Below are positions 1 to 64,000 of a stretch of 64,000 bases of DNA, piece after piece. The stretch is from Aerococcus urinaehominis. GTDB taxonomy: Bacteria > Bacillota > Bacilli > Lactobacillales > Aerococcaceae. The stretch lies in NCBI RefSeq assembly GCF_001543245.1, contig NZ_CP014163.1:1470387-1534386 (forward strand). Reading direction: 5' to 3'. The position numbers and the translations under genes were made by a program. The notes under the pieces are model-generated. The model was not told the DNA's origin. It did not search any database and was given only the letters and a program-made list of their open reading frames with translations. Every line of letters starts with the position of its first letter. Position 1 is the stretch's first letter.

Positions 1-2
1 CA

Positions 3-1238
3 ATGGCTGATTTATTTGCCGAAACAAAAGAGGTGAAAATTGGCGATACTGTTATCGGTGAAGTCTTAACTATCGATGATAATGATCAAGTTATCGTAGG
101 TATTGAAGGCGCTGGTGTTGAAGGGGTTATTCCTAAACGTGAATTATCTGCAACACCTGTTGACGATATTTCAGAAATCGTTAAGGTTGGCGACAAAATT
201 GAATTAGTTGTTGTTAAGCCAATCAAAGAGAAAGAAAATGGCTCATTCTTACTTTCTAAACGTCGCGTAGATGCTAAGAAAGTTTGGAAAGAATTAGAAG
301 AAAAAGCTGAAAATAACGAGACAATTACTGTTCCAGTTAAGTCAGTTGTTAAGGGTGGCCTAGTTGTTGATGCTGGTGTTCGTGGTTTCATCCCTGCTTC
401 AATGGTAGAAGATTTCTTTGTTGAAGATTTCTCTAAATACAAAGGTCAAGACTTAGAAGTTAAGATTGTTGAAATCGATCCAAATGAAAACCGTCTAATC
501 CTTTCTCATAAAGAAATTGCTGCAGAAAAACGTGCTGCAGAGCGTGCTGAAAAATTAGAACAATTTGAAGATGGACAAATCGTCACAGGTGAAGTAGCTC
601 GTTTAGCTAACTTTGGTGCCTTTGTAGATTTAGGTGGCATTGATGGTTTAGTACACATCTCACAAATTGCTCACCACCATGTAAAACATCCTTCTGATGA
701 GTTAGAAGTTGGTCAAGAAGTTGAAGTTAAAATCTTATCAGTTGATAAAGAACGTGGCCGTATTTCATTGTCTATTAAAGATACTCAAGAAGGTCCTTGG
801 GAAAATATCGAAGAGAAAGCACCTAAGGGCGCTACTCTAGATGGTGTTGTTCGTCGCCTAGTTGACTTCGGTGCCTTCGTAGAAGTGTTCCCTGGTGTTG
901 AAGGCTTAGTTCATATCTCACAAATTTCTCATGACCATATTGCCGCAGCAAGTGAAAAACTTGAAGAAGGCCAAGAAGTTCAAGTTAAAGTTTTAGATGT
1001 GAACCCAGAGGAAGAACGTCTATCACTTTCTATCAAGGCTTTAGAAGAAGCACCTAAACGTGAAGAGGGTGACCGTCAACCACGTCAAAATAAACGTCGT
1101 GACAACAACCGTCAATCTTCTGGACGTCAAGACAATCGTCAACGTCAAAATACCCAACATGTAGAGGAAGAAACAAGCTTTACATTTGGTGACCTTTTAG
1201 GTGAACAATTAAAAGATTTGAACTTTGATGAAGAATAA
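3..1238 (+). CDS. rpsA: 30S ribosomal protein S1 (four S1 domains)
   Basis: Binds mRNA on the small ribosomal subunit. The 411-residue protein has four S1/OB repeats at roughly residues 15-85, 105-170, 190-260 and 275-345; the last two carry the typical GxVxxLxxFGAFVxL and EGLVHISQ blocks. The length and four-domain form match Firmicutes S1 rather than the six-domain enterobacterial form. The tail (about 355-390) is rich in Arg, Gln and Asn, probably a flexible RNA-contacting extension, and is followed by an acidic end. The ATG lies two bases from the window edge, so the ribosome binding site and promoter are not visible. In Bacillus the S1 homologue also precedes der and the HU gene, which fits the neighbours here. 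Confidence 0.95.
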   Translation: MADLFAETKEVKIGDTVIGEVLTIDDNDQVIVGIEGAGVEGVIPKRELSATPVDDISEIVKVGDKIELVVVKPIKEKENGSFLLSKRRVDAKKVWKELEEKAENNETITVPVKSVVKGGLVVDAGVRGFIPASMVEDFFVEDFSKYKGQDLEVKIVEIDPNENRLILSHKEIAAEKRAAERAEKLEQFEDGQIVTGEVARLANFGAFVDLGGIDGLVHISQIAHHHVKHPSDELEVGQEVEVKILSVDKERGRISLSIKDTQEGPWENIEEKAPKGATLDGVVRRLVDFGAFVEVFPGVEGLVHISQISHDHIAAASEKLEEGQEVQVKVLDVNPEEERLSLSIKALEEAPKREEGDRQPRQNKRRDNNRQSSGRQDNRQRQNTQHVEEETSFTFGDLLGEQLKDLNFDEE

Positions 1239-1260
1239 TTAAGTCATAGTTTATACAATT

Positions 1261-1294
1261 AAAGGGTCTAGGACATTAGTCCAGATCCTTTTTT
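1261..1294 (+). terminator. Rho-independent terminator after rpsA
   Basis: A hairpin (AAAGGGTCTAGGAC / GTCCAGATCCTTT with a wobble and a small bulge, ATTA loop) runs into a T tract 23 bases after the rpsA stop. Confidence 0.8.
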
Positions 1295-1314
1295 TAATCA
1301 GAAAGGAGGCTAGT

Positions 1315-2625
1315 ATGGCTAGTCTAACAATTGCAATTGTTGGCCGTCCTAATGTTGGCAAGTCAACAATCTTTAATCGAATTGTTGGGGAAAGATTGAG
1401 TATTGTTGAAGATATTCCTGGTGTAACCCGTGACCGAATCTATGCGCAAGCAGAATGGCTGGGCCGGCAGATTAACCTGATTGATACCGGTGGCCTAGAA
1501 TTTGATGACCAAGATTTTAATAGTCAGATTCGCTATCAAGCTGAAATAGCTATGGCAGAAGCCGATGTTATTATTATGTTGACTAACGTTAAAGACGGTG
1601 TCACAGATACGGACGAAATGATTGCGCAACTGCTCCACCGCACTAACAAGCCAGTTATTTTAGCAGTTAACAAGGTGGATAATCCAGAACAACGCAGCGA
1701 TATTTATGAGTTTTATGCCTTGGGCTTAGGAGATCCCTATCCCTTATCAGGTGCCCATGGTCTGGGCTTGGGAGATATTCTCGACCAAGTTTTTGAAATC
1801 ATGCCTAAGGATCCGGACTTAAATGATGAGGATGATATCATTCGTTTCTGCCTGATTGGTCGACCTAATGTTGGCAAATCATCCCTAGTTAATGCTATCC
1901 TAGGTGAAGATCGGTCAATTGTCTCTGATGTTGCTGGTACGACACGAGATGCCATTGATGCCCCATTTAAGGTGGATGGGCAAGACTATCTAATTATTGA
2001 CACTGCTGGCATGCGTAAGCGTGGTAAGGTATATGAATCGACAGAAAAATATTCGGTCATGCGTGCAATGCGGGCAATTGAAAGGTCTGATGTTGCTTTA
2101 ATTGTGGTTAATGCTGAGGAAGGTATTCAAGAACAAGATAAGAATATTGCAGGCTATGCCCATGAGGCTGGCTGTGGTGTGATTATTGTGGTTAATAAGT
2201 GGGATACTTTAGAAAAAGACAATCATACCATGAAAGAATTTGAAGAGGATATTCGCGATGCATTTCGTTTCTTAGACTATGCACCAATTATCTTTGTTTC
2301 AGCTGAGACTAAGCAACGTTTGCATAAGCTACCAGCCTTAATTAAACAAGTAGCAGCTAACCATAGTCAACGTGTGCAATCTTCACTCTTGAATGATGTA
2401 CTTAGAGAAGCGATGTTGGTCAATCCTGCGCCATCAGATAAAGGGCGTAAGCTTAGGGTATACTATCTAACCCAAGTATCTACTAAGCCACCGACTTTTG
2501 TGGCCTTTGTCAATGATAAAGAGCTGATGCACTTTTCTTATGAACGTTTTCTAGCAAATCAAATTAGAAAATCCTTTGATTTTACCGGAACGCCGATTCG
2601 AATTATTACCCGGGAACGGAGCTAG
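1315..2625 (+). CDS. der: Ribosome biogenesis GTPase Der (EngA)
   Basis: Double-GTPase essential for 50S subunit maturation. Two G domains are visible. The first has GRPNVGKS near residue 10, a DTGG G3 motif and NKVD near 120. The second has GRPNVGKS near residue 183, DTAGM and NKWD near 297. A C-terminal KH-like domain follows (about 350-436). Length 436 is usual for the family. An AAAGGAGG ribosome binding site sits 8 bases before ATG. The gene lies between rpsA and hup, as in Bacillus relatives. No strong terminator follows; a short AGGCT/AGCCT hairpin without a T tract is at 2630-2644. Confidence 0.96.
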
Positions 2626-2651
2626 CCAGGCTAAAAAAGCCTAAAGAAATA

Positions 2652-2680
2652 TTGTCATATCAAGGCTTATATGTTATATT
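2652..2680 (+). promoter_or_regulatory. Sigma-A promoter of hup
   Basis: TTGTCA (2652-2657), 17-base spacer, TATATT (2675-2680), with an extended -10 TG at 2672-2673. It lies about 80 bases before the HU start, leaving a long 5' leader. Confidence 0.75.
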
Positions 2681-2761
2681 TTATAGAGGATTATCTCTTT
2701 TTTAGATAAGTCCGATATGTAGATTACATATTGAATCTCATATGAGGAGGTGAAAATATTA

Positions 2762-3037
2762 ATGGCAAATAAAGCAGACTTAGTTCAAGCAGTTGTAGAC
2801 AAAGTGGGTGAACCTAAAAAAACAGTAGCTCCAGTTGTTGATGCTGTTTTTGAAGCAATTCAAGAACACTTAGCTGATGGTGAAAAAGTTCAAATCATCG
2901 GTTTTGGTAACTTTGAAGTTCGTGACCGCGCTGCTCGCAAGGGCCGCAACCCACAAACTGGTGAAGAAATCCAGATTGCAGCTAGCAAAGTGCCTGCCTT
3001 CAAACCAGGTAAAGGCCTAAAAGATGCTGTTAAATAA
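2762..3037 (+). CDS. hup: DNA-binding protein HU
   Basis: Nucleoid-associated histone-like protein that bends DNA as a dimer. The 91-residue product is the canonical length, with helical N-terminus ([11 protein letters not shown]) and the [21 protein letters not shown] beta-arm signature region. A GTG in the same frame at 2750 overlaps the ribosome binding site (AGGAGGTG, 2745-2752), so I place the start at the ATG at 2762, 9 bases after it. It has its own promoter and terminator, so it is probably monocistronic and highly expressed; codon use is also strongly biased (GAA, GTT, GGT). Confidence 0.96.
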
Positions 3038-3060
3038 GCATCCTCATATTTATAAATAAG

Positions 3061-3091
3061 AACAGGTTGGTTTAGCCAACCTGTTTTTTTA
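3061..3091 (+). terminator. Rho-independent terminator after hup
   Basis: A perfect 10-bp stem (AACAGGTTGG / CCAACCTGTT) with a TTTAG loop is followed by a run of T. Confidence 0.9.
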
Positions 3092-3142
3092 TATCTGTTC
3101 TTGTTTATAATTTTGAATAACTTCTTTATTATAGCTAACTTA

Positions 3143-3151
3143 TGCTAAAAT
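3143..3151 (+). promoter_or_regulatory. Extended -10 promoter of the TPR gene
   Basis: TGCTAAAAT is an extended -10 about 20 bases before the TPR gene. No convincing -35 hexamer lies 17 bases upstream. Confidence 0.45.
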
Positions 3152-3171
3152 AAAGGGCATGGAGGTGTCTG

Positions 3172-4461
3172 ATGGACCAATTTATAACAGATATTATGCA
3201 AGCCATCCAGGCAGATGATCTAGACCGTGCCAACCAGCTTTTCGCTGATTTCCTGCATCTACTCGACCAGACTGGCGATCAGGAAGATTTAGCCAGCTAC
3301 GGTTATCAAATGAGCCAGTATGGCTTTGTTGATTATGCACAAGCTATTTACAATTTGGGTGAGAAAAATTACCCTGGGCTTACCCAATGGTTAATTTTAC
3401 AAGGTGAACTAGCCATGGATAATGGTGATTATGAGACAGGAATAGACTATTTATTATTGGTGGATGATGAAGATCCCCTCTATCTTAATAGCTTATTGTT
3501 ACAAGCAGATGCTTATCAAATGCTCTCTTTACCTGAAGTTAGCCTAGTAAAATTACAGGAGGCCCAGGCCTTGGCACCTGACCAAGATGTAATCGCATTT
3601 GGTATTGCTGAATTAGCTTATATGCAAGGGGATTTTAAAACGGCCCTGGCAGCCTATCAAGCATTATTAACTAGTAAATCTTTAGATGCTAGCTTAAAAG
3701 ACCAGATCCATGAACACTATGCCTACGCTCTGGCGCAAAGTGGCCAGCTTGACCAAGCTATTGACTTATTAAGCCAATTAGGATTAGACCAGCTTACCCA
3801 AGACCAAAAGAACCTTTTGGCTATTCTTCATTTTGAAGCCAACCATTATGAAACAGCTCGTGGGCTTTTTGATCAGCTTTATCATGACCAGCAACTTAAA
3901 GATACCTTGCTAGCTAGTTATGCTGACCTAGCAGATCATTTTTATGACTATGACCAAGCCAGTCAATTGTATCAAGAAGCAATAGCAAAGAATCCTTTTC
4001 AGAGCCATAATTATTTGGCAATGGCCCGCCTCAAGCAAAAAGTGGGTCAGCTGGACCTGGCCATCGACTATTTGAAACAAGCCCTGGACCTTGAACCAGA
4101 TTATGCGGAGGCTAATCTCTTATTGCTGACCCTATATATCCAATCATCAGACTTTACCCAGGCCAATCATTTAGTGGACCGGTTAGACCGGGCTGATTTC
4201 AATGAGCCTCATTACCATTGGTTGAAAGCTAGATTAGCTAATGAACAAGAGGATTATGACCAGGCGCGAGCTAATTACCAGCTAGCTTATGCTGAGCTTA
4301 AAGCAGATGAAGATTTTCTATTAGACTATATGACTTTCTTACGCGAAGATGGTCAATTGGAAAGATTAGCAGCCTTAGCTCAAGCCCATCCGCATTTGAT
4401 GCAAAATGAGTCTGGAGAGCTGGCTAACTGGCCTGGTGGCTTTGCTGATTATAATGAATAA
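3172..4461 (+). CDS. Tetratricopeptide repeat protein (YpiA-like)
   Basis: A 429-residue soluble protein made almost entirely of tetratricopeptide repeats. Clear 34-residue units with the A/G and A/Y spacing are seen, for example around residues 253-286 (ADHFYDYDQASQLYQEAI) and 287-320 (NYLAMARLKQKVGQLDLAID). There is no signal peptide or membrane segment. In Bacillus a TPR protein, YpiA, occupies the same position between the HU gene and dapB, so this is its likely counterpart. Its partner proteins are not known to me. Start chosen from GGAGGTG 6 bases before ATG; dapB follows after about 15 bases, suggesting co-transcription. The protein is rich in Asp and Gln, a habit shared by many proteins here. 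Confidence 0.8.
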   Translation: MDQFITDIMQAIQADDLDRANQLFADFLHLLDQTGDQEDLASYGYQMSQYGFVDYAQAIYNLGEKNYPGLTQWLILQGELAMDNGDYETGIDYLLLVDDEDPLYLNSLLLQADAYQMLSLPEVSLVKLQEAQALAPDQDVIAFGIAELAYMQGDFKTALAAYQALLTSKSLDASLKDQIHEHYAYALAQSGQLDQAIDLLSQLGLDQLTQDQKNLLAILHFEANHYETARGLFDQLYHDQQLKDTLLASYADLADHFYDYDQASQLYQEAIAKNPFQSHNYLAMARLKQKVGQLDLAIDYLKQALDLEPDYAEANLLLLTLYIQSSDFTQANHLVDRLDRADFNEPHYHWLKARLANEQEDYDQARANYQLAYAELKADEDFLLDYMTFLREDGQLERLAALAQAHPHLMQNESGELANWPGGFADYNE

Positions 4462-4476
4462 AAAGGAGAGATGAAA

Positions 4477-5265
4477 ATGAAAGTAATTGTTTCTGGATTT
4501 TTAGGACGGATGGGATCAACATCTGCGCATATGGTTCAAAATCACGCGGATTTTGAGCTAGCAGGTTTGGTTGACCCGGCTATTGAAGCAGGTGATTTAG
4601 CTGATCAGGTTGCTTTTTGGTCTGACCGGGCACCTGTTTTTGCTAATCTAGAGACTGCCTTAAACCAGTTGGAAGCAGATGCTGTAGTAGACTTTTCTCA
4701 ACCGCAATCAGCTTTTATTAACACCAAGTTGTGTCTACAAGCTGGCGTTCATCCAATAGTTGGTACATCTGGATTTACTGATGCCGACTTAGCTGAATTG
4801 AGTAAACTTGCTAAAAATAAACAGATTTCTGGCATCATCGCGCCTAATTTTGCGATTTCTTCAGTACTCATGCAGGTGTTTGCTGGTCAGGCTGCTAAGT
4901 ATTTTAAAGATGTTGAAATTATTGAATTACACCATGATCAAAAATTAGATGCACCATCAGGTACGGCAGAAAAAACGGCCCGCCTAATTTATGAAAACCG
5001 GGGAGACCACCAGCAAGGACACCCTGAGGAAAAAGAATCAATGGCTGGTGCTCGGGGCGCAAATTACCATGGCATTCATATTCATTCAGTCCGTTTACCT
5101 GGTCTTAATTCCCACCAAGTTGTTCAATTTGGTGCACCAGGTGAAGGCTTAACCATCCGTCAAGATTCTTATGATCGGGAATCTTATATGCATGGGGTTG
5201 CTTTGGCCTTAGAAAAAGTAGGCCAAGAAACAGGTTTAATTTATGGTTTGGAGCATATCCTGTGA
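4477..5265 (+). CDS. dapB: 4-hydroxy-tetrahydrodipicolinate reductase
   Basis: Reduces the DapA product with NAD(P)H in the diaminopimelate/lysine pathway, feeding peptidoglycan. The N-terminus has the Rossmann glycine motif (VSGFLGRMGS) and the centre has the family signature ELHHDQKLDAPSGTA, which includes the catalytic His and Lys. About 262 residues is normal. An ATG at 4471 is only 2 bases from AAGGAG, while the ATG at 4477 has ideal 8-base spacing and gives the start MKVIVSGF, so I prefer 4477. The stop overlaps the start of cca by four bases (GTGA), indicating translational coupling. No other dap genes are in the window. Confidence 0.94.
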   Translation: MKVIVSGFLGRMGSTSAHMVQNHADFELAGLVDPAIEAGDLADQVAFWSDRAPVFANLETALNQLEADAVVDFSQPQSAFINTKLCLQAGVHPIVGTSGFTDADLAELSKLAKNKQISGIIAPNFAISSVLMQVFAGQAAKYFKDVEIIELHHDQKLDAPSGTAEKTARLIYENRGDHQQGHPEEKESMAGARGANYHGIHIHSVRLPGLNSHQVVQFGAPGEGLTIRQDSYDRESYMHGVALALEKVGQETGLIYGLEHIL

Positions 5266-6509
5266 GTCTAGCAGCTATTTTTGACCAGGCCAAACCTGTG
5301 CTTAATCGCCTACATACCGCCGGCTACGAGGCCTATTTTGTTGGCGGCTGTGTCCGTGACTATCTTTTAGGCCGACCAATCCACGATATTGATATTACTT
5401 CTTCAGCCTATCCAGTTGAGATTCAAAAGCTTTTCCCCAAGCATGTTGATTTAGGCGTAGAGCATGGCACTGTCTTGGTCCTATATAATGGTGGAAAATA
5501 TGAGGTAACAACCTATCGCAGCGAAGGTCCCTACACTGATTATCGCCGGCCAGACCAGGTGACCTTTGTAAAAGATCTAAAAGAGGATTTACTGCGGCGA
5601 GATTTTACGATTAATGCCCTGGCTATGGACGCAGGTGGACAGGTGATTGACTATTTTGCTGGTCAGGCAGATTTGCAAGCAGGATTGATTAGGGCAGTCG
5701 GTTGTCCCCAGGAACGTTTTAGTGAGGATGCTTTGAGGATGATGCGGGCCCTGCGTTTTTTGAGCCAATTGAATTTCCAATTGGATGACGATACGCAGAA
5801 TGCCTTGGTTAATCTTCAGCACCTGCTGAATAAAATTGCTATTGAGAGAATTCTAGTTGAAATGAATAAACTCTGGTTAGGACCAGCTTGGCAGCGGGCC
5901 TTACAGCTGATGTACCAGTCAGGGTTACACCAGCAACTGCCCAGTTTTGACCAGTTAGCTAGTGGGCTAGCCTACCTATGTCAAAAAGTAAGTCATTCGG
6001 TACGCTTCCCTAACTATCAATTGGCTTGGGCCCTGTTAATTTTTTCTAGCCAAAATCACCAGCAAGCTGGTCAAAATCTAGGGCGACAACTTAGCCGAGA
6101 GTGGAAAATGTCAAACCAAGATCGGCAAGCTATCCTAACCTATCTTGATATTCTCTACCAACGACGTGACCAGGAAATCTGGGATGTGTGGTCGCTTTAC
6201 CAGTTAGGCTACCAACCTGTTTTAAATGTGGAAGAGCTATTAGCTGTTAGTCAGACTGAAGGAGACCACTTTGGTCAGGCCTTTAGCCCATCTCAACTTG
6301 CATCACTACCAGTTTTGGCTGAACAGGTGCCCATCGCATCAAAAAAAGATATGGCTATCAAGGGAAATGATATTATTAAACACTTTGACCCTCAGCCACG
6401 GGCCTTAATTGGTACTTGGTTAGACCAGGCTGAAGAAGCAATCGTCAGGGGGCAATTGGCTAATGAAGCAGACCAAATCTTGGCTTATATTGCTAGTTTA
6501 AATTCTTAG
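5262..6509 (+). CDS. cca: CCA-adding enzyme (tRNA nucleotidyltransferase)
   Basis: Adds or repairs the 3' CCA of tRNAs. A class II nucleotidyltransferase head is visible at residues 1-170: GGCVRDYLLGR, then the DID catalytic pair (HDIDITSSAYP), the RRDFTINALA motif and the SEDALRMMRALRF motif. The remainder is the helical body and tail. Starts with GTG overlapping the dapB stop, so it is coupled to dapB. It matters in this window because none of the 22 tRNA genes at 25,138-27,168 encodes CCA. This enzyme must therefore make every one of those ends. Length 415 is typical for Gram-positive CCA enzymes. Confidence 0.95.
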   Translation: MSLAAIFDQAKPVLNRLHTAGYEAYFVGGCVRDYLLGRPIHDIDITSSAYPVEIQKLFPKHVDLGVEHGTVLVLYNGGKYEVTTYRSEGPYTDYRRPDQVTFVKDLKEDLLRRDFTINALAMDAGGQVIDYFAGQADLQAGLIRAVGCPQERFSEDALRMMRALRFLSQLNFQLDDDTQNALVNLQHLLNKIAIERILVEMNKLWLGPAWQRALQLMYQSGLHQQLPSFDQLASGLAYLCQKVSHSVRFPNYQLAWALLIFSSQNHQQAGQNLGRQLSREWKMSNQDRQAILTYLDILYQRRDQEIWDVWSLYQLGYQPVLNVEELLAVSQTEGDHFGQAFSPSQLASLPVLAEQVPIASKKDMAIKGNDIIKHFDPQPRALIGTWLDQAEEAIVRGQLANEADQILAYIASLNS

Positions 6510-6525
6510 TTAGGAGGTGACTGAC

Positions 6526-9186
6526 TTGGTAAAATATGCAGTAGTTGACTTAGAAACATCTGGGCCATCAATTGATCGCGGGGACAAAATCATCCAGATT
6601 GGTATTGTGGTTTGTCAAGATGGTGAGATAACTGACCGCTATAACCAATTGGTCAACCCCCATTTAAGTTTATCTCGCACGATTAGCCGTTTAACTGGCA
6701 TTTACGACCATATGTTGGTTAGTCAACCTAGTTTTGACCAGGTAGCTGGCCAAGTTTATCAAATGTTAGAAGGGGCGGTTTTTGTTGCCCACAATATTAA
6801 TTTTGATTATAAATTTCTATCAACTAGTTTGAAAAAGGCTGGTTATCCCCCTTTAAAAAATCCCGGTATCGATACTGTGCAACTGGCTCGTGTTTTATAT
6901 CCTCAAGCCCAATCTTACAAGTTGGCAGATATAAGTGAGACGATTGGCTATCAGCTTGACCAGGCGCATTCAGCCTACGAAGATGCCTTAGCAACTGCAC
7001 ATTTGCTATTAGCTATGCAGACTAAGGTTGCCCACTGGCCTGCCAGCTTAATGACGCATATCCGTCCCTTTTTACCTTTTTTAATTAGGGAAACAGGTGC
7101 TTATCTTAGTAGTTGGTGGGCGGATAATCATGATCAGCTAGCTAGCCAGAAATATCAAACAGTGAAGGGTCTATGTTTATCTCAGCAGTTGTTCACAGGA
7201 GAAATTGTTCCTGATACTAGTCGAGCCAGGCCAGTTTTGCGTCCTGGTCAACAGCATATGCTAACGGATATGGTTGATTTTATTAACCAAGACCAAGGGG
7301 CGGATATAGCTTTTGTTAATGCCCCTAGTGGTCTGGGTAAATCCTTGGCTTATTTGCTAGCTTGTGATCAAGCGGTAGTTGGTCGCAAATTAATCTCTAC
7401 CGCGACAATTATGCTCCAAGAACAGCTAGTTAACCAATCTTTACCAGCCTTGGTTAATTATCAGGGCTTACCAGTAAGGATTACTGTTTTAAAGGCGGCC
7501 CACCACTACATAGACCTCAATCATTTTCTGGGATACCACCAAGAATTAATGGCCAATACCAAACGGATTAATAAAAAACAGGCCCTAACCCACCTAGCTG
7601 TCTTAGTATGGTTATCTGAAACAACAACAGGCGATTTGTCGGAGCTTAATCGAGGTTTAATCTATGATGACTATTGGCAGACCATGAGGCAGTTAGATTG
7701 CCAACCAGCTAGCATTACTGACTGGGGCCCTTATGCTTTTTATGACCAGGCCTGGCAGTTAGCTAAAAATGCTGATTATGTGATAACTAACCATGCTTTT
7801 TGCTTAAACCATCAAGCAGACTTGCAAGCACTAGACCTAGCTATCACTGTGTTTGATGAGAGCCATAATTTGCCAGATATGTTCTTTCAGGCTAATAGCT
7901 ACCGTCAATCCCTTGCAGATTTAATCAAGAGCCTTGATGAGATTCAGGCAGGTTTATTGTCCTTGGCTGATGACTTAGTCAGTCAGTCAAATACTGTAAA
8001 AGCTTTTGGCTTGATGCGACAGGCGAGTCTTTTAGTTGACCGTATCCAGGTTCATTTAGACCAGGCTGAGCTAGACTTAAAGGGAAACTTCCAGGCCAAA
8101 CATTACTATATGAATCAGCCCGAAAGCCACTTTTATTTGTCGAGTGACCAGATTACAACTAGTAACTGGTGGACTGATATGCAAGAAGCTCACCGGTTAC
8201 TTGCTGATTTAACCGAGTTACTGACAAAATTAGATCAGCTAATCGATGAAAGTCCAATTGTTAATTGGCTATCTTGGTTGACTGACTTAACCAAACCAGT
8301 AAATTTAGCAGAATATTTCCTGATTTTGTCTTGTCAACAGGAGGATGACCAATTAGATTTCTGCTTTAACTGTTATTTAAAATCTTCTAATCAATCTCTA
8401 GCTAGATTTATCCAGAGTTTTAACCATAAAAAACTGCTGGTTTCTGCTACTAATAACATCCTAGCTAATGATGATTATATTGAGACAAAATTCGGATTGC
8501 CCCACTATCAGCAGCTCACCTATCCAGCCTATTTTAATTATCAAAAACAAGTCTCAGCCTTTTTATTAACTGATCGACCTTCTATAGACAAAATGTCAGA
8601 AGGCCAGGCAGCTGCTTATATAGTCGATCTTTTAACCCAGGTATGGCAGCCACCTATTCTAAAAATCCAGGTCTTCTTTCAGTCTTACAGTCTTTTAGAT
8701 CGGGTTTACCATGGTTTGGATGAGCGCTTAGCTGCTAGTGATATGGCGGATGTCTTTGCGCAACACCCGCGATCTAGCAAGCAAAAATTACGTCGCCAAT
8801 ATGATGAAGCCTCTCGAGCCATATTGCTGTCTTCGTCTTCTTTTAGCCAAGGGGTACATTTAGCCTCGGGTCAGGATTTAATGATTATCACCCGCTTGCC
8901 TTTCCGTTCCCCTAATGATGTTTTTGAACTAGCCAAAGCAGACCTAGCCAAGCAGCAACAACAAAATTACTTTAACGATTATGCGTTGCCAGAAATGTTA
9001 GTCAGGTTGCGTCAACTCTTGGGACGAGCTCTAACTAGTTTGGATGACCATACTTACATGATATCTTTAGACCACCGCATTATTGACAGTAGCTATCATA
9101 AGCAAGTGCAGGCTAGTTTGCCAGAAAACATGACCTTTGTACCAATTACACTTGAAAGCTTTTTGAATCAAGTATACAATCTTTAA
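6526..9186 (+). CDS. dinG: DinG-family helicase with N-terminal 3'-5' exonuclease
   Basis: Exonuclease-helicase of the Gram-positive DinG type. The first 170 residues are a DEDDh exonuclease: VVDLETSG (exo I), VAHNINFDYKFL (exo II), HSAYEDA (exo III). The remainder is an XPD-like superfamily 2 helicase with a variant Walker A (APSGLGKS), DESHN box and a C-terminal QGVHLASG motif. The iron-sulphur cysteines of E. coli DinG are not apparent, as expected for this subtype. The in-frame GTG at 6517 lies inside the ribosome binding site (AGGAGG, 6512-6517). The likely start is the TTG at 6526, spaced 8 bases, giving MVKYAVVDL. Position after cca and before tseB/aspB matches Bacillus. Confidence 0.92.
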   Translation: MVKYAVVDLETSGPSIDRGDKIIQIGIVVCQDGEITDRYNQLVNPHLSLSRTISRLTGIYDHMLVSQPSFDQVAGQVYQMLEGAVFVAHNINFDYKFLSTSLKKAGYPPLKNPGIDTVQLARVLYPQAQSYKLADISETIGYQLDQAHSAYEDALATAHLLLAMQTKVAHWPASLMTHIRPFLPFLIRETGAYLSSWWADNHDQLASQKYQTVKGLCLSQQLFTGEIVPDTSRARPVLRPGQQHMLTDMVDFINQDQGADIAFVNAPSGLGKSLAYLLACDQAVVGRKLISTATIMLQEQLVNQSLPALVNYQGLPVRITVLKAAHHYIDLNHFLGYHQELMANTKRINKKQALTHLAVLVWLSETTTGDLSELNRGLIYDDYWQTMRQLDCQPASITDWGPYAFYDQAWQLAKNADYVITNHAFCLNHQADLQALDLAITVFDESHNLPDMFFQANSYRQSLADLIKSLDEIQAGLLSLADDLVSQSNTVKAFGLMRQASLLVDRIQVHLDQAELDLKGNFQAKHYYMNQPESHFYLSSDQITTSNWWTDMQEAHRLLADLTELLTKLDQLIDESPIVNWLSWLTDLTKPVNLAEYFLILSCQQEDDQLDFCFNCYLKSSNQSLARFIQSFNHKKLLVSATNNILANDDYIETKFGLPHYQQLTYPAYFNYQKQVSAFLLTDRPSIDKMSEGQAAAYIVDLLTQVWQPPILKIQVFFQSYSLLDRVYHGLDERLAASDMADVFAQHPRSSKQKLRRQYDEASRAILLSSSSFSQGVHLASGQDLMIITRLPFRSPNDVFELAKADLAKQQQQNYFNDYALPEMLVRLRQLLGRALTSLDDHTYMISLDHRIIDSSYHKQVQASLPENMTFVPITLESFLNQVYNL

Positions 9187-9204
9187 AAGACAGAAGGTGA
9201 AGGG

Positions 9205-9681
9205 ATGAAAAGAAAACTTACTTGGGCAGCAATTATTATACTAATGGTATATATAGTGGCGACCAGTCATATCTTTTTTAGCTCACAGACTTCCTTAGTT
9301 AGGGCTGAACAAGAAGCAATAGCAGTAGCAAAAAATGAGGCTAAGCTGGCACGTCTGGATGAATTTTACCTCTATACGAAAGAGCAACCCTATTATACTT
9401 TGATAGGTGCTAATGACCAGGGAGAGCTAATCTACTTTGCCTATTTGCCTCAAGAAAAGTCTAGTAAACAAGCTAAGGCCGACCAGTTCATCACAGAAGA
9501 TGATGCCATGGCCATTGCACAAAATGATCTGGGCCAGGTTAAGCTACTAACAGCACGCTTGGGCTTAGAAAATGAGCGTTTTATTTGGGAAGTATCTTTT
9601 GAAGATGAACAAGGCCAGCTCGGCTACCATTATATTAGAGCTGATAATGGTCAATGGTATGAAACAATTAATAATTTGTAA
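9205..9681 (+). CDS. TseB-like (YpmB) membrane-anchored PepSY protein
   Basis: A 158-residue protein with an N-terminal membrane anchor (about residues 7-26, LTWAAIIILMVYIVATSHIF) and an extracellular part with two PepSY-like halves (around 30-90 and 95-158; note ITEDDAMAIAQNDL). In Bacillus the protein in this position, between dinG and the aspartate aminotransferase gene, is YpmB, renamed TseB, a regulator of cell-wall elongation acting with PBP2A. The match here is by position, architecture and the EQEAIAVAKNEA segment; the function is inferred. Ribosome binding site AGAAGGTGAAGGG precedes ATG. It sits 13 bases before the aminotransferase gene, in the same operon. Confidence 0.75.
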   Translation: MKRKLTWAAIIILMVYIVATSHIFFSSQTSLVRAEQEAIAVAKNEAKLARLDEFYLYTKEQPYYTLIGANDQGELIYFAYLPQEKSSKQAKADQFITEDDAMAIAQNDLGQVKLLTARLGLENERFIWEVSFEDEQGQLGYHYIRADNGQWYETINNL

Positions 9682-9693
9682 GGGGATATAGAT

Positions 9694-10893
9694 ATGGAAA
9701 AATTTTCGCAGCGGGTCTTGAACCTGCAAGAATCAAAAACACTAGCGACGGCTGCGGTAGCCAGAGCACTCAAAAATGAAGGTAAGGATGTTATCTCTTT
9801 AACCGTTGGGGATACTGATTTTGATACCCCTAACTATATTCTGGATGCCGCTAAGGAAGCCATGTATCAAGGCAAGGGCCACCATTATGCTCCGGTATCA
9901 GGTTTGCCGGAATTAAAACAAGCTATTATAGACTTTCATCTACGTCAAGATGGTGTTAGCTATCAAGACAACCAAATCTATGTAGGTGCTGGCGCTAAAA
10001 TTGTTCTCTACTATTTATGCCAGGTACTCTTAGAAGCTGGCGATGAAGTTTTAATTCCGAGCCCATACTGGGTATCTTACGTTGAGCAGGTGAATATTAC
10101 TGGCGCTAAGTCAGTTATCGTTGAAACTAGTGAAGCAGATGGTTTCTTGGTAACACCTGAATTACTGGACCAGTATCGCACGGATAAGACCAAGGTCTTA
10201 ATTTTAAATTCGCCTAACAATCCATCCGGCATTACCTTAAATGCAGAGCAATTACGGGCTATCGGTGATTACTGTGTAGCTCATGATATTATTATTATTG
10301 CAGATGAGATGTATAACCGTCTGGTTTATAATGGAACGCCAACCCTTTCCATGGCCGCTATGTCAGAAGAAATTAAGGCCCAAACCTTAGTAGTTAATGG
10401 TCATTCCAAAGTTTATTCGATGACTGGTTGGCGACTGGGTTACGTGATGGGGGATTCGACTGTTATTGCAATGGTTTCTAAACTTGCCAGTCAAGCAACC
10501 GGACCAGCCGGTGGCGTTAACCAGTATGCGGGAGCAGCTGCCCTTAATGAGGATGAAAAATATGGCGAGGCTGAAAAAATGCGGCAAATTTTTGAGGACC
10601 GCCTCAACCGAGCTTATGATTTGTTTAATAGTTTGCCTGGTTTCCGCATGTCTGTAAAACCCCAAGGTGCTTTTTACCTATTCCCGGACGTTAGCGAAGC
10701 AGCAGCAATGACTGGTTTTGAGTCAGTGAATGCCTTTAATGAAGCTTTATTAGCCGAAGCCTTAGTAGCTGGGGTACCAGGCGATGCTTTTGGTATGCCG
10801 GATCATATCCGTTATTCTTATGCTATTTCAATCGATAGAATTGAGGAAGCGGTGCAAAGAATCAGTGCTTTTATTGAAAAACACCGCCAGTAG
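9694..10893 (+). CDS. aspB: Aspartate aminotransferase (class I, PLP-dependent)
   Basis: Interconverts aspartate plus 2-oxoglutarate and oxaloacetate plus glutamate. Fold-type I signatures are present: SLTVGDTDFDTP near residue 35, LNSPNNPSG (171-179), ADEMYNRLVY near 203, and the PLP-binding lysine K239 in NGHSKVYSMTGWRLGY. Length 399 fits the AspB/Ib subgroup. It follows the TseB-like gene and precedes dnaD, the order seen in Bacillus (aspB-dnaD). Substrate is assigned by subgroup and synteny; another aromatic or branched-chain acceptor cannot be excluded from sequence alone. Confidence 0.88.
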   Translation: MEKFSQRVLNLQESKTLATAAVARALKNEGKDVISLTVGDTDFDTPNYILDAAKEAMYQGKGHHYAPVSGLPELKQAIIDFHLRQDGVSYQDNQIYVGAGAKIVLYYLCQVLLEAGDEVLIPSPYWVSYVEQVNITGAKSVIVETSEADGFLVTPELLDQYRTDKTKVLILNSPNNPSGITLNAEQLRAIGDYCVAHDIIIIADEMYNRLVYNGTPTLSMAAMSEEIKAQTLVVNGHSKVYSMTGWRLGYVMGDSTVIAMVSKLASQATGPAGGVNQYAGAAALNEDEKYGEAEKMRQIFEDRLNRAYDLFNSLPGFRMSVKPQGAFYLFPDVSEAAAMTGFESVNAFNEALLAEALVAGVPGDAFGMPDHIRYSYAISIDRIEEAVQRISAFIEKHRQ

Positions 10894-10908
10894 AAAAGAG
10901 GGAGGCTT

Positions 10909-11553
10909 GTGTTCAACAGCCAATACACCGTCATTCAAAATATTTTACTTATTTGTTATCAAGAATTGGGCATCACGAATCTCGAGATGCTCTTTTTAAT
11001 CCACTTGCTTAGTGCTAGCCAGGCTGGTAATCATTTCCCTAGTATCAAACAATTGAGCCAGCGGATGGATTTATCCGAAGCGGACTTGTACACTTGTTTG
11101 CAGTCGCTGATGGATAAGTCTATTTTACGAATTGATCATTACCGGGATGACTCTGGTAAACAGGTCGAGCGTTATGCTTTTGATTTGCTGGAATTGCGGG
11201 TGCAAAATTGGCAGGACCAACAGGATAAGCAAAATCAGGATGAGAAATTGGTCCAGGAAACTGATCTTTTTAGCCAAATTAGTCAAGAATTTGGTCGAGG
11301 CTTGTCTCCTATGGAATACCAGCAAATTAGCCAATGGCTAGTCGAAGATAAATTTTCTAGTCAATTGATTTTAGAAGCTGTTAAAGAAGCTAGCTTTAAT
11401 AACGTTCATAATTTAAAATATATTGGTAAAATACTATATAATTGGCAAAAAGACGGCCGGGTAACTAGCCAAGCTAGTCAAGACCAGGCCTTGCGGCAGG
11501 CTAACCAAGCTAGTTCGGGCCAGGTTCCTTTAATTAATTGGCTAGACCAGTAG
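10909..11553 (+). CDS. dnaD: DNA replication initiation protein DnaD
   Basis: Acts with DnaB and DnaI of Gram-positives to load helicase at the origin and at restart sites. The N-terminal 100 residues form a winged-helix region (LICYQELGITNLEMLFLIHLL, then SQRMDLSEADLYTCLQSLMDK). The C-terminal DnaD domain (about 125-195) carries FGRGLSPMEYQQISQWL and ends with the YIGKILYNW motif. Length 214 is standard. The start is a GTG only 3 bases after GGAGG; a slightly different start is possible. In Bacillus dnaD is followed by nth; here a MarR gene follows instead. Confidence 0.88.
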   Translation: MFNSQYTVIQNILLICYQELGITNLEMLFLIHLLSASQAGNHFPSIKQLSQRMDLSEADLYTCLQSLMDKSILRIDHYRDDSGKQVERYAFDLLELRVQNWQDQQDKQNQDEKLVQETDLFSQISQEFGRGLSPMEYQQISQWLVEDKFSSQLILEAVKEASFNNVHNLKYIGKILYNWQKDGRVTSQASQDQALRQANQASSGQVPLINWLDQ

Positions 11554-11565
11554 GAGGAGAAAAAT

Positions 11566-12060
11566 ATGGAAAAAGATCAGCTAGACCAAGCTGAAAACAA
11601 GGCTATAAGCGCAGATAGCTCCAGCCTACATGCCCTTAGGGTCTTCTTACAAGCCCAGGCACATATAATGACCCTGATTTATCGTGATATGCGCCAGCAG
11701 GGTTTGAGTGAAAATGAGTTTACCGTTTTAGAACTTTTGTACCACAAGGGAAGTCAACCGGTCCAGAAAATTGGCCGTAAAATTATGATTGCTGGTTCAA
11801 GTTTAACCTATGTTATTGACCAACTGGAAAAAAAACAGTTTGTGAAGAGGCAGGTCAGCGATCGTGACCGGCGGGTGATTATGGTACACATTACTGATGA
11901 GGGGCGGGAAAAAATGGCAGATATTTTTCCTAACCACCATCATACCATCGAAAAAATGTTCAGTGTTTTATCAGATGAAGACTTAGTTGAATGGGTTAAT
12001 TTATTAAAAAAAGTTGGCTTCAATGCGGAAACATTGAGCCAAGAATGTCCTAAAAAATAG
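11566..12060 (+). CDS. MarR-family transcriptional regulator
   Basis: A 164-residue winged-helix regulator. The DNA-binding part spans about residues 55-120: FTVLELLYHKGSQPVQKIGRKI, recognition helix SSLTYVIDQLEKKQFV, then the wing RQVSDRDRRVIMVHITDEG, the DxR(R) signature of MarR. Ligand and target are unknown. Ribosome binding site AGGAGG is 9 bases upstream, and only 12 bases separate it from dnaD, so it is co-transcribed with that operon and closed by the terminator at 12071. The following gene has its own weak promoter. Such regulators usually control an adjacent gene, but nothing beside it is an obvious efflux or stress target. Confidence 0.88.
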   Translation: MEKDQLDQAENKAISADSSSLHALRVFLQAQAHIMTLIYRDMRQQGLSENEFTVLELLYHKGSQPVQKIGRKIMIAGSSLTYVIDQLEKKQFVKRQVSDRDRRVIMVHITDEGREKMADIFPNHHHTIEKMFSVLSDEDLVEWVNLLKKVGFNAETLSQECPKK

Positions 12061-12070
12061 TTTTAGCGAA

Positions 12071-12101
12071 AAAGTGGTTGGCAATTCCAACCACTTTTTT
12101 T
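12071..12101 (+). terminator. Rho-independent terminator after marR
   Basis: An 11-bp stem AAAGTGGTTGG / CCAACCACTTT with a five-base loop is followed by T residues. Confidence 0.9.
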
Positions 12102-12128
12102 CTACTACTAGGGGTGTGACTAGCCTTA

Positions 12129-12137
12129 TGGTATGAT
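12129..12137 (+). promoter_or_regulatory. Extended -10 promoter of the YunD-like gene
   Basis: TGGTATGAT, an extended -10, lies about 30 bases before the gene at 12166. No good -35 is seen. Confidence 0.4.
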
Positions 12138-12165
12138 AAGCTTATGAGAGTTAAGGGGGTAAATT

Positions 12166-13533
12166 ATGGAAACAATTCATATTTATCATATGAATGACTG
12201 GCATTCTCATTTTGAAAATTGGCCACGGGTATACCGCTATTACCAAGCTGCTAAAGCTAACCATCAAACTCAAGGAGAAACCGTATATCTTATTGATGGC
12301 GGTGATTTTTGTGACCGACAGCACCCCTTGACTGAAGCTAGTGATGGTCAGGCAAATATTGAATTCCTAAATGATTTACCCGTTGACTTAGTGACAATTG
12401 GCAATAATGAAGGCATCGGCAATCTCAAGCCACATTTAAACCAACTTTATCAACAGGCTAACTTCCCTGTTATCCTTAATAACATTGTAGATATAGATAC
12501 AGCTAGTTTACCTAATTATATCCAAGCTAGCCATATTATCAGGACTGAGTCTGGCGCGCGTATATTGTTTTTAGCGGCTACTGCGCCTTATCAGGTCTCT
12601 TATAAGGTGATTGGCTGGCAGCCGCTTGACCCAATTGCTTGTATTAGCCAAGAGCTCGCTAGGCATCAAGCAGCGGAAGACTATGACTTTATTTTTTTAA
12701 TCAGTCACCTAGGTTTAGATGTGGACCGGGAGTTAGCCCAGTATTTCCCAGAAATACGGGTTATTTTTGGGGGCCATACCCACCATGTTTTGCCGCTAGG
12801 TGAGTGGCAGGGAGAAACCTTGCTTACAGGTGCTGGTAAATACGGCCATTACCTGGGTCACTTGTCCTTCCAAATAGAGCAAAATCCTGATGATGACACT
12901 TATCAGATAAGTGAATTAAAAGACCAGCTCATTGCGAGTCATGATATGGAGAGTCAGCCGGGTGATCAGGCCTTAATTAATAGGTGGTACAACCAGGGCA
13001 ATAGCACTCTAAACCAACAAACTGTGGGATATATTGCTAGCAGCTTAGCAGCGAGTGAGCACCAGGTCTCTGATCTGCAATATTTTACGCTAGAGGCCAT
13101 AAAATGGGCCACTGGTGCCGATATAGCTGTTTTAAATTCAGGTTTATTTTTGAATAGCCTGGGTCAAGGACGGGTTAGTCGCTACGATTTGCATCAAGCC
13201 TTGCCTCATCCCATGCGGGTAATGACGGTTGAACTAAGCGGCAAAGAATTATTAGTAATTTATCAAGAATTTTTAAGTTTGCAAGATCAATTGATTAATC
13301 AGGAAATTAAAGGGATGGGTTTTAGAGGAAATATTTTTGGCCAATTAGCCTTTGACCAGGCTTTTAATCCTGATGAAATTCAGATAAATCAGAATTATTG
13401 TTTAGCCAGTGTCGACCATCTGGTTTATCTACCGTATTTTAAAAAATTAAAAGAATTAGATTATCAGCTGGCTAGTCCCAAATTTTTGCGACAGCTAGTC
13501 GCTGATTATGTGCAATTTATAAACAAGGAGTAA
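12166..13533 (+). CDS. Bifunctional 5'-nucleotidase/UDP-sugar hydrolase family protein (YunD-like)
   Basis: A metallophosphoesterase of the UshA family lacking a signal peptide, so probably cytoplasmic, as in Bacillus YunD. Metal-ligand motifs are visible in order: MNDWHSHF near residue 9, DGGDF near 45, GNNEG near 85, ISHLGLD near 182 and FGGHTHH near 201. The C-terminal nucleotidase domain (about 280-455) includes LNSGLFLNSLGQGRVSRYDL and the PHPMRVMTVELSG segment. Length 455 fits. It begins a run with yutD and a HAD phosphatase, a gene set that is also clustered in Bacillus (yun/yut region). Exact nucleotide substrate is not known. Confidence 0.82.
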   Translation: METIHIYHMNDWHSHFENWPRVYRYYQAAKANHQTQGETVYLIDGGDFCDRQHPLTEASDGQANIEFLNDLPVDLVTIGNNEGIGNLKPHLNQLYQQANFPVILNNIVDIDTASLPNYIQASHIIRTESGARILFLAATAPYQVSYKVIGWQPLDPIACISQELARHQAAEDYDFIFLISHLGLDVDRELAQYFPEIRVIFGGHTHHVLPLGEWQGETLLTGAGKYGHYLGHLSFQIEQNPDDDTYQISELKDQLIASHDMESQPGDQALINRWYNQGNSTLNQQTVGYIASSLAASEHQVSDLQYFTLEAIKWATGADIAVLNSGLFLNSLGQGRVSRYDLHQALPHPMRVMTVELSGKELLVIYQEFLSLQDQLINQEIKGMGFRGNIFGQLAFDQAFNPDEIQINQNYCLASVDHLVYLPYFKKLKELDYQLASPKFLRQLVADYVQFINKE

Positions 13534-13536
13534 TTG

Positions 13537-14202
13537 ATGGCAGAACACAAAAATAAGCAAGAACTAGCCAGGGAGCGTGTTGCCCTTGACTATCCGCTGG
13601 CGGAAATTCACAGAGTAAGTGAAGACCGAATCACTATCAATGGACAGTATTTTAGCCTAATTAGGACCTATGGACGTGGTTTAGACCTAGATCATCTTAG
13701 TGAACGTTATACAGATTATTTAGACCAATTTGATTATATCGTCGGTGATTGGAGCCATGACCAGCTACGTTTACGTGGTTTCTATGACAATGACATGCGT
13801 GGAGTTGCGTTGAATCAAAAGATTCGTTTTTTAGATGACTATCTTTTGGAGTATTGTAGTTTCGCTTGTCCGTATTTTGTTTTAGGACATGAACGCAGTG
13901 CCAGTGAAAAAGCAGACAACCAAGCCCAAATATTAAAACAACGTCGCAAAGATAACCGTAGCCAGCATAAAAAGCCAAGGAAGCGGCGGTCTAATCGGCG
14001 GCATTTTGACAAAAGTAAGTCAAATTATAGTCACAAGAATAATAACCAGTCAGCTGGTCATACAAAGAACCAGTCCAAGTCGGCTAATAAAAAGAATCAT
14101 TACCACAAACGTCAGCGTCAAGACCAGGTTAAACCAGCCAGTAAGTTGATTAAACAGGATGAAAAATCACGCTTTATCATTAAAGAGAAGGGGGAGGCTT
14201 AA
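13537..14202 (+). CDS. yutD: YutD family protein with long basic tail
   Basis: The first 125 residues match the YutD (DUF1027) family: INGQYFSLIRTYGRGLDL, FDYIVGDWSHDQLRLRGFY and the FLDDYLLEYCSFACPYFVLGH end. Function is not established. The last ~95 residues are low-complexity and strongly basic, full of Lys, Arg, Asn, His, Ser and Gln (KSNYSHKNNNQSAGHTKN), which suggests RNA binding but this is inference. The TTG at 13534 is only 3 bases from AAGGAG, so the ATG at 13537 is chosen. The gene begins right after the YunD-like stop, and the HAD gene follows directly: a tight operon. Confidence 0.8.
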   Translation: MAEHKNKQELARERVALDYPLAEIHRVSEDRITINGQYFSLIRTYGRGLDLDHLSERYTDYLDQFDYIVGDWSHDQLRLRGFYDNDMRGVALNQKIRFLDDYLLEYCSFACPYFVLGHERSASEKADNQAQILKQRRKDNRSQHKKPRKRRSNRRHFDKSKSNYSHKNNNQSAGHTKNQSKSANKKNHYHKRQRQDQVKPASKLIKQDEKSRFIIKEKGEA

Positions 14203-14203
14203 G

Positions 14204-15019
14204 ATGTCTCTAGGCTTATTAATTGATTTAGATGGCACCCTCTATCGAGGCCAACAGGAAATTACTGGCGCACGTGATTTTGTAGCCCGACTAAACGAGC
14301 GGGGCTGCCCACACCTGTTCTTAACCAATAATGCGACGCGTACCCACCAGCAAGCGGCCAGCTTTTTGCAGGATGTTCATGAAATTGCTGTTAGACCAGA
14401 TCAATTCTATACATCGGTTGATGCCTTGCTGGCCCAGTTAGACCGGGATGGCAGGGAATTAAATGGGCGAGATGTCTATGTTATTGGCGCCCCTTATCTA
14501 AAAGATAGTTTGCGACAGGCAGGTGCCCATATTTACGATCAAGCTGGTCATTCAGAGAAAGAGACTGTTGATTTGGTTATTATGGGATTAGACCAAGGAG
14601 TGTGCTATGGCCAATTAGCGCAAGCTTGCAAATTTATAGAAGCAGGTAGTCAATTCTATTTAACTAATCCAGATGTCCAGTACCCCGAAGCGAATTATTT
14701 CGTGCCTGGAGCGGGCGCTTTGGCGGATATGGTCAGCCAGGTTACTGGGCAAGCTCCAACTACATGTGGCAAGCCCAGTCCGGCAATTGTCGATGGTGCG
14801 ATTGATAAGCTTGGCCTAGCCAAGCACCAAGTTTATATTCTAGGTGATAACTTAACCACGGATATCCAGGCAGGTATTAATGCTGGCGTTAAGACTATTC
14901 ATATAGGAACAGGTGTCCACCAGCAAGCGGACCAAACCAAGTTAGGCATTCAGGCGGACTATTATGTGCAAGATTATCAGGAGCTTGACCAACTATGGCA
15001 AAAATTAGTTACTATATAA
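14204..15019 (+). CDS. HAD-superfamily phosphatase (YutF/NagD type, TIGR01457)
   Basis: A 271-residue HAD-IIA hydrolase. The nucleophile motif LLIDLDGTLYRG is at the N-terminus (D8 and D10), LFLTNNAT near 45 is motif II, GKPSP near 190 holds the motif III lysine, and GDNLTTDIQAG near 218 is motif IV. A longer in-frame ATG at 14159 would add residues encoded inside yutD and lacks a ribosome binding site. The ATG at 14204 has GGGGAGG 7 bases upstream and starts just after the yutD stop. Members hydrolyse small phosphates such as p-nitrophenyl phosphate in vitro; the natural substrate is unknown. Its end overlaps the next gene by 25 bases. Confidence 0.85.
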   Translation: MSLGLLIDLDGTLYRGQQEITGARDFVARLNERGCPHLFLTNNATRTHQQAASFLQDVHEIAVRPDQFYTSVDALLAQLDRDGRELNGRDVYVIGAPYLKDSLRQAGAHIYDQAGHSEKETVDLVIMGLDQGVCYGQLAQACKFIEAGSQFYLTNPDVQYPEANYFVPGAGALADMVSQVTGQAPTTCGKPSPAIVDGAIDKLGLAKHQVYILGDNLTTDIQAGINAGVKTIHIGTGVHQQADQTKLGIQADYYVQDYQELDQLWQKLVTI

Positions 15020-15630
15020 AATTCATTGTGCTGATGTTGGCTATGCTGGCTTTAGCTATTAGCTTGACAATTGCTTTATCTCCAGCAATCTTTTATGTGA
15101 ATATGAAATTAGGCCTCATTCAGCCAGTTTTAAATTTTAGCCAGGCAGAAATTTTAAGTGATTATGGTCAAATGATGGCTTATTTACACAGCTTTACCCG
15201 CCAGCCACTAAGTTTTAACTATTTCGCTATTTCTACTGCTGGCGCTTTCCATTTCTATGAAGTGCGGCGTTTATTTTATTTAGTCTATGTCTGCCTGTTT
15301 GTTTTGGGCCCCTATACTATTTACCAAGTCAAGCATGGTTTTTTTGAAGAGTGGGCATGCCATATCAAGCGGGATATTAAAAGGCTGATAGTATTTTTAA
15401 TAGGCTTATTAGTTTTATTAGTTTTGAACTTTTCTCGGTTCTTTACCCTTTTCCACCAGATTTTCTTTAATAACAATGCTTGGATTTTTGATCCCAGAAC
15501 AGATCCGATTATACTAGTCTTGACGGAAGGCTTCTTCTTGCAATTATTTGCTTTAGCCTTATGCATTTTCCTAGGTGGATTAGCTTGGGTAAATTACTAT
15601 ATAAAAAAACCTGTGACTAAAATAAACTAG
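14995..15630 (+). CDS. TIGR01906 family integral membrane protein
   Basis: A 211-residue membrane protein with about five hydrophobic spans (near residues 8-32, 88-108, 124-145, 176-200) and the family-typical external segment with FHFYEVRRLF and FFNNNAWIFDPRTDPII. The family (DUF1461) is of unknown function and commonly lies next to YutF-type phosphatases in lactic acid bacteria, as here. It overlaps the HAD gene by 25 bases, so expression is coupled. The stop codon lies inside the stem of the bidirectional terminator at 15604. Confidence 0.8.
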   Translation: MAKISYYIKFIVLMLAMLALAISLTIALSPAIFYVNMKLGLIQPVLNFSQAEILSDYGQMMAYLHSFTRQPLSFNYFAISTAGAFHFYEVRRLFYLVYVCLFVLGPYTIYQVKHGFFEEWACHIKRDIKRLIVFLIGLLVLLVLNFSRFFTLFHQIFFNNNAWIFDPRTDPIILVLTEGFFLQLFALALCIFLGGLAWVNYYIKKPVTKIN

Positions 15631-15644
15631 TCACAGGTTTTTTT
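15604..15644. terminator. Bidirectional terminator between convergent genes
   Basis: A long inverted repeat, AAAACCTGTGACTA / TAGTCACAGGTTTT, is flanked by A on the left and T on the right. It serves both the rightward TIGR01906 gene and the leftward reductase gene. Confidence 0.88.
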
Positions 15645-15647
15645 ATG

Positions 15648-16649
15648 CTATTCGCCCTCAAAAAGAGTAGAGGAGTGAACGGGTGAGATCAGTTGGTCAG
15701 GATGGATATAACTAAAGGCTGCATTGATAGCAGTCGGGGCTTCCCCAAAACCAGAAACAATCAATTTGGTCTTGCCTGGGTAGCTAACTATATCGCCTAC
15801 AGCAAAGATACCAGGAATGGAGGTTTGCATATTTTCGTTAACCAAAATATTATTTTGTTGCAAGTCTAATCCCCAGTCTTTTATTGGTCCAATTGATGAG
15901 GTAAAACCATAGGCCATAATTACTTGGTCTACTTCTAAGTTAACTTGGTCATCACTGCGGCCTTTCTGGAGTTGTATTCCTGTTACATGTTGACCGTTAC
16001 CTACAATCTCAATGGGAACATAGGGGGTTAAAAAGCTGATATTGTTAGCCTTTTTGGCGATGGATACACTATGTTCATGGGCGCGAAAGCCGTCTCGGCG
16101 ATGAATGAGGTAGACTTGATCAGCTATATCCCGCAGGCCTAAAGCAGTGTCTAGGGCTGAGTCGCCACCACCACAGACAGCAACAGTTTTACCAATAAAT
16201 TGCTGATAATCACTAATAAAATAATCCAGGCCCAGCCCTTCGTATTGATCAGCACCAGCTAGCTTTACTTTCCGAGCTTTAAAAGAACCGTTGCCAGCTG
16301 CAATGATAACTGCCCTAACATGATAACTAGATTGAGAGCTGTGTACGATAAAGCTCCCATCTGCTTGTTTCTCTACAGCTTGTACCTCTTCTTCTAAACG
16401 AATATCAGTTGTATCAGCGAAGCGGCGTACCTGGTCAAATAGTTGGTTAGTGAGCTCTTCACCTGAAATGCGGGGATGGACTGGAATATCAAAAATATTT
16501 TTTTGCGGATAGAGGGCTTTGGGCTGACCGCCGATTTCTGGTAAGGAGTCAATTAGGGTCACTGATAAATTACGCATGCCGGCATAAAAGGCGGTAAAAA
16601 GACCCACTGGACCGGCACCGACGACGAGTAAATCACTTTTTTTATTCAT
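15648..16649 (-). CDS. Ferredoxin/flavodoxin-NADP+ reductase, thioredoxin-reductase-like (YumC type)
   Basis: A 333-residue flavoprotein. The FAD-binding GxGxxG is VVGAGPVGLFTAFYAG at residues 8-23, and the NADPH site is VCGGGDSALDTAL near 157. The C-terminus has the FAVGDIV motif near 290. It lacks the CxxC of thioredoxin reductase, which marks the YumC-type ferredoxin-NADP+ reductase. Ribosome binding site AAGGAT precedes the start on the minus strand. It reads toward the bidirectional terminator and lies 19 bases downstream of the PAP2-like gene, so the two are likely one leftward operon. The physiological partner could be a ferredoxin or flavodoxin; neither is in the window. Confidence 0.88.
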   Translation of the reverse strand: MNKKSDLLVVGAGPVGLFTAFYAGMRNLSVTLIDSLPEIGGQPKALYPQKNIFDIPVHPRISGEELTNQLFDQVRRFADTTDIRLEEEVQAVEKQADGSFIVHSSQSSYHVRAVIIAAGNGSFKARKVKLAGADQYEGLGLDYFISDYQQFIGKTVAVCGGGDSALDTALGLRDIADQVYLIHRRDGFRAHEHSVSIAKKANNISFLTPYVPIEIVGNGQHVTGIQLQKGRSDDQVNLEVDQVIMAYGFTSSIGPIKDWGLDLQQNNILVNENMQTSIPGIFAVGDIVSYPGKTKLIVSGFGEAPTAINAAFSYIHPDQLISPVHSSTLFEGE

Positions 16650-16668
16650 AGATATCCTTTCTTGATTA

Positions 16669-17154
16669 CTATAAGGTAAAGAGGTAACGAAGTAATAAAG
16701 CTACCAAGCTGCCGGTGATGATGCCACCAATGACTTCCGAGGGCTTGTGTCCCAGATAATCATTAATAACCATATCATCTTCATCCATTTCTTGTAACTT
16801 GTCTAATAAGGCTTGATCTTGATGGTCATGGGCCCAAGATTTAAGGACCTTGGTTTGGTAGTGGACGAGTACACCCTGTTCACCACTTTGACGGCGCACG
16901 CCCATGGCATCGAACATAATTATCATGCCAAAAATGGCAGCGATAGCTACATAAGGGGAAGTAAAGCCATATTCAAAGATTAAAGCAACGATTAAGGCTG
17001 TTACAGCAGCAGAGTGTGAAGATGGCATACCCCCAGTTGCGTGAATGATAGATAGATTAGCATTGGGGCGCTTGAAAATAAGGGCAATTGGGTATTTAAT
17101 AATTTGGGTAGTAATAATAGCAGTGACACCAGCCACGAGGGGGAAGTTGAACAT
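16669..17154 (-). CDS. Divergent PAP2-family membrane protein (YuiD-like)
   Basis: A 161-residue protein with hydrophobic helices near residues 5-25, 50-80 and 140-160, and the family hallmark GGMPSSHSA at 41-49, which resembles the PAP2 phosphatase histidine motif. The family (DUF212) is widespread in Firmicutes and plants and its activity is unproven. The usual second PAP2 histidine motif is not complete. It is the first gene of a leftward pair; an extended -10 (minus strand TGCTATTAT, about 17197-17205) lies in the divergent region upstream. Confidence 0.78.
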   Translation of the reverse strand: MFNFPLVAGVTAIITTQIIKYPIALIFKRPNANLSIIHATGGMPSSHSAAVTALIVALIFEYGFTSPYVAIAAIFGMIIMFDAMGVRRQSGEQGVLVHYQTKVLKSWAHDHQDQALLDKLQEMDEDDMVINDYLGHKPSEVIGGIITGSLVALLLRYLFTL

Positions 17155-17196
17155 GGGTCAATTCCTTTCTATTTACTGCAAGTCTTTCAATTATTA

Positions 17197-17205
17197 ATAA
17201 TAGCA
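17197..17205 (-). promoter_or_regulatory. Extended -10 promoter of the YuiD-like gene
   Basis: On the minus strand TGCTATTAT is an extended -10, about 40 bases before the start at 17154. No good -35. Confidence 0.45.
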
Positions 17206-17280
17206 TGAAAAGCCTGATAAATAAAAGTAGATGAACAATGATAACGTTTAAATTTAACTATATCAAATACAACTAATTAT

Positions 17281-17289
17281 TGTTACAAT
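17281..17289 (+). promoter_or_regulatory. Extended -10 promoter of the cyclophilin operon
   Basis: TGTTACAAT is an extended -10 about 30 bases before the peptidylprolyl isomerase gene. No good -35 at the expected distance. Confidence 0.5.
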
Positions 17290-17318
17290 AAGGTTAAGAT
17301 GATAATAGGAGGTAGATT

Positions 17319-17903
17319 ATGGCATATCCACAATTAGAAGATTTAAATGCTTATCAACAAGCAATTATTCATACGAATCATGGTGATATTCAGTTAGCCT
17401 TGTTTGCTGACCAAGCACCTAAAACAGTTGAAAATTTTATTGAATTAGCTAAACAGGGTTATTACGATGGGGTGATTTTTCACCGTGTCATTCCTGATTT
17501 TATGATTCAGGGTGGCGACCCAACTGGTACTGGTATGGGTGGTGAGTCGATTTACGGTCAGAAATTTGCTGATGAATTTTCTTTAGAGCTCTTTAACCTC
17601 AATGGTGCCTTGTCTATGGCTAATGCTGGGCCAAATACAAATGGCTCGCAATTTTTTATTGTATCGGCCAAGGAAGTTCCAGCTCCGATGCTAGGACAGT
17701 TAGAAGCTGGTGGTTGGCCCAAGGAGATTGTAGCTGCTTATGAAGAAAAAGGCGGTACACCTTGGTTAGACCAACGTCACACAGTATTTGGTCAAGTCGT
17801 AACTGGCTTAGATACTGTTTATGAGATTGAACAAGTGGAACGGAATAGTCAAGATAAGCCACTTGAAGATGTGATTATTGAGCGTATTACGATTGTAGAG
17901 TAG
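17319..17903 (+). CDS. Peptidylprolyl cis-trans isomerase, cyclophilin type
   Basis: A cytoplasmic cyclophilin of 194 residues with no signal peptide or lipobox. Active-site elements are clear: [19 protein letters not shown] (residues 49-67) with the catalytic Arg, and [15 protein letters not shown] (107-121). An insertion around residues 130-150 ([18 protein letters not shown]) enlarges the domain relative to the minimal 165-residue form, common in Lactobacillales. Ribosome binding site AGGAGGTAG precedes ATG. The S1-domain gene follows after 5 bases and then pgi, so the three form an operon. Confidence 0.92.
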
Positions 17904-17908
17904 GTTTT

Positions 17909-18310
17909 ATGATGCAAGATAAATTGACAGATGTATTTCATATCGGTCAAATCGTTGAGGGCGTAATAACCGGCATTCAAAATTACGGTGTGTTCGTAAA
18001 AATCGATGATCGCTATCAAGCCCTTATCCATATATCAGAGATTAACCATGGTTTTGTCTCTGATTTAGATAAACGCTTTAAACTAGGTGACCATGTACAA
18101 GCCCAAGTTATAGATATTGATGAATATAGTGACAAGATGAGCTTATCACTCAGATCTTTACAATATGCGCCTAGCCAGGTAAAAAAATGGAAAAAAAGAC
18201 CCCGCCGGCGCCGTCCACCACAAATAGGCTTTAAAAGTTTAGCAGACAAGATGCCAGCATGGACTAATGAAGCATTAGAACGGATTGAAAATAGTGAGGA
18301 GAGATTATAA
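17909..18310 (+). CDS. S1-domain RNA-binding protein (CvfD/GSP13, YugI-like)
   Basis: A 133-residue protein with a single S1 domain at residues 12-80 ([20 protein letters not shown], then [11 protein letters not shown]) and a short basic tail ([16 protein letters not shown]). This is the CvfD/general stress protein 13 family, a ribosome-associated post-transcriptional regulator in streptococci and Bacillus. YugI lies near pgi in Bacillus as well. ATG at 17909 and 17912 are both possible and the ribosome binding site is weak, so translation is probably coupled to the cyclophilin gene. Its stop overlaps the pgi start by one base (TAATG). Confidence 0.85.
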
Positions 18311-19656
18311 TGCCACATATAACTTTTGACTACAGTGCTGCCCAACCTTATATCGCCGACCACGAGTTGACATATCTGCAACCATTTGTATCCTTGGCTG
18401 ACCAAATGCTAAGAGAAGGGACTGGCCAAGGTAATGATTTTATTGGCTGGCTAGATTTACCGGAAAATTATGATAAAGAAGAGTACCAACGGGTCAAGGA
18501 GGCTGCTGCTAAAATCCAATCCGACTCAGAGGTACTGGTTGTTTTAGGAATTGGCGGTTCTTATCTGGGTGCCAAAGCAGCTATTGATTTCTTATCTCAT
18601 TCTTTCTACAACCTACAAGATACGAGTCAACGGCAAACACCACAGATTCTGTTCGCAGGGAATTCTATTTCATCGACTTATTTAGCAGACTTAATTGAAA
18701 TTATAGGCGACCGTGATTTTTCAGTTAATGTTATTTCTAAATCTGGTACTACTACTGAAACCTCGATTGCTTTCAGAATCTTTAAAGAGCTATTAATCAA
18801 TAAATATGGTAAAGAAGGCGCTAGAGGTCGTATTTACGCCACTACTGATAGACAAGCTGGCGCTTTAAAATCGGAAGCTAATCAAGAAGGGTACGAAAGT
18901 TTTGTTATTCCTGATGATATTGGTGGACGATTTACTGTATTGACCCCAGTTGGTTTACTACCAATTGCTGTGGCTGGTATTGATACTGACCAAATTCTAG
19001 CTGGTGCTAAAGATGCCATGCAAGCTTATCAGTCTGACCAATTAGCTGAAAACGAGGCTTATCAATACGCTGCTTTACGCAATATTTTGTATCGTAAAGG
19101 CAAAGTAACCGAGTTATTAATTAACTATGAACCAAAAATGCAATACTTTAATGAGTGGTGGAAGCAACTGTATGGTGAGTCAGAAGGTAAAGACTTAAAA
19201 GGCATTTATCCATCTTCCGCTAATTTTTCTACTGACCTTCACTCTTTAGGTCAATATATTCAAGAAGGTCGGCGTAATATCTTTGAAACGGTTGTTAAAG
19301 TAGACCAGGCAGAGAAAACAGTGACGATTCCAACTCTAGATAGTGATGCTGATGGTCTATCTTACTTAGAAGGCAAGGATGTCGATTTTGTCAATAGCAA
19401 GGCCTTCCAAGGGACACTATTAGCTCACCAAGATGGACAGGTACCTAATTTTGTGATTACTATTCCAAAAATGGATGAATATAGTTTTGGTTACTTAGTG
19501 TATTTCTTTGAAATTGCTGTTGGTATTTCTGGTTATTTAAATGGGGTCAATCCTTTTGACCAACCGGGTGTTGAAGCTTACAAGAAAAATATGTTTGCCT
19601 TACTTGGTAAACCAGGTTATGAAGATTTAGCAGCAAAATTAAATGAGCGATTATAG
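18310..19656 (+). CDS. pgi: Glucose-6-phosphate isomerase
   Basis: Interconverts glucose-6-phosphate and fructose-6-phosphate. The 448-residue length is the short Gram-positive form. Signatures include [14 protein letters not shown] near residue 77, the sugar-phosphate loop [12 protein letters not shown] near 141, and the second family signature [13 protein letters not shown] near 314. The C-terminus has the [22 protein letters not shown] block with the catalytic His-replacing helix region. Translationally coupled to the CvfD-like gene and closed by a strong terminator. Confidence 0.97.
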
Positions 19657-19680
19657 AAAAATTGATAACATAACTAGACT

Positions 19681-19720
19681 TGAGAACCAACAGTCATCCT
19701 GTTGGTTCTCATTTTTTTTA
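19681..19720 (+). terminator. Rho-independent terminator after pgi
   Basis: A 13-bp perfect stem, TGAGAACCAACAG / CTGTTGGTTCTCA with a five-base loop, is followed by eight or more T. Confidence 0.93.
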
Positions 19721-19862
19721 CAAAAGTTGACTGTCACAATAAGCCCTATATCCTAGCTATGACTATATTGAAAAATCATAAGTACTATATACAATAAAGA
19801 CAATAATAATGAGCTTATCGAGGAGTTTAATAAAAAAAATCAAAATAATTTTCAAAAAGCTC

Positions 19863-19891
19863 TTGCCAAAGTTTAATAATCTTGATATTAT
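19863..19891 (+). promoter_or_regulatory. rRNA operon promoter P1
   Basis: TTGCCA, 17-base spacer, TATTAT. The -35 is preceded by an A/T-rich UP-like segment ending TTTCAAAAAGCTC, a module repeated at P3 and P4. The stretch from 19721 to 19862 contains no supported gene. Confidence 0.75.
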
Positions 19892-19934
19892 ATTCCTTGT
19901 CCGAAAGACGGATGCAAAAAACTTTAAAAAACAC

Positions 19935-19963
19935 TTGCAAACAAAGTTTGCCTGATGTATTAT
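19935..19963 (+). promoter_or_regulatory. rRNA operon promoter P2
   Basis: TTGCAA, exactly 17 bases, TATTAT, 72 bases downstream of P1. Confidence 0.75.
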
Positions 19964-20017
19964 AAAAGAACGTCAATGATTAATTTCAAGTCGTTAAAAA
20001 AATATTTCAAAAAGTTC

Positions 20018-20046
20018 TTGACAGTTTATCGAGACCATGATAATAT
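20018..20046 (+). promoter_or_regulatory. rRNA operon promoter P3
   Basis: Consensus TTGACA, 17 bases, TAATAT. The upstream module AAATATTTCAAAAAGTTC (about 20000-20017) is almost identical to that of P4. Confidence 0.85.
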
Positions 20047-20100
20047 TTAGAAGTTGTCGCGAAACGAAAGTTTACGACAAAAAATATTTCAAAAAAGTTC

Positions 20101-20129
20101 TTGACAACAAATCAAGTACGTGATATATT
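20101..20129 (+). promoter_or_regulatory. rRNA operon promoter P4
   Basis: Consensus TTGACA, 17 bases, TATATT with an extended -10 TG at 20121-20122. Nearest to the 16S gene and preceded by the same UP-like module as P3. Confidence 0.85.
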
Positions 20130-20160
20130 TAAGTAGTTGTCCCGAGCGGACAGCGATAGA

Positions 20161-20286
20161 CCTTTGAAAACTGAACAAATAGACGAACCAAATGTGTAGG
20201 GCATCAACTTCGGTTGATGAACCAACAATTCAAATGATAGTCTGGACGAAGACTATAAAGACGTCAGCAATGAGCGTAGCTCAAAC
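20161..20286 (+). promoter_or_regulatory. rRNA leader with boxA-like element and UUCG hairpin
   Basis: The leader contains CTTTGAAAACTGAACAAAT (20162-20180), the boxA-like antitermination segment common upstream of Gram-positive rRNA, and a CATCAAC-TTCG-GTTGATG hairpin (20202-20219). Similar TTTGAAAACTGAA is repeated in the 16S-23S spacer (21906-21918). Confidence 0.6.
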
Positions 20287-24943
<4,657 letters not shown>

Positions 24944-25012
24944 AAGAGTTAGTTGTATGAGGTTTTAGCTTACAGATTCAGTTTTGAGCGAACAAAGCTC
25001 ATAAAGATAAAA

Positions 25013-25133
25013 TTGTGCGGTGATGATGGCAAGAAGGTCACACCTGTTCCCATCCCGAACACAGAAGTTAAGCTTCTTAGCGCCGAATGTAGTTGGGGGT
25101 TGCCCCCTGTGAGACTAGGACGTCGCCGTGCAA
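25013..25133 (+). rRNA. 5S ribosomal RNA
   Basis: About 120 bases with closing ends TTGTGCGGT / CGCCGTGCAA and the conserved CCCATCCCGAACACAGAAGTTAAG core. It lies 70 bases after 23S and 4 bases before the first tRNA. Confidence 0.93.
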
Positions 25134-25137
25134 TTAT

Positions 25138-25210
25138 GGAGGATTAGCTCAGCTGGGAGAGCGTCTGCCTTACAAGCAGGATGTCGGGGGTTCGAACCCC
25201 TCATCCTCCA
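25138..25210 (+). tRNA. tRNA-Val (TAC)
   Basis: Cloverleaf with acceptor GGAGGAT/ATCCTCC, anticodon TAC in CTGCCTTACAAGCAG, and TTCGAAC T-loop. A73; no encoded CCA. Confidence 0.96.
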
Positions 25211-25221
25211 TTAATAATTAC

Positions 25222-25294
25222 GACTCGTTAGCTCAGTCGGTAGAGCAACTGACTTTTAATCAGTGGGTCGCAGGTTCGAATCCTGCACGGGTCA
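25222..25294 (+). tRNA. tRNA-Lys (TTT)
   Basis: Acceptor GACTCGT/ACGGGTC with one G-T pair; anticodon TTT in ACTGACTTTTAATCAGT. A73; no encoded CCA. Confidence 0.96.
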
Positions 25295-25303
25295 TTATAG
25301 TAC

Positions 25304-25385
25304 GCGGGTGTGGCGGAATTGGCAGACGCACCAGATTTAGGATCTGGCGCCGCAAGGCGTGGGGGTTCAAGTCCCTTCACCCGCA
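25304..25385 (+). tRNA. tRNA-Leu (TAG)
   Basis: Class II tRNA with long variable arm (GCGCCGCAAGGCGT); acceptor GCGGGTG/CACCCGC; anticodon TAG in CAGATTTAGGATCTG. No encoded CCA. Confidence 0.96.
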
Positions 25386-25400
25386 CTATATTTTTATTTT

Positions 25401-25473
25401 GCCGGCTTAGCTCAGTTGGTAGAGCATCTGATTTGTAATCAGAGGGTCGAGGGTTCAAGTCCTTTAGCCGGCA
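25401..25473 (+). tRNA. tRNA-Thr (TGT)
   Basis: Acceptor GCCGGCT/AGCCGGC; anticodon TGT in CTGATTTGTAATCAG. A73; no encoded CCA. Confidence 0.96.
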
Positions 25474-25480
25474 CTCTTAC

Positions 25481-25552
25481 GCGGAAATAGCTCAGTGGTA
25501 GAGCACCACCTTGCCAAGGTGGGGGTCGCGGGTTCGAACCCCGTTTTCCGCT
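25481..25552 (+). tRNA. tRNA-Gly (GCC)
   Basis: Acceptor GCGGAAA/TTTCCGC; anticodon GCC in CACCTTGCCAAGGTG. Discriminator T; no encoded CCA. Confidence 0.96.
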
Positions 25553-25578
25553 TATTGCCTTTTATTTTATCGGCTTAG

Positions 25579-25664
25579 GCCGGGGTGGCGGAACAGGCAG
25601 ACGCACAGGACTTAAAATCCTGCGAAGGTTAAACTTCGTACCGGTTCGATTCCGGTCCTCGGCA
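25579..25664 (+). tRNA. tRNA-Leu (TAA)
   Basis: Class II tRNA with a long variable arm (CGAAGGTTAAACTTCG); acceptor GCCGGGG/CCTCGGC; anticodon TAA in AGGACTTAAAATCCT. No encoded CCA. Confidence 0.96.
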
Positions 25665-25676
25665 TTTATATATTAA

Positions 25677-25750
25677 GCACCCATGGCTCAACTGGATAGA
25701 GTACCTGACTACGAATCAGGCGGTTGCAGGTTCGAATCCTGCTGGGTGCA
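25677..25750 (+). tRNA. tRNA-Arg (ACG)
   Basis: Acceptor GCACCCA/TGGGTGC; anticodon ACG in CTGACTACGAATCAG, expected to be edited to ICG. A73; no encoded CCA. Confidence 0.96.
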
Positions 25751-25753
25751 TAC

Positions 25754-25827
25754 CGGGAAATAGCTCAGCTTGGTAGAGCACTTGGTTTGGGACCAAGGGG
25801 TCGCAGGTTCGAATCCTGTTTTCCCGA
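25754..25827 (+). tRNA. tRNA-Pro (TGG)
   Basis: Acceptor CGGGAAA/TTTCCCG; anticodon TGG in TTGGTTTGGGACCAA. A73; no encoded CCA. Confidence 0.96.
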
Positions 25828-25858
25828 TAACTTTGGTAGTGATACCTGAGTATAAGAT

Positions 25859-25932
25859 GGCGGTGTAGCTCAGCTGGCTAGAGCGTCCGGTTCATACCCG
25901 GGAGGTCGGGGGTTCGATCCCCTCCGCCGCTA
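25859..25932 (+). tRNA. tRNA-Met (CAT), elongator type
   Basis: Acceptor GGCGGTG/CGCCGCT, with a G1-U72 wobble as I recall for Bacillus elongator tRNA-Met. Anticodon CAT in CCGGTTCATACCCGG. No encoded CCA. Confidence 0.9.
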
Positions 25933-25949
25933 TTATTGACTTTGAACTT

Positions 25950-26023
25950 GGACCTTTAGCTCAGTTGGTTAGAGCAGACGGCTCATAACCGTCCGGCCGT
26001 AGGTTCGAGTCCTACAAGGTCCA
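25950..26023 (+). tRNA. tRNA with CAT anticodon, probably tRNA-Ile2 (lysidine)
   Basis: Acceptor GGACCTT/AAGGTCC; anticodon CAT in GACGGCTCATAACCGTC. The body resembles the Firmicutes isoleucine-2 tRNA whose C34 TilS converts to lysidine, and it is neither the initiator nor the elongator Met sequence seen beside it. Identity Met cannot be excluded from sequence alone. No encoded CCA. Confidence 0.8.
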
Positions 26024-26032
26024 TTATATTTT

Positions 26033-26122
26033 GGAGGATTACCCAAGTCCGGCTGAAGGGAACGGTCTTGAAAACCGTCAGGCGTGTAAAAGCGCGCAAG
26101 GGTTCGAATCCCTTATCCTCCT
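26033..26122 (+). tRNA. tRNA-Ser (TGA), copy 1
   Basis: Class II tRNA, acceptor GGAGGAT/ATCCTCC; anticodon TGA in ACGGTCTTGAAAACCGT; long variable arm. Identical to the copy at 26687. Discriminator T, whereas serine tRNAs usually have G73. No encoded CCA. Confidence 0.95.
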
Positions 26123-26147
26123 TACCTTATAAAGGTAGTATTATTAT

Positions 26148-26220
26148 CGCGGAGTAGAGCAGTTGGCAGCTCGTCGGGCTCATAACCCGGAGGTCGCAGG
26201 TTCGAATCCTGTCTCCGCAA
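26148..26220 (+). tRNA. tRNA-fMet (CAT), initiator, copy 1
   Basis: Initiator hallmarks: C1-A72 mismatch at the acceptor end (CGCGGAG/CTCCGCA) and three G-C pairs in the anticodon stem (GGGCTCATAACCC). Identical to the copy at 26837. No encoded CCA. Confidence 0.95.
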
Positions 26221-26230
26221 TTACTTATTA

Positions 26231-26303
26231 GGTCCCGTGGTGTAGCGGTTATCACGCCTGCCTGTCACGCAGGAGATCGCGGGTTCGATTCCCGTCGGGA
26301 CCG
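26231..26303 (+). tRNA. tRNA-Asp (GTC), copy 1
   Basis: Acceptor GGTCCCG/CGGGACC; anticodon GTC in CCTGCCTGTCACGCAGG; G73. Identical to the copy at 26920. No encoded CCA. Confidence 0.96.
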
Positions 26304-26310
26304 TATATAT

Positions 26311-26381
26311 GCGGGTGTAGTTTAGTGGTAAAACTACAGCCTTCCAAGCTGTTGTCGCGAGTTCGATTCTCGTCACCCGCT
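26311..26381 (+). tRNA. tRNA-Gly (TCC)
   Basis: Acceptor GCGGGTG/CACCCGC; anticodon TCC in ACAGCCTTCCAAGCTGT. Discriminator T; no encoded CCA. Confidence 0.95.
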
Positions 26382-26405
26382 TTACCATATAATATATATT
26401 GTAAT

Positions 26406-26479
<74 letters not shown>

Positions 26480-26484
26480 TAAGT

Positions 26485-26572
26485 GGAGAATTACTCAAGA
26501 GGCTGAAGAGGACGGTTTGCTAAATCGTTAGGTCGCGTTAGCGGCGCAAGGGTTCGAATCCCTTATTCTCCA
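26485..26572 (+). tRNA. tRNA-Ser (GCT)
   Basis: Class II tRNA; acceptor GGAGAAT/ATTCTCC; anticodon GCT in ACGGTTTGCTAAATCGT. A73, again not the usual serine G73. No encoded CCA. Confidence 0.95.
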
Positions 26573-26587
26573 TATTTTATTTACCAT

Positions 26588-26659
26588 GGCCCGTTGGTCA
26601 AGCGGTTAAGACACCGCCCTTTCACGGCGGTAACACGGGTTCGAGTCCCGTACGGGTCA
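26588..26659 (+). tRNA. tRNA-Glu (TTC), copy 1
   Basis: Acceptor GGCCCGT/ACGGGTC with a G-T pair; anticodon TTC in CCGCCCTTTCACGGCGG. Identical to the copy at 27097. A73; no encoded CCA. Confidence 0.95.
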
Positions 26660-26686
26660 TTGCTACAATTGAATGAATAGCATCTT

Positions 26687-26776
26687 GGAGGATTACCCAA
26701 GTCCGGCTGAAGGGAACGGTCTTGAAAACCGTCAGGCGTGTAAAAGCGCGCAAGGGTTCGAATCCCTTATCCTCCT
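26687..26776 (+). tRNA. tRNA-Ser (TGA), copy 2
   Basis: Identical over 90 bases to the gene at 26033, including the unusual T discriminator. Confidence 0.95.
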
Positions 26777-26836
26777 TACTAGTCTATTGACTAGGGAGCC
26801 ATTGTGCATCTTTATGTACATTGAACCTTTGATTAC

Positions 26837-26909
26837 CGCGGAGTAGAGCAGTTGGCAGCTCGTCGGGCTCATAACCCGGAGGTCGCAGGTTCGAATCCTG
26901 TCTCCGCAA
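26837..26909 (+). tRNA. tRNA-fMet (CAT), initiator, copy 2
   Basis: Identical to the gene at 26148, with C1-A72 mismatch and GGG/CCC anticodon stem. The following spacer and tRNA-Asp are also identical to copy 1. Confidence 0.95.
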
Positions 26910-26919
26910 TTACTTATTA

Positions 26920-26992
26920 GGTCCCGTGGTGTAGCGGTTATCACGCCTGCCTGTCACGCAGGAGATCGCGGGTTCGATTCCCGTCGGGACCG
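26920..26992 (+). tRNA. tRNA-Asp (GTC), copy 2
   Basis: Identical to the gene at 26231. Confidence 0.96.
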
Positions 26993-27005
26993 TAATTATT
27001 TTTTA

Positions 27006-27078
27006 GGTCCGATAGCTCAGTTGGTAGAGCACGTGATTGAAGCTCACGGTGTCGGCAGTTCGACTCTGTCTCGGACCA
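27006..27078 (+). tRNA. tRNA-Phe (GAA)
   Basis: Acceptor GGTCCGA/TCGGACC; anticodon GAA in CGTGATTGAAGCTCACG. A73; no encoded CCA. Confidence 0.95.
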
Positions 27079-27096
27079 TTTCTTATTTTTATATTT

Positions 27097-27168
27097 GGCC
27101 CGTTGGTCAAGCGGTTAAGACACCGCCCTTTCACGGCGGTAACACGGGTTCGAGTCCCGTACGGGTCA
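27097..27168 (+). tRNA. tRNA-Glu (TTC), copy 2
   Basis: Identical to the gene at 26588; last gene of the array, followed by the terminator at 27174. Confidence 0.95.
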
Positions 27169-27173
27169 TCGCT

Positions 27174-27200
27174 AAAAGCCTAGCTATGCTAGGCTTTTTT
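27174..27200 (+). terminator. Terminator of the rRNA-tRNA operon
   Basis: An 11-bp stem, AAAAGCCTAGC / GCTAGGCTTTT with a TAT loop, runs into T residues. Confidence 0.92.
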
Positions 27201-27256
27201 TACTGTTTTTTTACTGTTCTTAATGGTTTCACCCGGTTGACGAAAGGGCTTTCTTG

Positions 27257-27270
27257 CCTTAAATTTAAGG
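27257..27270. promoter_or_regulatory. Perfect 14-base palindrome before citD (candidate operator)
   Basis: CCTTAAATTTAAGG is a perfect palindrome adjoining TATAAG (27271-27276), a possible -10, 27 bases before the citD start. Just upstream, CGAAAGGGCTTTCT (27241-27254) resembles a CcpA cre site but lacks the central CG. In Enterococcus the citrate genes are under a GntR-type activator (CitO) and CcpA, so an operator role is plausible but inferred. Confidence 0.5.
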
Positions 27271-27295
27271 TATAAGAATTTAAGGAGGAAGCTTA

Positions 27296-27589
27296 ATGGA
27301 ATTAAAACATCAAGCGATTGCTGGCACTTTGGAGTCCTCTGATATCCAAGTGATTGTTGAACCTCATGATCAAAGAGAGATTAATTTAACCTCTAGTGTG
27401 ATTGATCAGTTTGGCGACCAGATTTATCAAACTATTGAAAAAACTTTAGATAACTTAGAAATACAGGGGGTTAAGTTGACTGCGGATGATCATGGTGCCC
27501 TAGATTGTACCATTCGTTCTCGGGTGCAAACTGCAGTTTTTCGTGCGCTTGACCAAGATAAAGATTTACCATGGGGGACTAAAATATGA
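27296..27589 (+). CDS. citD: Citrate lyase acyl carrier protein (gamma subunit)
   Basis: Carries the 2'-(5''-phosphoribosyl)-3'-dephospho-CoA prosthetic group on which citrate is handled by the lyase complex. The 97-residue protein has the family N-terminus with Ser14 in GTLESSDIQV, the residue modified in the Klebsiella protein, and the C-terminal RSRVQTAVFRAL segment. Ribosome binding site AAGGAGGAAG precedes ATG. It overlaps citE by four bases and begins the citDEF operon, behind the palindrome at 27257. Its activation needs the CitG, CitX and CitC proteins, all encoded further along the locus. Confidence 0.95.
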   Translation: MELKHQAIAGTLESSDIQVIVEPHDQREINLTSSVIDQFGDQIYQTIEKTLDNLEIQGVKLTADDHGALDCTIRSRVQTAVFRALDQDKDLPWGTKI

Positions 27590-28479
27590 GAAGAGAAGTA
27601 AGACGGACCATGATGTTTTTGAATGCCCAACGAGCCTCTCTAGTTAAGGATCCTTATGTTTACGGTCCAGACTGTGTAATTTTAGACCTGGAAGATGCGG
27701 TATCAATTAATGAGAAAGATTCTGCTCGTATTCAGCTCTATAATACCTTGATGGATCTAGACTACGGTGAAACTGAGATTTGGGTAAGAATTAATGCGCT
27801 TGATTCACCTTATTATGAAGAAGACATTCGCGCAGCGGTAGCAGGTGGCTGTGACGGCATCCGTATTGCAAAAACTGAAACTGCCGATGATGTGCGTTTA
27901 GTTGAGCGTTTAATTGAGGAAGCTGAAAAAGAATTTGGAAAAGAAGTAGGCTCAACTATGATTATGGGTGCGATTGAATCACCTTTGGCTGTTTTTAACG
28001 CCAAGGATATCGCTGTCGCTTCAGAACGGATGATGGGAATTGCTTTATCCGCTGGTGATTTTCGTAGTGAAATGCATGCCCAGTCTACACCGGGTGGTGA
28101 AGAGTTGGCTACTGCTCGCGGCATGATTCTAATGGCCGCTAGAGCAGCTGGCATCATGGCCTTTGATACGGTGTATACGGATGTAGATAATATCGAAGGT
28201 TTAATTAACGAAACTGAAATGATTTTTAATATGGGCTTTGATGGTAAATCCTTGATTTCACCAAAACAAATTAAACCTGTTCATCAAGTCTTTACACCGA
28301 CTGAAAAAGAAATCCGTCATGCGGAACGGATTATCTTAGCAATTAAAGAAAACGAAAAACGTGGTGTAGGTGTGCTTGTTGTTGACGGTCAAATGGTCGA
28401 TATAGCCCATGTTGAAGGGGCCAAGCGTACCCTAGCCTTAGCCCAAGCATCAGGTATTTATGAGGGGGATTTAGCATGA
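27586..28479 (+). CDS. citE: Citrate lyase beta subunit (citryl-ACP lyase)
   Basis: Cleaves citryl-ACP to acetyl-ACP and oxaloacetate. A 297-residue HpcH/HpaI-type barrel with the N-terminal RRTMMFLNAQRASLVKDPYV, metal-binding LEDAVSINEKDSAR near residue 35 and the IWVRINAL strand near 65; the MGAIESPLAV strand is near 126. Length is standard. It overlaps citD and citF by four bases each, so the three subunits are translationally coupled in equal amounts. In Enterococcus the same subunit order is found within a longer citC-citX operon; here citC and citX are 8 kb away. Confidence 0.95.
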   Translation: MRREVRRTMMFLNAQRASLVKDPYVYGPDCVILDLEDAVSINEKDSARIQLYNTLMDLDYGETEIWVRINALDSPYYEEDIRAAVAGGCDGIRIAKTETADDVRLVERLIEEAEKEFGKEVGSTMIMGAIESPLAVFNAKDIAVASERMMGIALSAGDFRSEMHAQSTPGGEELATARGMILMAARAAGIMAFDTVYTDVDNIEGLINETEMIFNMGFDGKSLISPKQIKPVHQVFTPTEKEIRHAERIILAIKENEKRGVGVLVVDGQMVDIAHVEGAKRTLALAQASGIYEGDLA

Positions 28480-30017
28480 AAAACGCAATAGGCAGAGAGA
28501 TTCCAAATGAGTTATTGGTCGATGGAAAAGAAGTTTTCCAAGGCGCATACGCTAGACAAGATTATGAGTATACTAAGGCAGCACCACGAGTAAAGGCCAA
28601 TGTCCATAATGATGAGAGTAAATTAGTTAGTTTAGAGGAAGCTATCAAGAAAACTGGTCTGAAAGATGGTATGTGTGTGTCTTTCCACCACCACTTCCGT
28701 AATGGGGATTATACCCTACCAACAGTAATGAAGGCCATTCATAATTTAGGTATTAAGGACCTGTATATTTGTGCTTCTAGTTTAGGACGAGCAGCTAAGG
28801 ATATCGTGCCAATGATTGAAGATGGCACAGTAACTGGCATTTCTACTTCTGGGGTTCGTGATGAATTAGGTGAAGCAATTTCTCGTGGCAAACTGAAACA
28901 TCCTGCTATGATTCGGACTCATGGTGGCCGGGTAAGAGCCATTGAATCTGGAGAAGTCCATATTGATGTTGCCTTTATTGGCGCTCCTACTGCAGATGAA
29001 TTGGGTAATGCATCCGGTAAAGGCGGTAATTCTGAGTGTGGTGTGTTATCATATGCTGATGTGGATGCTAAGTATGCTGACCATGTGGTTGTGTTAACTG
29101 ATACTATCGTACCTGTACCTAATAAATCAGCTTCAATAGAAGCTGTAGATGTTGATTATGTTGTAGAAGTCGATGCAGTTGGTGATCCATCTAAGATTGC
29201 TTCAGGGGCAATTCGTTTAACGGATGATCCACGCGAATTGGCTATTGCTGAACAAGCAGCTGAGGTAATTGTCAATACAGAATACTTTAAAGATGGTTTT
29301 AGCTTCCAAACAGGTGCTGGGGGACCTTCTCTAGCGGTTACACGTTTCATGAAGCCACATATGGATGCTAAGGATATCAAGATGGGCTTTGCCTTAGGTG
29401 GTATTACAGAACCAATGGTTGACCTGTTAAAAGAAGGTTACATCCGTACTATTCTTGATACACAAGACTTTGATATTCCATCGGTAGAGTCAGTTCATAA
29501 TACGCCTAATCATGTTGAAATTTCTGCATCCCAGTATGCTAACCCCTTCAACAAAGGTGCTTATGTAAACTATCTAGACTATGTTATCCTAGGGGCATTA
29601 GAGGTCGATACTGATTTCAATGTTAACGTAGTTCAAGGTTCTGATGGCTTGATTCAAGGGGCTCCAGGTGGTCACCCAGATACAGCAGCCGGTGCTAAAG
29701 TGACTATTATTGTCACCCCATTGATTCGTTCTAGGATTCCTTCTGTAACTGATCATCTTACTTCAGTAACCACGCCAGGTGAAACAGTTGATGTTGTGGT
29801 CACTGACTATGGTGTGGCAGTTAACCCACGCCGACAAGACTTGATTGACCAGTTACAAGCAGCTGGTATGAAGTTGAAAACAATTGAAGAATTACGCGAT
29901 ACGGCCTATAATATAGTTGGTAAGCCGGCACCGATTGAATTTGATGATGAGGTCGTAGCAATGATTGAATACCGCGATGGTACCATCATTGATACTATTC
30001 GTAAGTTAAAAGACTAA
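28476..30017 (+). CDS. citF: Citrate lyase alpha subunit (citrate:acetyl-ACP transferase)
   Basis: Swaps acetate for citrate on the acyl carrier protein. The 513-residue protein is the usual length, with an N-terminal PNELLVDGKEVFQGAY, GMCVSFHHHFRNGDYTLP near residue 69 and the glycine-rich GGNSECGVLSYADVDAKY block near 184. The C-terminal half has SDGLIQGAPGGHPDTAAGAK near 390. No frameshift or truncation. It is the last gene of citDEF and is followed by a clear terminator, so the regulator-CitG gene downstream needs read-through or its own promoter. Confidence 0.96.
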   Translation: MKNAIGREIPNELLVDGKEVFQGAYARQDYEYTKAAPRVKANVHNDESKLVSLEEAIKKTGLKDGMCVSFHHHFRNGDYTLPTVMKAIHNLGIKDLYICASSLGRAAKDIVPMIEDGTVTGISTSGVRDELGEAISRGKLKHPAMIRTHGGRVRAIESGEVHIDVAFIGAPTADELGNASGKGGNSECGVLSYADVDAKYADHVVVLTDTIVPVPNKSASIEAVDVDYVVEVDAVGDPSKIASGAIRLTDDPRELAIAEQAAEVIVNTEYFKDGFSFQTGAGGPSLAVTRFMKPHMDAKDIKMGFALGGITEPMVDLLKEGYIRTILDTQDFDIPSVESVHNTPNHVEISASQYANPFNKGAYVNYLDYVILGALEVDTDFNVNVVQGSDGLIQGAPGGHPDTAAGAKVTIIVTPLIRSRIPSVTDHLTSVTTPGETVDVVVTDYGVAVNPRRQDLIDQLQAAGMKLKTIEELRDTAYNIVGKPAPIEFDDEVVAMIEYRDGTIIDTIRKLKD

Positions 30018-30028
30018 ACTATGCTAAC

Positions 30029-30070
30029 AGGCAAGCCTGCTGTCTTAGGAAGCGGGCTTGCCTTATTTTT
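30029..30070 (+). terminator. Terminator after citF
   Basis: Hairpin AGGCAAGCCTGCT / AGCGGGCTTGCCT (one G-T pair) with a nine-base loop precedes an A/T-rich, T-dominated tail. Confidence 0.8.
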
Positions 30071-30102
30071 ATTTTAGAAAATGATGTAGGGACGGTGAAA
30101 TT

Positions 30103-31749
30103 ATGGAAAAATTTGCCTATTTGCAAGAATATATTCAAAAAGGATCCAAGCGGGGCGGGACGACACTCAGCCAAATCGTTTTTGAAGCCTTGCGGGTAGC
30201 GATCCTAGCCGGCCAAATTCCAGTCGGCGAACGAATTAATGAAAAGGTTTATGCTGATCAATTGAATATTTCGCGGACACCTATTCGTGATGCCCTTCGT
30301 CGGTTAGAAGATGAAGATTTAGTAGAATATATTCCGCGCGTGGGAGTAACTGTTAAGAAATTTACCGTTAAAGATGTTCAGGAAATTTTTCAACTTCGTC
30401 AAGCCTTAGATTATTTAGCGACGATTAGTGCCGCACAAAATATGACTAATGAACAGTTTGATGATATGGAAGCTAATTTTAAATCTTCTGAGCTAGCATA
30501 TGACCAAGCAGACGATGAGGCCCTCAACCGTTTGTTTGGTGAATTTAATAACTATATATACAGTTATGCTGATATGCCACGCTTATATGGCATTGTCAAA
30601 AGGTTACGTGAATACCTGGATCGTTTCCGCCGCATTTCCTTAGAAGGAGACCAAAGACGGCGAAAAGCCTTGGATGAGCACTGGCTTATTTATCGCTATA
30701 TGCGGGCCCGAGATTTTGACAAAATTAAGGTGATTGTGACTAACCATTTGATGGAAGCTGAATACCACATCGCTCAAGTTATCAGCCAAGATTTAGAGAT
30801 TAGTCTAGACCAACCCAGTCAACTCGTTATGGGTCAACTGTTAGTTTACAATCAGCAAGCGACTGAGAATAATCAACAAATTTGTGACCAAGAAAACCTA
30901 GTCAAAGACTTGAGCAATTTGGCTCTAGAAAGTGTGTTGGAGGAGGCTAGCCTTACCCCAAAACCTGGCTTGGTTGATGCTCTTGATGCAGGGGCTCATG
31001 ATGATATGGATTTAACTACCTTTATTCGGTCTAGTTTATCCTTGCAAGCTTATTTTGAGGCCGCTGCGCAACTGGGATATGCTGATAAGTCGGCCAAAGC
31101 CATTTTTAACAGTTTGCGTCAGCTAGGCATTGAAGCCGAGCAGTCTATGTTTGCAGCTACTCAAGGTGTTAACACCCACAAGGGCGTCATCTTTAATATG
31201 GGTGTATTTTTAACTGCTAGTACAGCTTGTTTACGCGATTATGGTCAAGCTAATTTATCTAGCCAAGCATTTTTAGCCAAGGTCTATGCCTACTTACGAC
31301 AAATGTTAGCTGGGCTGATTACTAATGATTGGCAAGATTTGGCTAGTAAAGAGAAGCTAACGCATGGAGAACGGGTCTATCTAGAACATGGTATTGCCGG
31401 CATCAGACGCGAGGCTGAGCTAGGCTATCCTACTGTTCAGGCCGGCTTTTATCAGTATCAGTTATTTAAAAAGAGTCATCCAAAAACTGCCAAAATCCGT
31501 TGCTTAATTTATTTGATGGCTTATGTAGAAGACACTAATGTCATCAAGCGGGGAGGTATGATGGGCTATAACTGGTTGCAGGTTTCTTGTCGTAATTTGA
31601 CAGCTGCTAACCTAGATGACCAGGCTTTCCTTGACCAGGTTAACCACCTCAATAAAACCTGCAAGCGCCGTTGGATAAGTCCGGGTGGAGCAGCTGATTT
31701 ATTGAGTGTCGTTTTATATTTGGATAAGTTTACAGACTTTCTTGCTTAA
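30103..31749 (+). CDS. Fusion of GntR/FCD transcriptional regulator and CitG (triphosphoribosyl-dephospho-CoA synthase)
   Basis: One 548-residue reading frame with two complete parts. Residues 21-85 are a GntR winged helix (GERINEKVYADQLNISRTP, then IRDALRRLEDEDLVEYIPRV); 92-228 form an all-helical FCD/FadR-type ligand domain with H193 and H215 in metal-ligand positions but Asn-Asn where FCD proteins often have a third His. A Gln-rich linker (about 229-266) joins it to CitG at 267-548. CitG landmarks are all present: TPKPGLVD (285-292), GAHDDMD, GVNTHKG (355-361), DTNVIKRGG and SPGGAADLL. CitG makes the prosthetic-group precursor from ATP and dephospho-CoA. CitO of Enterococcus is a GntR/FCD activator of citrate genes, so the head is probably a CitO counterpart. 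The nearest in-frame internal ATG (30829) has no ribosome binding site. Confidence 0.9.
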   Translation: MEKFAYLQEYIQKGSKRGGTTLSQIVFEALRVAILAGQIPVGERINEKVYADQLNISRTPIRDALRRLEDEDLVEYIPRVGVTVKKFTVKDVQEIFQLRQALDYLATISAAQNMTNEQFDDMEANFKSSELAYDQADDEALNRLFGEFNNYIYSYADMPRLYGIVKRLREYLDRFRRISLEGDQRRRKALDEHWLIYRYMRARDFDKIKVIVTNHLMEAEYHIAQVISQDLEISLDQPSQLVMGQLLVYNQQATENNQQICDQENLVKDLSNLALESVLEEASLTPKPGLVDALDAGAHDDMDLTTFIRSSLSLQAYFEAAAQLGYADKSAKAIFNSLRQLGIEAEQSMFAATQGVNTHKGVIFNMGVFLTASTACLRDYGQANLSSQAFLAKVYAYLRQMLAGLITNDWQDLASKEKLTHGERVYLEHGIAGIRREAELGYPTVQAGFYQYQLFKKSHPKTAKIRCLIYLMAYVEDTNVIKRGGMMGYNWLQVSCRNLTAANLDDQAFLDQVNHLNKTCKRRWISPGGAADLLSVVLYLDKFTDFLA

Positions 31750-31796
31750 AGATGTTAGAATAATAGTGTAATTACATATGAAATGGAGTCGATACA

Positions 31797-32543
31797 ATGT
31801 TATTAACAGGTAAGGTAGCAATTATCACTGGCGCTGGTTCTGGTTTTGGTAAAGCTTCAGCAGATCGTTTCGGCCAGGAAGGTGCCAAACTCGTTTTAGT
31901 CGATATTAACCAGGCTGATTTAGATGCAACAGTCGCAGAATTTGAAGGCAAAGGTTATGATGTGTTTGGTATTGTTGCTGATGTCAGTGTTGAAGCCAAT
32001 GTCCAAGCCTTTATTGAAGATGCTGTGGCCCATTTTGGTCAATTAGACATCATCTTTAATAATGCAGGTATTTACCACTATGGCAATGCGGAACAATTAC
32101 CAACTGAACAGTGGCAACAAGCAGTAGCGATTAACCAAACGGCTATCTTCTGGGCGGCTAAATATGCCATGCCACACTTGAAAAAGAGCCAAGGTACCAT
32201 GATTAATACGGCTTCAGCTGGCGGCTTAATCGGTTTCCCTGATGCAATTGCTTATGCAGCGACTAAGGGGGCTGTGGTTTCAATGACTAGAGCATTGGCT
32301 GTTGACTATGCCAAAGATAAGGTACGGGTGAATGCAATCTGTCCTGGTACGGGTGTCACAGGTATGACTAGTGAACTATTAGAAGACGATCAAGTGGCAG
32401 AAGGTTTCTTAGCGCCTATCCCATTAAAACGTTTTGGTCAACCAGAAGATGTGGCTAATGCAGCCCTGTTCTTGGCTAGTGACCAATCTAGCTATATTAC
32501 TGGCCACTGCCTACCAGTTGATGGTGGCTGGACCATGTCTTAA
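31797..32543 (+). CDS. Short-chain dehydrogenase/reductase, unknown substrate
   Basis: A 248-residue classical SDR. NAD(P)-binding TGAGSGFG is at residues 12-19, NNAG at about 88-91, catalytic Ser in NTASAGG near 138 and the Tyr-x-x-x-Lys in AYAATKGAV near 155. D36 after the second strand (LVLVDIN) favours NAD+. The C-terminus has YITGHCLPVDGGWTM. It follows the regulator-CitG gene by 47 bases, with a possible extended -10 (TGTTAGAAT, 31753-31761) between. Members include acetoin/diacetyl reductases, which would suit citrate-derived pyruvate, but the sequence does not decide the substrate. Confidence 0.85.
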   Translation: MLLTGKVAIITGAGSGFGKASADRFGQEGAKLVLVDINQADLDATVAEFEGKGYDVFGIVADVSVEANVQAFIEDAVAHFGQLDIIFNNAGIYHYGNAEQLPTEQWQQAVAINQTAIFWAAKYAMPHLKKSQGTMINTASAGGLIGFPDAIAYAATKGAVVSMTRALAVDYAKDKVRVNAICPGTGVTGMTSELLEDDQVAEGFLAPIPLKRFGQPEDVANAALFLASDQSSYITGHCLPVDGGWTMS

Positions 32544-32581
32544 TAGAAAGCTATTAGCTAATAACTAAATTGATATCATAG

Positions 32582-32614
32582 AAAAAGGCTGGGACCGAAG
32601 TCCCAGCCTTTTTA
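32582..32614. terminator. Bidirectional terminator between SDR and citrate transporter
   Basis: A 13-bp inverted repeat AAAAAGGCTGGGA / TCCCAGCCTTTTT with a CCGAAG loop lies between convergent genes. Confidence 0.9.
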
Positions 32615-32629
32615 GCTGTCTTAAAAATA

Positions 32630-33973
32630 TTATTGTGGAATATAGATACGCATATGGCCAAGTAAGGCAATTGTTACAACAAAAATCAGAAAGACAACTA
32701 CTAACCATTTACCAGATTCTTTTTGCCATTCACCCATATCTAGGTCGAGTAGACGAAGTAGTAGATAGATAAAGGCAACTAGTGGACTTAGTAAGTGGAA
32801 GGCTTGTCCCATTAGGGAAGCTAGGGCCATTTCCATATTGGTAAAGCCATATGAGGCACCAATCTCTGCAAGTGGTGGTAGGATACCGAAGTAGAAACCA
32901 TCATTTGAGATAAAGAAGGTACCAGGTGCAGAAACAAGGGCAATCACAAGAGCCCAAACTGAACCTAATTGTTGTGGAATAATATGGATAAAGCTTTGTG
33001 CTAGCGCATCAGCCATACCTGAGCCTTGGAATAGACCCATGAAGATACCAGCACCAAATACTAAGATAACAACAGAAACAGCATCACCAGCGTTGTCAGC
33101 AATCCGTTTACCTTGGTCTTTAAGGTTAGGATAGTTAACCACCAGAGCGATACAGGTACCAACCATGAAGAGTAGGACTGATGGCAATTCTAGACTCTCA
33201 ACAAATGAACCAGTGATTAACCAGCCGACTAAGATAATCGTTAGAATTAGGTTGAACCACCAATTTTGTGGTCGACGAATAGCTACTAGCTCTGGATCAG
33301 TAATATTGGTTAATTCTTCAACTTCTGCTTCAGAGAATTCAACAATACCTAAACGTTCTCTTTCGCGACGCCCCATAGTTGGAGCAACAATAAAGATAAC
33401 GTAAAGAAGTGAGATAATCATGCCAGGGAAGAGGTAGGCTAGGATATCAGCGCCAACTTCCATAACGGCCATGGCCCGAGCAGTTGGGCCGCCCCATGGT
33501 AAGAGGTTCATGATTGTGTTTTGCATAATAATCAAAACACCAAGGTTCATCACCCGCATGTTAAGCTTCTTATAAATTGGTAAGAAGGCAGACACACAAA
33601 TCAGGGTCGTAGTTGTACCGTCACCGTTTAAAGAGACCGCAGCTGCTACAACAGCAGTAGCCATTAAGACCTTGAGTGGGTCACCGCCAGCAAAGCGAAT
33701 CATGGCTGCTGTGATGGGGTCGAAAAGACCTGCGTCAAGCATGATTGAGAAATAGAGAATTGCGAATAATAGCATAATCCCAGTATTAGCAGTTGTGGCC
33801 ACCCCATCCATTACCCAAGTGGCGATGTCTGTATCAGGGGAAGCACCAGTGACCATGGCAATCACGGCAAAAACTAGAGGGACAAGAACTAAGGCAGTAA
33901 AGGGCGTCATCTTTTTCTTCAAAATAACGTACATGAAGACGATGATCATTGCCCATGATAAAAAGGTAATCAT
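32630..33973 (-). CDS. CitMHS-family citrate transporter
   Basis: A 447-residue membrane protein with about eleven to twelve hydrophobic helices. It has the CitMHS family signature SLNGDGTTTTLICVSAF near residue 114 and IMQNTIMNLLPWGGPTAR near 148. Bacillus CitM/CitH and Enterococcus CitH of this family import citrate complexed with divalent metals. A cytoplasmic loop near residues 200-225 is acidic (ERERLGIVEFSEAEVEEL). It is transcribed away from the oad operon and shares a control region with it. Ribosome binding site GGAGGAGAAAAT precedes ATG. The symbol is left blank because citM and citH are used inconsistently. Confidence 0.88.
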   Translation of the reverse strand: MITFLSWAMIIVFMYVILKKKMTPFTALVLVPLVFAVIAMVTGASPDTDIATWVMDGVATTANTGIMLLFAILYFSIMLDAGLFDPITAAMIRFAGGDPLKVLMATAVVAAAVSLNGDGTTTTLICVSAFLPIYKKLNMRVMNLGVLIIMQNTIMNLLPWGGPTARAMAVMEVGADILAYLFPGMIISLLYVIFIVAPTMGRRERERLGIVEFSEAEVEELTNITDPELVAIRRPQNWWFNLILTIILVGWLITGSFVESLELPSVLLFMVGTCIALVVNYPNLKDQGKRIADNAGDAVSVVILVFGAGIFMGLFQGSGMADALAQSFIHIIPQQLGSVWALVIALVSAPGTFFISNDGFYFGILPPLAEIGASYGFTNMEMALASLMGQAFHLLSPLVAFIYLLLRLLDLDMGEWQKESGKWLVVVFLIFVVTIALLGHMRIYIPQ

Positions 33974-34005
33974 ATTTTCTCCTCCAAATATTTAATTTTC
34001 TATAC

Positions 34006-34027
34006 GACTTAATCCTGCGCTTAAGTC
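34006..34027. promoter_or_regulatory. Inverted repeat in the transporter promoter
   Basis: GACTTAA (34006-34012) and TTAAGTC (34021-34027) are perfect 7-base arms with an 8-base centre. On the minus strand TTGACT (34031-34026) and TATAGA (34006-34001) could be -35 and -10 with a long 19-base spacer, so the repeat would lie between them. A regulator-binding site is inferred. Confidence 0.5.
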
Positions 34028-34092
34028 AAGTTTATGGTTTATAGGCTGACCTCCTTAAAAAATATTTAATTTATATGTTTAGGTTAATAGAT

Positions 34093-34106
34093 TGGAAACG
34101 CTTTAT
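34093..34106. promoter_or_regulatory. Candidate cre (CcpA) site 1
   Basis: TGGAAACGCTTTAT matches the TGNAANCG half of the catabolite-responsive element, with a weak right end. It lies between the divergent transporter and oad genes. Confidence 0.5.
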
Positions 34107-34222
34107 CAAGCTTAATCTTTACAAAAACATTAGAAAAACAATCTGTGAAATAATATACAAATGCCCATAAATTGAACAAGGAAAAAACAACCTAATTGCC
34201 AAATTTTTGTCATAATAGGATT

Positions 34223-34236
34223 AGAAAGCGTTTTAA
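34223..34236. promoter_or_regulatory. Candidate cre (CcpA) site 2
   Basis: AGAAAGCGTTTTAA matches 12 of 14 positions of TGAAAGCGTTTTCA. It lies 19 bases before the start of the first oad gene, where CcpA binding would block transcription when preferred sugars are present. Confidence 0.6.
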
Positions 34237-34254
34237 AAAAGGGAGGTAGTAGAT

Positions 34255-34593
34255 GTGGGATTGTTTGATTGGTTGACTTCCCGTTCCAAAGAAGAAGTTA
34301 CCACGCCTGAGCCAGTAGCTAAACAAGCTAAGCAACCAGCCAGTCCCCCAGCGCCAAAAGAAGAGCCAGTCAGCTTTGATGATTTGGCCTGGGAACCAGG
34401 TGAGTATGAGGAAGTTGCTGCGATTGCCGCGGCTTGTTTAACTGAAAGTCGTCCCCAGGCAGACTTTCATATTCGTCGGATTGAAAAGCTTGACCCTGAC
34501 ATTGATGCGGTAGCTGCAATAGCAGCTGCAGTGCTAGCTCATGACCAGGCAGATAGCCAATTTCATATAAAAACTGTCACTAGAATTAAATAA
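34255..34593 (+). CDS. Small oxaloacetate decarboxylase-associated protein (OadH-like) with internal duplication
   Basis: A 112-residue soluble protein. After a Pro/Ala/Lys-rich stretch (residues 15-40) there are two copies of one motif: VAAIAAA...L...FHI at 54-73 and again at 86-105, in identical spacing (offset 32). Similar AAIAAA segments occur in small accessory subunits of Na+-pumping decarboxylases, and Enterococcus has oadH as first gene before oadD and oadB, the same position as here. It starts with GTG, 7 bases after GGAGGT; an ATG two bases upstream opens a frame that stops after seven codons. Function beyond association with the pump is unknown. Confidence 0.65.
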   Translation: MGLFDWLTSRSKEEVTTPEPVAKQAKQPASPPAPKEEPVSFDDLAWEPGEYEEVAAIAAACLTESRPQADFHIRRIEKLDPDIDAVAAIAAAVLAHDQADSQFHIKTVTRIK

Positions 34594-34608
34594 AAAGGAG
34601 AATCGATT

Positions 34609-35028
34609 ATGTTAAGAAAGTTTCGTATTCGTTTAAACGATAAAGAGTATATGGTAGAAATGGAAGAATTGACACCGGGTACTAGCTTTGCGCCACCTGC
34701 GCAACCAGCTCCAGCTAGCCAACCAGCAGCTGAGCAAGCACCAGCCACAGCAGCCATGGCGACATCTAGTCCAGAACCTGCTGGTCCCGCCCCATCTAGT
34801 CAACCGGGTGCCGGTCAAGAAGTGACTTCGCCAATGCCTGGTACTATTCTTGATATTATGGTAGCTGAGGGTGACCAGGTTAATGAAGACCAACCAGTCT
34901 TAATACTAGAAGCCATGAAGATGGAAAACCAGATCGTAGCCCCATTAGCTGGCCGGGTGACGTCTATTCTTGTTACTAAGGGACAAGCAGTCGATGTATC
35001 TGAGCTATTGTTCACAATTGAAGGTTAA
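34609..35028 (+). CDS. oadD: Biotin carrier protein of oxaloacetate decarboxylase
   Basis: Carries CO2 on biotin between the carboxyltransferase (OadA) and the membrane pump (OadB). The 139-residue protein ends in a biotinyl-lipoyl domain (residues 72-139) with K104 in EAMKMEN as the biotin site and SPMPGTI before it. The N-terminal ~22 residues form a small strand region, joined through a Pro/Ala/Gln-rich flexible linker (about 28-70). The stand-alone carrier explains why OadA in this locus has no biotin domain. It needs biotin protein ligase, which is not in the window. Ribosome binding site AAAGGAG is 9 bases before ATG. Confidence 0.93.
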   Translation: MLRKFRIRLNDKEYMVEMEELTPGTSFAPPAQPAPASQPAAEQAPATAAMATSSPEPAGPAPSSQPGAGQEVTSPMPGTILDIMVAEGDQVNEDQPVLILEAMKMENQIVAPLAGRVTSILVTKGQAVDVSELLFTIEG

Positions 35029-35044
35029 TCAGGAGGAGAAATAG

Positions 35045-36160
35045 ATGGAAGCATTATTTGAAGGAATCCTGTCGGTTTCTTGGCAACAGCTGGTTATGAT
35101 GGCTATCGGTTGTGTCTTGATGTATTTAGGGATTAAGAAAGAATATGAACCGACCCTGTTGGTGCCAATGGGGCTAGGAACTATTTTGGTTAATATTCCA
35201 AATACAGGGATGATTACTCAAGGGCCGGGTAGTCCAGTTGGGGTCTTAGATGTTCTCTTTGAAGCAGGTATTGAAACAGAGCTATTCCCCTTACTAATTT
35301 TTATTGGGATTGGTGCTATGATTGATTTTGGCCCATTATTACAAAATCCAACCATGTTATTCTTTGGGGCCGCAGCTCAATTTGGTATTTTCTTTACAAT
35401 TTTTGTAGCTTTATTTGCCGGTTTTTCACTTGAACAATCAGCATCAATCGGTATAATCGGTGCGGCGGATGGCCCAACTTCAGTTTTTGTTGCCAACCAG
35501 CTAGCCCCGGACCTCTTAGGACCGATTACGGTTGCTGCCTATTCTTACATGGCCTTGGTACCAATTATTCAGCCACCAGCTATTAAGTTAGTAACCACTG
35601 AAAATGAACGTAAAATCCGGATGAAATATAAGGCTGAAAATGTATCACGTCTGACAAAAATTCTTTTCCCAATTATCATTACGCTAGTTGCTGGTTTTAT
35701 CGCCCCAGCTTCCCTACCCCTAGTTGGTTTCTTAATGTTTGGTAACTTGATGCGGGAGTGTGGTGTTTTAGATCGTCTATCTGAAACCGCCCAAAACGAA
35801 TTGGTTAACTTGGTAACTATCTTACTAGGTATTACCATTGCCAAAACAATGACCGCTGACCAATTCTTAAACTTGCAAACCTTGATGATTATTGGCTTTG
35901 GTTTAGTGGCCTTCATTATGGACTCTATTGGTGGTGTCCTATTCTGTAAAGTAGTCAATATTTTCCGTAAAGAGAAAATCAACCCAATGATTGGGGCAGC
36001 TGGTATTTCAGCCTTCCCTATGTCATCACGGGTAGTACAAAGACTAGCTACTGAAGCTGATCCGCAAAACTTTGTCCTAAACTATTCTATTTCTGCCAAC
36101 GTTGCTGGCCAAATTGGTTCCGTTGTCGCCGGTGGTTTAATCTTAGGATATTTCGTATAA
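35045..36160 (+). CDS. oadB: Na+-translocating oxaloacetate decarboxylase, beta subunit
   Basis: Integral membrane subunit that decarboxylates carboxybiotin and exports Na+. The 371-residue protein has about nine to ten hydrophobic helices and the family blocks LIFIGIGAMIDFGPLL near residue 85, IGIIGAADGPTSVFVA near 137 (containing the Na+/biotin-site Asp) and PMIGAAGISAFPMSSRVVQ near 315. The length is typical for OadB/MmdB/GcdB. It sits between oadD and a tiny gamma-like gene in a tight operon, with AGGAGGAG before ATG. Confidence 0.95.
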   Translation: MEALFEGILSVSWQQLVMMAIGCVLMYLGIKKEYEPTLLVPMGLGTILVNIPNTGMITQGPGSPVGVLDVLFEAGIETELFPLLIFIGIGAMIDFGPLLQNPTMLFFGAAAQFGIFFTIFVALFAGFSLEQSASIGIIGAADGPTSVFVANQLAPDLLGPITVAAYSYMALVPIIQPPAIKLVTTENERKIRMKYKAENVSRLTKILFPIIITLVAGFIAPASLPLVGFLMFGNLMRECGVLDRLSETAQNELVNLVTILLGITIAKTMTADQFLNLQTLMIIGFGLVAFIMDSIGGVLFCKVVNIFRKEKINPMIGAAGISAFPMSSRVVQRLATEADPQNFVLNYSISANVAGQIGSVVAGGLILGYFV

Positions 36161-36188
36161 TTTAGGCATAATAGATAGGAGTATAAGA

Positions 36189-36323
36189 ATGAGTCCAGAA
36201 TTACAAGCAAACTTCCAGGCAGCCTTGGAAATCTTTGTGGTTGGTTGGGGTGGCATCTTCGTGGTCATGGCAGCCTTGCTGTTGGCCATTAAGATCCTAC
36301 TTAACGTATTTAAAGAACAGTAA
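36189..36323 (+). CDS. Minimal OadG-like membrane subunit (44 residues)
   Basis: A short frame encoding 44 residues: MSPELQANFQAAL, one hydrophobic helix (about residues 15-38, FVVGWGGIFVVMAALLLAIK) and a basic-acidic end FKEQ. The single N-terminal helix, its length and its place directly after oadB are those of the gamma subunit of Na+ pump decarboxylases, which stabilises the complex; the usual soluble tail is absent. Ribosome binding site TAGGAGTATAAG precedes ATG. The stop is five bases before the citC frame. It is easily missed because of size. Assignment rests on context and topology. Confidence 0.7.
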   Translation: MSPELQANFQAALEIFVVGWGGIFVVMAALLLAIKILLNVFKEQ

Positions 36324-36328
36324 AGGGA

Positions 36329-37366
36329 TTGATAACTATCGAACTAGTAGTAAGACAAATGTGGGTTGAGCGATCATCATTTGATCGTCAGGCCTGGCTT
36401 AACTTGTTGACCAGTGCCGGACTAAGACCCGAAGCCCAGTTAGATGAAACCATTGGTCTTTATGATGGAGACCGATTGGTAGCGACGGGGTCGCTGCAAG
36501 CGAATGTTATGAAATGTTTGGTGGTCTGCCAAGCTTATAAGGGTGGCGCTGTGATGAACCAGTTGGTAACGGAGTTACTAAACCGTATCTACCAAAAAGG
36601 GTATCAAAAGGCTTTTGTCTATACTAAACCTAGCTCGGCCCAATCCTTTAGCCATTTGAATTTTAATACTCTGATTGCGACTGATCAGGTTGTCTTTATG
36701 GAAAGGGCAACAAACGGCTTCGATGACTATTTAGCTAGGCTTGGTCAAGATAGACCAAGTGGCGAGCGGATAGGGGCAATCGTAATGAACGCTAACCCTC
36801 TGACTAGGGGCCATCTTTATTTGATCGAATCAGCTAGAAGCCAGTGTGATATCGTACATGTTTTTGTCTTGTCAGAAGACCGATCACTTTTTCCAAGTCG
36901 GGTACGTTATCAGTTAGTCAAGGAAGCTTGCCAGGCTTGGCCAGATGTCTATGTGCATACAACTGATGATTACATGGTGTCACAAGCAACTTTTCCAGCC
37001 TATTTTCTGGCTGAGGATAAGTCAGTTACCCAAGCCCAGGCTGAGGTTGACGCTATGCTTTTCCGCGACCGCATTGCCCCAGTATTAGGCATTACTGACC
37101 GATTTGTCGGTACCGAGCCTTATTCAGAAAAAACAGCAATTTACAACCAAGCCATGGCAGCCTGTTTTGGTCAAGCTATTAACCTACATGTTATTCCACG
37201 TTTAGCTACCGACCAGGCAGAAGATTTTATTTCCGCCACTAAGGTACGAGAAAAGTTTCTGGCTGGAGATCTGGCAGGCCTGCAGGTATATCTACCGCAA
37301 GTTACCTATGATTTTCTTCAGTCACCAGCTGGGCAAGCTATTAGAGAGCAGGTTTTAAGTGATTGA
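36329..37366 (+). CDS. citC: [Citrate (pro-3S)-lyase] ligase
   Basis: Acetylates the thiol of the citrate lyase prosthetic group using ATP, which switches the enzyme on. The first 130 residues are an acetyltransferase-like domain and the rest is a nucleotidyltransferase with the NPLTRGHLYLIE motif near residue 155 and SATKVREKF near 303. Length 345 is normal. The annotated start is a TTG (LITIELVV) only 1-2 bases after AAAGGG, so the true start is uncertain; an ATG at 36359 lacks a ribosome binding site. It is placed in the oad operon, not beside citDEF as in many relatives. Its end overlaps citX by eight bases. Confidence 0.9.
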   Translation: MITIELVVRQMWVERSSFDRQAWLNLLTSAGLRPEAQLDETIGLYDGDRLVATGSLQANVMKCLVVCQAYKGGAVMNQLVTELLNRIYQKGYQKAFVYTKPSSAQSFSHLNFNTLIATDQVVFMERATNGFDDYLARLGQDRPSGERIGAIVMNANPLTRGHLYLIESARSQCDIVHVFVLSEDRSLFPSRVRYQLVKEACQAWPDVYVHTTDDYMVSQATFPAYFLAEDKSVTQAQAEVDAMLFRDRIAPVLGITDRFVGTEPYSEKTAIYNQAMAACFGQAINLHVIPRLATDQAEDFISATKVREKFLAGDLAGLQVYLPQVTYDFLQSPAGQAIREQVLSD

Positions 37367-37937
37367 TGACTATTTAAAAGCTCTGGCTAGTGGACCAGAG
37401 GTTGGCTTGGACCAGGTTCTAGCTAGCCGGGAGGCGCGCGCTAGTTGGCAAGAAAAATGTTTGAATCAACATCCAAAAGGCTCACTAATTGCTTTAAAGC
37501 TTAATATAGTGGGTCCGGTAAAAAATAACGACCTAATCGCTAAAATATTTGCCTTAGCCCAGGCTGATCTCGAAGCTAGCTTACAAGCAGCCGGTTTGAC
37601 CTATCAAAGTACAGCAATGGCTGATTTGGAAACTGGTCCTGAGGCCTTTTATCTGGTAAATGCAGCTGGTAACCAGGTCAAGAAATTGACAATGGAGCTA
37701 GAAAATCAGTTACCTTTGGCCCGTCTCTACGACCTAGACGTATTAGTGAATCATGCGGGTCAAGTGCAGGCCTTAAGTCGTCAAGATTTTGGCCAGTCGG
37801 CAAGAAGTTGCCTAGTGTGTGGCCAGGATGCTAAGGCTTGCGGTCGCAGTCGAAAACATGACCTGTCTATTATTAGACAGGCCATGGTTAAATTAATAGA
37901 AAAGGACGGGAGACTAGCAAATGTCGAAACAAATTAA
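37359..37937 (+). CDS. citX: Holo-ACP synthase of citrate lyase (apo-citrate lyase phosphoribosyl-dephospho-CoA transferase)
   Basis: Transfers the prosthetic group made by CitG onto CitD. The 192-residue protein has the EARASWQEKC start, LKLNIVGPVKNN near residue 45, and the diagnostic C-terminal RSCLVCGQDAKACGRSRKH. It starts with GTG inside citC and its end overlaps oadA by 17 bases. In several bacteria CitX is fused to CitG; here CitX is separate and CitG is fused to the regulator instead. Confidence 0.93.
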   Translation: MIDDYLKALASGPEVGLDQVLASREARASWQEKCLNQHPKGSLIALKLNIVGPVKNNDLIAKIFALAQADLEASLQAAGLTYQSTAMADLETGPEAFYLVNAAGNQVKKLTMELENQLPLARLYDLDVLVNHAGQVQALSRQDFGQSARSCLVCGQDAKACGRSRKHDLSIIRQAMVKLIEKDGRLANVETN

Positions 37938-39315
37938 AATAGTTGAAACAGTTCTCCGGGATGGCCACCAATCTTTGGCGGCGACTCGGATGTCGACTGA
38001 ACAGATGATACCTATTCTAGAGCAAATGGACCAGGCTGGTTACTATGCTTTGGAATGCTGGGGTGGGGCTACCTTTGATGCAGCCTTACGCTTTTTAAAC
38101 GAAGACCCTTGGGAGCGGCTACGCTTAATTCGTAAACATACCCCTAATACAAAATTACAAATGCTTTTGCGGGGCCAAAACCTGCTAGGCTATCGTAATT
38201 ATCCAGATGATGTGGTAGAGCGATTTATCCAAAAATCAATCGAAAATGGTATTGATATTATTCGGGTTTTTGACGCTCTTAATGACCTACGTAATTTAGA
38301 AACGGCTTTTGCTGCAACTAAAAAATATGGTGGTCACTTGCAAGCAACCATTTGCTTTACGACTTCAGAAGTGCATATTGATGACTATTTTGTGGATCTT
38401 GCAGTTAAAATGAGTCGTATGGGTGCTGATTCCATCTGCGTTAAAGATATGGCGGGTATTTTAACCCCGCAACGGGCCTATGACCTTGTCAGCAAAATCA
38501 AAGCAGTTGTCAGCTTACCACTTGAAGTCCATACTCATGCTACTGCAGGCACCGTTTCAATGACTTATCTAAAAGCAATTGAAGCTGGCTGTGATATTAT
38601 TGATACGGCTATTTCTCCATTTGCTGGTGGTACTAGCCAACCAGCGACTGAGAGCTTGCATGTGGCCCTGACCGAAATGGGTTACGATGATGGTTTGGAT
38701 ACCGATACGCTGGGTGAAATTGCAGATTACTTCAGTGGAATCCGCGATGATTTTAGGGCTGAAGGACTGATTAACCCACGGGTCATGGAAGTTGTTCCTG
38801 AAACCTTATTATATCAAGTGCCAGGCGGTATGTTATCTAACCTCTTGTCGCAATTAGACCAAGCGGGCCAGGCTGATAAGTTTACCGAAGTCCTTAAAGA
38901 GGTGCCGCGCGTCCGGGCTGACCTGGGTTATCCACCGCTAGTGACGCCATTATCACAGATGGTTGGTACCCAATCAGTTATGAATGTCCTGACTGGTGAA
39001 CGGTACAAGATGGTTCCTAATGAGATTAAGGATTATGTCAAAGGCTATTATGGTAAATCACCAGCGCCAATCAGTGCTGACATTCGCCAACAAATTATTG
39101 GTGATGAAGAGGTCATCACGCAAAGACCAGCTGACCTATTAGCACCTGGTTACGATAAGGCCAAGCAAGAACTTGGCGACCTAGCTGAATCAGCGGAAGA
39201 TGTTTTATCTTATATTGCTTTCCCACAACCAGCTTTGGACTTCCTTAATCGTCGCCGTGATCCATGGTATGATGTGCCTGTTCAAGAGGTTACGGTTACC
39301 TTGGATCCGCAATAA
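37921..39315 (+). CDS. oadA: Oxaloacetate decarboxylase alpha subunit (carboxyltransferase)
   Basis: Transfers the carboxyl of oxaloacetate to biotin on OadD. The 464-residue protein is a DRE-TIM-type barrel: ETVLRDGHQSLAATRM near residue 10 (metal Asp), ECWGGATFDAALRFL near 45, KDMAGILTP near 178 and HTHATAGT near 206 (metal His). The PYC_OADA-like region follows, and the protein stops before any biotin domain. Its start is inside citX. It ends the operon at a strong terminator. With OadB and OadD it converts the citrate-derived oxaloacetate to pyruvate while pumping Na+. Confidence 0.94.
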   Translation: MSKQIKIVETVLRDGHQSLAATRMSTEQMIPILEQMDQAGYYALECWGGATFDAALRFLNEDPWERLRLIRKHTPNTKLQMLLRGQNLLGYRNYPDDVVERFIQKSIENGIDIIRVFDALNDLRNLETAFAATKKYGGHLQATICFTTSEVHIDDYFVDLAVKMSRMGADSICVKDMAGILTPQRAYDLVSKIKAVVSLPLEVHTHATAGTVSMTYLKAIEAGCDIIDTAISPFAGGTSQPATESLHVALTEMGYDDGLDTDTLGEIADYFSGIRDDFRAEGLINPRVMEVVPETLLYQVPGGMLSNLLSQLDQAGQADKFTEVLKEVPRVRADLGYPPLVTPLSQMVGTQSVMNVLTGERYKMVPNEIKDYVKGYYGKSPAPISADIRQQIIGDEEVITQRPADLLAPGYDKAKQELGDLAESAEDVLSYIAFPQPALDFLNRRRDPWYDVPVQEVTVTLDPQ

Positions 39316-39372
39316 TGGCTGTTAGCTAAATAATTACCCCTTAAAAACTAAACTGATATGTTTAGGCTGGTA

Positions 39373-39408
39373 AAAACGTCCCTGCGTTTGCGCAGGGACG
39401 TTTTAATT
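39373..39408 (+). terminator. Terminator of the oad-citCX operon
   Basis: A perfect 14-bp stem, AAAACGTCCCTGCG / CGCAGGGACGTTTT, TTTG loop. Confidence 0.9.
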
Positions 39409-39476
39409 AACTATCGCTTTTTCTAGTAATTGTAATAAAACTTTTTTGACTAAACTTTCTTATCTTGCGTCAATCA

Positions 39477-39485
39477 TGTTATAAT
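39477..39485 (+). promoter_or_regulatory. Extended -10 promoter of mreCD
   Basis: TGTTATAAT is a consensus extended -10 about 27 bases before mreC. The -35 region is weak. Confidence 0.6.
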
Positions 39486-39511
39486 AGGTCATATTGTTTA
39501 GGAAAGGGTCG

Positions 39512-40405
39512 ATGATGGTGCGCCAGTTTTTAGCCAACCGAAAAATATTGGTTATACTTTTTAGTGTTATCACCTCTTTGAGTATGATTGCTTACTCAAT
39601 TTTTGGCCAGGGTGGCATGCCCACTCCGATACGTTGGGTCAACGATACGACTGCGATTGCAGCTCGGACGATTTCCCGACCAACCAATGCTTTGTTAGGG
39701 CTTTGGGATACTGTTGAGGATATTAAGAATGCTTATGTTGAAAATCAACATTTAAAAGAAAAGATTGGTGCCTTACAAAGCTTGCAGGCTCAAAATGCCC
39801 AATTAAAGGCTGAAAATGAAGAAATGGCTAATCTATTAGCTTTGGAACCGACCTTGGTAAACAAGACAGTGATTGCTGGTTCGGTTATTACCCGCACACC
39901 TAATAACTGGCTGGATTATTTAACCATCGACTTAGGGTCTAACCACCAAGTTGAAGAGGGCATGTCAGTGGTAGCTGATTCAGGAATGGTTGGCCGTATC
40001 GTTGAAGTCGCACCTAACTCAGCTAAAGTCCGATTGATGACAACTGATAATCCGCAATCAATGCAGGTGTCAGCTTCTATACAGTTAGATGGCCGTATTG
40101 TCCATGGTATTATTGAATCTTATGACCGGGCCAATAATGAGTTAATTATGACCCAAATTGACCGGGATGCGGATATTAAAAAGGGCAGTTTAGTTGTTTC
40201 TAATGGTCTGGGTGGCATTTCTCCAGAAGGCTTACCAATTGGACAAGTGGTGTCTGCCAAAGAAGATGAATTTGGTTTGGCCCAACAGGCTCGTATTAAG
40301 CCAGCTGCCGATTATTCAGATATTCGCAAGGTTTTTGTGGTCTTGGAGTCTAACCGCAACCAAGCTACTGGTGAAAATCCAGAGGAGGCTAGCGCAAATG
40401 ACTAG
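39512..40405 (+). CDS. mreC: Rod shape-determining protein MreC
   Basis: Cell-wall elongation scaffold outside the membrane. After a short cytoplasmic N-terminus there is one transmembrane helix (about residues 9-30), a coiled coil (about 65-105, LKEKIGALQSLQAQNAQLKAE) and the beta-barrel MreC domain (about 115-285, GSVITRTPNNWLDYLTIDLG). The longer frame from TTG 39494 reads through the ribosome binding site (AGGAAAGGG), so ATG 39512 or 39515 is preferred. MreB is not adjacent. It overlaps mreD by eight bases. In Bacillus mreBCD lies just before rplU, as here apart from the inserted transporter genes. Confidence 0.92.
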   Translation: MMVRQFLANRKILVILFSVITSLSMIAYSIFGQGGMPTPIRWVNDTTAIAARTISRPTNALLGLWDTVEDIKNAYVENQHLKEKIGALQSLQAQNAQLKAENEEMANLLALEPTLVNKTVIAGSVITRTPNNWLDYLTIDLGSNHQVEEGMSVVADSGMVGRIVEVAPNSAKVRLMTTDNPQSMQVSASIQLDGRIVHGIIESYDRANNELIMTQIDRDADIKKGSLVVSNGLGGISPEGLPIGQVVSAKEDEFGLAQQARIKPAADYSDIRKVFVVLESNRNQATGENPEEASAND

Positions 40406-40916
40406 TTGGTTACGTCGGATTTTTCTGCCTTTTTTGCTACTGTTAGCCATGTTAATTGTGGATGGTGTGGCAGCTAATGTCTTACAAGTGATGCTTCACC
40501 ATGTATCTTATCTAGTAGTACCAGCTTTTTGCTTAATTACCTTTATTATATTAGCCATCTATACAGAAAGTGATAATTTGTATTATATGGCATTAATTAT
40601 TGGTTTTTTGTATGATGCCTATTACGCGGGTATCTTAGGAATCAATCTCTTTATTTTCCCGGTCTTTATTTACCTGGCCCGTTATATTTTTCAACGCTTA
40701 CCACGCAACTTCTTTTCAGTATGGTTAATGACATTATTACTATATTTAAGCTATCAGCTCTTAATCTTTGCGATTTACCGCTTGCTTAACTTTCAGGCTG
40801 ATCAATTTGCCCACTACTTATTAACCTATCTTTTCCCATCCGTGTTATTCAATGCCTTAATTATTTTTATCTTGCATTGGAGTCTGGAAAAGTTTGCTAG
40901 TTGGATTCAATCTTAA
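40398..40916 (+). CDS. mreD: Rod shape-determining protein MreD
   Basis: A 172-residue protein with five to six transmembrane helices (for example LPFLLLLAMLIVDGVAANVL, LVVPAFCLITFIILAIY, NFFSVWLMTLLLYLSYQLLIF). It works with MreC in the elongation complex. The ATG at 40398 overlaps the end of mreC and follows AGGAGG by 9 bases; the frame is open further upstream inside mreC, but that part is a shadow. No terminator is evident before the next promoter at 40923. Confidence 0.85.
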   Translation: MTSWLRRIFLPFLLLLAMLIVDGVAANVLQVMLHHVSYLVVPAFCLITFIILAIYTESDNLYYMALIIGFLYDAYYAGILGINLFIFPVFIYLARYIFQRLPRNFFSVWLMTLLLYLSYQLLIFAIYRLLNFQADQFAHYLLTYLFPSVLFNALIIFILHWSLEKFASWIQS

Positions 40917-40922
40917 AAAGGC

Positions 40923-40951
40923 TTGCAAAAAAATTAAGACTTGTTTATAAT
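40923..40951 (+). promoter_or_regulatory. Promoter of the T-box/ABC transporter operon
   Basis: TTGCAA, 17-base spacer, TATAAT. It places the transcript start near 40958, ahead of the T-box leader. Confidence 0.8.
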
Positions 40952-40957
40952 ATGATT

Positions 40958-41210
40958 AATATTTACAAAGCTTCGAATGGAAGAGGTTGTTTGTCGCTTA
41001 TCTTAGAGAGCCTGGTAGCTGAGAACAGGTATAAGCAGAACATCTACACACCCATGAGCTGGTCACCTAAATGTGATACCGGGTAATGCCGTTAACCATG
41101 CTGTCAATTGTTGACACACTGAGGCGATAAGTGTGAGCTTATCGTGAAAAAAGGTGGCACCACATTATTATGTTTCTAATGTCCTTTCGTTTTTACGAAA
41201 GGACTTTTTT
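40958..41210 (+). promoter_or_regulatory. T-box leader (tRNA-sensing riboswitch) of the amino-acid ABC transporter
   Basis: T-box landmarks: an AGCTT/AGCT-closed Stem I with K-turn bases (CGAATGG ... CCATGAGCT), the AGAGAGCCTGG apical segment, a CGATAAG/CTTATCG stem (41125-41144), the T-box AAGGTGGCACCAC (41151-41163) and a terminator GTCCTTTCGT/ACGAAAGGAC with six T (41181-41210). The variable base of TGGN is C, which predicts a tRNA with G73. The specifier codon is unclear: AAC at 41039-41041 (Asn, suits G73) or TAC/CAC at about 41045-41049. It covers the 300-base gap after mreD. Confidence 0.85.
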
Positions 41211-41242
41211 ATTTATTATTTTACAGAAAAGGGGTGAGTGTG

Positions 41243-42712
41243 ATGACTCAACAAAAAATAGGGCAACGATTTATCGTCGCCCTGATGTCATTCGTGTTAG
41301 TACTTGGTAAATTGGTGGTGGGAAGCCATCATCTCGTATATGCAGATGAGGCTTTTAAAAATGATCCAACCTATGGCCAATCTTATGTAGTAGGGCTAGA
41401 TGATACCTTCGCACCCATGGGTTTTCGTGATGGTAATGGTGAATTAGTCGGTTTTGATATAGACTTGGCTAATGAAATTGCTGCTATGTATGACTGGGAT
41501 TTAACCTTCCAACCAATTGATTGGGGCCTCAAGGAGACAGAGTTAAATTCAGGTAATATCGACATGATTTGGAATGGCTACGGCATCACACCAGAGCGGG
41601 AAGATAAGGTACTCTTCTCAGACCCTTATATTGAATCAGGACAGCTGGTGATTTCTAAAGCAGGATCAGGTATTGAGGAACTAGAAGATTTAGCTGGCAA
41701 GTCGATGGCCACCCAGTCTGGCTCAACAGCTTTGGAGTTTATGCAGAACTGGCCTAACAATCTTTTCCATCGTCTTGATGGCCCTCCGGTGTTATATCCT
41801 TCATATAACCAAGTTTTTGGTGATTTAGATGCTGGCCGGGTGGATGCTGCTTATGCTGGTTCGGTTTATGCCCTTTATGTGCTCAACCAAAAAGGGCTGG
41901 AAAACTATACAACCTTTATTGATGAGACCTCTATCGAGCCTATGGGCGTAGGCCTGCGCAAGGGAGATACTGATTTGAAAGCAGCCATTGATCGCGGGAT
42001 GGCAACCCTTAAGGAAGATGGCCGCTACGATAAGATTTATGCGAAGTGGTTCGGGGAAAATAACCAGGCTAAGGATCGGTCGATTATAAAAGAAATTATG
42101 CCATCCTTATTAAATGGTTTGAAGTTGACCGTCTTAATCTTCGTGGTGGTCCTCCTCCTATCTATTCCATTAGGCTTTATTATCGCCATCTTTAGGGTAT
42201 TTGGTCCTAAATGGTTGCAAGCGATTATTGAAATGTATGTATTTATCATGCGTGGTAGTCCGTTAATGTTACAGTTGATGGTGGTTTTCTTTGGTTTACC
42301 TTTTATCGGTGTGACCATGGACCGCTTGCCAGCAGCGCTTTTTGCCTTCGTTATTAATTACGCGGCTTACTTCACTGAAATTTTCCGTGGTGGGATTGCC
42401 TCGGTTCCAAAGGGACAATTCGAGTCTATTTCCGTATTAGGTATAGGCCGTTTACGGGGCTTCCGGCGGATTATTCTGCCGCAAGTGATGCGGATTGTTA
42501 TGCCATCGGTAGGTAATGAGGTCGTTGCGCTAGTTAAAGATACTTCATTAGTATATGTCATCGGTTTAGGTGAATTGCTACGAGCAGGTTCAATTGCGGC
42601 TAATAACTATGCCTCGCTGCTACCTTATTTAGCAGTAGGTGTAATTTATCTGATAATGACAGCAATTGTGACCTTATTCTTGAAACAAATCGAAAGTAAA
42701 ACAGAATGGTAG
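41243..42712 (+). CDS. Amino-acid ABC transporter, substrate-binding protein fused to permease
   Basis: A two-part importer subunit. Residues 1-35 are a signal/anchor (FIVALMSFVLVLGKLVV), about 45-270 a family 3 solute-binding domain (PMGFRDGNGELVGFDIDLAN, DMIWNGYGITPEREDKV), and about 280-489 a HisM/GlnP-type permease with five helices and the EAA-like SVLGIGRLRGFRRIILPQ loop. Polar amino acid uptake is expected. The GTG at 41234 overlaps the ribosome binding site (AAAAGGGG), so ATG 41243 is preferred. The T-box upstream ties expression to uncharged tRNA, so the substrate is probably the cognate amino acid; which one is undecided. Confidence 0.88.
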   Translation: MTQQKIGQRFIVALMSFVLVLGKLVVGSHHLVYADEAFKNDPTYGQSYVVGLDDTFAPMGFRDGNGELVGFDIDLANEIAAMYDWDLTFQPIDWGLKETELNSGNIDMIWNGYGITPEREDKVLFSDPYIESGQLVISKAGSGIEELEDLAGKSMATQSGSTALEFMQNWPNNLFHRLDGPPVLYPSYNQVFGDLDAGRVDAAYAGSVYALYVLNQKGLENYTTFIDETSIEPMGVGLRKGDTDLKAAIDRGMATLKEDGRYDKIYAKWFGENNQAKDRSIIKEIMPSLLNGLKLTVLIFVVVLLLSIPLGFIIAIFRVFGPKWLQAIIEMYVFIMRGSPLMLQLMVVFFGLPFIGVTMDRLPAALFAFVINYAAYFTEIFRGGIASVPKGQFESISVLGIGRLRGFRRIILPQVMRIVMPSVGNEVVALVKDTSLVYVIGLGELLRAGSIAANNYASLLPYLAVGVIYLIMTAIVTLFLKQIESKTEW

Positions 42713-42721
42713 GTGGTTAGT

Positions 42722-43393
42722 ATGACTTTAACAGTAACTGGCCTATGCAAGGCCTACAACGGTAACCAAGTGATTAGAGACGTCGATTTTTCAATTGCGC
42801 CCGGCGAAATTGTAATATTACTAGGGAAATCAGGAACTGGAAAGACGACCTTTATGCGTCTGCTTAACAATCTAGAGGAAGCGGACCGCGGCACCATTAA
42901 AATTAATGACGATATCCTCTGCCAAGATAACGGTAAAGAGGCAGTCTATACAGACCGTAACAGTCAGCGCCGCTACCAGAACCAATTAGGAATGGTTTTT
43001 CAAGACTATCAACTTTTCCCCAACTTTTCGGTATTAGAAAATTTACTTGAAGCACCTCTGGCCCAAGAGCTAGCTGATAAAGCAAGCCTGACTGACCAGG
43101 CCTTAACCCTATTAGCTGGTATGGGCCTGGCTGATAAGGCTGATGTCATGCCATCTACCTTGTCTGGGGGCCAAAAGCAGCGGGTGGCCATTGCTCGGGC
43201 TATGATGCTTAGTCCCGATGTGATTTGTTTTGATGAGCCAACTTCAGCCCTAGACCGGCAATCTGCCGACCAGGTTGGTGAATTAATTAAAGATATCGCT
43301 AGCCAAGGTAAGGGTATCTTGATCGTGACCCATGATACTAGCTTTGGTGAAAGCTATGGTAGTCGCATTATTTCATCTGAATCATTTTTATAA
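42722..43393 (+). CDS. Amino-acid ABC transporter ATP-binding protein
   Basis: A 223-residue ATPase of the polar amino acid transporter family. Walker A GKSGTGKT near residue 36, Q-loop VFQDYQLFPNFSV near 97, signature LSGGQKQRVAIARA near 147, Walker B VICFDEPTSALD near 170 and the H-loop IVTHD near 204. The in-frame GTG at 42713 is inside the ribosome binding site (AGGTGG), so ATG 42722 is chosen. It directly follows the fused receptor-permease gene and completes a two-gene transporter. Confidence 0.93.
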   Translation: MTLTVTGLCKAYNGNQVIRDVDFSIAPGEIVILLGKSGTGKTTFMRLLNNLEEADRGTIKINDDILCQDNGKEAVYTDRNSQRRYQNQLGMVFQDYQLFPNFSVLENLLEAPLAQELADKASLTDQALTLLAGMGLADKADVMPSTLSGGQKQRVAIARAMMLSPDVICFDEPTSALDRQSADQVGELIKDIASQGKGILIVTHDTSFGESYGSRIISSESFL

Positions 43394-43394
43394 T

Positions 43395-43425
43395 AAAAAG
43401 CTAGTCCGAGTGGGGCTAGCTTTTT
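43395..43425. terminator. Bidirectional terminator between ABC and Mga-like genes
   Basis: An inverted repeat AAAAAGCTAGTCC / GGGCTAGCTTTTT lies between the convergent genes. Confidence 0.85.
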
Positions 43426-43431
43426 AAATTA

Positions 43432-44913
43432 CTATTTCAATTTTGCTTGGTTCCTGACTGCAAGGATAGCGGCCATAATTTGATTTATTTCGTTATAGGT
43501 AATAGTTTCTCTGATGGAAATATAGTGGACATGGTCAGCAACTTGAACTGAACTGGCTGATATAATAATATCGGCATCAATGGTTACCATCTGGTCTTGT
43601 CCATAGTGGAGCTGGTTGGGCGTCACAAATTCTATGGCTTGACCAAACCAGTAATTCAGATTTTCCTTAATAATATGGATATGAGCTAGGCGAGCGATAT
43701 TGATAATGGCAATTTTAACTTTAGGAAGTTGGGCTTGGATTTGATAAAAGAAATCTTCCCAAACTGTGGCAGCTGAACTCACAATAATTTGGTGGAGGGC
43801 CCGATCTATGCGGAAAAGATTACGCTTACTAGCAGGAACATTTTGGTAGCTAGTAATTAATAAATCAATAACTTTAGGATAATGTTGGCGCAGATCGCTA
43901 ATGATTATTGCGCTGTGGTTATGCAGGATATACTTGCGGTTGCCAGGATTGGTATTTAGAAAATAAGAATTATGCATTTCTAAGATCACTAGATCTCGAT
44001 TGGCTAGGGTCATGTTGAATTCTTGGCACACCAAATCCATTTGTTGTACGAACATGGCATTGAGTTGGCTATAGTAGTTATTTTGAGGCAGTTTTTCATG
44101 CATTTCAGCAATCGTATAATAAAAATCTCGGGCAACATGCCTGCCAAAAATTTGCTTGGCTAAAGCAGGAGTCATAGCTTGACCAAAGAATTGTTGGAGG
44201 CGGTCTAATACTTGGGGACTAAGTTGTTCAATCACTTGTTCCGCCTTATCGGTAAAATCTTCAGTTAAATGACCAGCCTGGTAACGAAAGAAGTTGACCG
44301 CTATATAAAAGCGCAGATGGCGGTAATCGATAAAGTAGTCATTATAGTTAATTTCTAGGGCTACGTCTTGAATAAGGTCATCAAAATCCTGTAAGTTAAA
44401 AGTAAAGGGCCAATTACTTCCTTCATACTTTTCCATAAAATAATGGGTATAAAAATAACGAATATCAGCTTCTCTACCCTCAAGGCGGTAGGGGCTACGT
44501 GAGATTGTAATTGAAAAGTTTGCTTGCAAGACAGATCTAATCTGACTGAGGGTACGCTGGATGGAAGAACGACTAATCGTCATTTGTTTTTCTAAATCAT
44601 TGATACTACAAGCTTCGTTAAAAAATATATATTCAATCAACTGGTAAGCAGTTGATTGGGCATAGAGGTCATGGAAAAAGGAATCTATATTAATGCCTTC
44701 TTGAAATAGAAGCTCTAAGCTTTGGTCAGGTCGAGCTTGGATAGTTAGGTAGGTATAACGATTATTAGTCTCTGTAATTAACTCACTCACTGTGCGCTCA
44801 GATAAATTCATTTCCTGAGCAAGATAGCTTAGGTCCAAAGGTTGCTGGTTGTAATAAAATAGCGTAATTAAGGATAAGTGTCTTTGGTCTTGAAGCTTTA
44901 GTAGTTCGTGCAT
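43432..44913 (-). CDS. Mga/AtxA-like transcriptional regulator
   Basis: A 493-residue regulator. Two N-terminal helix-turn-helix units are visible, near residues 10-60 (LDLSYLAQEMNLSERTVSELI) and 85-135 (SINDLEKQMTISRSSIQRTL), followed by a long helical region resembling PRD-like domains and a C-terminal EIIB-like alpha/beta part (VKIAIINIARLAHIHII). This layout is that of Mga of streptococci and AtxA of Bacillus anthracis. The longer frame to 44961 has no ribosome binding site at its start; ATG at 44913 follows a G-rich GGGGG element. Target genes are unknown. It converges on the ABC operon. Confidence 0.75.
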   Translation of the reverse strand: MHELLKLQDQRHLSLITLFYYNQQPLDLSYLAQEMNLSERTVSELITETNNRYTYLTIQARPDQSLELLFQEGINIDSFFHDLYAQSTAYQLIEYIFFNEACSINDLEKQMTISRSSIQRTLSQIRSVLQANFSITISRSPYRLEGREADIRYFYTHYFMEKYEGSNWPFTFNLQDFDDLIQDVALEINYNDYFIDYRHLRFYIAVNFFRYQAGHLTEDFTDKAEQVIEQLSPQVLDRLQQFFGQAMTPALAKQIFGRHVARDFYYTIAEMHEKLPQNNYYSQLNAMFVQQMDLVCQEFNMTLANRDLVILEMHNSYFLNTNPGNRKYILHNHSAIIISDLRQHYPKVIDLLITSYQNVPASKRNLFRIDRALHQIIVSSAATVWEDFFYQIQAQLPKVKIAIINIARLAHIHIIKENLNYWFGQAIEFVTPNQLHYGQDQMVTIDADIIISASSVQVADHVHYISIRETITYNEINQIMAAILAVRNQAKLK

Positions 44914-45015
44914 CCCAATACCCCCAAATAATGAACGATAATGGTTTTTATTATAGCACATCTAACTGCTTAATTAGCCACAGCCACTGATAGTAAAAAA
45001 GCAAGGATAAAAACC

Positions 45016-45044
45016 TTGACCAGATGGTGTCGTTTTGTTATTAT
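45016..45044 (+). promoter_or_regulatory. Promoter of rplU-prp-rpmA
   Basis: TTGACC, 17-base spacer, TATTAT, with an extended -10 TG at 45036-45037. Confidence 0.8.
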
Positions 45045-45057
45045 ATCAATGTTGTTC

Positions 45058-45135
45058 TGTGCACCGCAGCTACAACCGCTCGGACTTAAGTCTTAAAACC
45101 CGATTTGGGTACTTAAGCTGGCGAGTCTAAGAAAA
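45058..45135 (+). promoter_or_regulatory. Ribosomal protein L21 leader
   Basis: The 5' UTR holds CGCTCGGACTTAAG (45078-45091) and CTTAAGCTGGCGAGTC (about 45112-45127), which pair around an AAACCC-GATTT-GGGT inner hairpin. This form and its place before rplU match the L21 leader of Firmicutes, a presumed autoregulatory site. Confidence 0.75.
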
Positions 45136-45152
45136 AAGAAAGGGGTGCGACA

Positions 45153-45461
45153 ATGTACGCAATTATCCAAACAGGTGGTAAACAAGTAAAAGTTGAAGAG
45201 GGCCAAGCAATCTATATTGAAAAATTAGAAGCTGAAGCCGGTGAAAAGGTTACTTTTGACCAAGTTGTATTTGTAGGTGGCGACCAAGTTAAGGTGGGAA
45301 CACCTTTTGTTGAGGGCGCAACTGTAGAAGCGACTGTGGAAAAACAAGGTAAACAAAAGAAAGTAACAACTTTCAAATACTTGAAGAAAAAAGACTCTCA
45401 CCGCAAGCAAGGTCATCGTCAACCTTATACAAAAGTTGTTATTGATGCCATTAACGCCTAG
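45153..45461 (+). CDS. rplU: 50S ribosomal protein L21
   Basis: 102 residues beginning [18 protein letters not shown] and ending with the [19 protein letters not shown] block, the full L21 signature. It is the first gene of the conserved rplU-prp-rpmA unit, behind the L21 leader. Ribosome binding site AAAGGGGTG precedes ATG. Confidence 0.97.
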
Positions 45462-45463
45462 TT

Positions 45464-45808
45464 ATGATTAATGTCCATTTTTATAAAAAGGGACAGCAAT
45501 TCGTAGCTTTAGAGATGTCTGGCCATGCTGAATCTGGTCCTTATGGGCAAGACCTAGTATGCGCTGGTGTTTCGGCTTTAACAATTGCCATGGTTAATAA
45601 CCTTAAGCGCATGAGCCAGCTGGAGCCAATTGTGGAAGCAGACCAAGAGCAAGGGGGTTATCTCTATGTTAGCCTACCGGAAAACTTGTCTCTTGACCAA
45701 AAAGAGATTAGTCAGCTCTTGTTCCAACAACTCTTTTTAGCACTAGCTGATGATATGCAGGCAAGCTACGGCGACTTTATTCAGGTTAAAGAAAAAAATA
45801 TAAATTAG
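45464..45808 (+). CDS. prp: Ribosomal-processing cysteine protease Prp
   Basis: Cleaves the N-terminal extension of L27 in Firmicutes. The 114-residue protein has the catalytic His in [12 protein letters not shown] (H21) and Cys in [10 protein letters not shown] (C33). It starts two bases after the rplU stop with little room for a separate ribosome binding site, so translation is coupled. Its substrate, L27 with the LQFFA cleavage sequence, is the next gene. Confidence 0.92.
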
Positions 45809-45821
45809 GGAGGCAAACTTA

Positions 45822-46112
45822 ATGTTACAAATGAATTTACAATTCTTCGCGACTAAAAAAGGTGGCGGTTCTACAGCCAACGGTCGTGATTCACAAGCTA
45901 AACGTTTAGGCGCTAAACGTGCTGATGGTCAAGAAGTTTCTGGTGGTTCAATTTTATACCGTCAACGTGGTACTAAAATCCATCCAGGTGTTAACGTTGG
46001 CCGTGGTGGCGACGATACATTATTCGCTTTAGTTGATGGCGTGGTACGTTTTGAACGTAAGGGCCGCGATCAAAAACAAGTTTCTGTATACCCAGTTGGC
46101 GCAGAAGCATAA
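45822..46112 (+). CDS. rpmA: 50S ribosomal protein L27 with cleavable N-terminus
   Basis: 96 residues. The N-terminus [17 protein letters not shown] carries the extension that Prp removes, with the cut expected between FF and A, giving a mature ATKKGGGS start that reaches the peptidyl transferase centre. The core [18 protein letters not shown] is typical. Ribosome binding site GGGAGGCAAAC precedes ATG. The obg gene that follows rpmA in Bacillus is not here; a methyltransferase is next. Confidence 0.97.
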
Positions 46113-46178
46113 GCTATTATATCAAGCTTTTGAGCCTTGCTCCGTACCCTATGGAGAAAGTATGGAGAAAATTTTATT

Positions 46179-46216
46179 AAAGTGCGATGTTTAAATTAAG
46201 CATCGCGCTTTTTTTG
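46179..46216 (+). terminator. Terminator after rpmA
   Basis: Stem AAAGTGCGATGTTT / AAGCATCGCGCTTT (two wobbles) with an AAATT loop and a T tract. Confidence 0.88.
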
Positions 46217-46294
46217 TGTACAAGTAATCAGAATTTGTGCTGGACAAGTGGTCCTATGTTAAAATTAATGGAAAAGTAAGATTGAGGTGACTTC

Positions 46295-47305
46295 ATGTCT
46301 GTGGATAAAATAAAAGAAATGTATGACCTGATTGACCAATCAACCCAAGCCCTCAGCAAGGACCTGGACTTCTCCTATTTAGAGGCCTTGCATGAAAGTT
46401 TGCAAAATCTGGCTTTGGGTCAGACCCAGCAGATAGATGGCCAGCCTGGTGACGACTTGGCTAGGCAGCTAGACCAGGTCTACCAACAAAGTGATTGGCA
46501 AAATATGGACAAAGAAGAAATGCGTAAGGCCATCCAAATTGCCTTAATTGAGGGTAGTAAAAAGGATCAATTGCCGGCTAATTATCAAACTACTCCAGAA
46601 GCCATTGCTATTTTACTAGCCTATATGGCGGTTAAGCTCCTCGCCAACCACGATAAAGACCAGGCCCTATTGGTCTTTGATCCTGTTGCTGGCCAGGCCA
46701 ACTTGTATGCAGTGGTGGTAGACCATTTACGGAAAAATGGCTTTAAACCCCAAGGTTATCTAAATGATAATGATGACCTCATGCTTTCTTTAGCGGAAAA
46801 ATCCCTTTACTTACAGGGGGAAGAAGCAAAAATATACCTGGGTGATGCACTACAAAACCTGATGGTGCCGCCAGTTGACTTAGTTGTTGCCGATTTGCCA
46901 GTGGGTTACTATCCAGTTGACCAGGTAGCAACTAGCTACCAATCAGCTTTTGCATCTGGTCATGCCTACGCCCACTATCTCTTAGTTGAACAGGCCATGA
47001 ATTATATGAAGGCCAATGCCTGGGGCTTATTTATTGTTCCAGCTCAACTTTTTGAGGAGGAAGCCTCCAGCCACCTGGTAAAAGCCATTAACAGCCAGGG
47101 ATATTTCCAGGCCTTTCTAAAATTACCGACGAATTTATTTAAGGACCGGCGAGCCCAAAAGGCGATATTAGTCGTACAGAAGGCTGGCGACCAGGCCAAA
47201 CAAGCAAGTAATGTCCTGATTGGGGACCTGCCGAGCTTAAAGGATGAGAAAAGAATGCTGGATTTTGTAAACAGTTTTAGCAAGTGGGCCCAAGATTTGC
47301 TATAA
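46295..47305 (+). CDS. Class I SAM-dependent methyltransferase (YtxK-like)
   Basis: A 336-residue protein related to N6-adenine DNA methyltransferases. A helical N-terminal part (1-95) is followed by the Rossmann region with VFDPVAGQANLYAVV near residue 125 and the catalytic-loop motif VADLPVGYYP near 199, a DPPY-like variant. Bacillus YtxK lies directly before ackA, as here. The target (nucleic acid or other) is unknown. The promoter of ackA overlaps its last codons. Confidence 0.8.
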   Translation: MSVDKIKEMYDLIDQSTQALSKDLDFSYLEALHESLQNLALGQTQQIDGQPGDDLARQLDQVYQQSDWQNMDKEEMRKAIQIALIEGSKKDQLPANYQTTPEAIAILLAYMAVKLLANHDKDQALLVFDPVAGQANLYAVVVDHLRKNGFKPQGYLNDNDDLMLSLAEKSLYLQGEEAKIYLGDALQNLMVPPVDLVVADLPVGYYPVDQVATSYQSAFASGHAYAHYLLVEQAMNYMKANAWGLFIVPAQLFEEEASSHLVKAINSQGYFQAFLKLPTNLFKDRRAQKAILVVQKAGDQAKQASNVLIGDLPSLKDEKRMLDFVNSFSKWAQDLL

Positions 47306-47306
47306 T
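47298..47306 (+). promoter_or_regulatory. Extended -10 promoter of ackA
   Basis: TGCTATAAT is a consensus extended -10 overlapping the end of the methyltransferase gene, about 50 bases before ackA. A cre-like TGTAAGCGAATTAA (47321-47334) lies just downstream of the expected start. Confidence 0.6.
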
Positions 47307-47354
47307 GTAATTAAGGCTTATGTAAGCGAATTAAAAAGCAAAAGGAGTATTAAT

Positions 47355-48545
47355 ATGTCAAAAAAAGTCTTTGCCATTAATGCTGGTTCTTCTAGTTTAA
47401 AATTCTCTATCTATGAAGTACCTTCAGAAGAAGTAATCTCGTCAGGTTTAATTGAAAGAATTGGTTTAGCTGATTCACTTGTAACCATTAAATATGATGG
47501 CAACAAATTTGAAGATAAGTTAGATATTGCTGACCATGAAATCGCCATTAATTATTTATTAGAAAAATTAAATGAGTTAGATATCATTGCCGACTACGAT
47601 GAAATTGCTGGCTCTGGTCACCGTATTGTTGCTGGTGGCGAGCACTTTAAGTCATCAGCCTTATTAGGTGAAGAAGAAATTCAAAAAGTTGAAGATTTAG
47701 CTGAATTTGCCCCATTACATAATCCAGCTGAAGCCAAGGTTATTCGGGCTTTCCAAAAATTATTACCTGGCAAACCAACTGTTGGTGTCTTTGATACTTC
47801 TTTCCACACTACTATGCCAGAAAAAGCTTACTTGTACTCAGTACCTTACAAGTACTATGAAGACTATCAAGCACGTCGCTATGGCGCGCATGGTACCTCA
47901 CACAAATATGTGGCACAGCGGGCTGCTGAGTTAGAAGGTAAAAACATCGAAGATTTAAAAATCATTACTTGCCATGTCGGCAATGGTGGTTCAATTACCG
48001 CTGTAGATGGTGGTAAATCTGTTGATACATCAATGGGCTTCACACCACTTGCCGGTATTACCATGGGGACTCGGTCTGGTGATGTCGACCCTTCATTATT
48101 ACAGTACATTATGAAGAAAGAGAATATTGACATCGACCAAATGATCAATATCCTGAACAAGGAATCAGGCCTATTGGGTCTATCAGGTGTTTCTTCTGAC
48201 ATGCGTGATGTTGAAGAAGCAGCTAATGGCGGCAACGAGCGTGCTAAAGTTGCGATTGAAATCTACTATGACCGTGTTAAGAAATATATCGGTCAATACC
48301 TAGCTGTTTTAGGCGGCGCCGATGTGATTGTCTTCACTGCTGGTGTTGGTGAAAACTCAATCACTTTCCGTCAAGGCGTCCTTGAAGGCATGGAGTGGGC
48401 AGGTATTGAGTTAGACAAAGAAGCTAACCAAACACGGGACGAAGCGAAAATTTCAACAGCATCTTCTAAAGTGGCTGTCTACACCATCCCAACTGACGAA
48501 GAATTGATGATTGTACGCGACACAGTTGCGTTAGGTAATATCTAA
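47355..48545 (+). CDS. ackA: Acetate kinase
   Basis: Converts acetyl phosphate and ADP to acetate and ATP. The 396-residue protein has the N-terminal INAGSSSLKFSIYE, the VFDTSFHTTMPEKAYLY block near residue 139, the HVGNGGSITAVDGGKSVDTSMG phosphate-binding region near 205 (second half GKSVDTSMGFTPLAGITMGT) and the C-terminal FTAGVGENS near 328. In a citrate fermenter, citrate-derived pyruvate can yield ATP through this enzyme. Codon use is highly biased, as expected of a strongly expressed gene. Confidence 0.97.
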   Translation: MSKKVFAINAGSSSLKFSIYEVPSEEVISSGLIERIGLADSLVTIKYDGNKFEDKLDIADHEIAINYLLEKLNELDIIADYDEIAGSGHRIVAGGEHFKSSALLGEEEIQKVEDLAEFAPLHNPAEAKVIRAFQKLLPGKPTVGVFDTSFHTTMPEKAYLYSVPYKYYEDYQARRYGAHGTSHKYVAQRAAELEGKNIEDLKIITCHVGNGGSITAVDGGKSVDTSMGFTPLAGITMGTRSGDVDPSLLQYIMKKENIDIDQMINILNKESGLLGLSGVSSDMRDVEEAANGGNERAKVAIEIYYDRVKKYIGQYLAVLGGADVIVFTAGVGENSITFRQGVLEGMEWAGIELDKEANQTRDEAKISTASSKVAVYTIPTDEELMIVRDTVALGNI

Positions 48546-48582
48546 AATAGCTGATAAATAGATTAGAGTTAAGGAGGAATTA

Positions 48583-49047
48583 ATGATGTTCCAAGAATAT
48601 AAACACATTTTAGCGCCAATTGATGGGTCTGAAGAGGCTGAATTAGCCTTTAAAAAGGCGATTGAGGTAGCTAAAAGGAACCAGGCATCCTTAACAATTG
48701 CTCATATTATTGATACGCGAGCGGTCGCCACACCAGGCGGTTATGAGGGCAATTTTATTGATGATCTAGAGGCGCAAGCTGAAAAATTATTGGCCAGCTA
48801 CCAAGCTGAAGCGGCGGCGGCCGGCCTTGACCAGGTGACTACTCTGGTGGACTATGGGTCACCCAAGGTTCAAATTGTTAAGCAAATTGTACCAGAAGAG
48901 CAGATTGATTTGATTATGCTCGGTGCGACTGGTCTCAATGCGGTAGAGCGACTCTTTATCGGCTCTGTTTCTGATTATGTGATTCGCCACGCACCATGCG
49001 ATGTCTTGGTTGTCCGTACTGATCTAGAAAATAAAATTAGTGAATAA
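48583..49047 (+). CDS. Universal stress protein (UspA family)
   Basis: A 154-residue Usp domain. The first strand is HILAPIDGSEEAELA and the ATP-binding signature GATGLNAVERLFIGSVSDY (GxxG, then G and S) is near residue 114, so it probably binds ATP. Function is unspecified. AAGGAGG lies 5 bases before the first ATG and 8 before the second (48586); either may be used. A strong terminator follows. The minus-strand 6S RNA candidate lies just beyond. Confidence 0.9.
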   Translation: MMFQEYKHILAPIDGSEEAELAFKKAIEVAKRNQASLTIAHIIDTRAVATPGGYEGNFIDDLEAQAEKLLASYQAEAAAAGLDQVTTLVDYGSPKVQIVKQIVPEEQIDLIMLGATGLNAVERLFIGSVSDYVIRHAPCDVLVVRTDLENKISE

Positions 49048-49050
49048 GCT

Positions 49051-49090
49051 AAAACCCCGTCAGTTAAATTAATTTAGCTGACGGGGTTTT
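49051..49090 (+). terminator. Terminator after uspA
   Basis: A 13-bp stem AAAACCCCGTCAG / CTGACGGGGTTTT encloses a further A/T hairpin. It can work for the + strand gene. Confidence 0.9.
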
Positions 49091-49096
49091 GTATTC

Positions 49097-49122
49097 AAAA
49101 AAACCGGCAGTTGCCTGCCGGT
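49097..49122 (-). terminator. Terminator of the minus-strand 6S-like RNA
   Basis: On the minus strand an 8-bp stem ACCGGCAG / CTGCCGGT with a GCAA loop is followed by six T. Confidence 0.85.
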
Positions 49123-49335
49123 GAAAATAGTAAAACTATTTATATAGAATACCGATTGTGCCGTGCAAAATCTATCTGTATTGAACCCGCAAGTAATTAG
49201 CAGGTGGGAACCACTATCCGACTTTTGCTTTCCTCGTGATAAGGCTTAGCAGCCATCAGAATTCATGGTTCCCTAGATAGTATGATTTGTTCGGTCAACA
49301 CATTAAGAGGGCACGAACACATCAGTGCTTTCTAC
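49123..49335 (-). ncRNA. ssrS: 6S RNA (candidate)
   Basis: Fills the gap between uspA and rarA. On the minus strand there is a complete unit: promoter, about 200 bases and terminator. The ends form a closing stem: 5' ACTGATGTGTTCGTGC (about 49325-49310) against 3' GCACGGCACAATCGGT (about 49168-49153), with small bulges. Inside, A-rich unpaired strands flank an apical stem (GGGAACCA / TGGTTCCC). This rod with a central bubble is the 6S architecture that mimics an open promoter and sequesters sigma-A RNA polymerase. The position beside rarA and usp genes is where Gram-positive 6S genes are often found. No open frame of note is present. The 5' and 3' ends are approximate. Confidence 0.7.
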
Positions 49336-49341
49336 ATGCTT

Positions 49342-49370
49342 ACTTTACCACGAATAATGACTTGATGCAA
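49342..49370 (-). promoter_or_regulatory. Promoter of the 6S-like RNA
   Basis: Minus strand TTGCAT (49370-49365), 17-base spacer, TAAAGT (49347-49342) with an extended -10 TG, located between the rarA stop and the RNA. Confidence 0.75.
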
Positions 49371-49390
49371 GAGCCTGCCACTGGCTAGGA

Positions 49391-50662
49391 TTATTTTCGG
49401 TGCTGGCGGTGGTGGTCAAGGGCTTGCTCATACTTACCGGTGTGGACAGCTTGGTAGTAATGTTTACCCCGTAAGGTGTCTGGTAGGTAATCTTGGTCGA
49501 CATAATGGCCTGGATAGTCATGGGGGAACTTGTAACCGACGCCTCGGCCCAGGTCTTTAGCGCCTTGATAGTGACCGTCACGTAGGTGGTCTGGCACCTG
49601 GCCACCCTTGCCTGCTTTAACATCAGCTAAGGCAGCGTCAATAGCTTGGATAGCAGAATTAGACTTGGGGGATAGGGCCAAGTCAATAATAGCATGGGCC
49701 AGTGGAATCCTAGCCTCGGGGAGACCGACTTGTTGGGCAGTTTGAACCGCTAAGACGGCTCGTTCACAGGCTTGGGGATTGGCGAGGCCGATATCTTCGT
49801 AGGCCGTTACCAAAAGGCGGCGGCAGAGGCTGGTCAAGTCGCCGGCTGCAAGCAGTCTAGCTGCGTAGAGCAGGGCGGCATCAGGGTCTGACCCGCGAAT
49901 GGACTTTTGCAAAGCAGACACCACATCGTAGTGGAGGTCGCCCTTACTATCGTGGTCAAAGGCCTTCTTCTGCAAGCACTCTTCGGCAATGGCCAGATTA
50001 ATTTCAATGACGCCCTGGTCATCAGCCGGTGTTGACAGAGCAGCTAGTTCCAGGGCATTAAGACTAGCCCGCAAGTCGCCATTGGCAGCCTGGGCTAGGT
50101 GGTCACGCGCATCAGCAGTCAATTTTATATTCATCCCACCCAAACCGCGGTCTTTATCCGCTAGAGCTTGGTCTAGACCTTGGGCAATATCTTCAGCTTT
50201 AAGTTTGTGGACTTCAAAAATTTGTGTCCGGGACCGGATGGCTGGATTAATTGCAATATAGGGGTTTTCGGTGGTAGCACCAACCAGGGTAACTAGGCCA
50301 TTTTCTAGGTGGGGGAGGAGGAAATCTTGCTTGGTTTTATCTAAGCGATGGATTTCATCTAAAAGTAAAATAATACCACCAGAAAACTTAGCTTCATCAA
50401 CGACCGCCTGGAGGTCTTTTTTAGAATCAGTAGCAGCATTTAGCTGGCGAAAGGCAAGTTTAGTAGATCCTGCTATGGCGGTCGCGATAGAGGTCTTACC
50501 CGTACCAGGTGGGCCGTAGAGAATGATAGATGATAGCCGCTTGGCTTCAACCATGCGGCGGATTATTTTGCCCGGGCCTACGAGATGGTTTTGCCCTAAA
50601 ACTTGGTCAATATTTTGGGGACGCATGCGGTAGGCTAGTGGGGCTTGCTGATTTAGAGACAT
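49391..50662 (-). CDS. rarA: Replication-associated recombination protein A (MgsA/RarA AAA+ ATPase)
   Basis: Clamp-loader-like ATPase acting at stalled forks. The 423-residue protein starts with PLAYRMRPQNIDQVLGQNHLV, has Walker A LYGPPGTGKTS near residue 48, Walker B LLLDEIHRLD near 98, and sensor and arginine-finger region VGATTENPYIAINPAIRSR near 132. The C-terminus ends with the tetramerisation region and GKHYYQAVHTGKYEQAL. On the minus strand, preceded by AAAGAAGG. It is opposite in direction to the cysteine desulfurase-mnmA genes that lie downstream in Bacillus order. Confidence 0.95.
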   Translation of the reverse strand: MSLNQQAPLAYRMRPQNIDQVLGQNHLVGPGKIIRRMVEAKRLSSIILYGPPGTGKTSIATAIAGSTKLAFRQLNAATDSKKDLQAVVDEAKFSGGIILLLDEIHRLDKTKQDFLLPHLENGLVTLVGATTENPYIAINPAIRSRTQIFEVHKLKAEDIAQGLDQALADKDRGLGGMNIKLTADARDHLAQAANGDLRASLNALELAALSTPADDQGVIEINLAIAEECLQKKAFDHDSKGDLHYDVVSALQKSIRGSDPDAALLYAARLLAAGDLTSLCRRLLVTAYEDIGLANPQACERAVLAVQTAQQVGLPEARIPLAHAIIDLALSPKSNSAIQAIDAALADVKAGKGGQVPDHLRDGHYQGAKDLGRGVGYKFPHDYPGHYVDQDYLPDTLRGKHYYQAVHTGKYEQALDHHRQHRK

Positions 50663-50808
50663 GGGAGACCTTCTTTCTATAAGTCTAGTATGCCTATCTT
50701 AGCACATCTGGTCGTTTTTAAATATGACCCCGCTCAAGGGGAAAAAGTTCAAAGACTGGCAGAATAATGATAAAATATGACCTATAGTTAAGGATGGAGA
50801 GGACTGCA

Positions 50809-53115
50809 ATGAACCAATTACAAAAATTTATCACTGATGCGAAAATGAGCCAGCTCTTCCAACAATACTCAATTGGTGTAGAAAAGGAAGGCCATCGGAT
50901 TAATCCTGATGGTAGTTTGGCGCAAACGCCTCATCCCCCAAGAGTGGATGGGTCCAGCCAAAATGTTTATATCCAGCGAGATTTTGCTGAGTCGCAGCTG
51001 GAATTAGTGACGCCGCCAATTACTAATAACCACCAAGTTGTGATGGACTGGTTGCGCGCCATCCATGAGGTGACTAATAGAGCGCTAGACAATGATGAGA
51101 TGATCTGGCCTTATTCTATGCCACCCGTCCTGCCGGCTGATGACCAAATTAGGGTAGCTGCCCTCGATGATCCGGAGGCAGTTGACTACCGGGAATACCT
51201 AGTAGGGGCCTATGGTAAAAAGTTACAGATGATTTCTGGGATCCATTTTAATTTTGAATTAAACGATGACTTTATTCATGCCTACTATCAAGCTCAGGAT
51301 CCTGACCAAGCAAGGGACTATAAGTCCTTTAAATCAGAATTTTACCTGGCCTTGGCCCGTAAATTCTTACGCTATCAATGGGTGGTAATTTATCTCTTCG
51401 GGGCGTCTCCTTATGCCCACGATTCATTCTACCAGCAAGCAAGTGACCGTTTTGACCGACCAGCACGGTCTTTGCGCAATTCGCACTTGGGCTATATTAA
51501 CAAAGCTGATGTTGATTTTAATTATGATAACCTAATAGACTATGCAGAAACGCTAGCAGCCAATGTGGCTGACGGCCGCCTCTATGCTGAAAAAGAATTC
51601 TATTCTAATGTGCGTCTGCGGGGGGCTAACCAGGCCCAGGATTTATTGGAAAAGGGTATCCGCTACTTAGAATTTAGGAATATGGATATTCAGGGTGACC
51701 AAGCTTATGGCCTAAGCGAAAGTGATATTGCCTTCATGGCCTACTTTATCCTTTATTTAGTGTGGCTGGATGAGGATCCGGATATGGATGCTGTTAAGCT
51801 GGGCATTGATTTAAAAACCCAAGTTGCGGAAGAAGACCCTCGGCAAGAAACGGCCCTCAAGGAAGAAGGCTTAGCTATTGCCCAAGGTATGCGCCAGATG
51901 TTAGCGGCTATTGCAGCTCCTGACCAGATTAAGGATCAGCTAGAGCGCGTTTTAGCGCGTTTCGAAGACCACCAGCTCACCCCAGCTGCGCAAATTGTGG
52001 CCAAGTACCCAGATGTCGAAGCATGGCTGCAATCGGGCTTAGACTTAGCCAAGGTAGCCCACCAAGATGCGCTCGCTCGTCCTTATGAATTGGGTGGCTT
52101 TGCTGATATGGAGCTATCAACGCAAATTATCTTGGCCGACGCCATTCAGTATGGCATTCGCTTTGAAATTATGGACCGCGATGACCAGCTCGTACGTTTT
52201 AAATTAGCTGACCATATTGAATATGTGAAAAATGGTAATATTACCAGCAAAGATAGCTATGTCACCCATTACTTGCTAGAAAATAAGGAAGTAACCAAGC
52301 AGATTCTAGCTGAGGCGGGTTTTCCTGTGCCCCATTCGGACGCCTATCAGTCGTTAGAGGCGGCTAAGGCGGCGATTGCTCTTTATGAAGACCGACCGAT
52401 AGTGGTTAAGCCGAAGTCTACTAATATGGGAATTGGCATTTCCGTCTTCAAGCAAGGGGCCCGAGCTGACCAATTGCTACCAGCCTTAGAGGAAGCATTT
52501 AAAGAGGACACCAGCGTCATGCTAGAGGATTATTTACCGGGTACTGAATACCGATTTTTTGTCTTAGATGGTAAGTGCTTGGCAGTCTTACTGCGGATTC
52601 CAGCCAATGTGGTCGGTGATGGCCAATCAAGTGTGCGTCAATTGGTTGCAGAGAAAAACCAATCCCCTCTTAGAGGTCACGACCACCGGACACCCTTAGA
52701 ATTTATTCAATTAGGTAATTTAGAAGCTATTACCCTCAACCAGCAGGGGTATGACTTTGATTCGGTGATTCCTGCAGGCGACCGGGTTTACCTCCGTGAT
52801 AACTCTAATATCTCTACTGGTGGCGACTCAGTAGACGTCACTGACCGTATCCATCCAACTTATAAACAAATTGCTGAAGAGATGGCTAGGGCCCTTGATG
52901 TTCAGATTACTGGCTTGGATATCATGATTGATGACCTAGAGCAACCAGCTAATAGTCAACCAGACCAGGTTAACTATGGTTTGATTGAGGCTAATTTTAA
53001 CCCGATGATGATGATGCATGTTTATCCTGCCCAAGGGCCAGGTGTGCGGGTGACTACAGCCGTTCTGGCTTATCTCTTCCCAGAAAAGGAATTTCCTGAT
53101 AGTGCGCTAAAATAG
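50809..53115 (+). CDS. gshAB: Bifunctional glutamate-cysteine ligase/glutathione synthetase
   Basis: Makes glutathione in one polypeptide. The N-terminal ~430 residues are a glutamate-cysteine ligase with SIGVEKEGHRI near residue 20 and YLVGAYGKKLQMISGIHFN near 130. The C-terminal part (about 490-768) is an ATP-grasp ligase with VVKPKSTNMGIGISVF, MLEDYLPGTEYRFFVLDG and a final LIEANFNPMMMMHVYP. Length 768 is typical of GshF proteins of lactic acid bacteria. The ATG at 50794 is part of the ribosome binding site (GGAGAGG), so ATG 50809 is chosen. It lies between rarA and the desulfurase gene, where Bacillus has cymR. Confidence 0.93.
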   Translation: MNQLQKFITDAKMSQLFQQYSIGVEKEGHRINPDGSLAQTPHPPRVDGSSQNVYIQRDFAESQLELVTPPITNNHQVVMDWLRAIHEVTNRALDNDEMIWPYSMPPVLPADDQIRVAALDDPEAVDYREYLVGAYGKKLQMISGIHFNFELNDDFIHAYYQAQDPDQARDYKSFKSEFYLALARKFLRYQWVVIYLFGASPYAHDSFYQQASDRFDRPARSLRNSHLGYINKADVDFNYDNLIDYAETLAANVADGRLYAEKEFYSNVRLRGANQAQDLLEKGIRYLEFRNMDIQGDQAYGLSESDIAFMAYFILYLVWLDEDPDMDAVKLGIDLKTQVAEEDPRQETALKEEGLAIAQGMRQMLAAIAAPDQIKDQLERVLARFEDHQLTPAAQIVAKYPDVEAWLQSGLDLAKVAHQDALARPYELGGFADMELSTQIILADAIQYGIRFEIMDRDDQLVRFKLADHIEYVKNGNITSKDSYVTHYLLENKEVTKQILAEAGFPVPHSDAYQSLEAAKAAIALYEDRPIVVKPKSTNMGIGISVFKQGARADQLLPALEEAFKEDTSVMLEDYLPGTEYRFFVLDGKCLAVLLRIPANVVGDGQSSVRQLVAEKNQSPLRGHDHRTPLEFIQLGNLEAITLNQQGYDFDSVIPAGDRVYLRDNSNISTGGDSVDVTDRIHPTYKQIAEEMARALDVQITGLDIMIDDLEQPANSQPDQVNYGLIEANFNPMMMMHVYPAQGPGVRVTTAVLAYLFPEKEFPDSALK

Positions 53116-53130
53116 AAAGGATTTTATCAA

Positions 53131-54252
53131 ATGGCTTATTTTGACTATGCAGCAACGACGCCCGTATCTGAAAATGTTCAAGCAACTATGGCCAAGAGTT
53201 GGGCAGAGGATTTTGGTAATCCCTCGGCTACCTATGCTTTGGGCCGGGCTGCCAACCAGGAAATTGACCAGGTGCGCCGGCAGATTGCTAGTAGTCTTAA
53301 TGCCAGTCCCCAAGATATTATCTTTGTATCTAGCGGGACTGAAGCCAATAATTCAGCCCTTATTCAGACGGCCTATCGACTGGCTGACCAAGGTAAACAT
53401 ATTATTTCGACTGCTGCTGAACATCCTAGTGTGGCTAAAAGTTTGGCTTACTTGGCAGACCAGGGCTTTGAGGTCACCTATTTAGACTTGGATAGTAGCG
53501 GGCATATCAGCCTAGCTGAATTAGAGGCGGCCATCAGACCGGATACTATTATGGTGTCAATCATTGCTGGTCAAAATGAAGTTGGGAGTGTGCAAGATTT
53601 AAAGGCCATTGGTGATTTCTGTCAGACCTACGACCTCTTCTTTCATACGGATACTGTCCAGGCTTATATGAATATCGAAATAGATGTTGGAGCCATGCAT
53701 ATTGATGCCTTGTCCATGTCCGCTCACAAGATTTATGGGCCTAAGGGCATTGGCTTTATGTATTATCGCCAGGCTAAGCAAAACTTTAAGCCTTATTTGC
53801 ATGGAGGCAACCAGGAAATGGGTCTGCGGGCAGGGACGGAAAGTTTACCTTTAATTAAGGGCTTGGGCCAGGCCATTGGCGATATGCAGGCAGATAGCCA
53901 GGGGATTTACCAGGCAACAGCAGACCGACGCCAATACTTTATTGACCAGGCCAAGGCAGCAGGCTTAGAGTTTGAAATTAACGGTCCCGACCAAGTTGAA
54001 CTGCCCCATGTTTTAAATATCTATTGGCCTGGCCACAAGAGTGAAATTGCCTTGATTAAATTTGACTTGGCTGAATTTTATTTGTCGGCGGGATCAGCTT
54101 GTTCAGCTGGCTCGCTCCAGCCCAGTCCGACCCTGGTTTCCATGTTTGGTCAGGAAAGTGACCGAATTACTGAAAGTTTACGAATTTCCTTTAGTCATAT
54201 GACTAGCTACCAGGAGATTGACCAATTAATTAATAAAATGTTAGAAATGTGA
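53131..54252 (+). CDS. Cysteine desulfurase (IscS/NifS class; YrvO-like)
   Basis: PLP enzyme that mobilises cysteine sulphur as persulfide. The 373-residue protein has the YFDYAATTPVS start, the HxxPSVAKS segment near residue 94, the PLP lysine in SMSAHKIYGPKG near 197 and the catalytic Cys loop SAGSACSAGS near 324. It precedes DUF1831 and mnmA; in Bacillus the equivalent YrvO supplies sulphur to MnmA for tRNA 2-thiolation, and the same role is inferred here. Fifteen bases separate it from gshAB, so both may share a transcript linking cysteine use. Confidence 0.92.
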   Translation: MAYFDYAATTPVSENVQATMAKSWAEDFGNPSATYALGRAANQEIDQVRRQIASSLNASPQDIIFVSSGTEANNSALIQTAYRLADQGKHIISTAAEHPSVAKSLAYLADQGFEVTYLDLDSSGHISLAELEAAIRPDTIMVSIIAGQNEVGSVQDLKAIGDFCQTYDLFFHTDTVQAYMNIEIDVGAMHIDALSMSAHKIYGPKGIGFMYYRQAKQNFKPYLHGGNQEMGLRAGTESLPLIKGLGQAIGDMQADSQGIYQATADRRQYFIDQAKAAGLEFEINGPDQVELPHVLNIYWPGHKSEIALIKFDLAEFYLSAGSACSAGSLQPSPTLVSMFGQESDRITESLRISFSHMTSYQEIDQLINKMLEM

Positions 54253-54262
54253 GGAAGATAAT

Positions 54263-54607
54263 ATGGCTCTAGCAAAAACAGCCAGCTTAAAAGGGAGTGG
54301 GCGCAGCTTCGCTGTTGCCCCAAATTGTAAGGCTTATACCCTAAGGGATAATAGCTTTTCCGCTTCTAAGGCGGGCAATTATCAGTATGAGCGCTTGGTT
54401 CAAGCTGATTTTAAGTCAGCCCAGGCAGTTATTTTAAAAATTACTGTGGGTAAAGATGTGGATAAATTGCAGCTAGCTACCACCAACAAGGCGGGGTTAA
54501 AGGCTGTTAATGTTTACCAAAATGATCTTATGGTCGATTTGGCCAAGCAGGTTGATTATATCTTTGATTTCTTAGTTGAAAACGGGGTATTGGTCCAAGT
54601 AGACTAG
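54263..54607 (+). CDS. DUF1831 family protein
   Basis: A 114-residue soluble protein, MALAKTASLKGSGRSFAVAP to LVENGVLVQVD. I recognise it as the Lactobacillales DUF1831 family, which is usually placed between the cysteine desulfurase and mnmA genes as here. No catalytic residues or cofactor motif are evident. The context suggests a part in sulphur transfer to tRNA, but this is not shown. AGGAAGATAAT precedes ATG and the gap to the desulfurase is 10 bases. Confidence 0.7.
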   Translation: MALAKTASLKGSGRSFAVAPNCKAYTLRDNSFSASKAGNYQYERLVQADFKSAQAVILKITVGKDVDKLQLATTNKAGLKAVNVYQNDLMVDLAKQVDYIFDFLVENGVLVQVD

Positions 54608-54639
54608 CGACTGATACTTTCTTTTAGTAAGTATCTGCC

Positions 54640-54668
54640 TTGTCAAAAGCTGGAAAAGCGCGTATAAT
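54640..54668 (+). promoter_or_regulatory. Promoter of mnmA
   Basis: TTGTCA, 17-base spacer, TATAAT, about 75 bases before mnmA. A GATACTT/AAGTATC hairpin (54613-54634) without a T tract lies just upstream. Confidence 0.85.
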
Positions 54669-54689
54669 GGCCGGGTATATCTTACATAA

Positions 54690-55868
<1,179 letters not shown>

Positions 55869-55875
55869 TCACAAT

Positions 55876-55907
55876 AGGGCTAACCTTTCCGGTTGGCTCT
55901 TTTTTTA
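55876..55907 (+). terminator. Terminator after mnmA
   Basis: Stem AGGGCTAACC / GGTTGGCTCT (two wobbles) with a TTTCC loop and a T tract. Confidence 0.85.
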
Positions 55908-55943
55908 GTATAATGGCAGGTATGAATAAGGGAGGCCAGGCTT

Positions 55944-58439
55944 GTGACAGTAAATGATCAAGATTATATGATTGGCGAAATTACCGCCGTTTATTTTGAA
56001 AATTTAAATAACTACTACCGGGTCATGGCCATCGATATTGATGAGACTAATACCATGTATTCGGAGAAAAAAATTGTGGTGACCGGTAATTTTGTTACCA
56101 TCCAGCAGGGATCGACCTATAAGTTTTATGGCCGCTTGGTTGACCACAGCAAGTATGGGGTCCAGTTCCAGGTGACCGGCTACGACCAGGTACAAATTGC
56201 TTCTAAAGAAGGGCTGATTCGTTATTTTTCTTCGGAAGAATTTCCTGGTATCGGTAAGGTCTTGGCTAGTCGTATTGTTGACCACATGGGTGACCATGCC
56301 ATTGAAAGCATCATTAATGATCCTGACCAGTTGAAGGGGGTCAAGGGCTTATCGGAGAGTAAGCGACTGATGATTTTAGAGCGGTTAAAAAGTCAGCAGG
56401 GTGACCAGCAAGTCTTTATTAAATTAGCTGAATTGGGCTTTTCCGCCAACTTATCTAGTCGGATTTACGGTCTCTACCAGCAGGATACCTTAGAGGTTAT
56501 CCAGGCCAATCCTTATTGCTTAATCGAGGACCTGCAAGGTTTTGGCTTTCAAAAGGCTGACCAGTTGGCCCAACGCCTGGATTTCCCCCTAGATGCGCCA
56601 GTGCGTTTGGCTGGGGGCTTCTATTTTATCTTGAACCAGGTCTGCTACCAGTCTGGTAATACTTATATCGACCGGGACCAGCTTTTGGGACTAACCATGG
56701 ACCTACTCAGCCAGGCCCAGCCAGGAGGGCTAACCGGCCAGGTCTTAGCCGATACGCTGTCAGACTTGTGTGACCAAGGCAAGTTAATCGCTGTTGATAC
56801 GGCTATCGCTCTGCCCAGTCTTTTCTATGCCGAGGTGGGCATTGCCAAGTCTTTGGACCGGATTAAGCGGTCAACAGACTTAGCGGATTTAGCAGATAAT
56901 GGCCAGGTGGACTATGACCAGGAGATTCTAGCGGTAGAGGAAGAACTAGGTATTTCCTATGGTCTGGCCCAAAAAGCAGCCATAAAAGAAGCCTTGACCA
57001 ACAAATTCTTTATCCTAACTGGGGGGCCAGGGACGGGGAAAACCACGGTACTAAATGGGATTGTTAAGATTTTTGCTAAAATTCATGATTTGGCCCTGGA
57101 CCCCGATGATTATGAACCAGGTGGTTTCCCAATTGCCATGGCGGCGCCCACTGGTCGAGCTGCCAAGCGCATGCAGGAGACAACTGGCTTACCAGCTTCT
57201 ACCATCCACCGCTTACTGGGCTTGACCTCTGATGACCTGGATTACGGTGACCAAGATCTTGAAGCTGGCACCGTCCAACTCCAGGCAGACCTGTTAATTA
57301 TTGATGAAATGTCCATGGTGGATACCTGGCTGGCCCACCAATTGCTGGCGGCGGTCCCGCCTTACATGCAGATTATCTTAGTTGGGGACAAGGACCAGCT
57401 GCCATCAGTAGGTCCTGGCCAGGTTTTATCAGACTTAATTCGCTCAGGCAAGTGTCCCGGTCGGGAATTAGATGAAATCTACCGGCAGGATGACCAGTCC
57501 ACCATTGTCAATTTGGCTCATCAAATTAAAGAAGGGATTGTGCCGCCTGACTTAACCAAGCAGCAAGCTGACCGGTCTTACTTTGAATTATCTAGCGGCC
57601 AGATGGCGAAAACTGTAGCTAAAATTGCCAAGCGTGCCCAAGAGAAGGGCTACGACCTGCAGGATATTCAAGTTTTAGCCCCCATGTATAAGGGTTTAGC
57701 TGGTATTGATAAGTTGAATGCTTGCTTGCAAGCCACCCTTAACCCCAATGAAGGGGGCAACCGCCGGGAACTGGTCCACTTTGACCAGGTTTTCCGGGTA
57801 GGGGACAAGGTCCTGCAGCTAAAAAACCAGGCAGAAAAAAATATATTTAATGGTGACCTGGGTCAAATTGTCTCAATCTTTTTTGCTAATGAAGTAGCTT
57901 CTAAAACCGATGAAATGGTGGTGGCCTTTGATGACCTTGAAGTCACCTATAGCCGAGATGATTTCAAGGAATTAACCCTGGCCTATTGTACCTCTATTCA
58001 CAAGGCCCAGGGGTCAGAGTTTCCTATTGTGATTCTACCCATGGTTAACCAGTATTCACGTATGCTTAAACGTAACCTAGTTTATACTGCGATAACTCGG
58101 GCCAAGCAGTCACTGATTATGTGCGGGGAAAAGTCAGCTTGGATACAAGCCATCCAAAGCGTAGGCGGTCAACGTCTGACGCTACTTTATGATTTGATTT
58201 TGATGGACGCTAGTGAGCTAGTCGTGTCTGAAGCTAGTCAAGCGGCAGACCAGGCGCAAGCTGACCAGGCTGAAACTAATTCAGAAGCAGATGACCAAGC
58301 GACTGCTTCGAATTCAACGGCAGGCCAGCCTGAAAATCAAGAGGATCGCGATTCCGGCCGTTTAACGCCTGATTTGGTTCGGGCTGGGCAAGTGGATCCG
58401 CTGATTGGCATGGCAGGCTTAACCCCTTATGATTTCTAG
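55944..58439 (+). CDS. recD2: ATP-dependent helicase RecD2
   Basis: 5'-3' DNA helicase of the RecD2 (YrrC) type. The N-terminal ~330 residues hold an OB-like domain and helix-hairpin-helix repeats (FPGIGKVLASRIVDHMG, VKGLSESKRL, GFGFQKADQLAQ). The SF1B motor follows: Walker A TGGPGTGKTT near 357, MAAPTGRAAKRM, LLIIDEMSMVD, VGDKDQLPSVGPG and the C-terminal TSIHKAQGSEFPIVILP. The tail after about 770 is rich in Ala, Gln, Asp and Ser and looks disordered. GTG start, 8 bases after GGAGG. A TATAAT (55909-55914) just past the mnmA terminator may be its -10. Confidence 0.93.
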   Translation: MTVNDQDYMIGEITAVYFENLNNYYRVMAIDIDETNTMYSEKKIVVTGNFVTIQQGSTYKFYGRLVDHSKYGVQFQVTGYDQVQIASKEGLIRYFSSEEFPGIGKVLASRIVDHMGDHAIESIINDPDQLKGVKGLSESKRLMILERLKSQQGDQQVFIKLAELGFSANLSSRIYGLYQQDTLEVIQANPYCLIEDLQGFGFQKADQLAQRLDFPLDAPVRLAGGFYFILNQVCYQSGNTYIDRDQLLGLTMDLLSQAQPGGLTGQVLADTLSDLCDQGKLIAVDTAIALPSLFYAEVGIAKSLDRIKRSTDLADLADNGQVDYDQEILAVEEELGISYGLAQKAAIKEALTNKFFILTGGPGTGKTTVLNGIVKIFAKIHDLALDPDDYEPGGFPIAMAAPTGRAAKRMQETTGLPASTIHRLLGLTSDDLDYGDQDLEAGTVQLQADLLIIDEMSMVDTWLAHQLLAAVPPYMQIILVGDKDQLPSVGPGQVLSDLIRSGKCPGRELDEIYRQDDQSTIVNLAHQIKEGIVPPDLTKQQADRSYFELSSGQMAKTVAKIAKRAQEKGYDLQDIQVLAPMYKGLAGIDKLNACLQATLNPNEGGNRRELVHFDQVFRVGDKVLQLKNQAEKNIFNGDLGQIVSIFFANEVASKTDEMVVAFDDLEVTYSRDDFKELTLAYCTSIHKAQGSEFPIVILPMVNQYSRMLKRNLVYTAITRAKQSLIMCGEKSAWIQAIQSVGGQRLTLLYDLILMDASELVVSEASQAADQAQADQAETNSEADDQATASNSTAGQPENQEDRDSGRLTPDLVRAGQVDPLIGMAGLTPYDF

Positions 58440-58446
58440 ACGGGTC

Positions 58447-58475
58447 TTGACTTTTAGCCAGTAAATCCTTATACT
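58447..58475 (+). promoter_or_regulatory. Promoter of alaS
   Basis: TTGACT, 17-base spacer, TATACT, eight bases after the recD2 stop. Confidence 0.85.
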
Positions 58476-58481
58476 TTAGGA

Positions 58482-58708
58482 GTATTTTTAATAAAAAAAT
58501 CTGCGGGAGACCATATTTTAACCCCTTTAGCGAGAACAGATAGTGTAAGTGTTCACTGGTTAAGATGCTAGCCCCTATAAGCGATGTGTCGAAAGACACC
58601 CGGTCCTGGCCGTTATCCAGCTAATGAGATGTAATGGTGTCCTGTCATTACAAGTAAGGTGGTACCGCGTACTAGCGCCCTTATTTGTAGGCAGGGCTTT
58701 TTTTATTT
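58482..58708 (+). promoter_or_regulatory. T-box leader of alaS
   Basis: Stem I has TTAACC/GGTTAA around the apical part and a specifier loop with GCT (58569-58571, alanine) followed by A. The T-box AAGGTGGTACCGCG is at 58656-58669; its variable T fits the A73 of tRNA-Ala. A short GCCCT/AGGGC hairpin with a T tract (about 58676-58705) is the terminator. Uncharged tRNA-Ala would therefore turn on alaS. It covers the whole gap between recD2 and alaS. Confidence 0.9.
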
Positions 58709-58720
58709 AGGAGGAAGAAA

Positions 58721-61360
58721 ATGAAAAAATTATCAGCTAATGATGTCCGCCACATGTGGCTTGATTTCTGGCAAGACAAGGGACACAGTGTTGAGCCGTC
58801 AGCTTCTCTCATCCCAGTCGATGACCCGAGCTTGTTATGGATTAACTCCGGAGTAGCCACCCTTAAACCTTACTTTGAAGGGGTTAAGACACCTGAGAAT
58901 CCGCGAATTACCAATGTGCAAAAATCGATTCGTACCAATGATATTGAAAATGTGGGGGTAACTGCCCGCCACCATACCCTCTTTGAAATGATGGGGAACT
59001 TCTCAATTGGCGATTACTTCAAGGATGAAGCCATCACTTGGGCCTGGGAATTATTAACTGGTGCTGATTATTTTGCCTTTGAACCAGAAAAACTGTATAT
59101 GACCTACTATCCTGAAGATACTGCTACTTTGGAAAAATGGCGGGAAGTGACCGGTATGAGTGATGACCACTTTATCGCCTTAGCAGATAACTTCTGGGAT
59201 TTAGGTGCAGGCCCATGTGGCCCATGTACTGAGATTTTCTATGACCGGGGCCCGGCCTACCAAGACTTATCTGATGATGATCCTGAGATGTATCCAGGTG
59301 GCGAAAATGAACGTTACTTAGAAATTTGGAATATCGTCTTCTCTCAATTTAACCATATGCCAGATGGCCAGTATGTGCCCTTGAAGCAAAAAAATATTGA
59401 TACGGGCATGGGCTTAGAACGGATGGTTTCGGTTATCCAGGATACCCCAACAAACTTTGAAACAGACCTCTTCATGCCAATTATCGAAAAGATTGCCAGC
59501 ATGACCGACCACCAATATGGGGAAAATCCGGCTTTTGATACCTCATTTAAGGTAATCGCTGACCATGTGCGGGCGGTATCCTTTGCCATTGCTGACCGGG
59601 CCCTACCATCTAATGAGGGACGCGGCTATATCTTGCGTCGCTTAATCCGCCGGGCGATTATGCATGGTCGTCGCTTGGGCATTAACCGGGCTTTCTTAAC
59701 TGAACTGGTACCGGTTGTAGCTGAGATGATGGCGGATTTCTATCCGCAAATTAAGCAGGACCAAGATTTTATTCAAAATGTCATCGGTAATGAAGAAGCC
59801 CGCTTTATGGAAACTATTGAAGAGGGTGAGAGTCTCTTACAAGGACAAATCGCTGACCTGAAAGCAGACAACCAGACGCAATTGGCGGGTAGCCAAGCCT
59901 TTAAGCTTTATGATACTTATGGCTTCCCACTGGAATTAACCCAAGAATACCTGGAAGAGGCTGGCATGACGGTAGACTTGGCAGGCTTTGACCAAGAGAT
60001 GAAGGCCCAACAAGAGCGGGCTCGGCAAGCACGGAAACAAGATTCGGGTATGGCAGTCCAAAATGATGTCCTATCAACCATTGATGCCCCTAGTGAGTTT
60101 ACTGGCTATCACAACTTAAGTGATCAAGGCCAGGTTGTAGCCATGGTGGTTGATGGCCAGCAAACTGACCAGGCTCAAGCTGACCAGGTTGCTTATGTGA
60201 TTACCTCTAAAACGCCATGCTATGCGGAAATGGGTGGTCAGATCGGTGACACTGGTGAGTTACAAAGTCCTGCAGGTGAATTACTGGGACGCATTGTTGA
60301 CACCCGCCAGGCCCCTAACGGCCAGCATCTGCATGAAGTTGAACTAGTCGAGGGTCTTCAATTAAATCAAGAAGTTAAACTAGTGGTTGATAAAAAGCGT
60401 CGCCACGCCATTATGCGTAACCATACCGCGACCCACTTGCTCCACAAAGCCCTCAAAGATATTCTCGGTAAGCATGCCAACCAGGCTGGTTCTCTGGTAG
60501 CACCTAATCATTTACGTTTTGACTTCTCTCACTTTGGTCAAGTGACTGACCAAGAACTGAAGGATATGGAACGCTTGGTTAACGAAAAAATTGCGGCAGC
60601 CTTGCCAGTTGCCACCATTGAAACGACTATTGATAAGGCTAAGGAAATGGGCGCCATGGCCCTCTTCGGTGAGAAATATGGCCATGAGGTCCGGGTGGTT
60701 AATATTGATGGCTGGTCAATTGAGCTATGTGGGGGTACCCATGTGGCCAATACAGCGGAAATTGGTCTCTTTAAAATCTTGTCAGAATCAGGTATTGGAG
60801 CTGGTATTCGCCGGATTGAAGCGGTCACTTCTCTAGCTGCCTTGGATGTCTATAGCCAACAAGAAAATATTTTGACTGGCCTAGCTAGCCACTTTAAGGT
60901 GAAGCATTTTAACGAAATTATGCCAAGGGTTGAAAAACAAGCCCAAGACCACCAGCAAGTCGTCCAGGAATTGAATAAGTTACGCGACCAAGCTAATGCT
61001 AATGAGGCTAAGAACCTCTTTAATGAGGTCCAAGAGATTGCTGGTCTGAGAGTGATTACTGGTCACCTGGCTAACCATGCTATGAATGACTTGAGACAAA
61101 TGTCAGATGTTTGGAAGCAACAAGATGTATCTGATGTCTTGGTACTGGCCGGTGATGCTGATGGTAAGGCCAGCCTACTAGTAGCACTTAAACCAGCTGC
61201 CCAAGACCGAGGCTTTAAGGCTGGCGACTTGATCAAGCAAGTGGCCCCTGCCATCGGTGGTGGCGGTGGTGGTCGTCCTGATATGGCCCAAGCTGGGGGT
61301 AAAAATCCTGCTGGTATTCCAGATGCCTTAAATCAAGTTAAGGAGATTTTGGCCAAATAG
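58721..61360 (+). CDS. alaS: Alanyl-tRNA synthetase
   Basis: The 879-residue protein has the class II core at the N-terminus (SANDVRHMWLDFWQDKGH, GNFSIGDYFKDEAI), the ALRRLIRRAI-like helix near residue 308, an editing domain with zinc ligands HTATHLLHKAL near 570 and the Cys in ELCGGTHV near 668, and the C-terminal C-Ala domain with GGGGGGRPDMAQAGGK near 846. AGGAGGAAGAAA precedes ATG. Expression is under the T-box. The ireB-ruvX-DUF1292 genes follow, exactly as alaS-yrzL-yrrK-yrzB in Bacillus. Confidence 0.97.
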   Translation: MKKLSANDVRHMWLDFWQDKGHSVEPSASLIPVDDPSLLWINSGVATLKPYFEGVKTPENPRITNVQKSIRTNDIENVGVTARHHTLFEMMGNFSIGDYFKDEAITWAWELLTGADYFAFEPEKLYMTYYPEDTATLEKWREVTGMSDDHFIALADNFWDLGAGPCGPCTEIFYDRGPAYQDLSDDDPEMYPGGENERYLEIWNIVFSQFNHMPDGQYVPLKQKNIDTGMGLERMVSVIQDTPTNFETDLFMPIIEKIASMTDHQYGENPAFDTSFKVIADHVRAVSFAIADRALPSNEGRGYILRRLIRRAIMHGRRLGINRAFLTELVPVVAEMMADFYPQIKQDQDFIQNVIGNEEARFMETIEEGESLLQGQIADLKADNQTQLAGSQAFKLYDTYGFPLELTQEYLEEAGMTVDLAGFDQEMKAQQERARQARKQDSGMAVQNDVLSTIDAPSEFTGYHNLSDQGQVVAMVVDGQQTDQAQADQVAYVITSKTPCYAEMGGQIGDTGELQSPAGELLGRIVDTRQAPNGQHLHEVELVEGLQLNQEVKLVVDKKRRHAIMRNHTATHLLHKALKDILGKHANQAGSLVAPNHLRFDFSHFGQVTDQELKDMERLVNEKIAAALPVATIETTIDKAKEMGAMALFGEKYGHEVRVVNIDGWSIELCGGTHVANTAEIGLFKILSESGIGAGIRRIEAVTSLAALDVYSQQENILTGLASHFKVKHFNEIMPRVEKQAQDHQQVVQELNKLRDQANANEAKNLFNEVQEIAGLRVITGHLANHAMNDLRQMSDVWKQQDVSDVLVLAGDADGKASLLVALKPAAQDRGFKAGDLIKQVAPAIGGGGGGRPDMAQAGGKNPAGIPDALNQVKEILAK

Positions 61361-61412
61361 TTGTTCTTTTCCTATATTTTGGGTAAAATGAGGATACTAT
61401 GGAGGTGTCAAA

Positions 61413-61676
61413 ATGACTGTAAAAGATGAGACTATGCTATTTCGTTTCGGGAATGAACCTGAAAAAGACATTAAAGAATCGCTAGATATTGTCTATCACG
61501 CCCTAGAAGAAAAAGGTTATAACCCCATCAATCAAATAGTAGGTTACCTCCTATCCGGAGACCCTGCCTATATTCCCCGTCACAACGAAGCGCGTAATGT
61601 GATTCGCTACCATGAACGTGATGAAATTCTTGAAGAATTGATTCGCGCTTACATGGGCCAAGGCGACCAAGACTAA
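61413..61676 (+). CDS. ireB: IreB family regulatory phosphoprotein (YrzL, UPF0297)
   Basis: An 87-residue protein, closely matching the IreB/YrzL family: [40 protein letters not shown] and [21 protein letters not shown]. In Enterococcus IreB is phosphorylated on N-terminal threonines by the PASTA kinase IreK and modulates cephalosporin resistance; Thr7 in the DET motif is kept here. GGAGGTGTC precedes ATG. Its stop overlaps the ruvX start by one base (TAATG). Confidence 0.93.
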
Positions 61677-62095
61677 TGCGCTATTTAGGTTTAGATGTGG
61701 GGTCCAAGACGGTTGGGGTCGCCTACAGCGATCCTTTCGGTTGGACAGCCCAAGGTTTGGAAATTATCCCCATTGATGAGGAAAAAGAAATATTTGGTTT
61801 GGACCGCCTGGGGGAAATCATTAAGGAATACCAGGTGGAAAAGGTTGTTATCGGCCTGCCAAAAAACATGAATAATAGCGAGGGTCCACGTGCTGAGGCC
61901 TCGCGTGCCTATGGTGACATGGTGGCTGACCAATTTAAGCTACCAGTGGCCTACCAGGATGAGCGCCTGACCACGGCCCAGGCTGAGCGCTTCTTAATTG
62001 AAGCGGGGGATGTCAGCCGGCAAAAAAGAAAAAAAGTAATCGATAAACTAGCTGCGGTCCTAATTCTGCAAACTTTCTTGGACAGTCAGCTTTAA
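61676..62095 (+). CDS. ruvX: Holliday junction resolvase-like RuvX (YqgF)
   Basis: A 139-residue RNase H-fold protein: [19 protein letters not shown] at the N-terminus with the first catalytic Asp, [17 protein letters not shown] near residue 58 and [12 protein letters not shown] near 97 with further acidic residues. YqgF-family proteins act in rRNA processing and/or junction resolution; the exact role here is inferred. Coupled to ireB. Confidence 0.92.
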
Positions 62096-62123
62096 GCCAG
62101 TCTTACGATTAAAGGAGAATAAG

Positions 62124-62456
62124 ATGAGCCAACACACACACGACCACGAACATGACCATAACCACGACCACAATCATGCTCATGACCACGAACATGAGCA
62201 TATTACCATTGTTGATGAAGCAGGTAATGAGCAGCTTTATGAGATTCTCTTGACCTTCCATTCTGATGACCATGATAAATCTTATGTAGTGGTTTATCCG
62301 GCTGGCGCTGGTGAGGATGAGGCAGTTGAAGTGTCTGCTTTTGCTTATATCGAAGATGAAGATGAAATGTCTGGTCAATTATTACCTATTGAAACGGATG
62401 AAGAGTGGGATATGGTAGAAGAAGTCCTCAATACCTTTGTGGAAGAGGAAGAATAG
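62124..62456 (+). CDS. DUF1292 family protein (YrzB-like) with His-rich N-terminus
   Basis: Residues 27-110 are the DUF1292 core ([29 protein letters not shown], then an acidic C-terminus ending EEEE). The first 26 residues are mostly His, Asp and Glu in HxH-type repeats ([17 protein letters not shown]), with about twelve His, and could bind Zn, Ni or Cu; Bacillus YrzB lacks so long a tract, as far as I recall. The function of DUF1292 is unknown. It follows ruvX as in Bacillus and is preceded by AAAGGAG. Confidence 0.85.
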
Positions 62457-62460
62457 AAAA

Positions 62461-62640
62461 ACAGGGTGCGAGACGCGGCGTTCAGGCATGGCCATTGGAA
62501 GGAAGCAGACCAATAGCTGAAAGCTATTGTGTCAGATTTCTGAAGTGGCGACATGCCTGCTGGGGTCCAACTAAGGGTGTGAGCCCCGGCTGTTTGTATA
62601 CCTATAATAGCGAAAGCCCGGGGCTTATGCTCCAGGCTTT
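62461..62640. ncRNA. Unassigned structured element with competing hairpins
   Basis: The gap between the DUF1292 gene and mltG holds no convincing gene. It has nested inverted repeats: CAGGCATGGCCA (62483-62494) with TGGCGACATGCCTG (62546-62559, two-base bulge) enclosing a perfect CAATAGCT-GAA-AGCTATTG hairpin (62511-62529). Then AGCCCCGG (62582-62589) can pair with CCGGGGCT (62618-62625), which overlaps the 5' arm of the terminator hairpin at 62614. The two pairings exclude each other, as in attenuators. It could be a small RNA, a leader for mltG or a dispersed repeat. A TATAAT (62603-62608) also falls inside. Confidence 0.5.
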
Positions 62641-62643
62641 TTG
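62614..62643 (+). terminator. Terminator downstream of the DUF1292 gene
   Basis: AAGCCCGGGGC / GCTCCAGGCTT (one mismatch, one wobble) with a TTAT loop, followed by five T. Confidence 0.75.
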
Positions 62644-62688
62644 CTATCTTGTAACCATAACTTAATACTGGTTGACCATCTTGTTCTT

Positions 62689-62715
62689 TTGTCGCTAGGC
62701 TTTTTTAGCTATAAT
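62689..62715 (+). promoter_or_regulatory. Possible mltG promoter
   Basis: TATAAT (62710-62715) is consensus; the best -35, TTGTCG (62689-62694), has a short 15-base spacer. Confidence 0.45.
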
Positions 62716-62746
62716 AGAGTATAAGTTTAAATAAAGGAGCGATGGC

Positions 62747-63916
62747 ATGGCCCGATTTTCTAAGAAGAATCCTAAAGATAACCACGATACGTTGACCCAT
62801 ATTGAAAGTGAATTTACGACTAATTACTCAAGCAAAGGCTTACGCCGCCATAACCGTTTGGCTGGTTTTGGCAAGTTTTTTATTAGCTTCCTGGTAGTGG
62901 CCCTTTTAGCTGGCTTAGGTGCTGGTGGTTATTATGTTTTAGCTGGTAATCCCTTCACTCAGGGCAAAGAAGTTTCCGTAACCATTCCTGATGGTGCTTC
63001 CAGCCAAGAAATTGGCCAGATTTTAGCTCAGGCTGATGTTGTCGCTGACGGGCCTATGTTTGCCCGCTATATGCGGTTAACTGGCCTGGATAATTACCAG
63101 TCAGGCCAATATACTTTTAGGACTGGTGCCGGTTTTCGTCCAGCTGCCCAAAAGTTGGTTGCTGGCGACCAAGATAATCATTCGGCTAACCAATTAACCA
63201 TACCGGAAGGGACCACCCTTGACCAGGTTGCGAGTATTTTAGCTAAATACACGGGTAAAAGTGAAGATGAGGTCCTAGCCTTTTTAGATGACGACCAGTT
63301 CTTTAGCCAAGCCAAGGCAGCTTATCCAGAACTACTGGCTGAGGTTGCTAACCAAGACCAGGTCCGCCACCGTTTAGAGGGCTATCTTTTCCCAGCTACT
63401 TATAATCTAACACCGGACCAAGACCTGGCTGATATTGTGCTAACCATGATTGACCGGACCGACCAAGTCCGCCTTAAGTATGCTGATGATTTGGCCAAGA
63501 GCAAGCTAAGTTTCCATGAGGTATTAACCTTGGCTTCACTTATTGAGGCTGAGGCACCAGACTTGGAAAACCGGGAACGGATTGCAGGGGTCTTCCTCAA
63601 CCGTTTGGAAATTGATATGCCCATCCAGTCAGATATTTCGGTCCTCTATGCCAACCAAACCCATTCAGCTTATGTGACCATTGAGGATACAGAAACGGAT
63701 TCACCTTACAATCTTTATCAAAATACTGGCTTGGGCCCAGGTCCTTTTAATAATCCGGGGGAAGAGGCCATTGAAGCGGCCCTTAATCCAATTCCAAGTG
63801 ACGACCTATATTTTGTTGCCGATCTAAAGACAGGTAAGGTTTACTATTCGAAAGACTATGAAAGCCATAGTAAACTTGTAGACCAGTATGTTTCTGAGGA
63901 AAATGCTGACCTTTAA
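62747..63916 (+). CDS. mltG: Endolytic murein transglycosylase MltG
   Basis: Cuts nascent peptidoglycan strands at the membrane during growth. The 389-residue protein has a cytoplasmic basic N-terminus (1-40), one transmembrane helix (about 41-64, FFISFLVVALLAGLGAGGYYVL), and an extracytoplasmic YceG domain. The catalytic Glu is in LASLIEAEAPD near residue 266, followed by IAGVFLNRLEIDMPIQSDISVLYA. Length matches Lactobacillales MltG. AAAGGAGCGATGGC includes the ribosome binding site 8 bases before ATG. In Bacillus the equivalent yrrL also follows yrzB. Confidence 0.92.
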   Translation: MARFSKKNPKDNHDTLTHIESEFTTNYSSKGLRRHNRLAGFGKFFISFLVVALLAGLGAGGYYVLAGNPFTQGKEVSVTIPDGASSQEIGQILAQADVVADGPMFARYMRLTGLDNYQSGQYTFRTGAGFRPAAQKLVAGDQDNHSANQLTIPEGTTLDQVASILAKYTGKSEDEVLAFLDDDQFFSQAKAAYPELLAEVANQDQVRHRLEGYLFPATYNLTPDQDLADIVLTMIDRTDQVRLKYADDLAKSKLSFHEVLTLASLIEAEAPDLENRERIAGVFLNRLEIDMPIQSDISVLYANQTHSAYVTIEDTETDSPYNLYQNTGLGPGPFNNPGEEAIEAALNPIPSDDLYFVADLKTGKVYYSKDYESHSKLVDQYVSEENADL

Positions 63917-63966
63917 GCTGATGATCACTTGATCGAGAAAAGAAAGGAAAAATCCAGGGATTAGTC

Positions 63967-63995
63967 TTGTCAAATATTGACTGATGCGCTATCAT
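63967..63995 (+). promoter_or_regulatory. Promoter at the right edge
   Basis: TTGTCA, 17-base spacer, TATCAT, pointing to a gene beyond the window. greA commonly follows mltG in Lactobacillales, but nothing of it is seen. Confidence 0.6.
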
Positions 63996-64000
63996 GATAA

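Follow-up and report, generated by a model that had tools for sequence, protein, structure and literature searches.

The window, the whole 64,000-nucleotide stretch of the Aerococcus urinaehominis genome (contig NZ_CP014163.1; source genome G000) that was analysed, carries a cit gene cluster in which a single gene on the plus strand (30103..31749) joins a CitO-type regulator of the GntR family to CitG. The genes of citrate lyase lie directly upstream on the same strand, citD for the acyl carrier protein (27296..27589; Pfam PF06857, NCBIfam citD), citE for the beta subunit (27586..28479; Pfam PF03328, with a TIGR01588 score of 373 bits, below the cut-off of 443.4) and citF for the alpha subunit (28476..30017; Pfam PF04223, TIGR01584). 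Downstream of the fusion are the gene of the citrate transporter CitMHS on the minus strand (32630..33973; Pfam PF03600, TIGR00784), oad genes and, on the plus strand, citC for the citrate lyase ligase (36329..37366; TIGR00124) and citX (37359..37937; TIGR03124), whose product transfers the CitG product to CitD. Directly after the fusion, at 31797-32543, a short-chain dehydrogenase is encoded which scores above the cut-off for meso-2,3-butanediol dehydrogenase; as a guess, it might handle the fate of citrate-derived pyruvate.

The fusion gene, recognized with Pfam and NCBIfam models, forms one uninterrupted frame of 548 codons between the ATG at 30103 and the stop at 31749, as a first-pass annotation of this DNA had claimed, and the domain limits given there agree with the Pfam boundaries. 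All domains score above their Pfam cut-offs (given in brackets), with a GntR winged helix-turn-helix (HTH) at residues 23-84 (30169..30354, plus strand; PF00392, 50.7 bits, cut-off 27), an FCD ligand domain at residues 94-216 (30382..30750, plus strand; PF07729, 72.1 bits, cut-off 24.3) and a CitG domain at residues 272-540 (30916..31722, plus strand; PF01874, 230.5 bits, cut-off 27). Between the last two lies a linker (residues 229-266; 30787..30900, plus strand), which alignment and dN/dS reveal as variable and pLDDT values predict to be unstructured. With its N-terminal GntR HTH followed by FCD, the protein falls into the FCD (FadR) subfamily of the GntR superfamily, and with the NCBIfam model citrate_citG (TIGR03125) the fusion scores 283.4 bits against a curated cut-off of 272.3. 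In the predicted structure the FCD part is poor; the CitG part has a predicted fold that matches 3h9p, and the same fold search returned GabR and PdxR, which match via the HTH. A sequencing error hiding a stop or frameshift near codons 230-266, the weak point singled out in the first-pass annotation, is very unlikely, since the frame has no internal stop in the source genome and the same fusion is open in two relatives, G007 and G008.

The gap that separates citF from the fusion gene contains, at 30030..30076 on the plus strand, a terminator-like hairpin with a U-rich tail (fold z -4.2), which is absent from the list of a simple terminator scan. G008 has a hairpin with a U-rich tail at the same place (L060:16012-16110; z -3.0), of different sequence. 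The hairpin is a possible attenuator, and it may keep the regulator-enzyme below the level of the lyase. In G008 the genes run oadHDB-citC-citX-oadA-citDEF-fusion, so that the row of cit genes ends with the fusion; from citC onward G007 is arranged likewise, its oad genes and citMHS being in a neighbouring stretch. In the window, citDEF-fusion forms a separate group with its own predicted operator.

A predicted operator upstream of the cit genes

A motif was derived from eight cit upstream regions, two from the window, two from G153, and one each from G008, G068, G002 and Streptococcus equi. It is a direct repeat, TGTT-N7-TGTT, with a period of 11, and can be written as TGTTYTTTTNNTGTTYTT; the two G153 regions, though used in the derivation, match it poorly and in shifted positions. 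The window holds two predicted operators of this kind, one upstream of citD (27204..27221, plus strand), which matches the conserved motif with no mismatch and is the only perfect match in the genome, and one between citMHS and oadH (34123..34140, minus strand), found by motif scan with one mismatch. They replace the sites at 27257 and 34006 that the first-pass annotation had proposed for binding of the regulator; these are palindromes, and conservation of them was not found in related cit promoters. A promoter-like pair (27237-27265) begins 15 bases beyond the operator at 27204, such pairs being no commoner than in shuffled sequences.

Counted over whole genomes, the sites with at most one mismatch number five in the source genome (one for the reversed control), four in G007 (three), three in G008 (four), four in G002 (three) and 11 in G068 (six); all of these five genomes except G007 had contributed to the derivation of the motif. 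Since the totals are near those of the reversed control, it is the position of the sites, not their number, that is unusual. Two of the five sites in the source genome lie inside the cit cluster, and the cit regions account for one of four in G007, one of three in G008, two of four in G002 and two of 11 in G068. In an independent test on 15 loci outside the derivation set, 13 matches with at most one mismatch were obtained, all of them no more than 600 bp upstream of cit genes, i.e. 13 matches in 16,746 upstream bases and none in the rest of the 268,017 bases. At this threshold nine of the 15 loci have an operator and six have none; in seven, two sites (up to two mismatches) lie 114-133 bp apart. 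The reversed pattern matched twice in the same loci, both times upstream in L088, where the DNA is T-rich, and shuffled upstream regions gave 0.065 matches on average and at most one. Part of the operator signal may be low complexity, because the control matches and the window operator sit in T-rich DNA. The paired predicted operators of several relatives recall the operators O1 and O2 of Enterococcus faecalis CitO, a likeness of arrangement. The finding also brings a candidate operator motif for the CitO family that lends itself to testing.

The stretch 25137-27221 holds an array of 22 tRNA genes, and the T-rich tail of its terminator reaches the predicted citD operator. Elsewhere in the source genome, at L072 4522-4573 (G000:C1:1312522-1312573), two operator-like sites with one mismatch each are found on opposite strands before a pullulanase-like gene.

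Occurrence and origin of the fusion

The fusion of these two known proteins is real and rare. A search for the GntR-FCD-CitG architecture, of the kind which the first-pass annotation had advised, covered 76 genomes of the family and recovered the fusion in G000, G007 and G008, all members of one genus that was represented by 15 genomes. The fusions of G007 and G008 are open frames of 570 codons, with 49% and 48% identity, respectively, over query residues 7-545. These three fusion bearers are also the only ones among the 15 genomes of the genus with citF. Within an even draw of 395 genomes from the order, CitG occurred in 134, three of which have a GntR-CitG frame; in this sample ten genomes have CitG frames of 465-497 codons, of which G089, the one read, proved to be CitX-CitG, while G284 was masked and G012 holds a fragment. 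Except for the source genome, no frame longer than 487 codons was seen in the phylum sample (398 genomes, 18 with CitG), and no full-length match to the fusion in the class sample (398 genomes); the family, order, class and phylum samples overlap. CitX-CitG fusions were found in G555, G1023, G975 and G089. Both types fuse CitG, there to the enzyme that follows it in the pathway and here to a regulator. The first-pass annotation counted a prior report of the fusion as a refutation; the titles and abstract openings searched, which took in little of the subscription literature, disclosed none that joins GntR to CitG. The GntR-FCD-CitG architecture may already be displayed in protein databases.

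The fragment in G012 belongs to a decayed cit locus (L063, G012:C4, 8690-9151), where C-terminal fragments of CitMHS and CitG stand head to head and adjoin oadD, oadB, citC, citX and oadA; the G012 genome gave no citF match.

The neighbourhood of the two genes in relatives is instructive with respect to the origin of the fusion. In 32 of 35 loci, which are best matches and not a random draw, the GntR gene and citG are adjacent on the same strand; their stop-to-stop frames share 11-116 bases, and citG is shifted by one frame. The two genes are on opposite strands in two of the remaining loci, and the GntR gene is alone in one. In Streptococcus equi (NZ_CP134539) the GntR gene and citG are side by side with a gene overlap of 8 bases, and a report on Carnobacterium maltaromaticum identifies locus tags 3134-3135 as an adjacent citO-citG pair (PMC8537297). 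Such pairs hold the same two functions side by side, but in two genes, whereas the A. urinaehominis fusion is one. When each domain was placed in a tree of 34 rows, the three fused proteins formed one clade in both trees, with support values of 99/91 and 100/100. Trees and gene order point to a single fusion event as the probable origin, with a citO-citG pair of overlapping frames as its starting point, and this is the simplest history; neighbouring genes with overlapping frames are a route that suggests itself for the origin of such fusions. As citO and citG are already overlapping neighbours in most of the relatives' loci read, the linkage of their functions is old, and the covalent joining alone is new. 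As citG is one frame off in the overlapping pairs, a small indel would be enough for the fusion.

The joining may have been a matter of chance: overlapping neighbours lost the break between their frames, each half goes on working just as it did when separate, and the joined state is nearly neutral. The odds for this reading are about even. The frame overlap in 32 of 35 loci with citG one frame off, the variable linker with its predicted lack of structure and the small number of genomes with the fusion all agree with it, but the fusion has been kept in two lineages while the fused proteins diverged to 48-49% identity, and its frame has stayed intact through a fast-changing linker. Chance joining differs from the explanation favoured below only by denying a benefit of the fixed ratio, and the odds of the two overlap.

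Regulator, linker and enzyme in one frame

The CitO protein of E. faecalis is reported to respond to citrate in combination with a divalent metal; R97 and H191 are essential, and N147, H191 and H213 surround the metal (PMC4746285). Compared by the residue numbers given in that paper, all six residues of the CitO pocket (R97, F143, N147, H191, H213, L214) recur in the window protein as R99, F145, N149, H193, H215 and L216, with identical spacing and an offset of +2, and G007 and G008 have five of the six, the equivalent of F145 being absent. Two HTH residues were mutated in the same work, and both are replaced in the window protein (Q64 by R, H74 by Y; PMC4746285). With the citrate/metal pocket of CitO retained in the FCD domain, citrate is the likely signal, as far as can be judged from sequence. 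E. faecalis CitO is a GntR/FCD protein that is a regulator only (PMC4746285); citO is placed within citHO, and the other operon carries citG at its distal end (PMC3198936). In a further account, CitG and CitX are the products of two genes and CitO is a GntR regulator (PMC10798043). The window protein has in common with E. faecalis CitO the GntR HTH, the FCD domain, the identically spaced pocket residues R, F, N, H, H and L and the location with cit genes, but it continues into CitG in the same chain. Like free-standing CitG, it has the full-length domain above the cut-offs of both PF01874 and TIGR03125, but joined behind a regulator.

Both domains are under purifying selection. In the comparison of G007 with G008, dN/dS is 0.053 for the HTH, 0.029 for FCD and 0.038 for CitG, and 0.455 for the linker, the latter resting on nine changes. 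Between the window protein and that of G007, 50 of 66 residues are identical in the HTH, as against 5 of 35 aligned residues in the linker, for which pLDDT values below 50 at residues 225-261 predict a lack of structure. By these substitution patterns, both halves are retained by selection and the tether is hardly constrained. Divergence is faster in the fused proteins than in CitF (48-49% versus 79-80% identity), although CitX and CitC have diverged as much as the fusion (43-51%). From dN/dS, the pocket and the TIGR03125 score, both halves are apparently functional, and the central claim of the first-pass annotation, that a transcriptional regulator is fused to CitG, is supported, the regulator being of the CitO type. 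The variable linker between conserved halves favours two working domains on a string over a rigid signalling joint.

We infer that the gene is translated into one bifunctional protein, composed of a CitO-type GntR/FCD activator, a flexible tether of about 35 residues and CitG. Citrate and a divalent metal would bind in the FCD pocket, whereupon the dimer would bind to the TGTT-N7-TGTT operators at 27204 and 34123 and switch on the promoters of citDEF-fusion and of citMHS/oad-citC-citX. ATP and dephospho-CoA would be converted to the precursor of the prosthetic group by the CitG half, a triphosphoribosyl-dephospho-CoA synthase, and CitX would load this product on CitD. Since the fusion gene follows citF, regulator and cofactor enzyme may increase in a fixed ratio on activation, an effect tempered by the terminator-like hairpin. 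It is fairly probable that a CitO activator and a CitG synthase are held in one chain and in fixed ratio, each in its usual role, and that this arrangement goes back to one origin; most simply, the two halves are independent in action. A single protein would link pathway control to provision of the unusual cofactor that the pathway requires, and the natural split-gene relatives allow a direct comparison as to whether the joining of regulator and enzyme alters control.

In the enzyme-regulators BirA and NadR the ligand of the enzyme is the signal, and in GabR and PdxR, which are GntR-aminotransferase regulators, the aminotransferase-like domain is the sensor. DNA-binding and enzyme domains in one chain are common to all of these and to the fusion, and with BirA the fusion shares the concern with a prosthetic group, but it retains a complete FCD sensor to which the enzyme has been added. 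By analogy with BirA, the binding of a substrate or product of CitG might alter dimerization or DNA binding of the CitO half. The regulator is indeed covalently joined to the maker of the prosthetic group of the regulated lyase, and the source genome (1.83 Mb, one contig) yielded no second CitG, neither with the whole fusion (E up to 0.001) nor with the CitG part (E up to 1e-15) as query; the three other matches to the whole fusion were weak and confined to the GntR part. Such feedback is nevertheless improbable: it draws no support from the linker, which is variable (5 of 35 residues identical), weakly constrained and, with pLDDT below 50, predicted to be unstructured, and the complete CitO pocket already supplies a signal, citrate. 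Feedback of this kind, doubtful as it is, would adjust the citrate genes to how much dephospho-CoA, ATP or unloaded CitD is available. Equally unlikely is a controller with two inputs, citrate via FCD and cofactor supply (dephospho-CoA, ATP, product) via the CitG half; if true, the lyase genes would be on only when the prosthetic group can be supplied, and the protein would have evolved independently of BirA as its counterpart for another carrier-protein cofactor.

There is likewise little probability that cleavage of the fusion, or re-initiation at a start inside the gene, makes it work as two proteins. The predicted lack of structure in the linker would suit cleavage, but the in-frame ATG, GTG and TTG codons at residues 206-285 of the window gene have weak Shine-Dalgarno pairing (-4.8 kcal/mol at best, compared with -9.3 kcal/mol at the annotated start), in line with the earlier remark that there is no internal start with a ribosome binding site; none of them has a counterpart at the matching codon in G007 or G008. 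In these two genomes only, an ATG at codon 282 is preceded by a purine run (-9.6 kcal/mol, about 14 nt away), but initiation there would fall within CitG and would remove the conserved A274 and E281, which are invariant in a six-sequence alignment. That one half is dead, leaving only a regulator or only an enzyme, as the faster divergence relative to citF might suggest, is very improbable in view of dN/dS values of 0.03-0.05 in both halves, the intact CitO pocket, the presence of predicted operators, the CitG score above the TIGR03125 cut-off and the absence of another CitG from the genome.

A second citrate-lyase-like set, citF-citE-citD, is located elsewhere in the source genome (L062, G000:C1:280001-300000, at 9023-15666), divergent from a LysR-type regulator and citC and beside a CstA-like transporter. 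Neither citG nor citX was found in this 20 kb stretch, nor any operator match at up to two mismatches; the second lyase, if active, would depend on the fused CitG.
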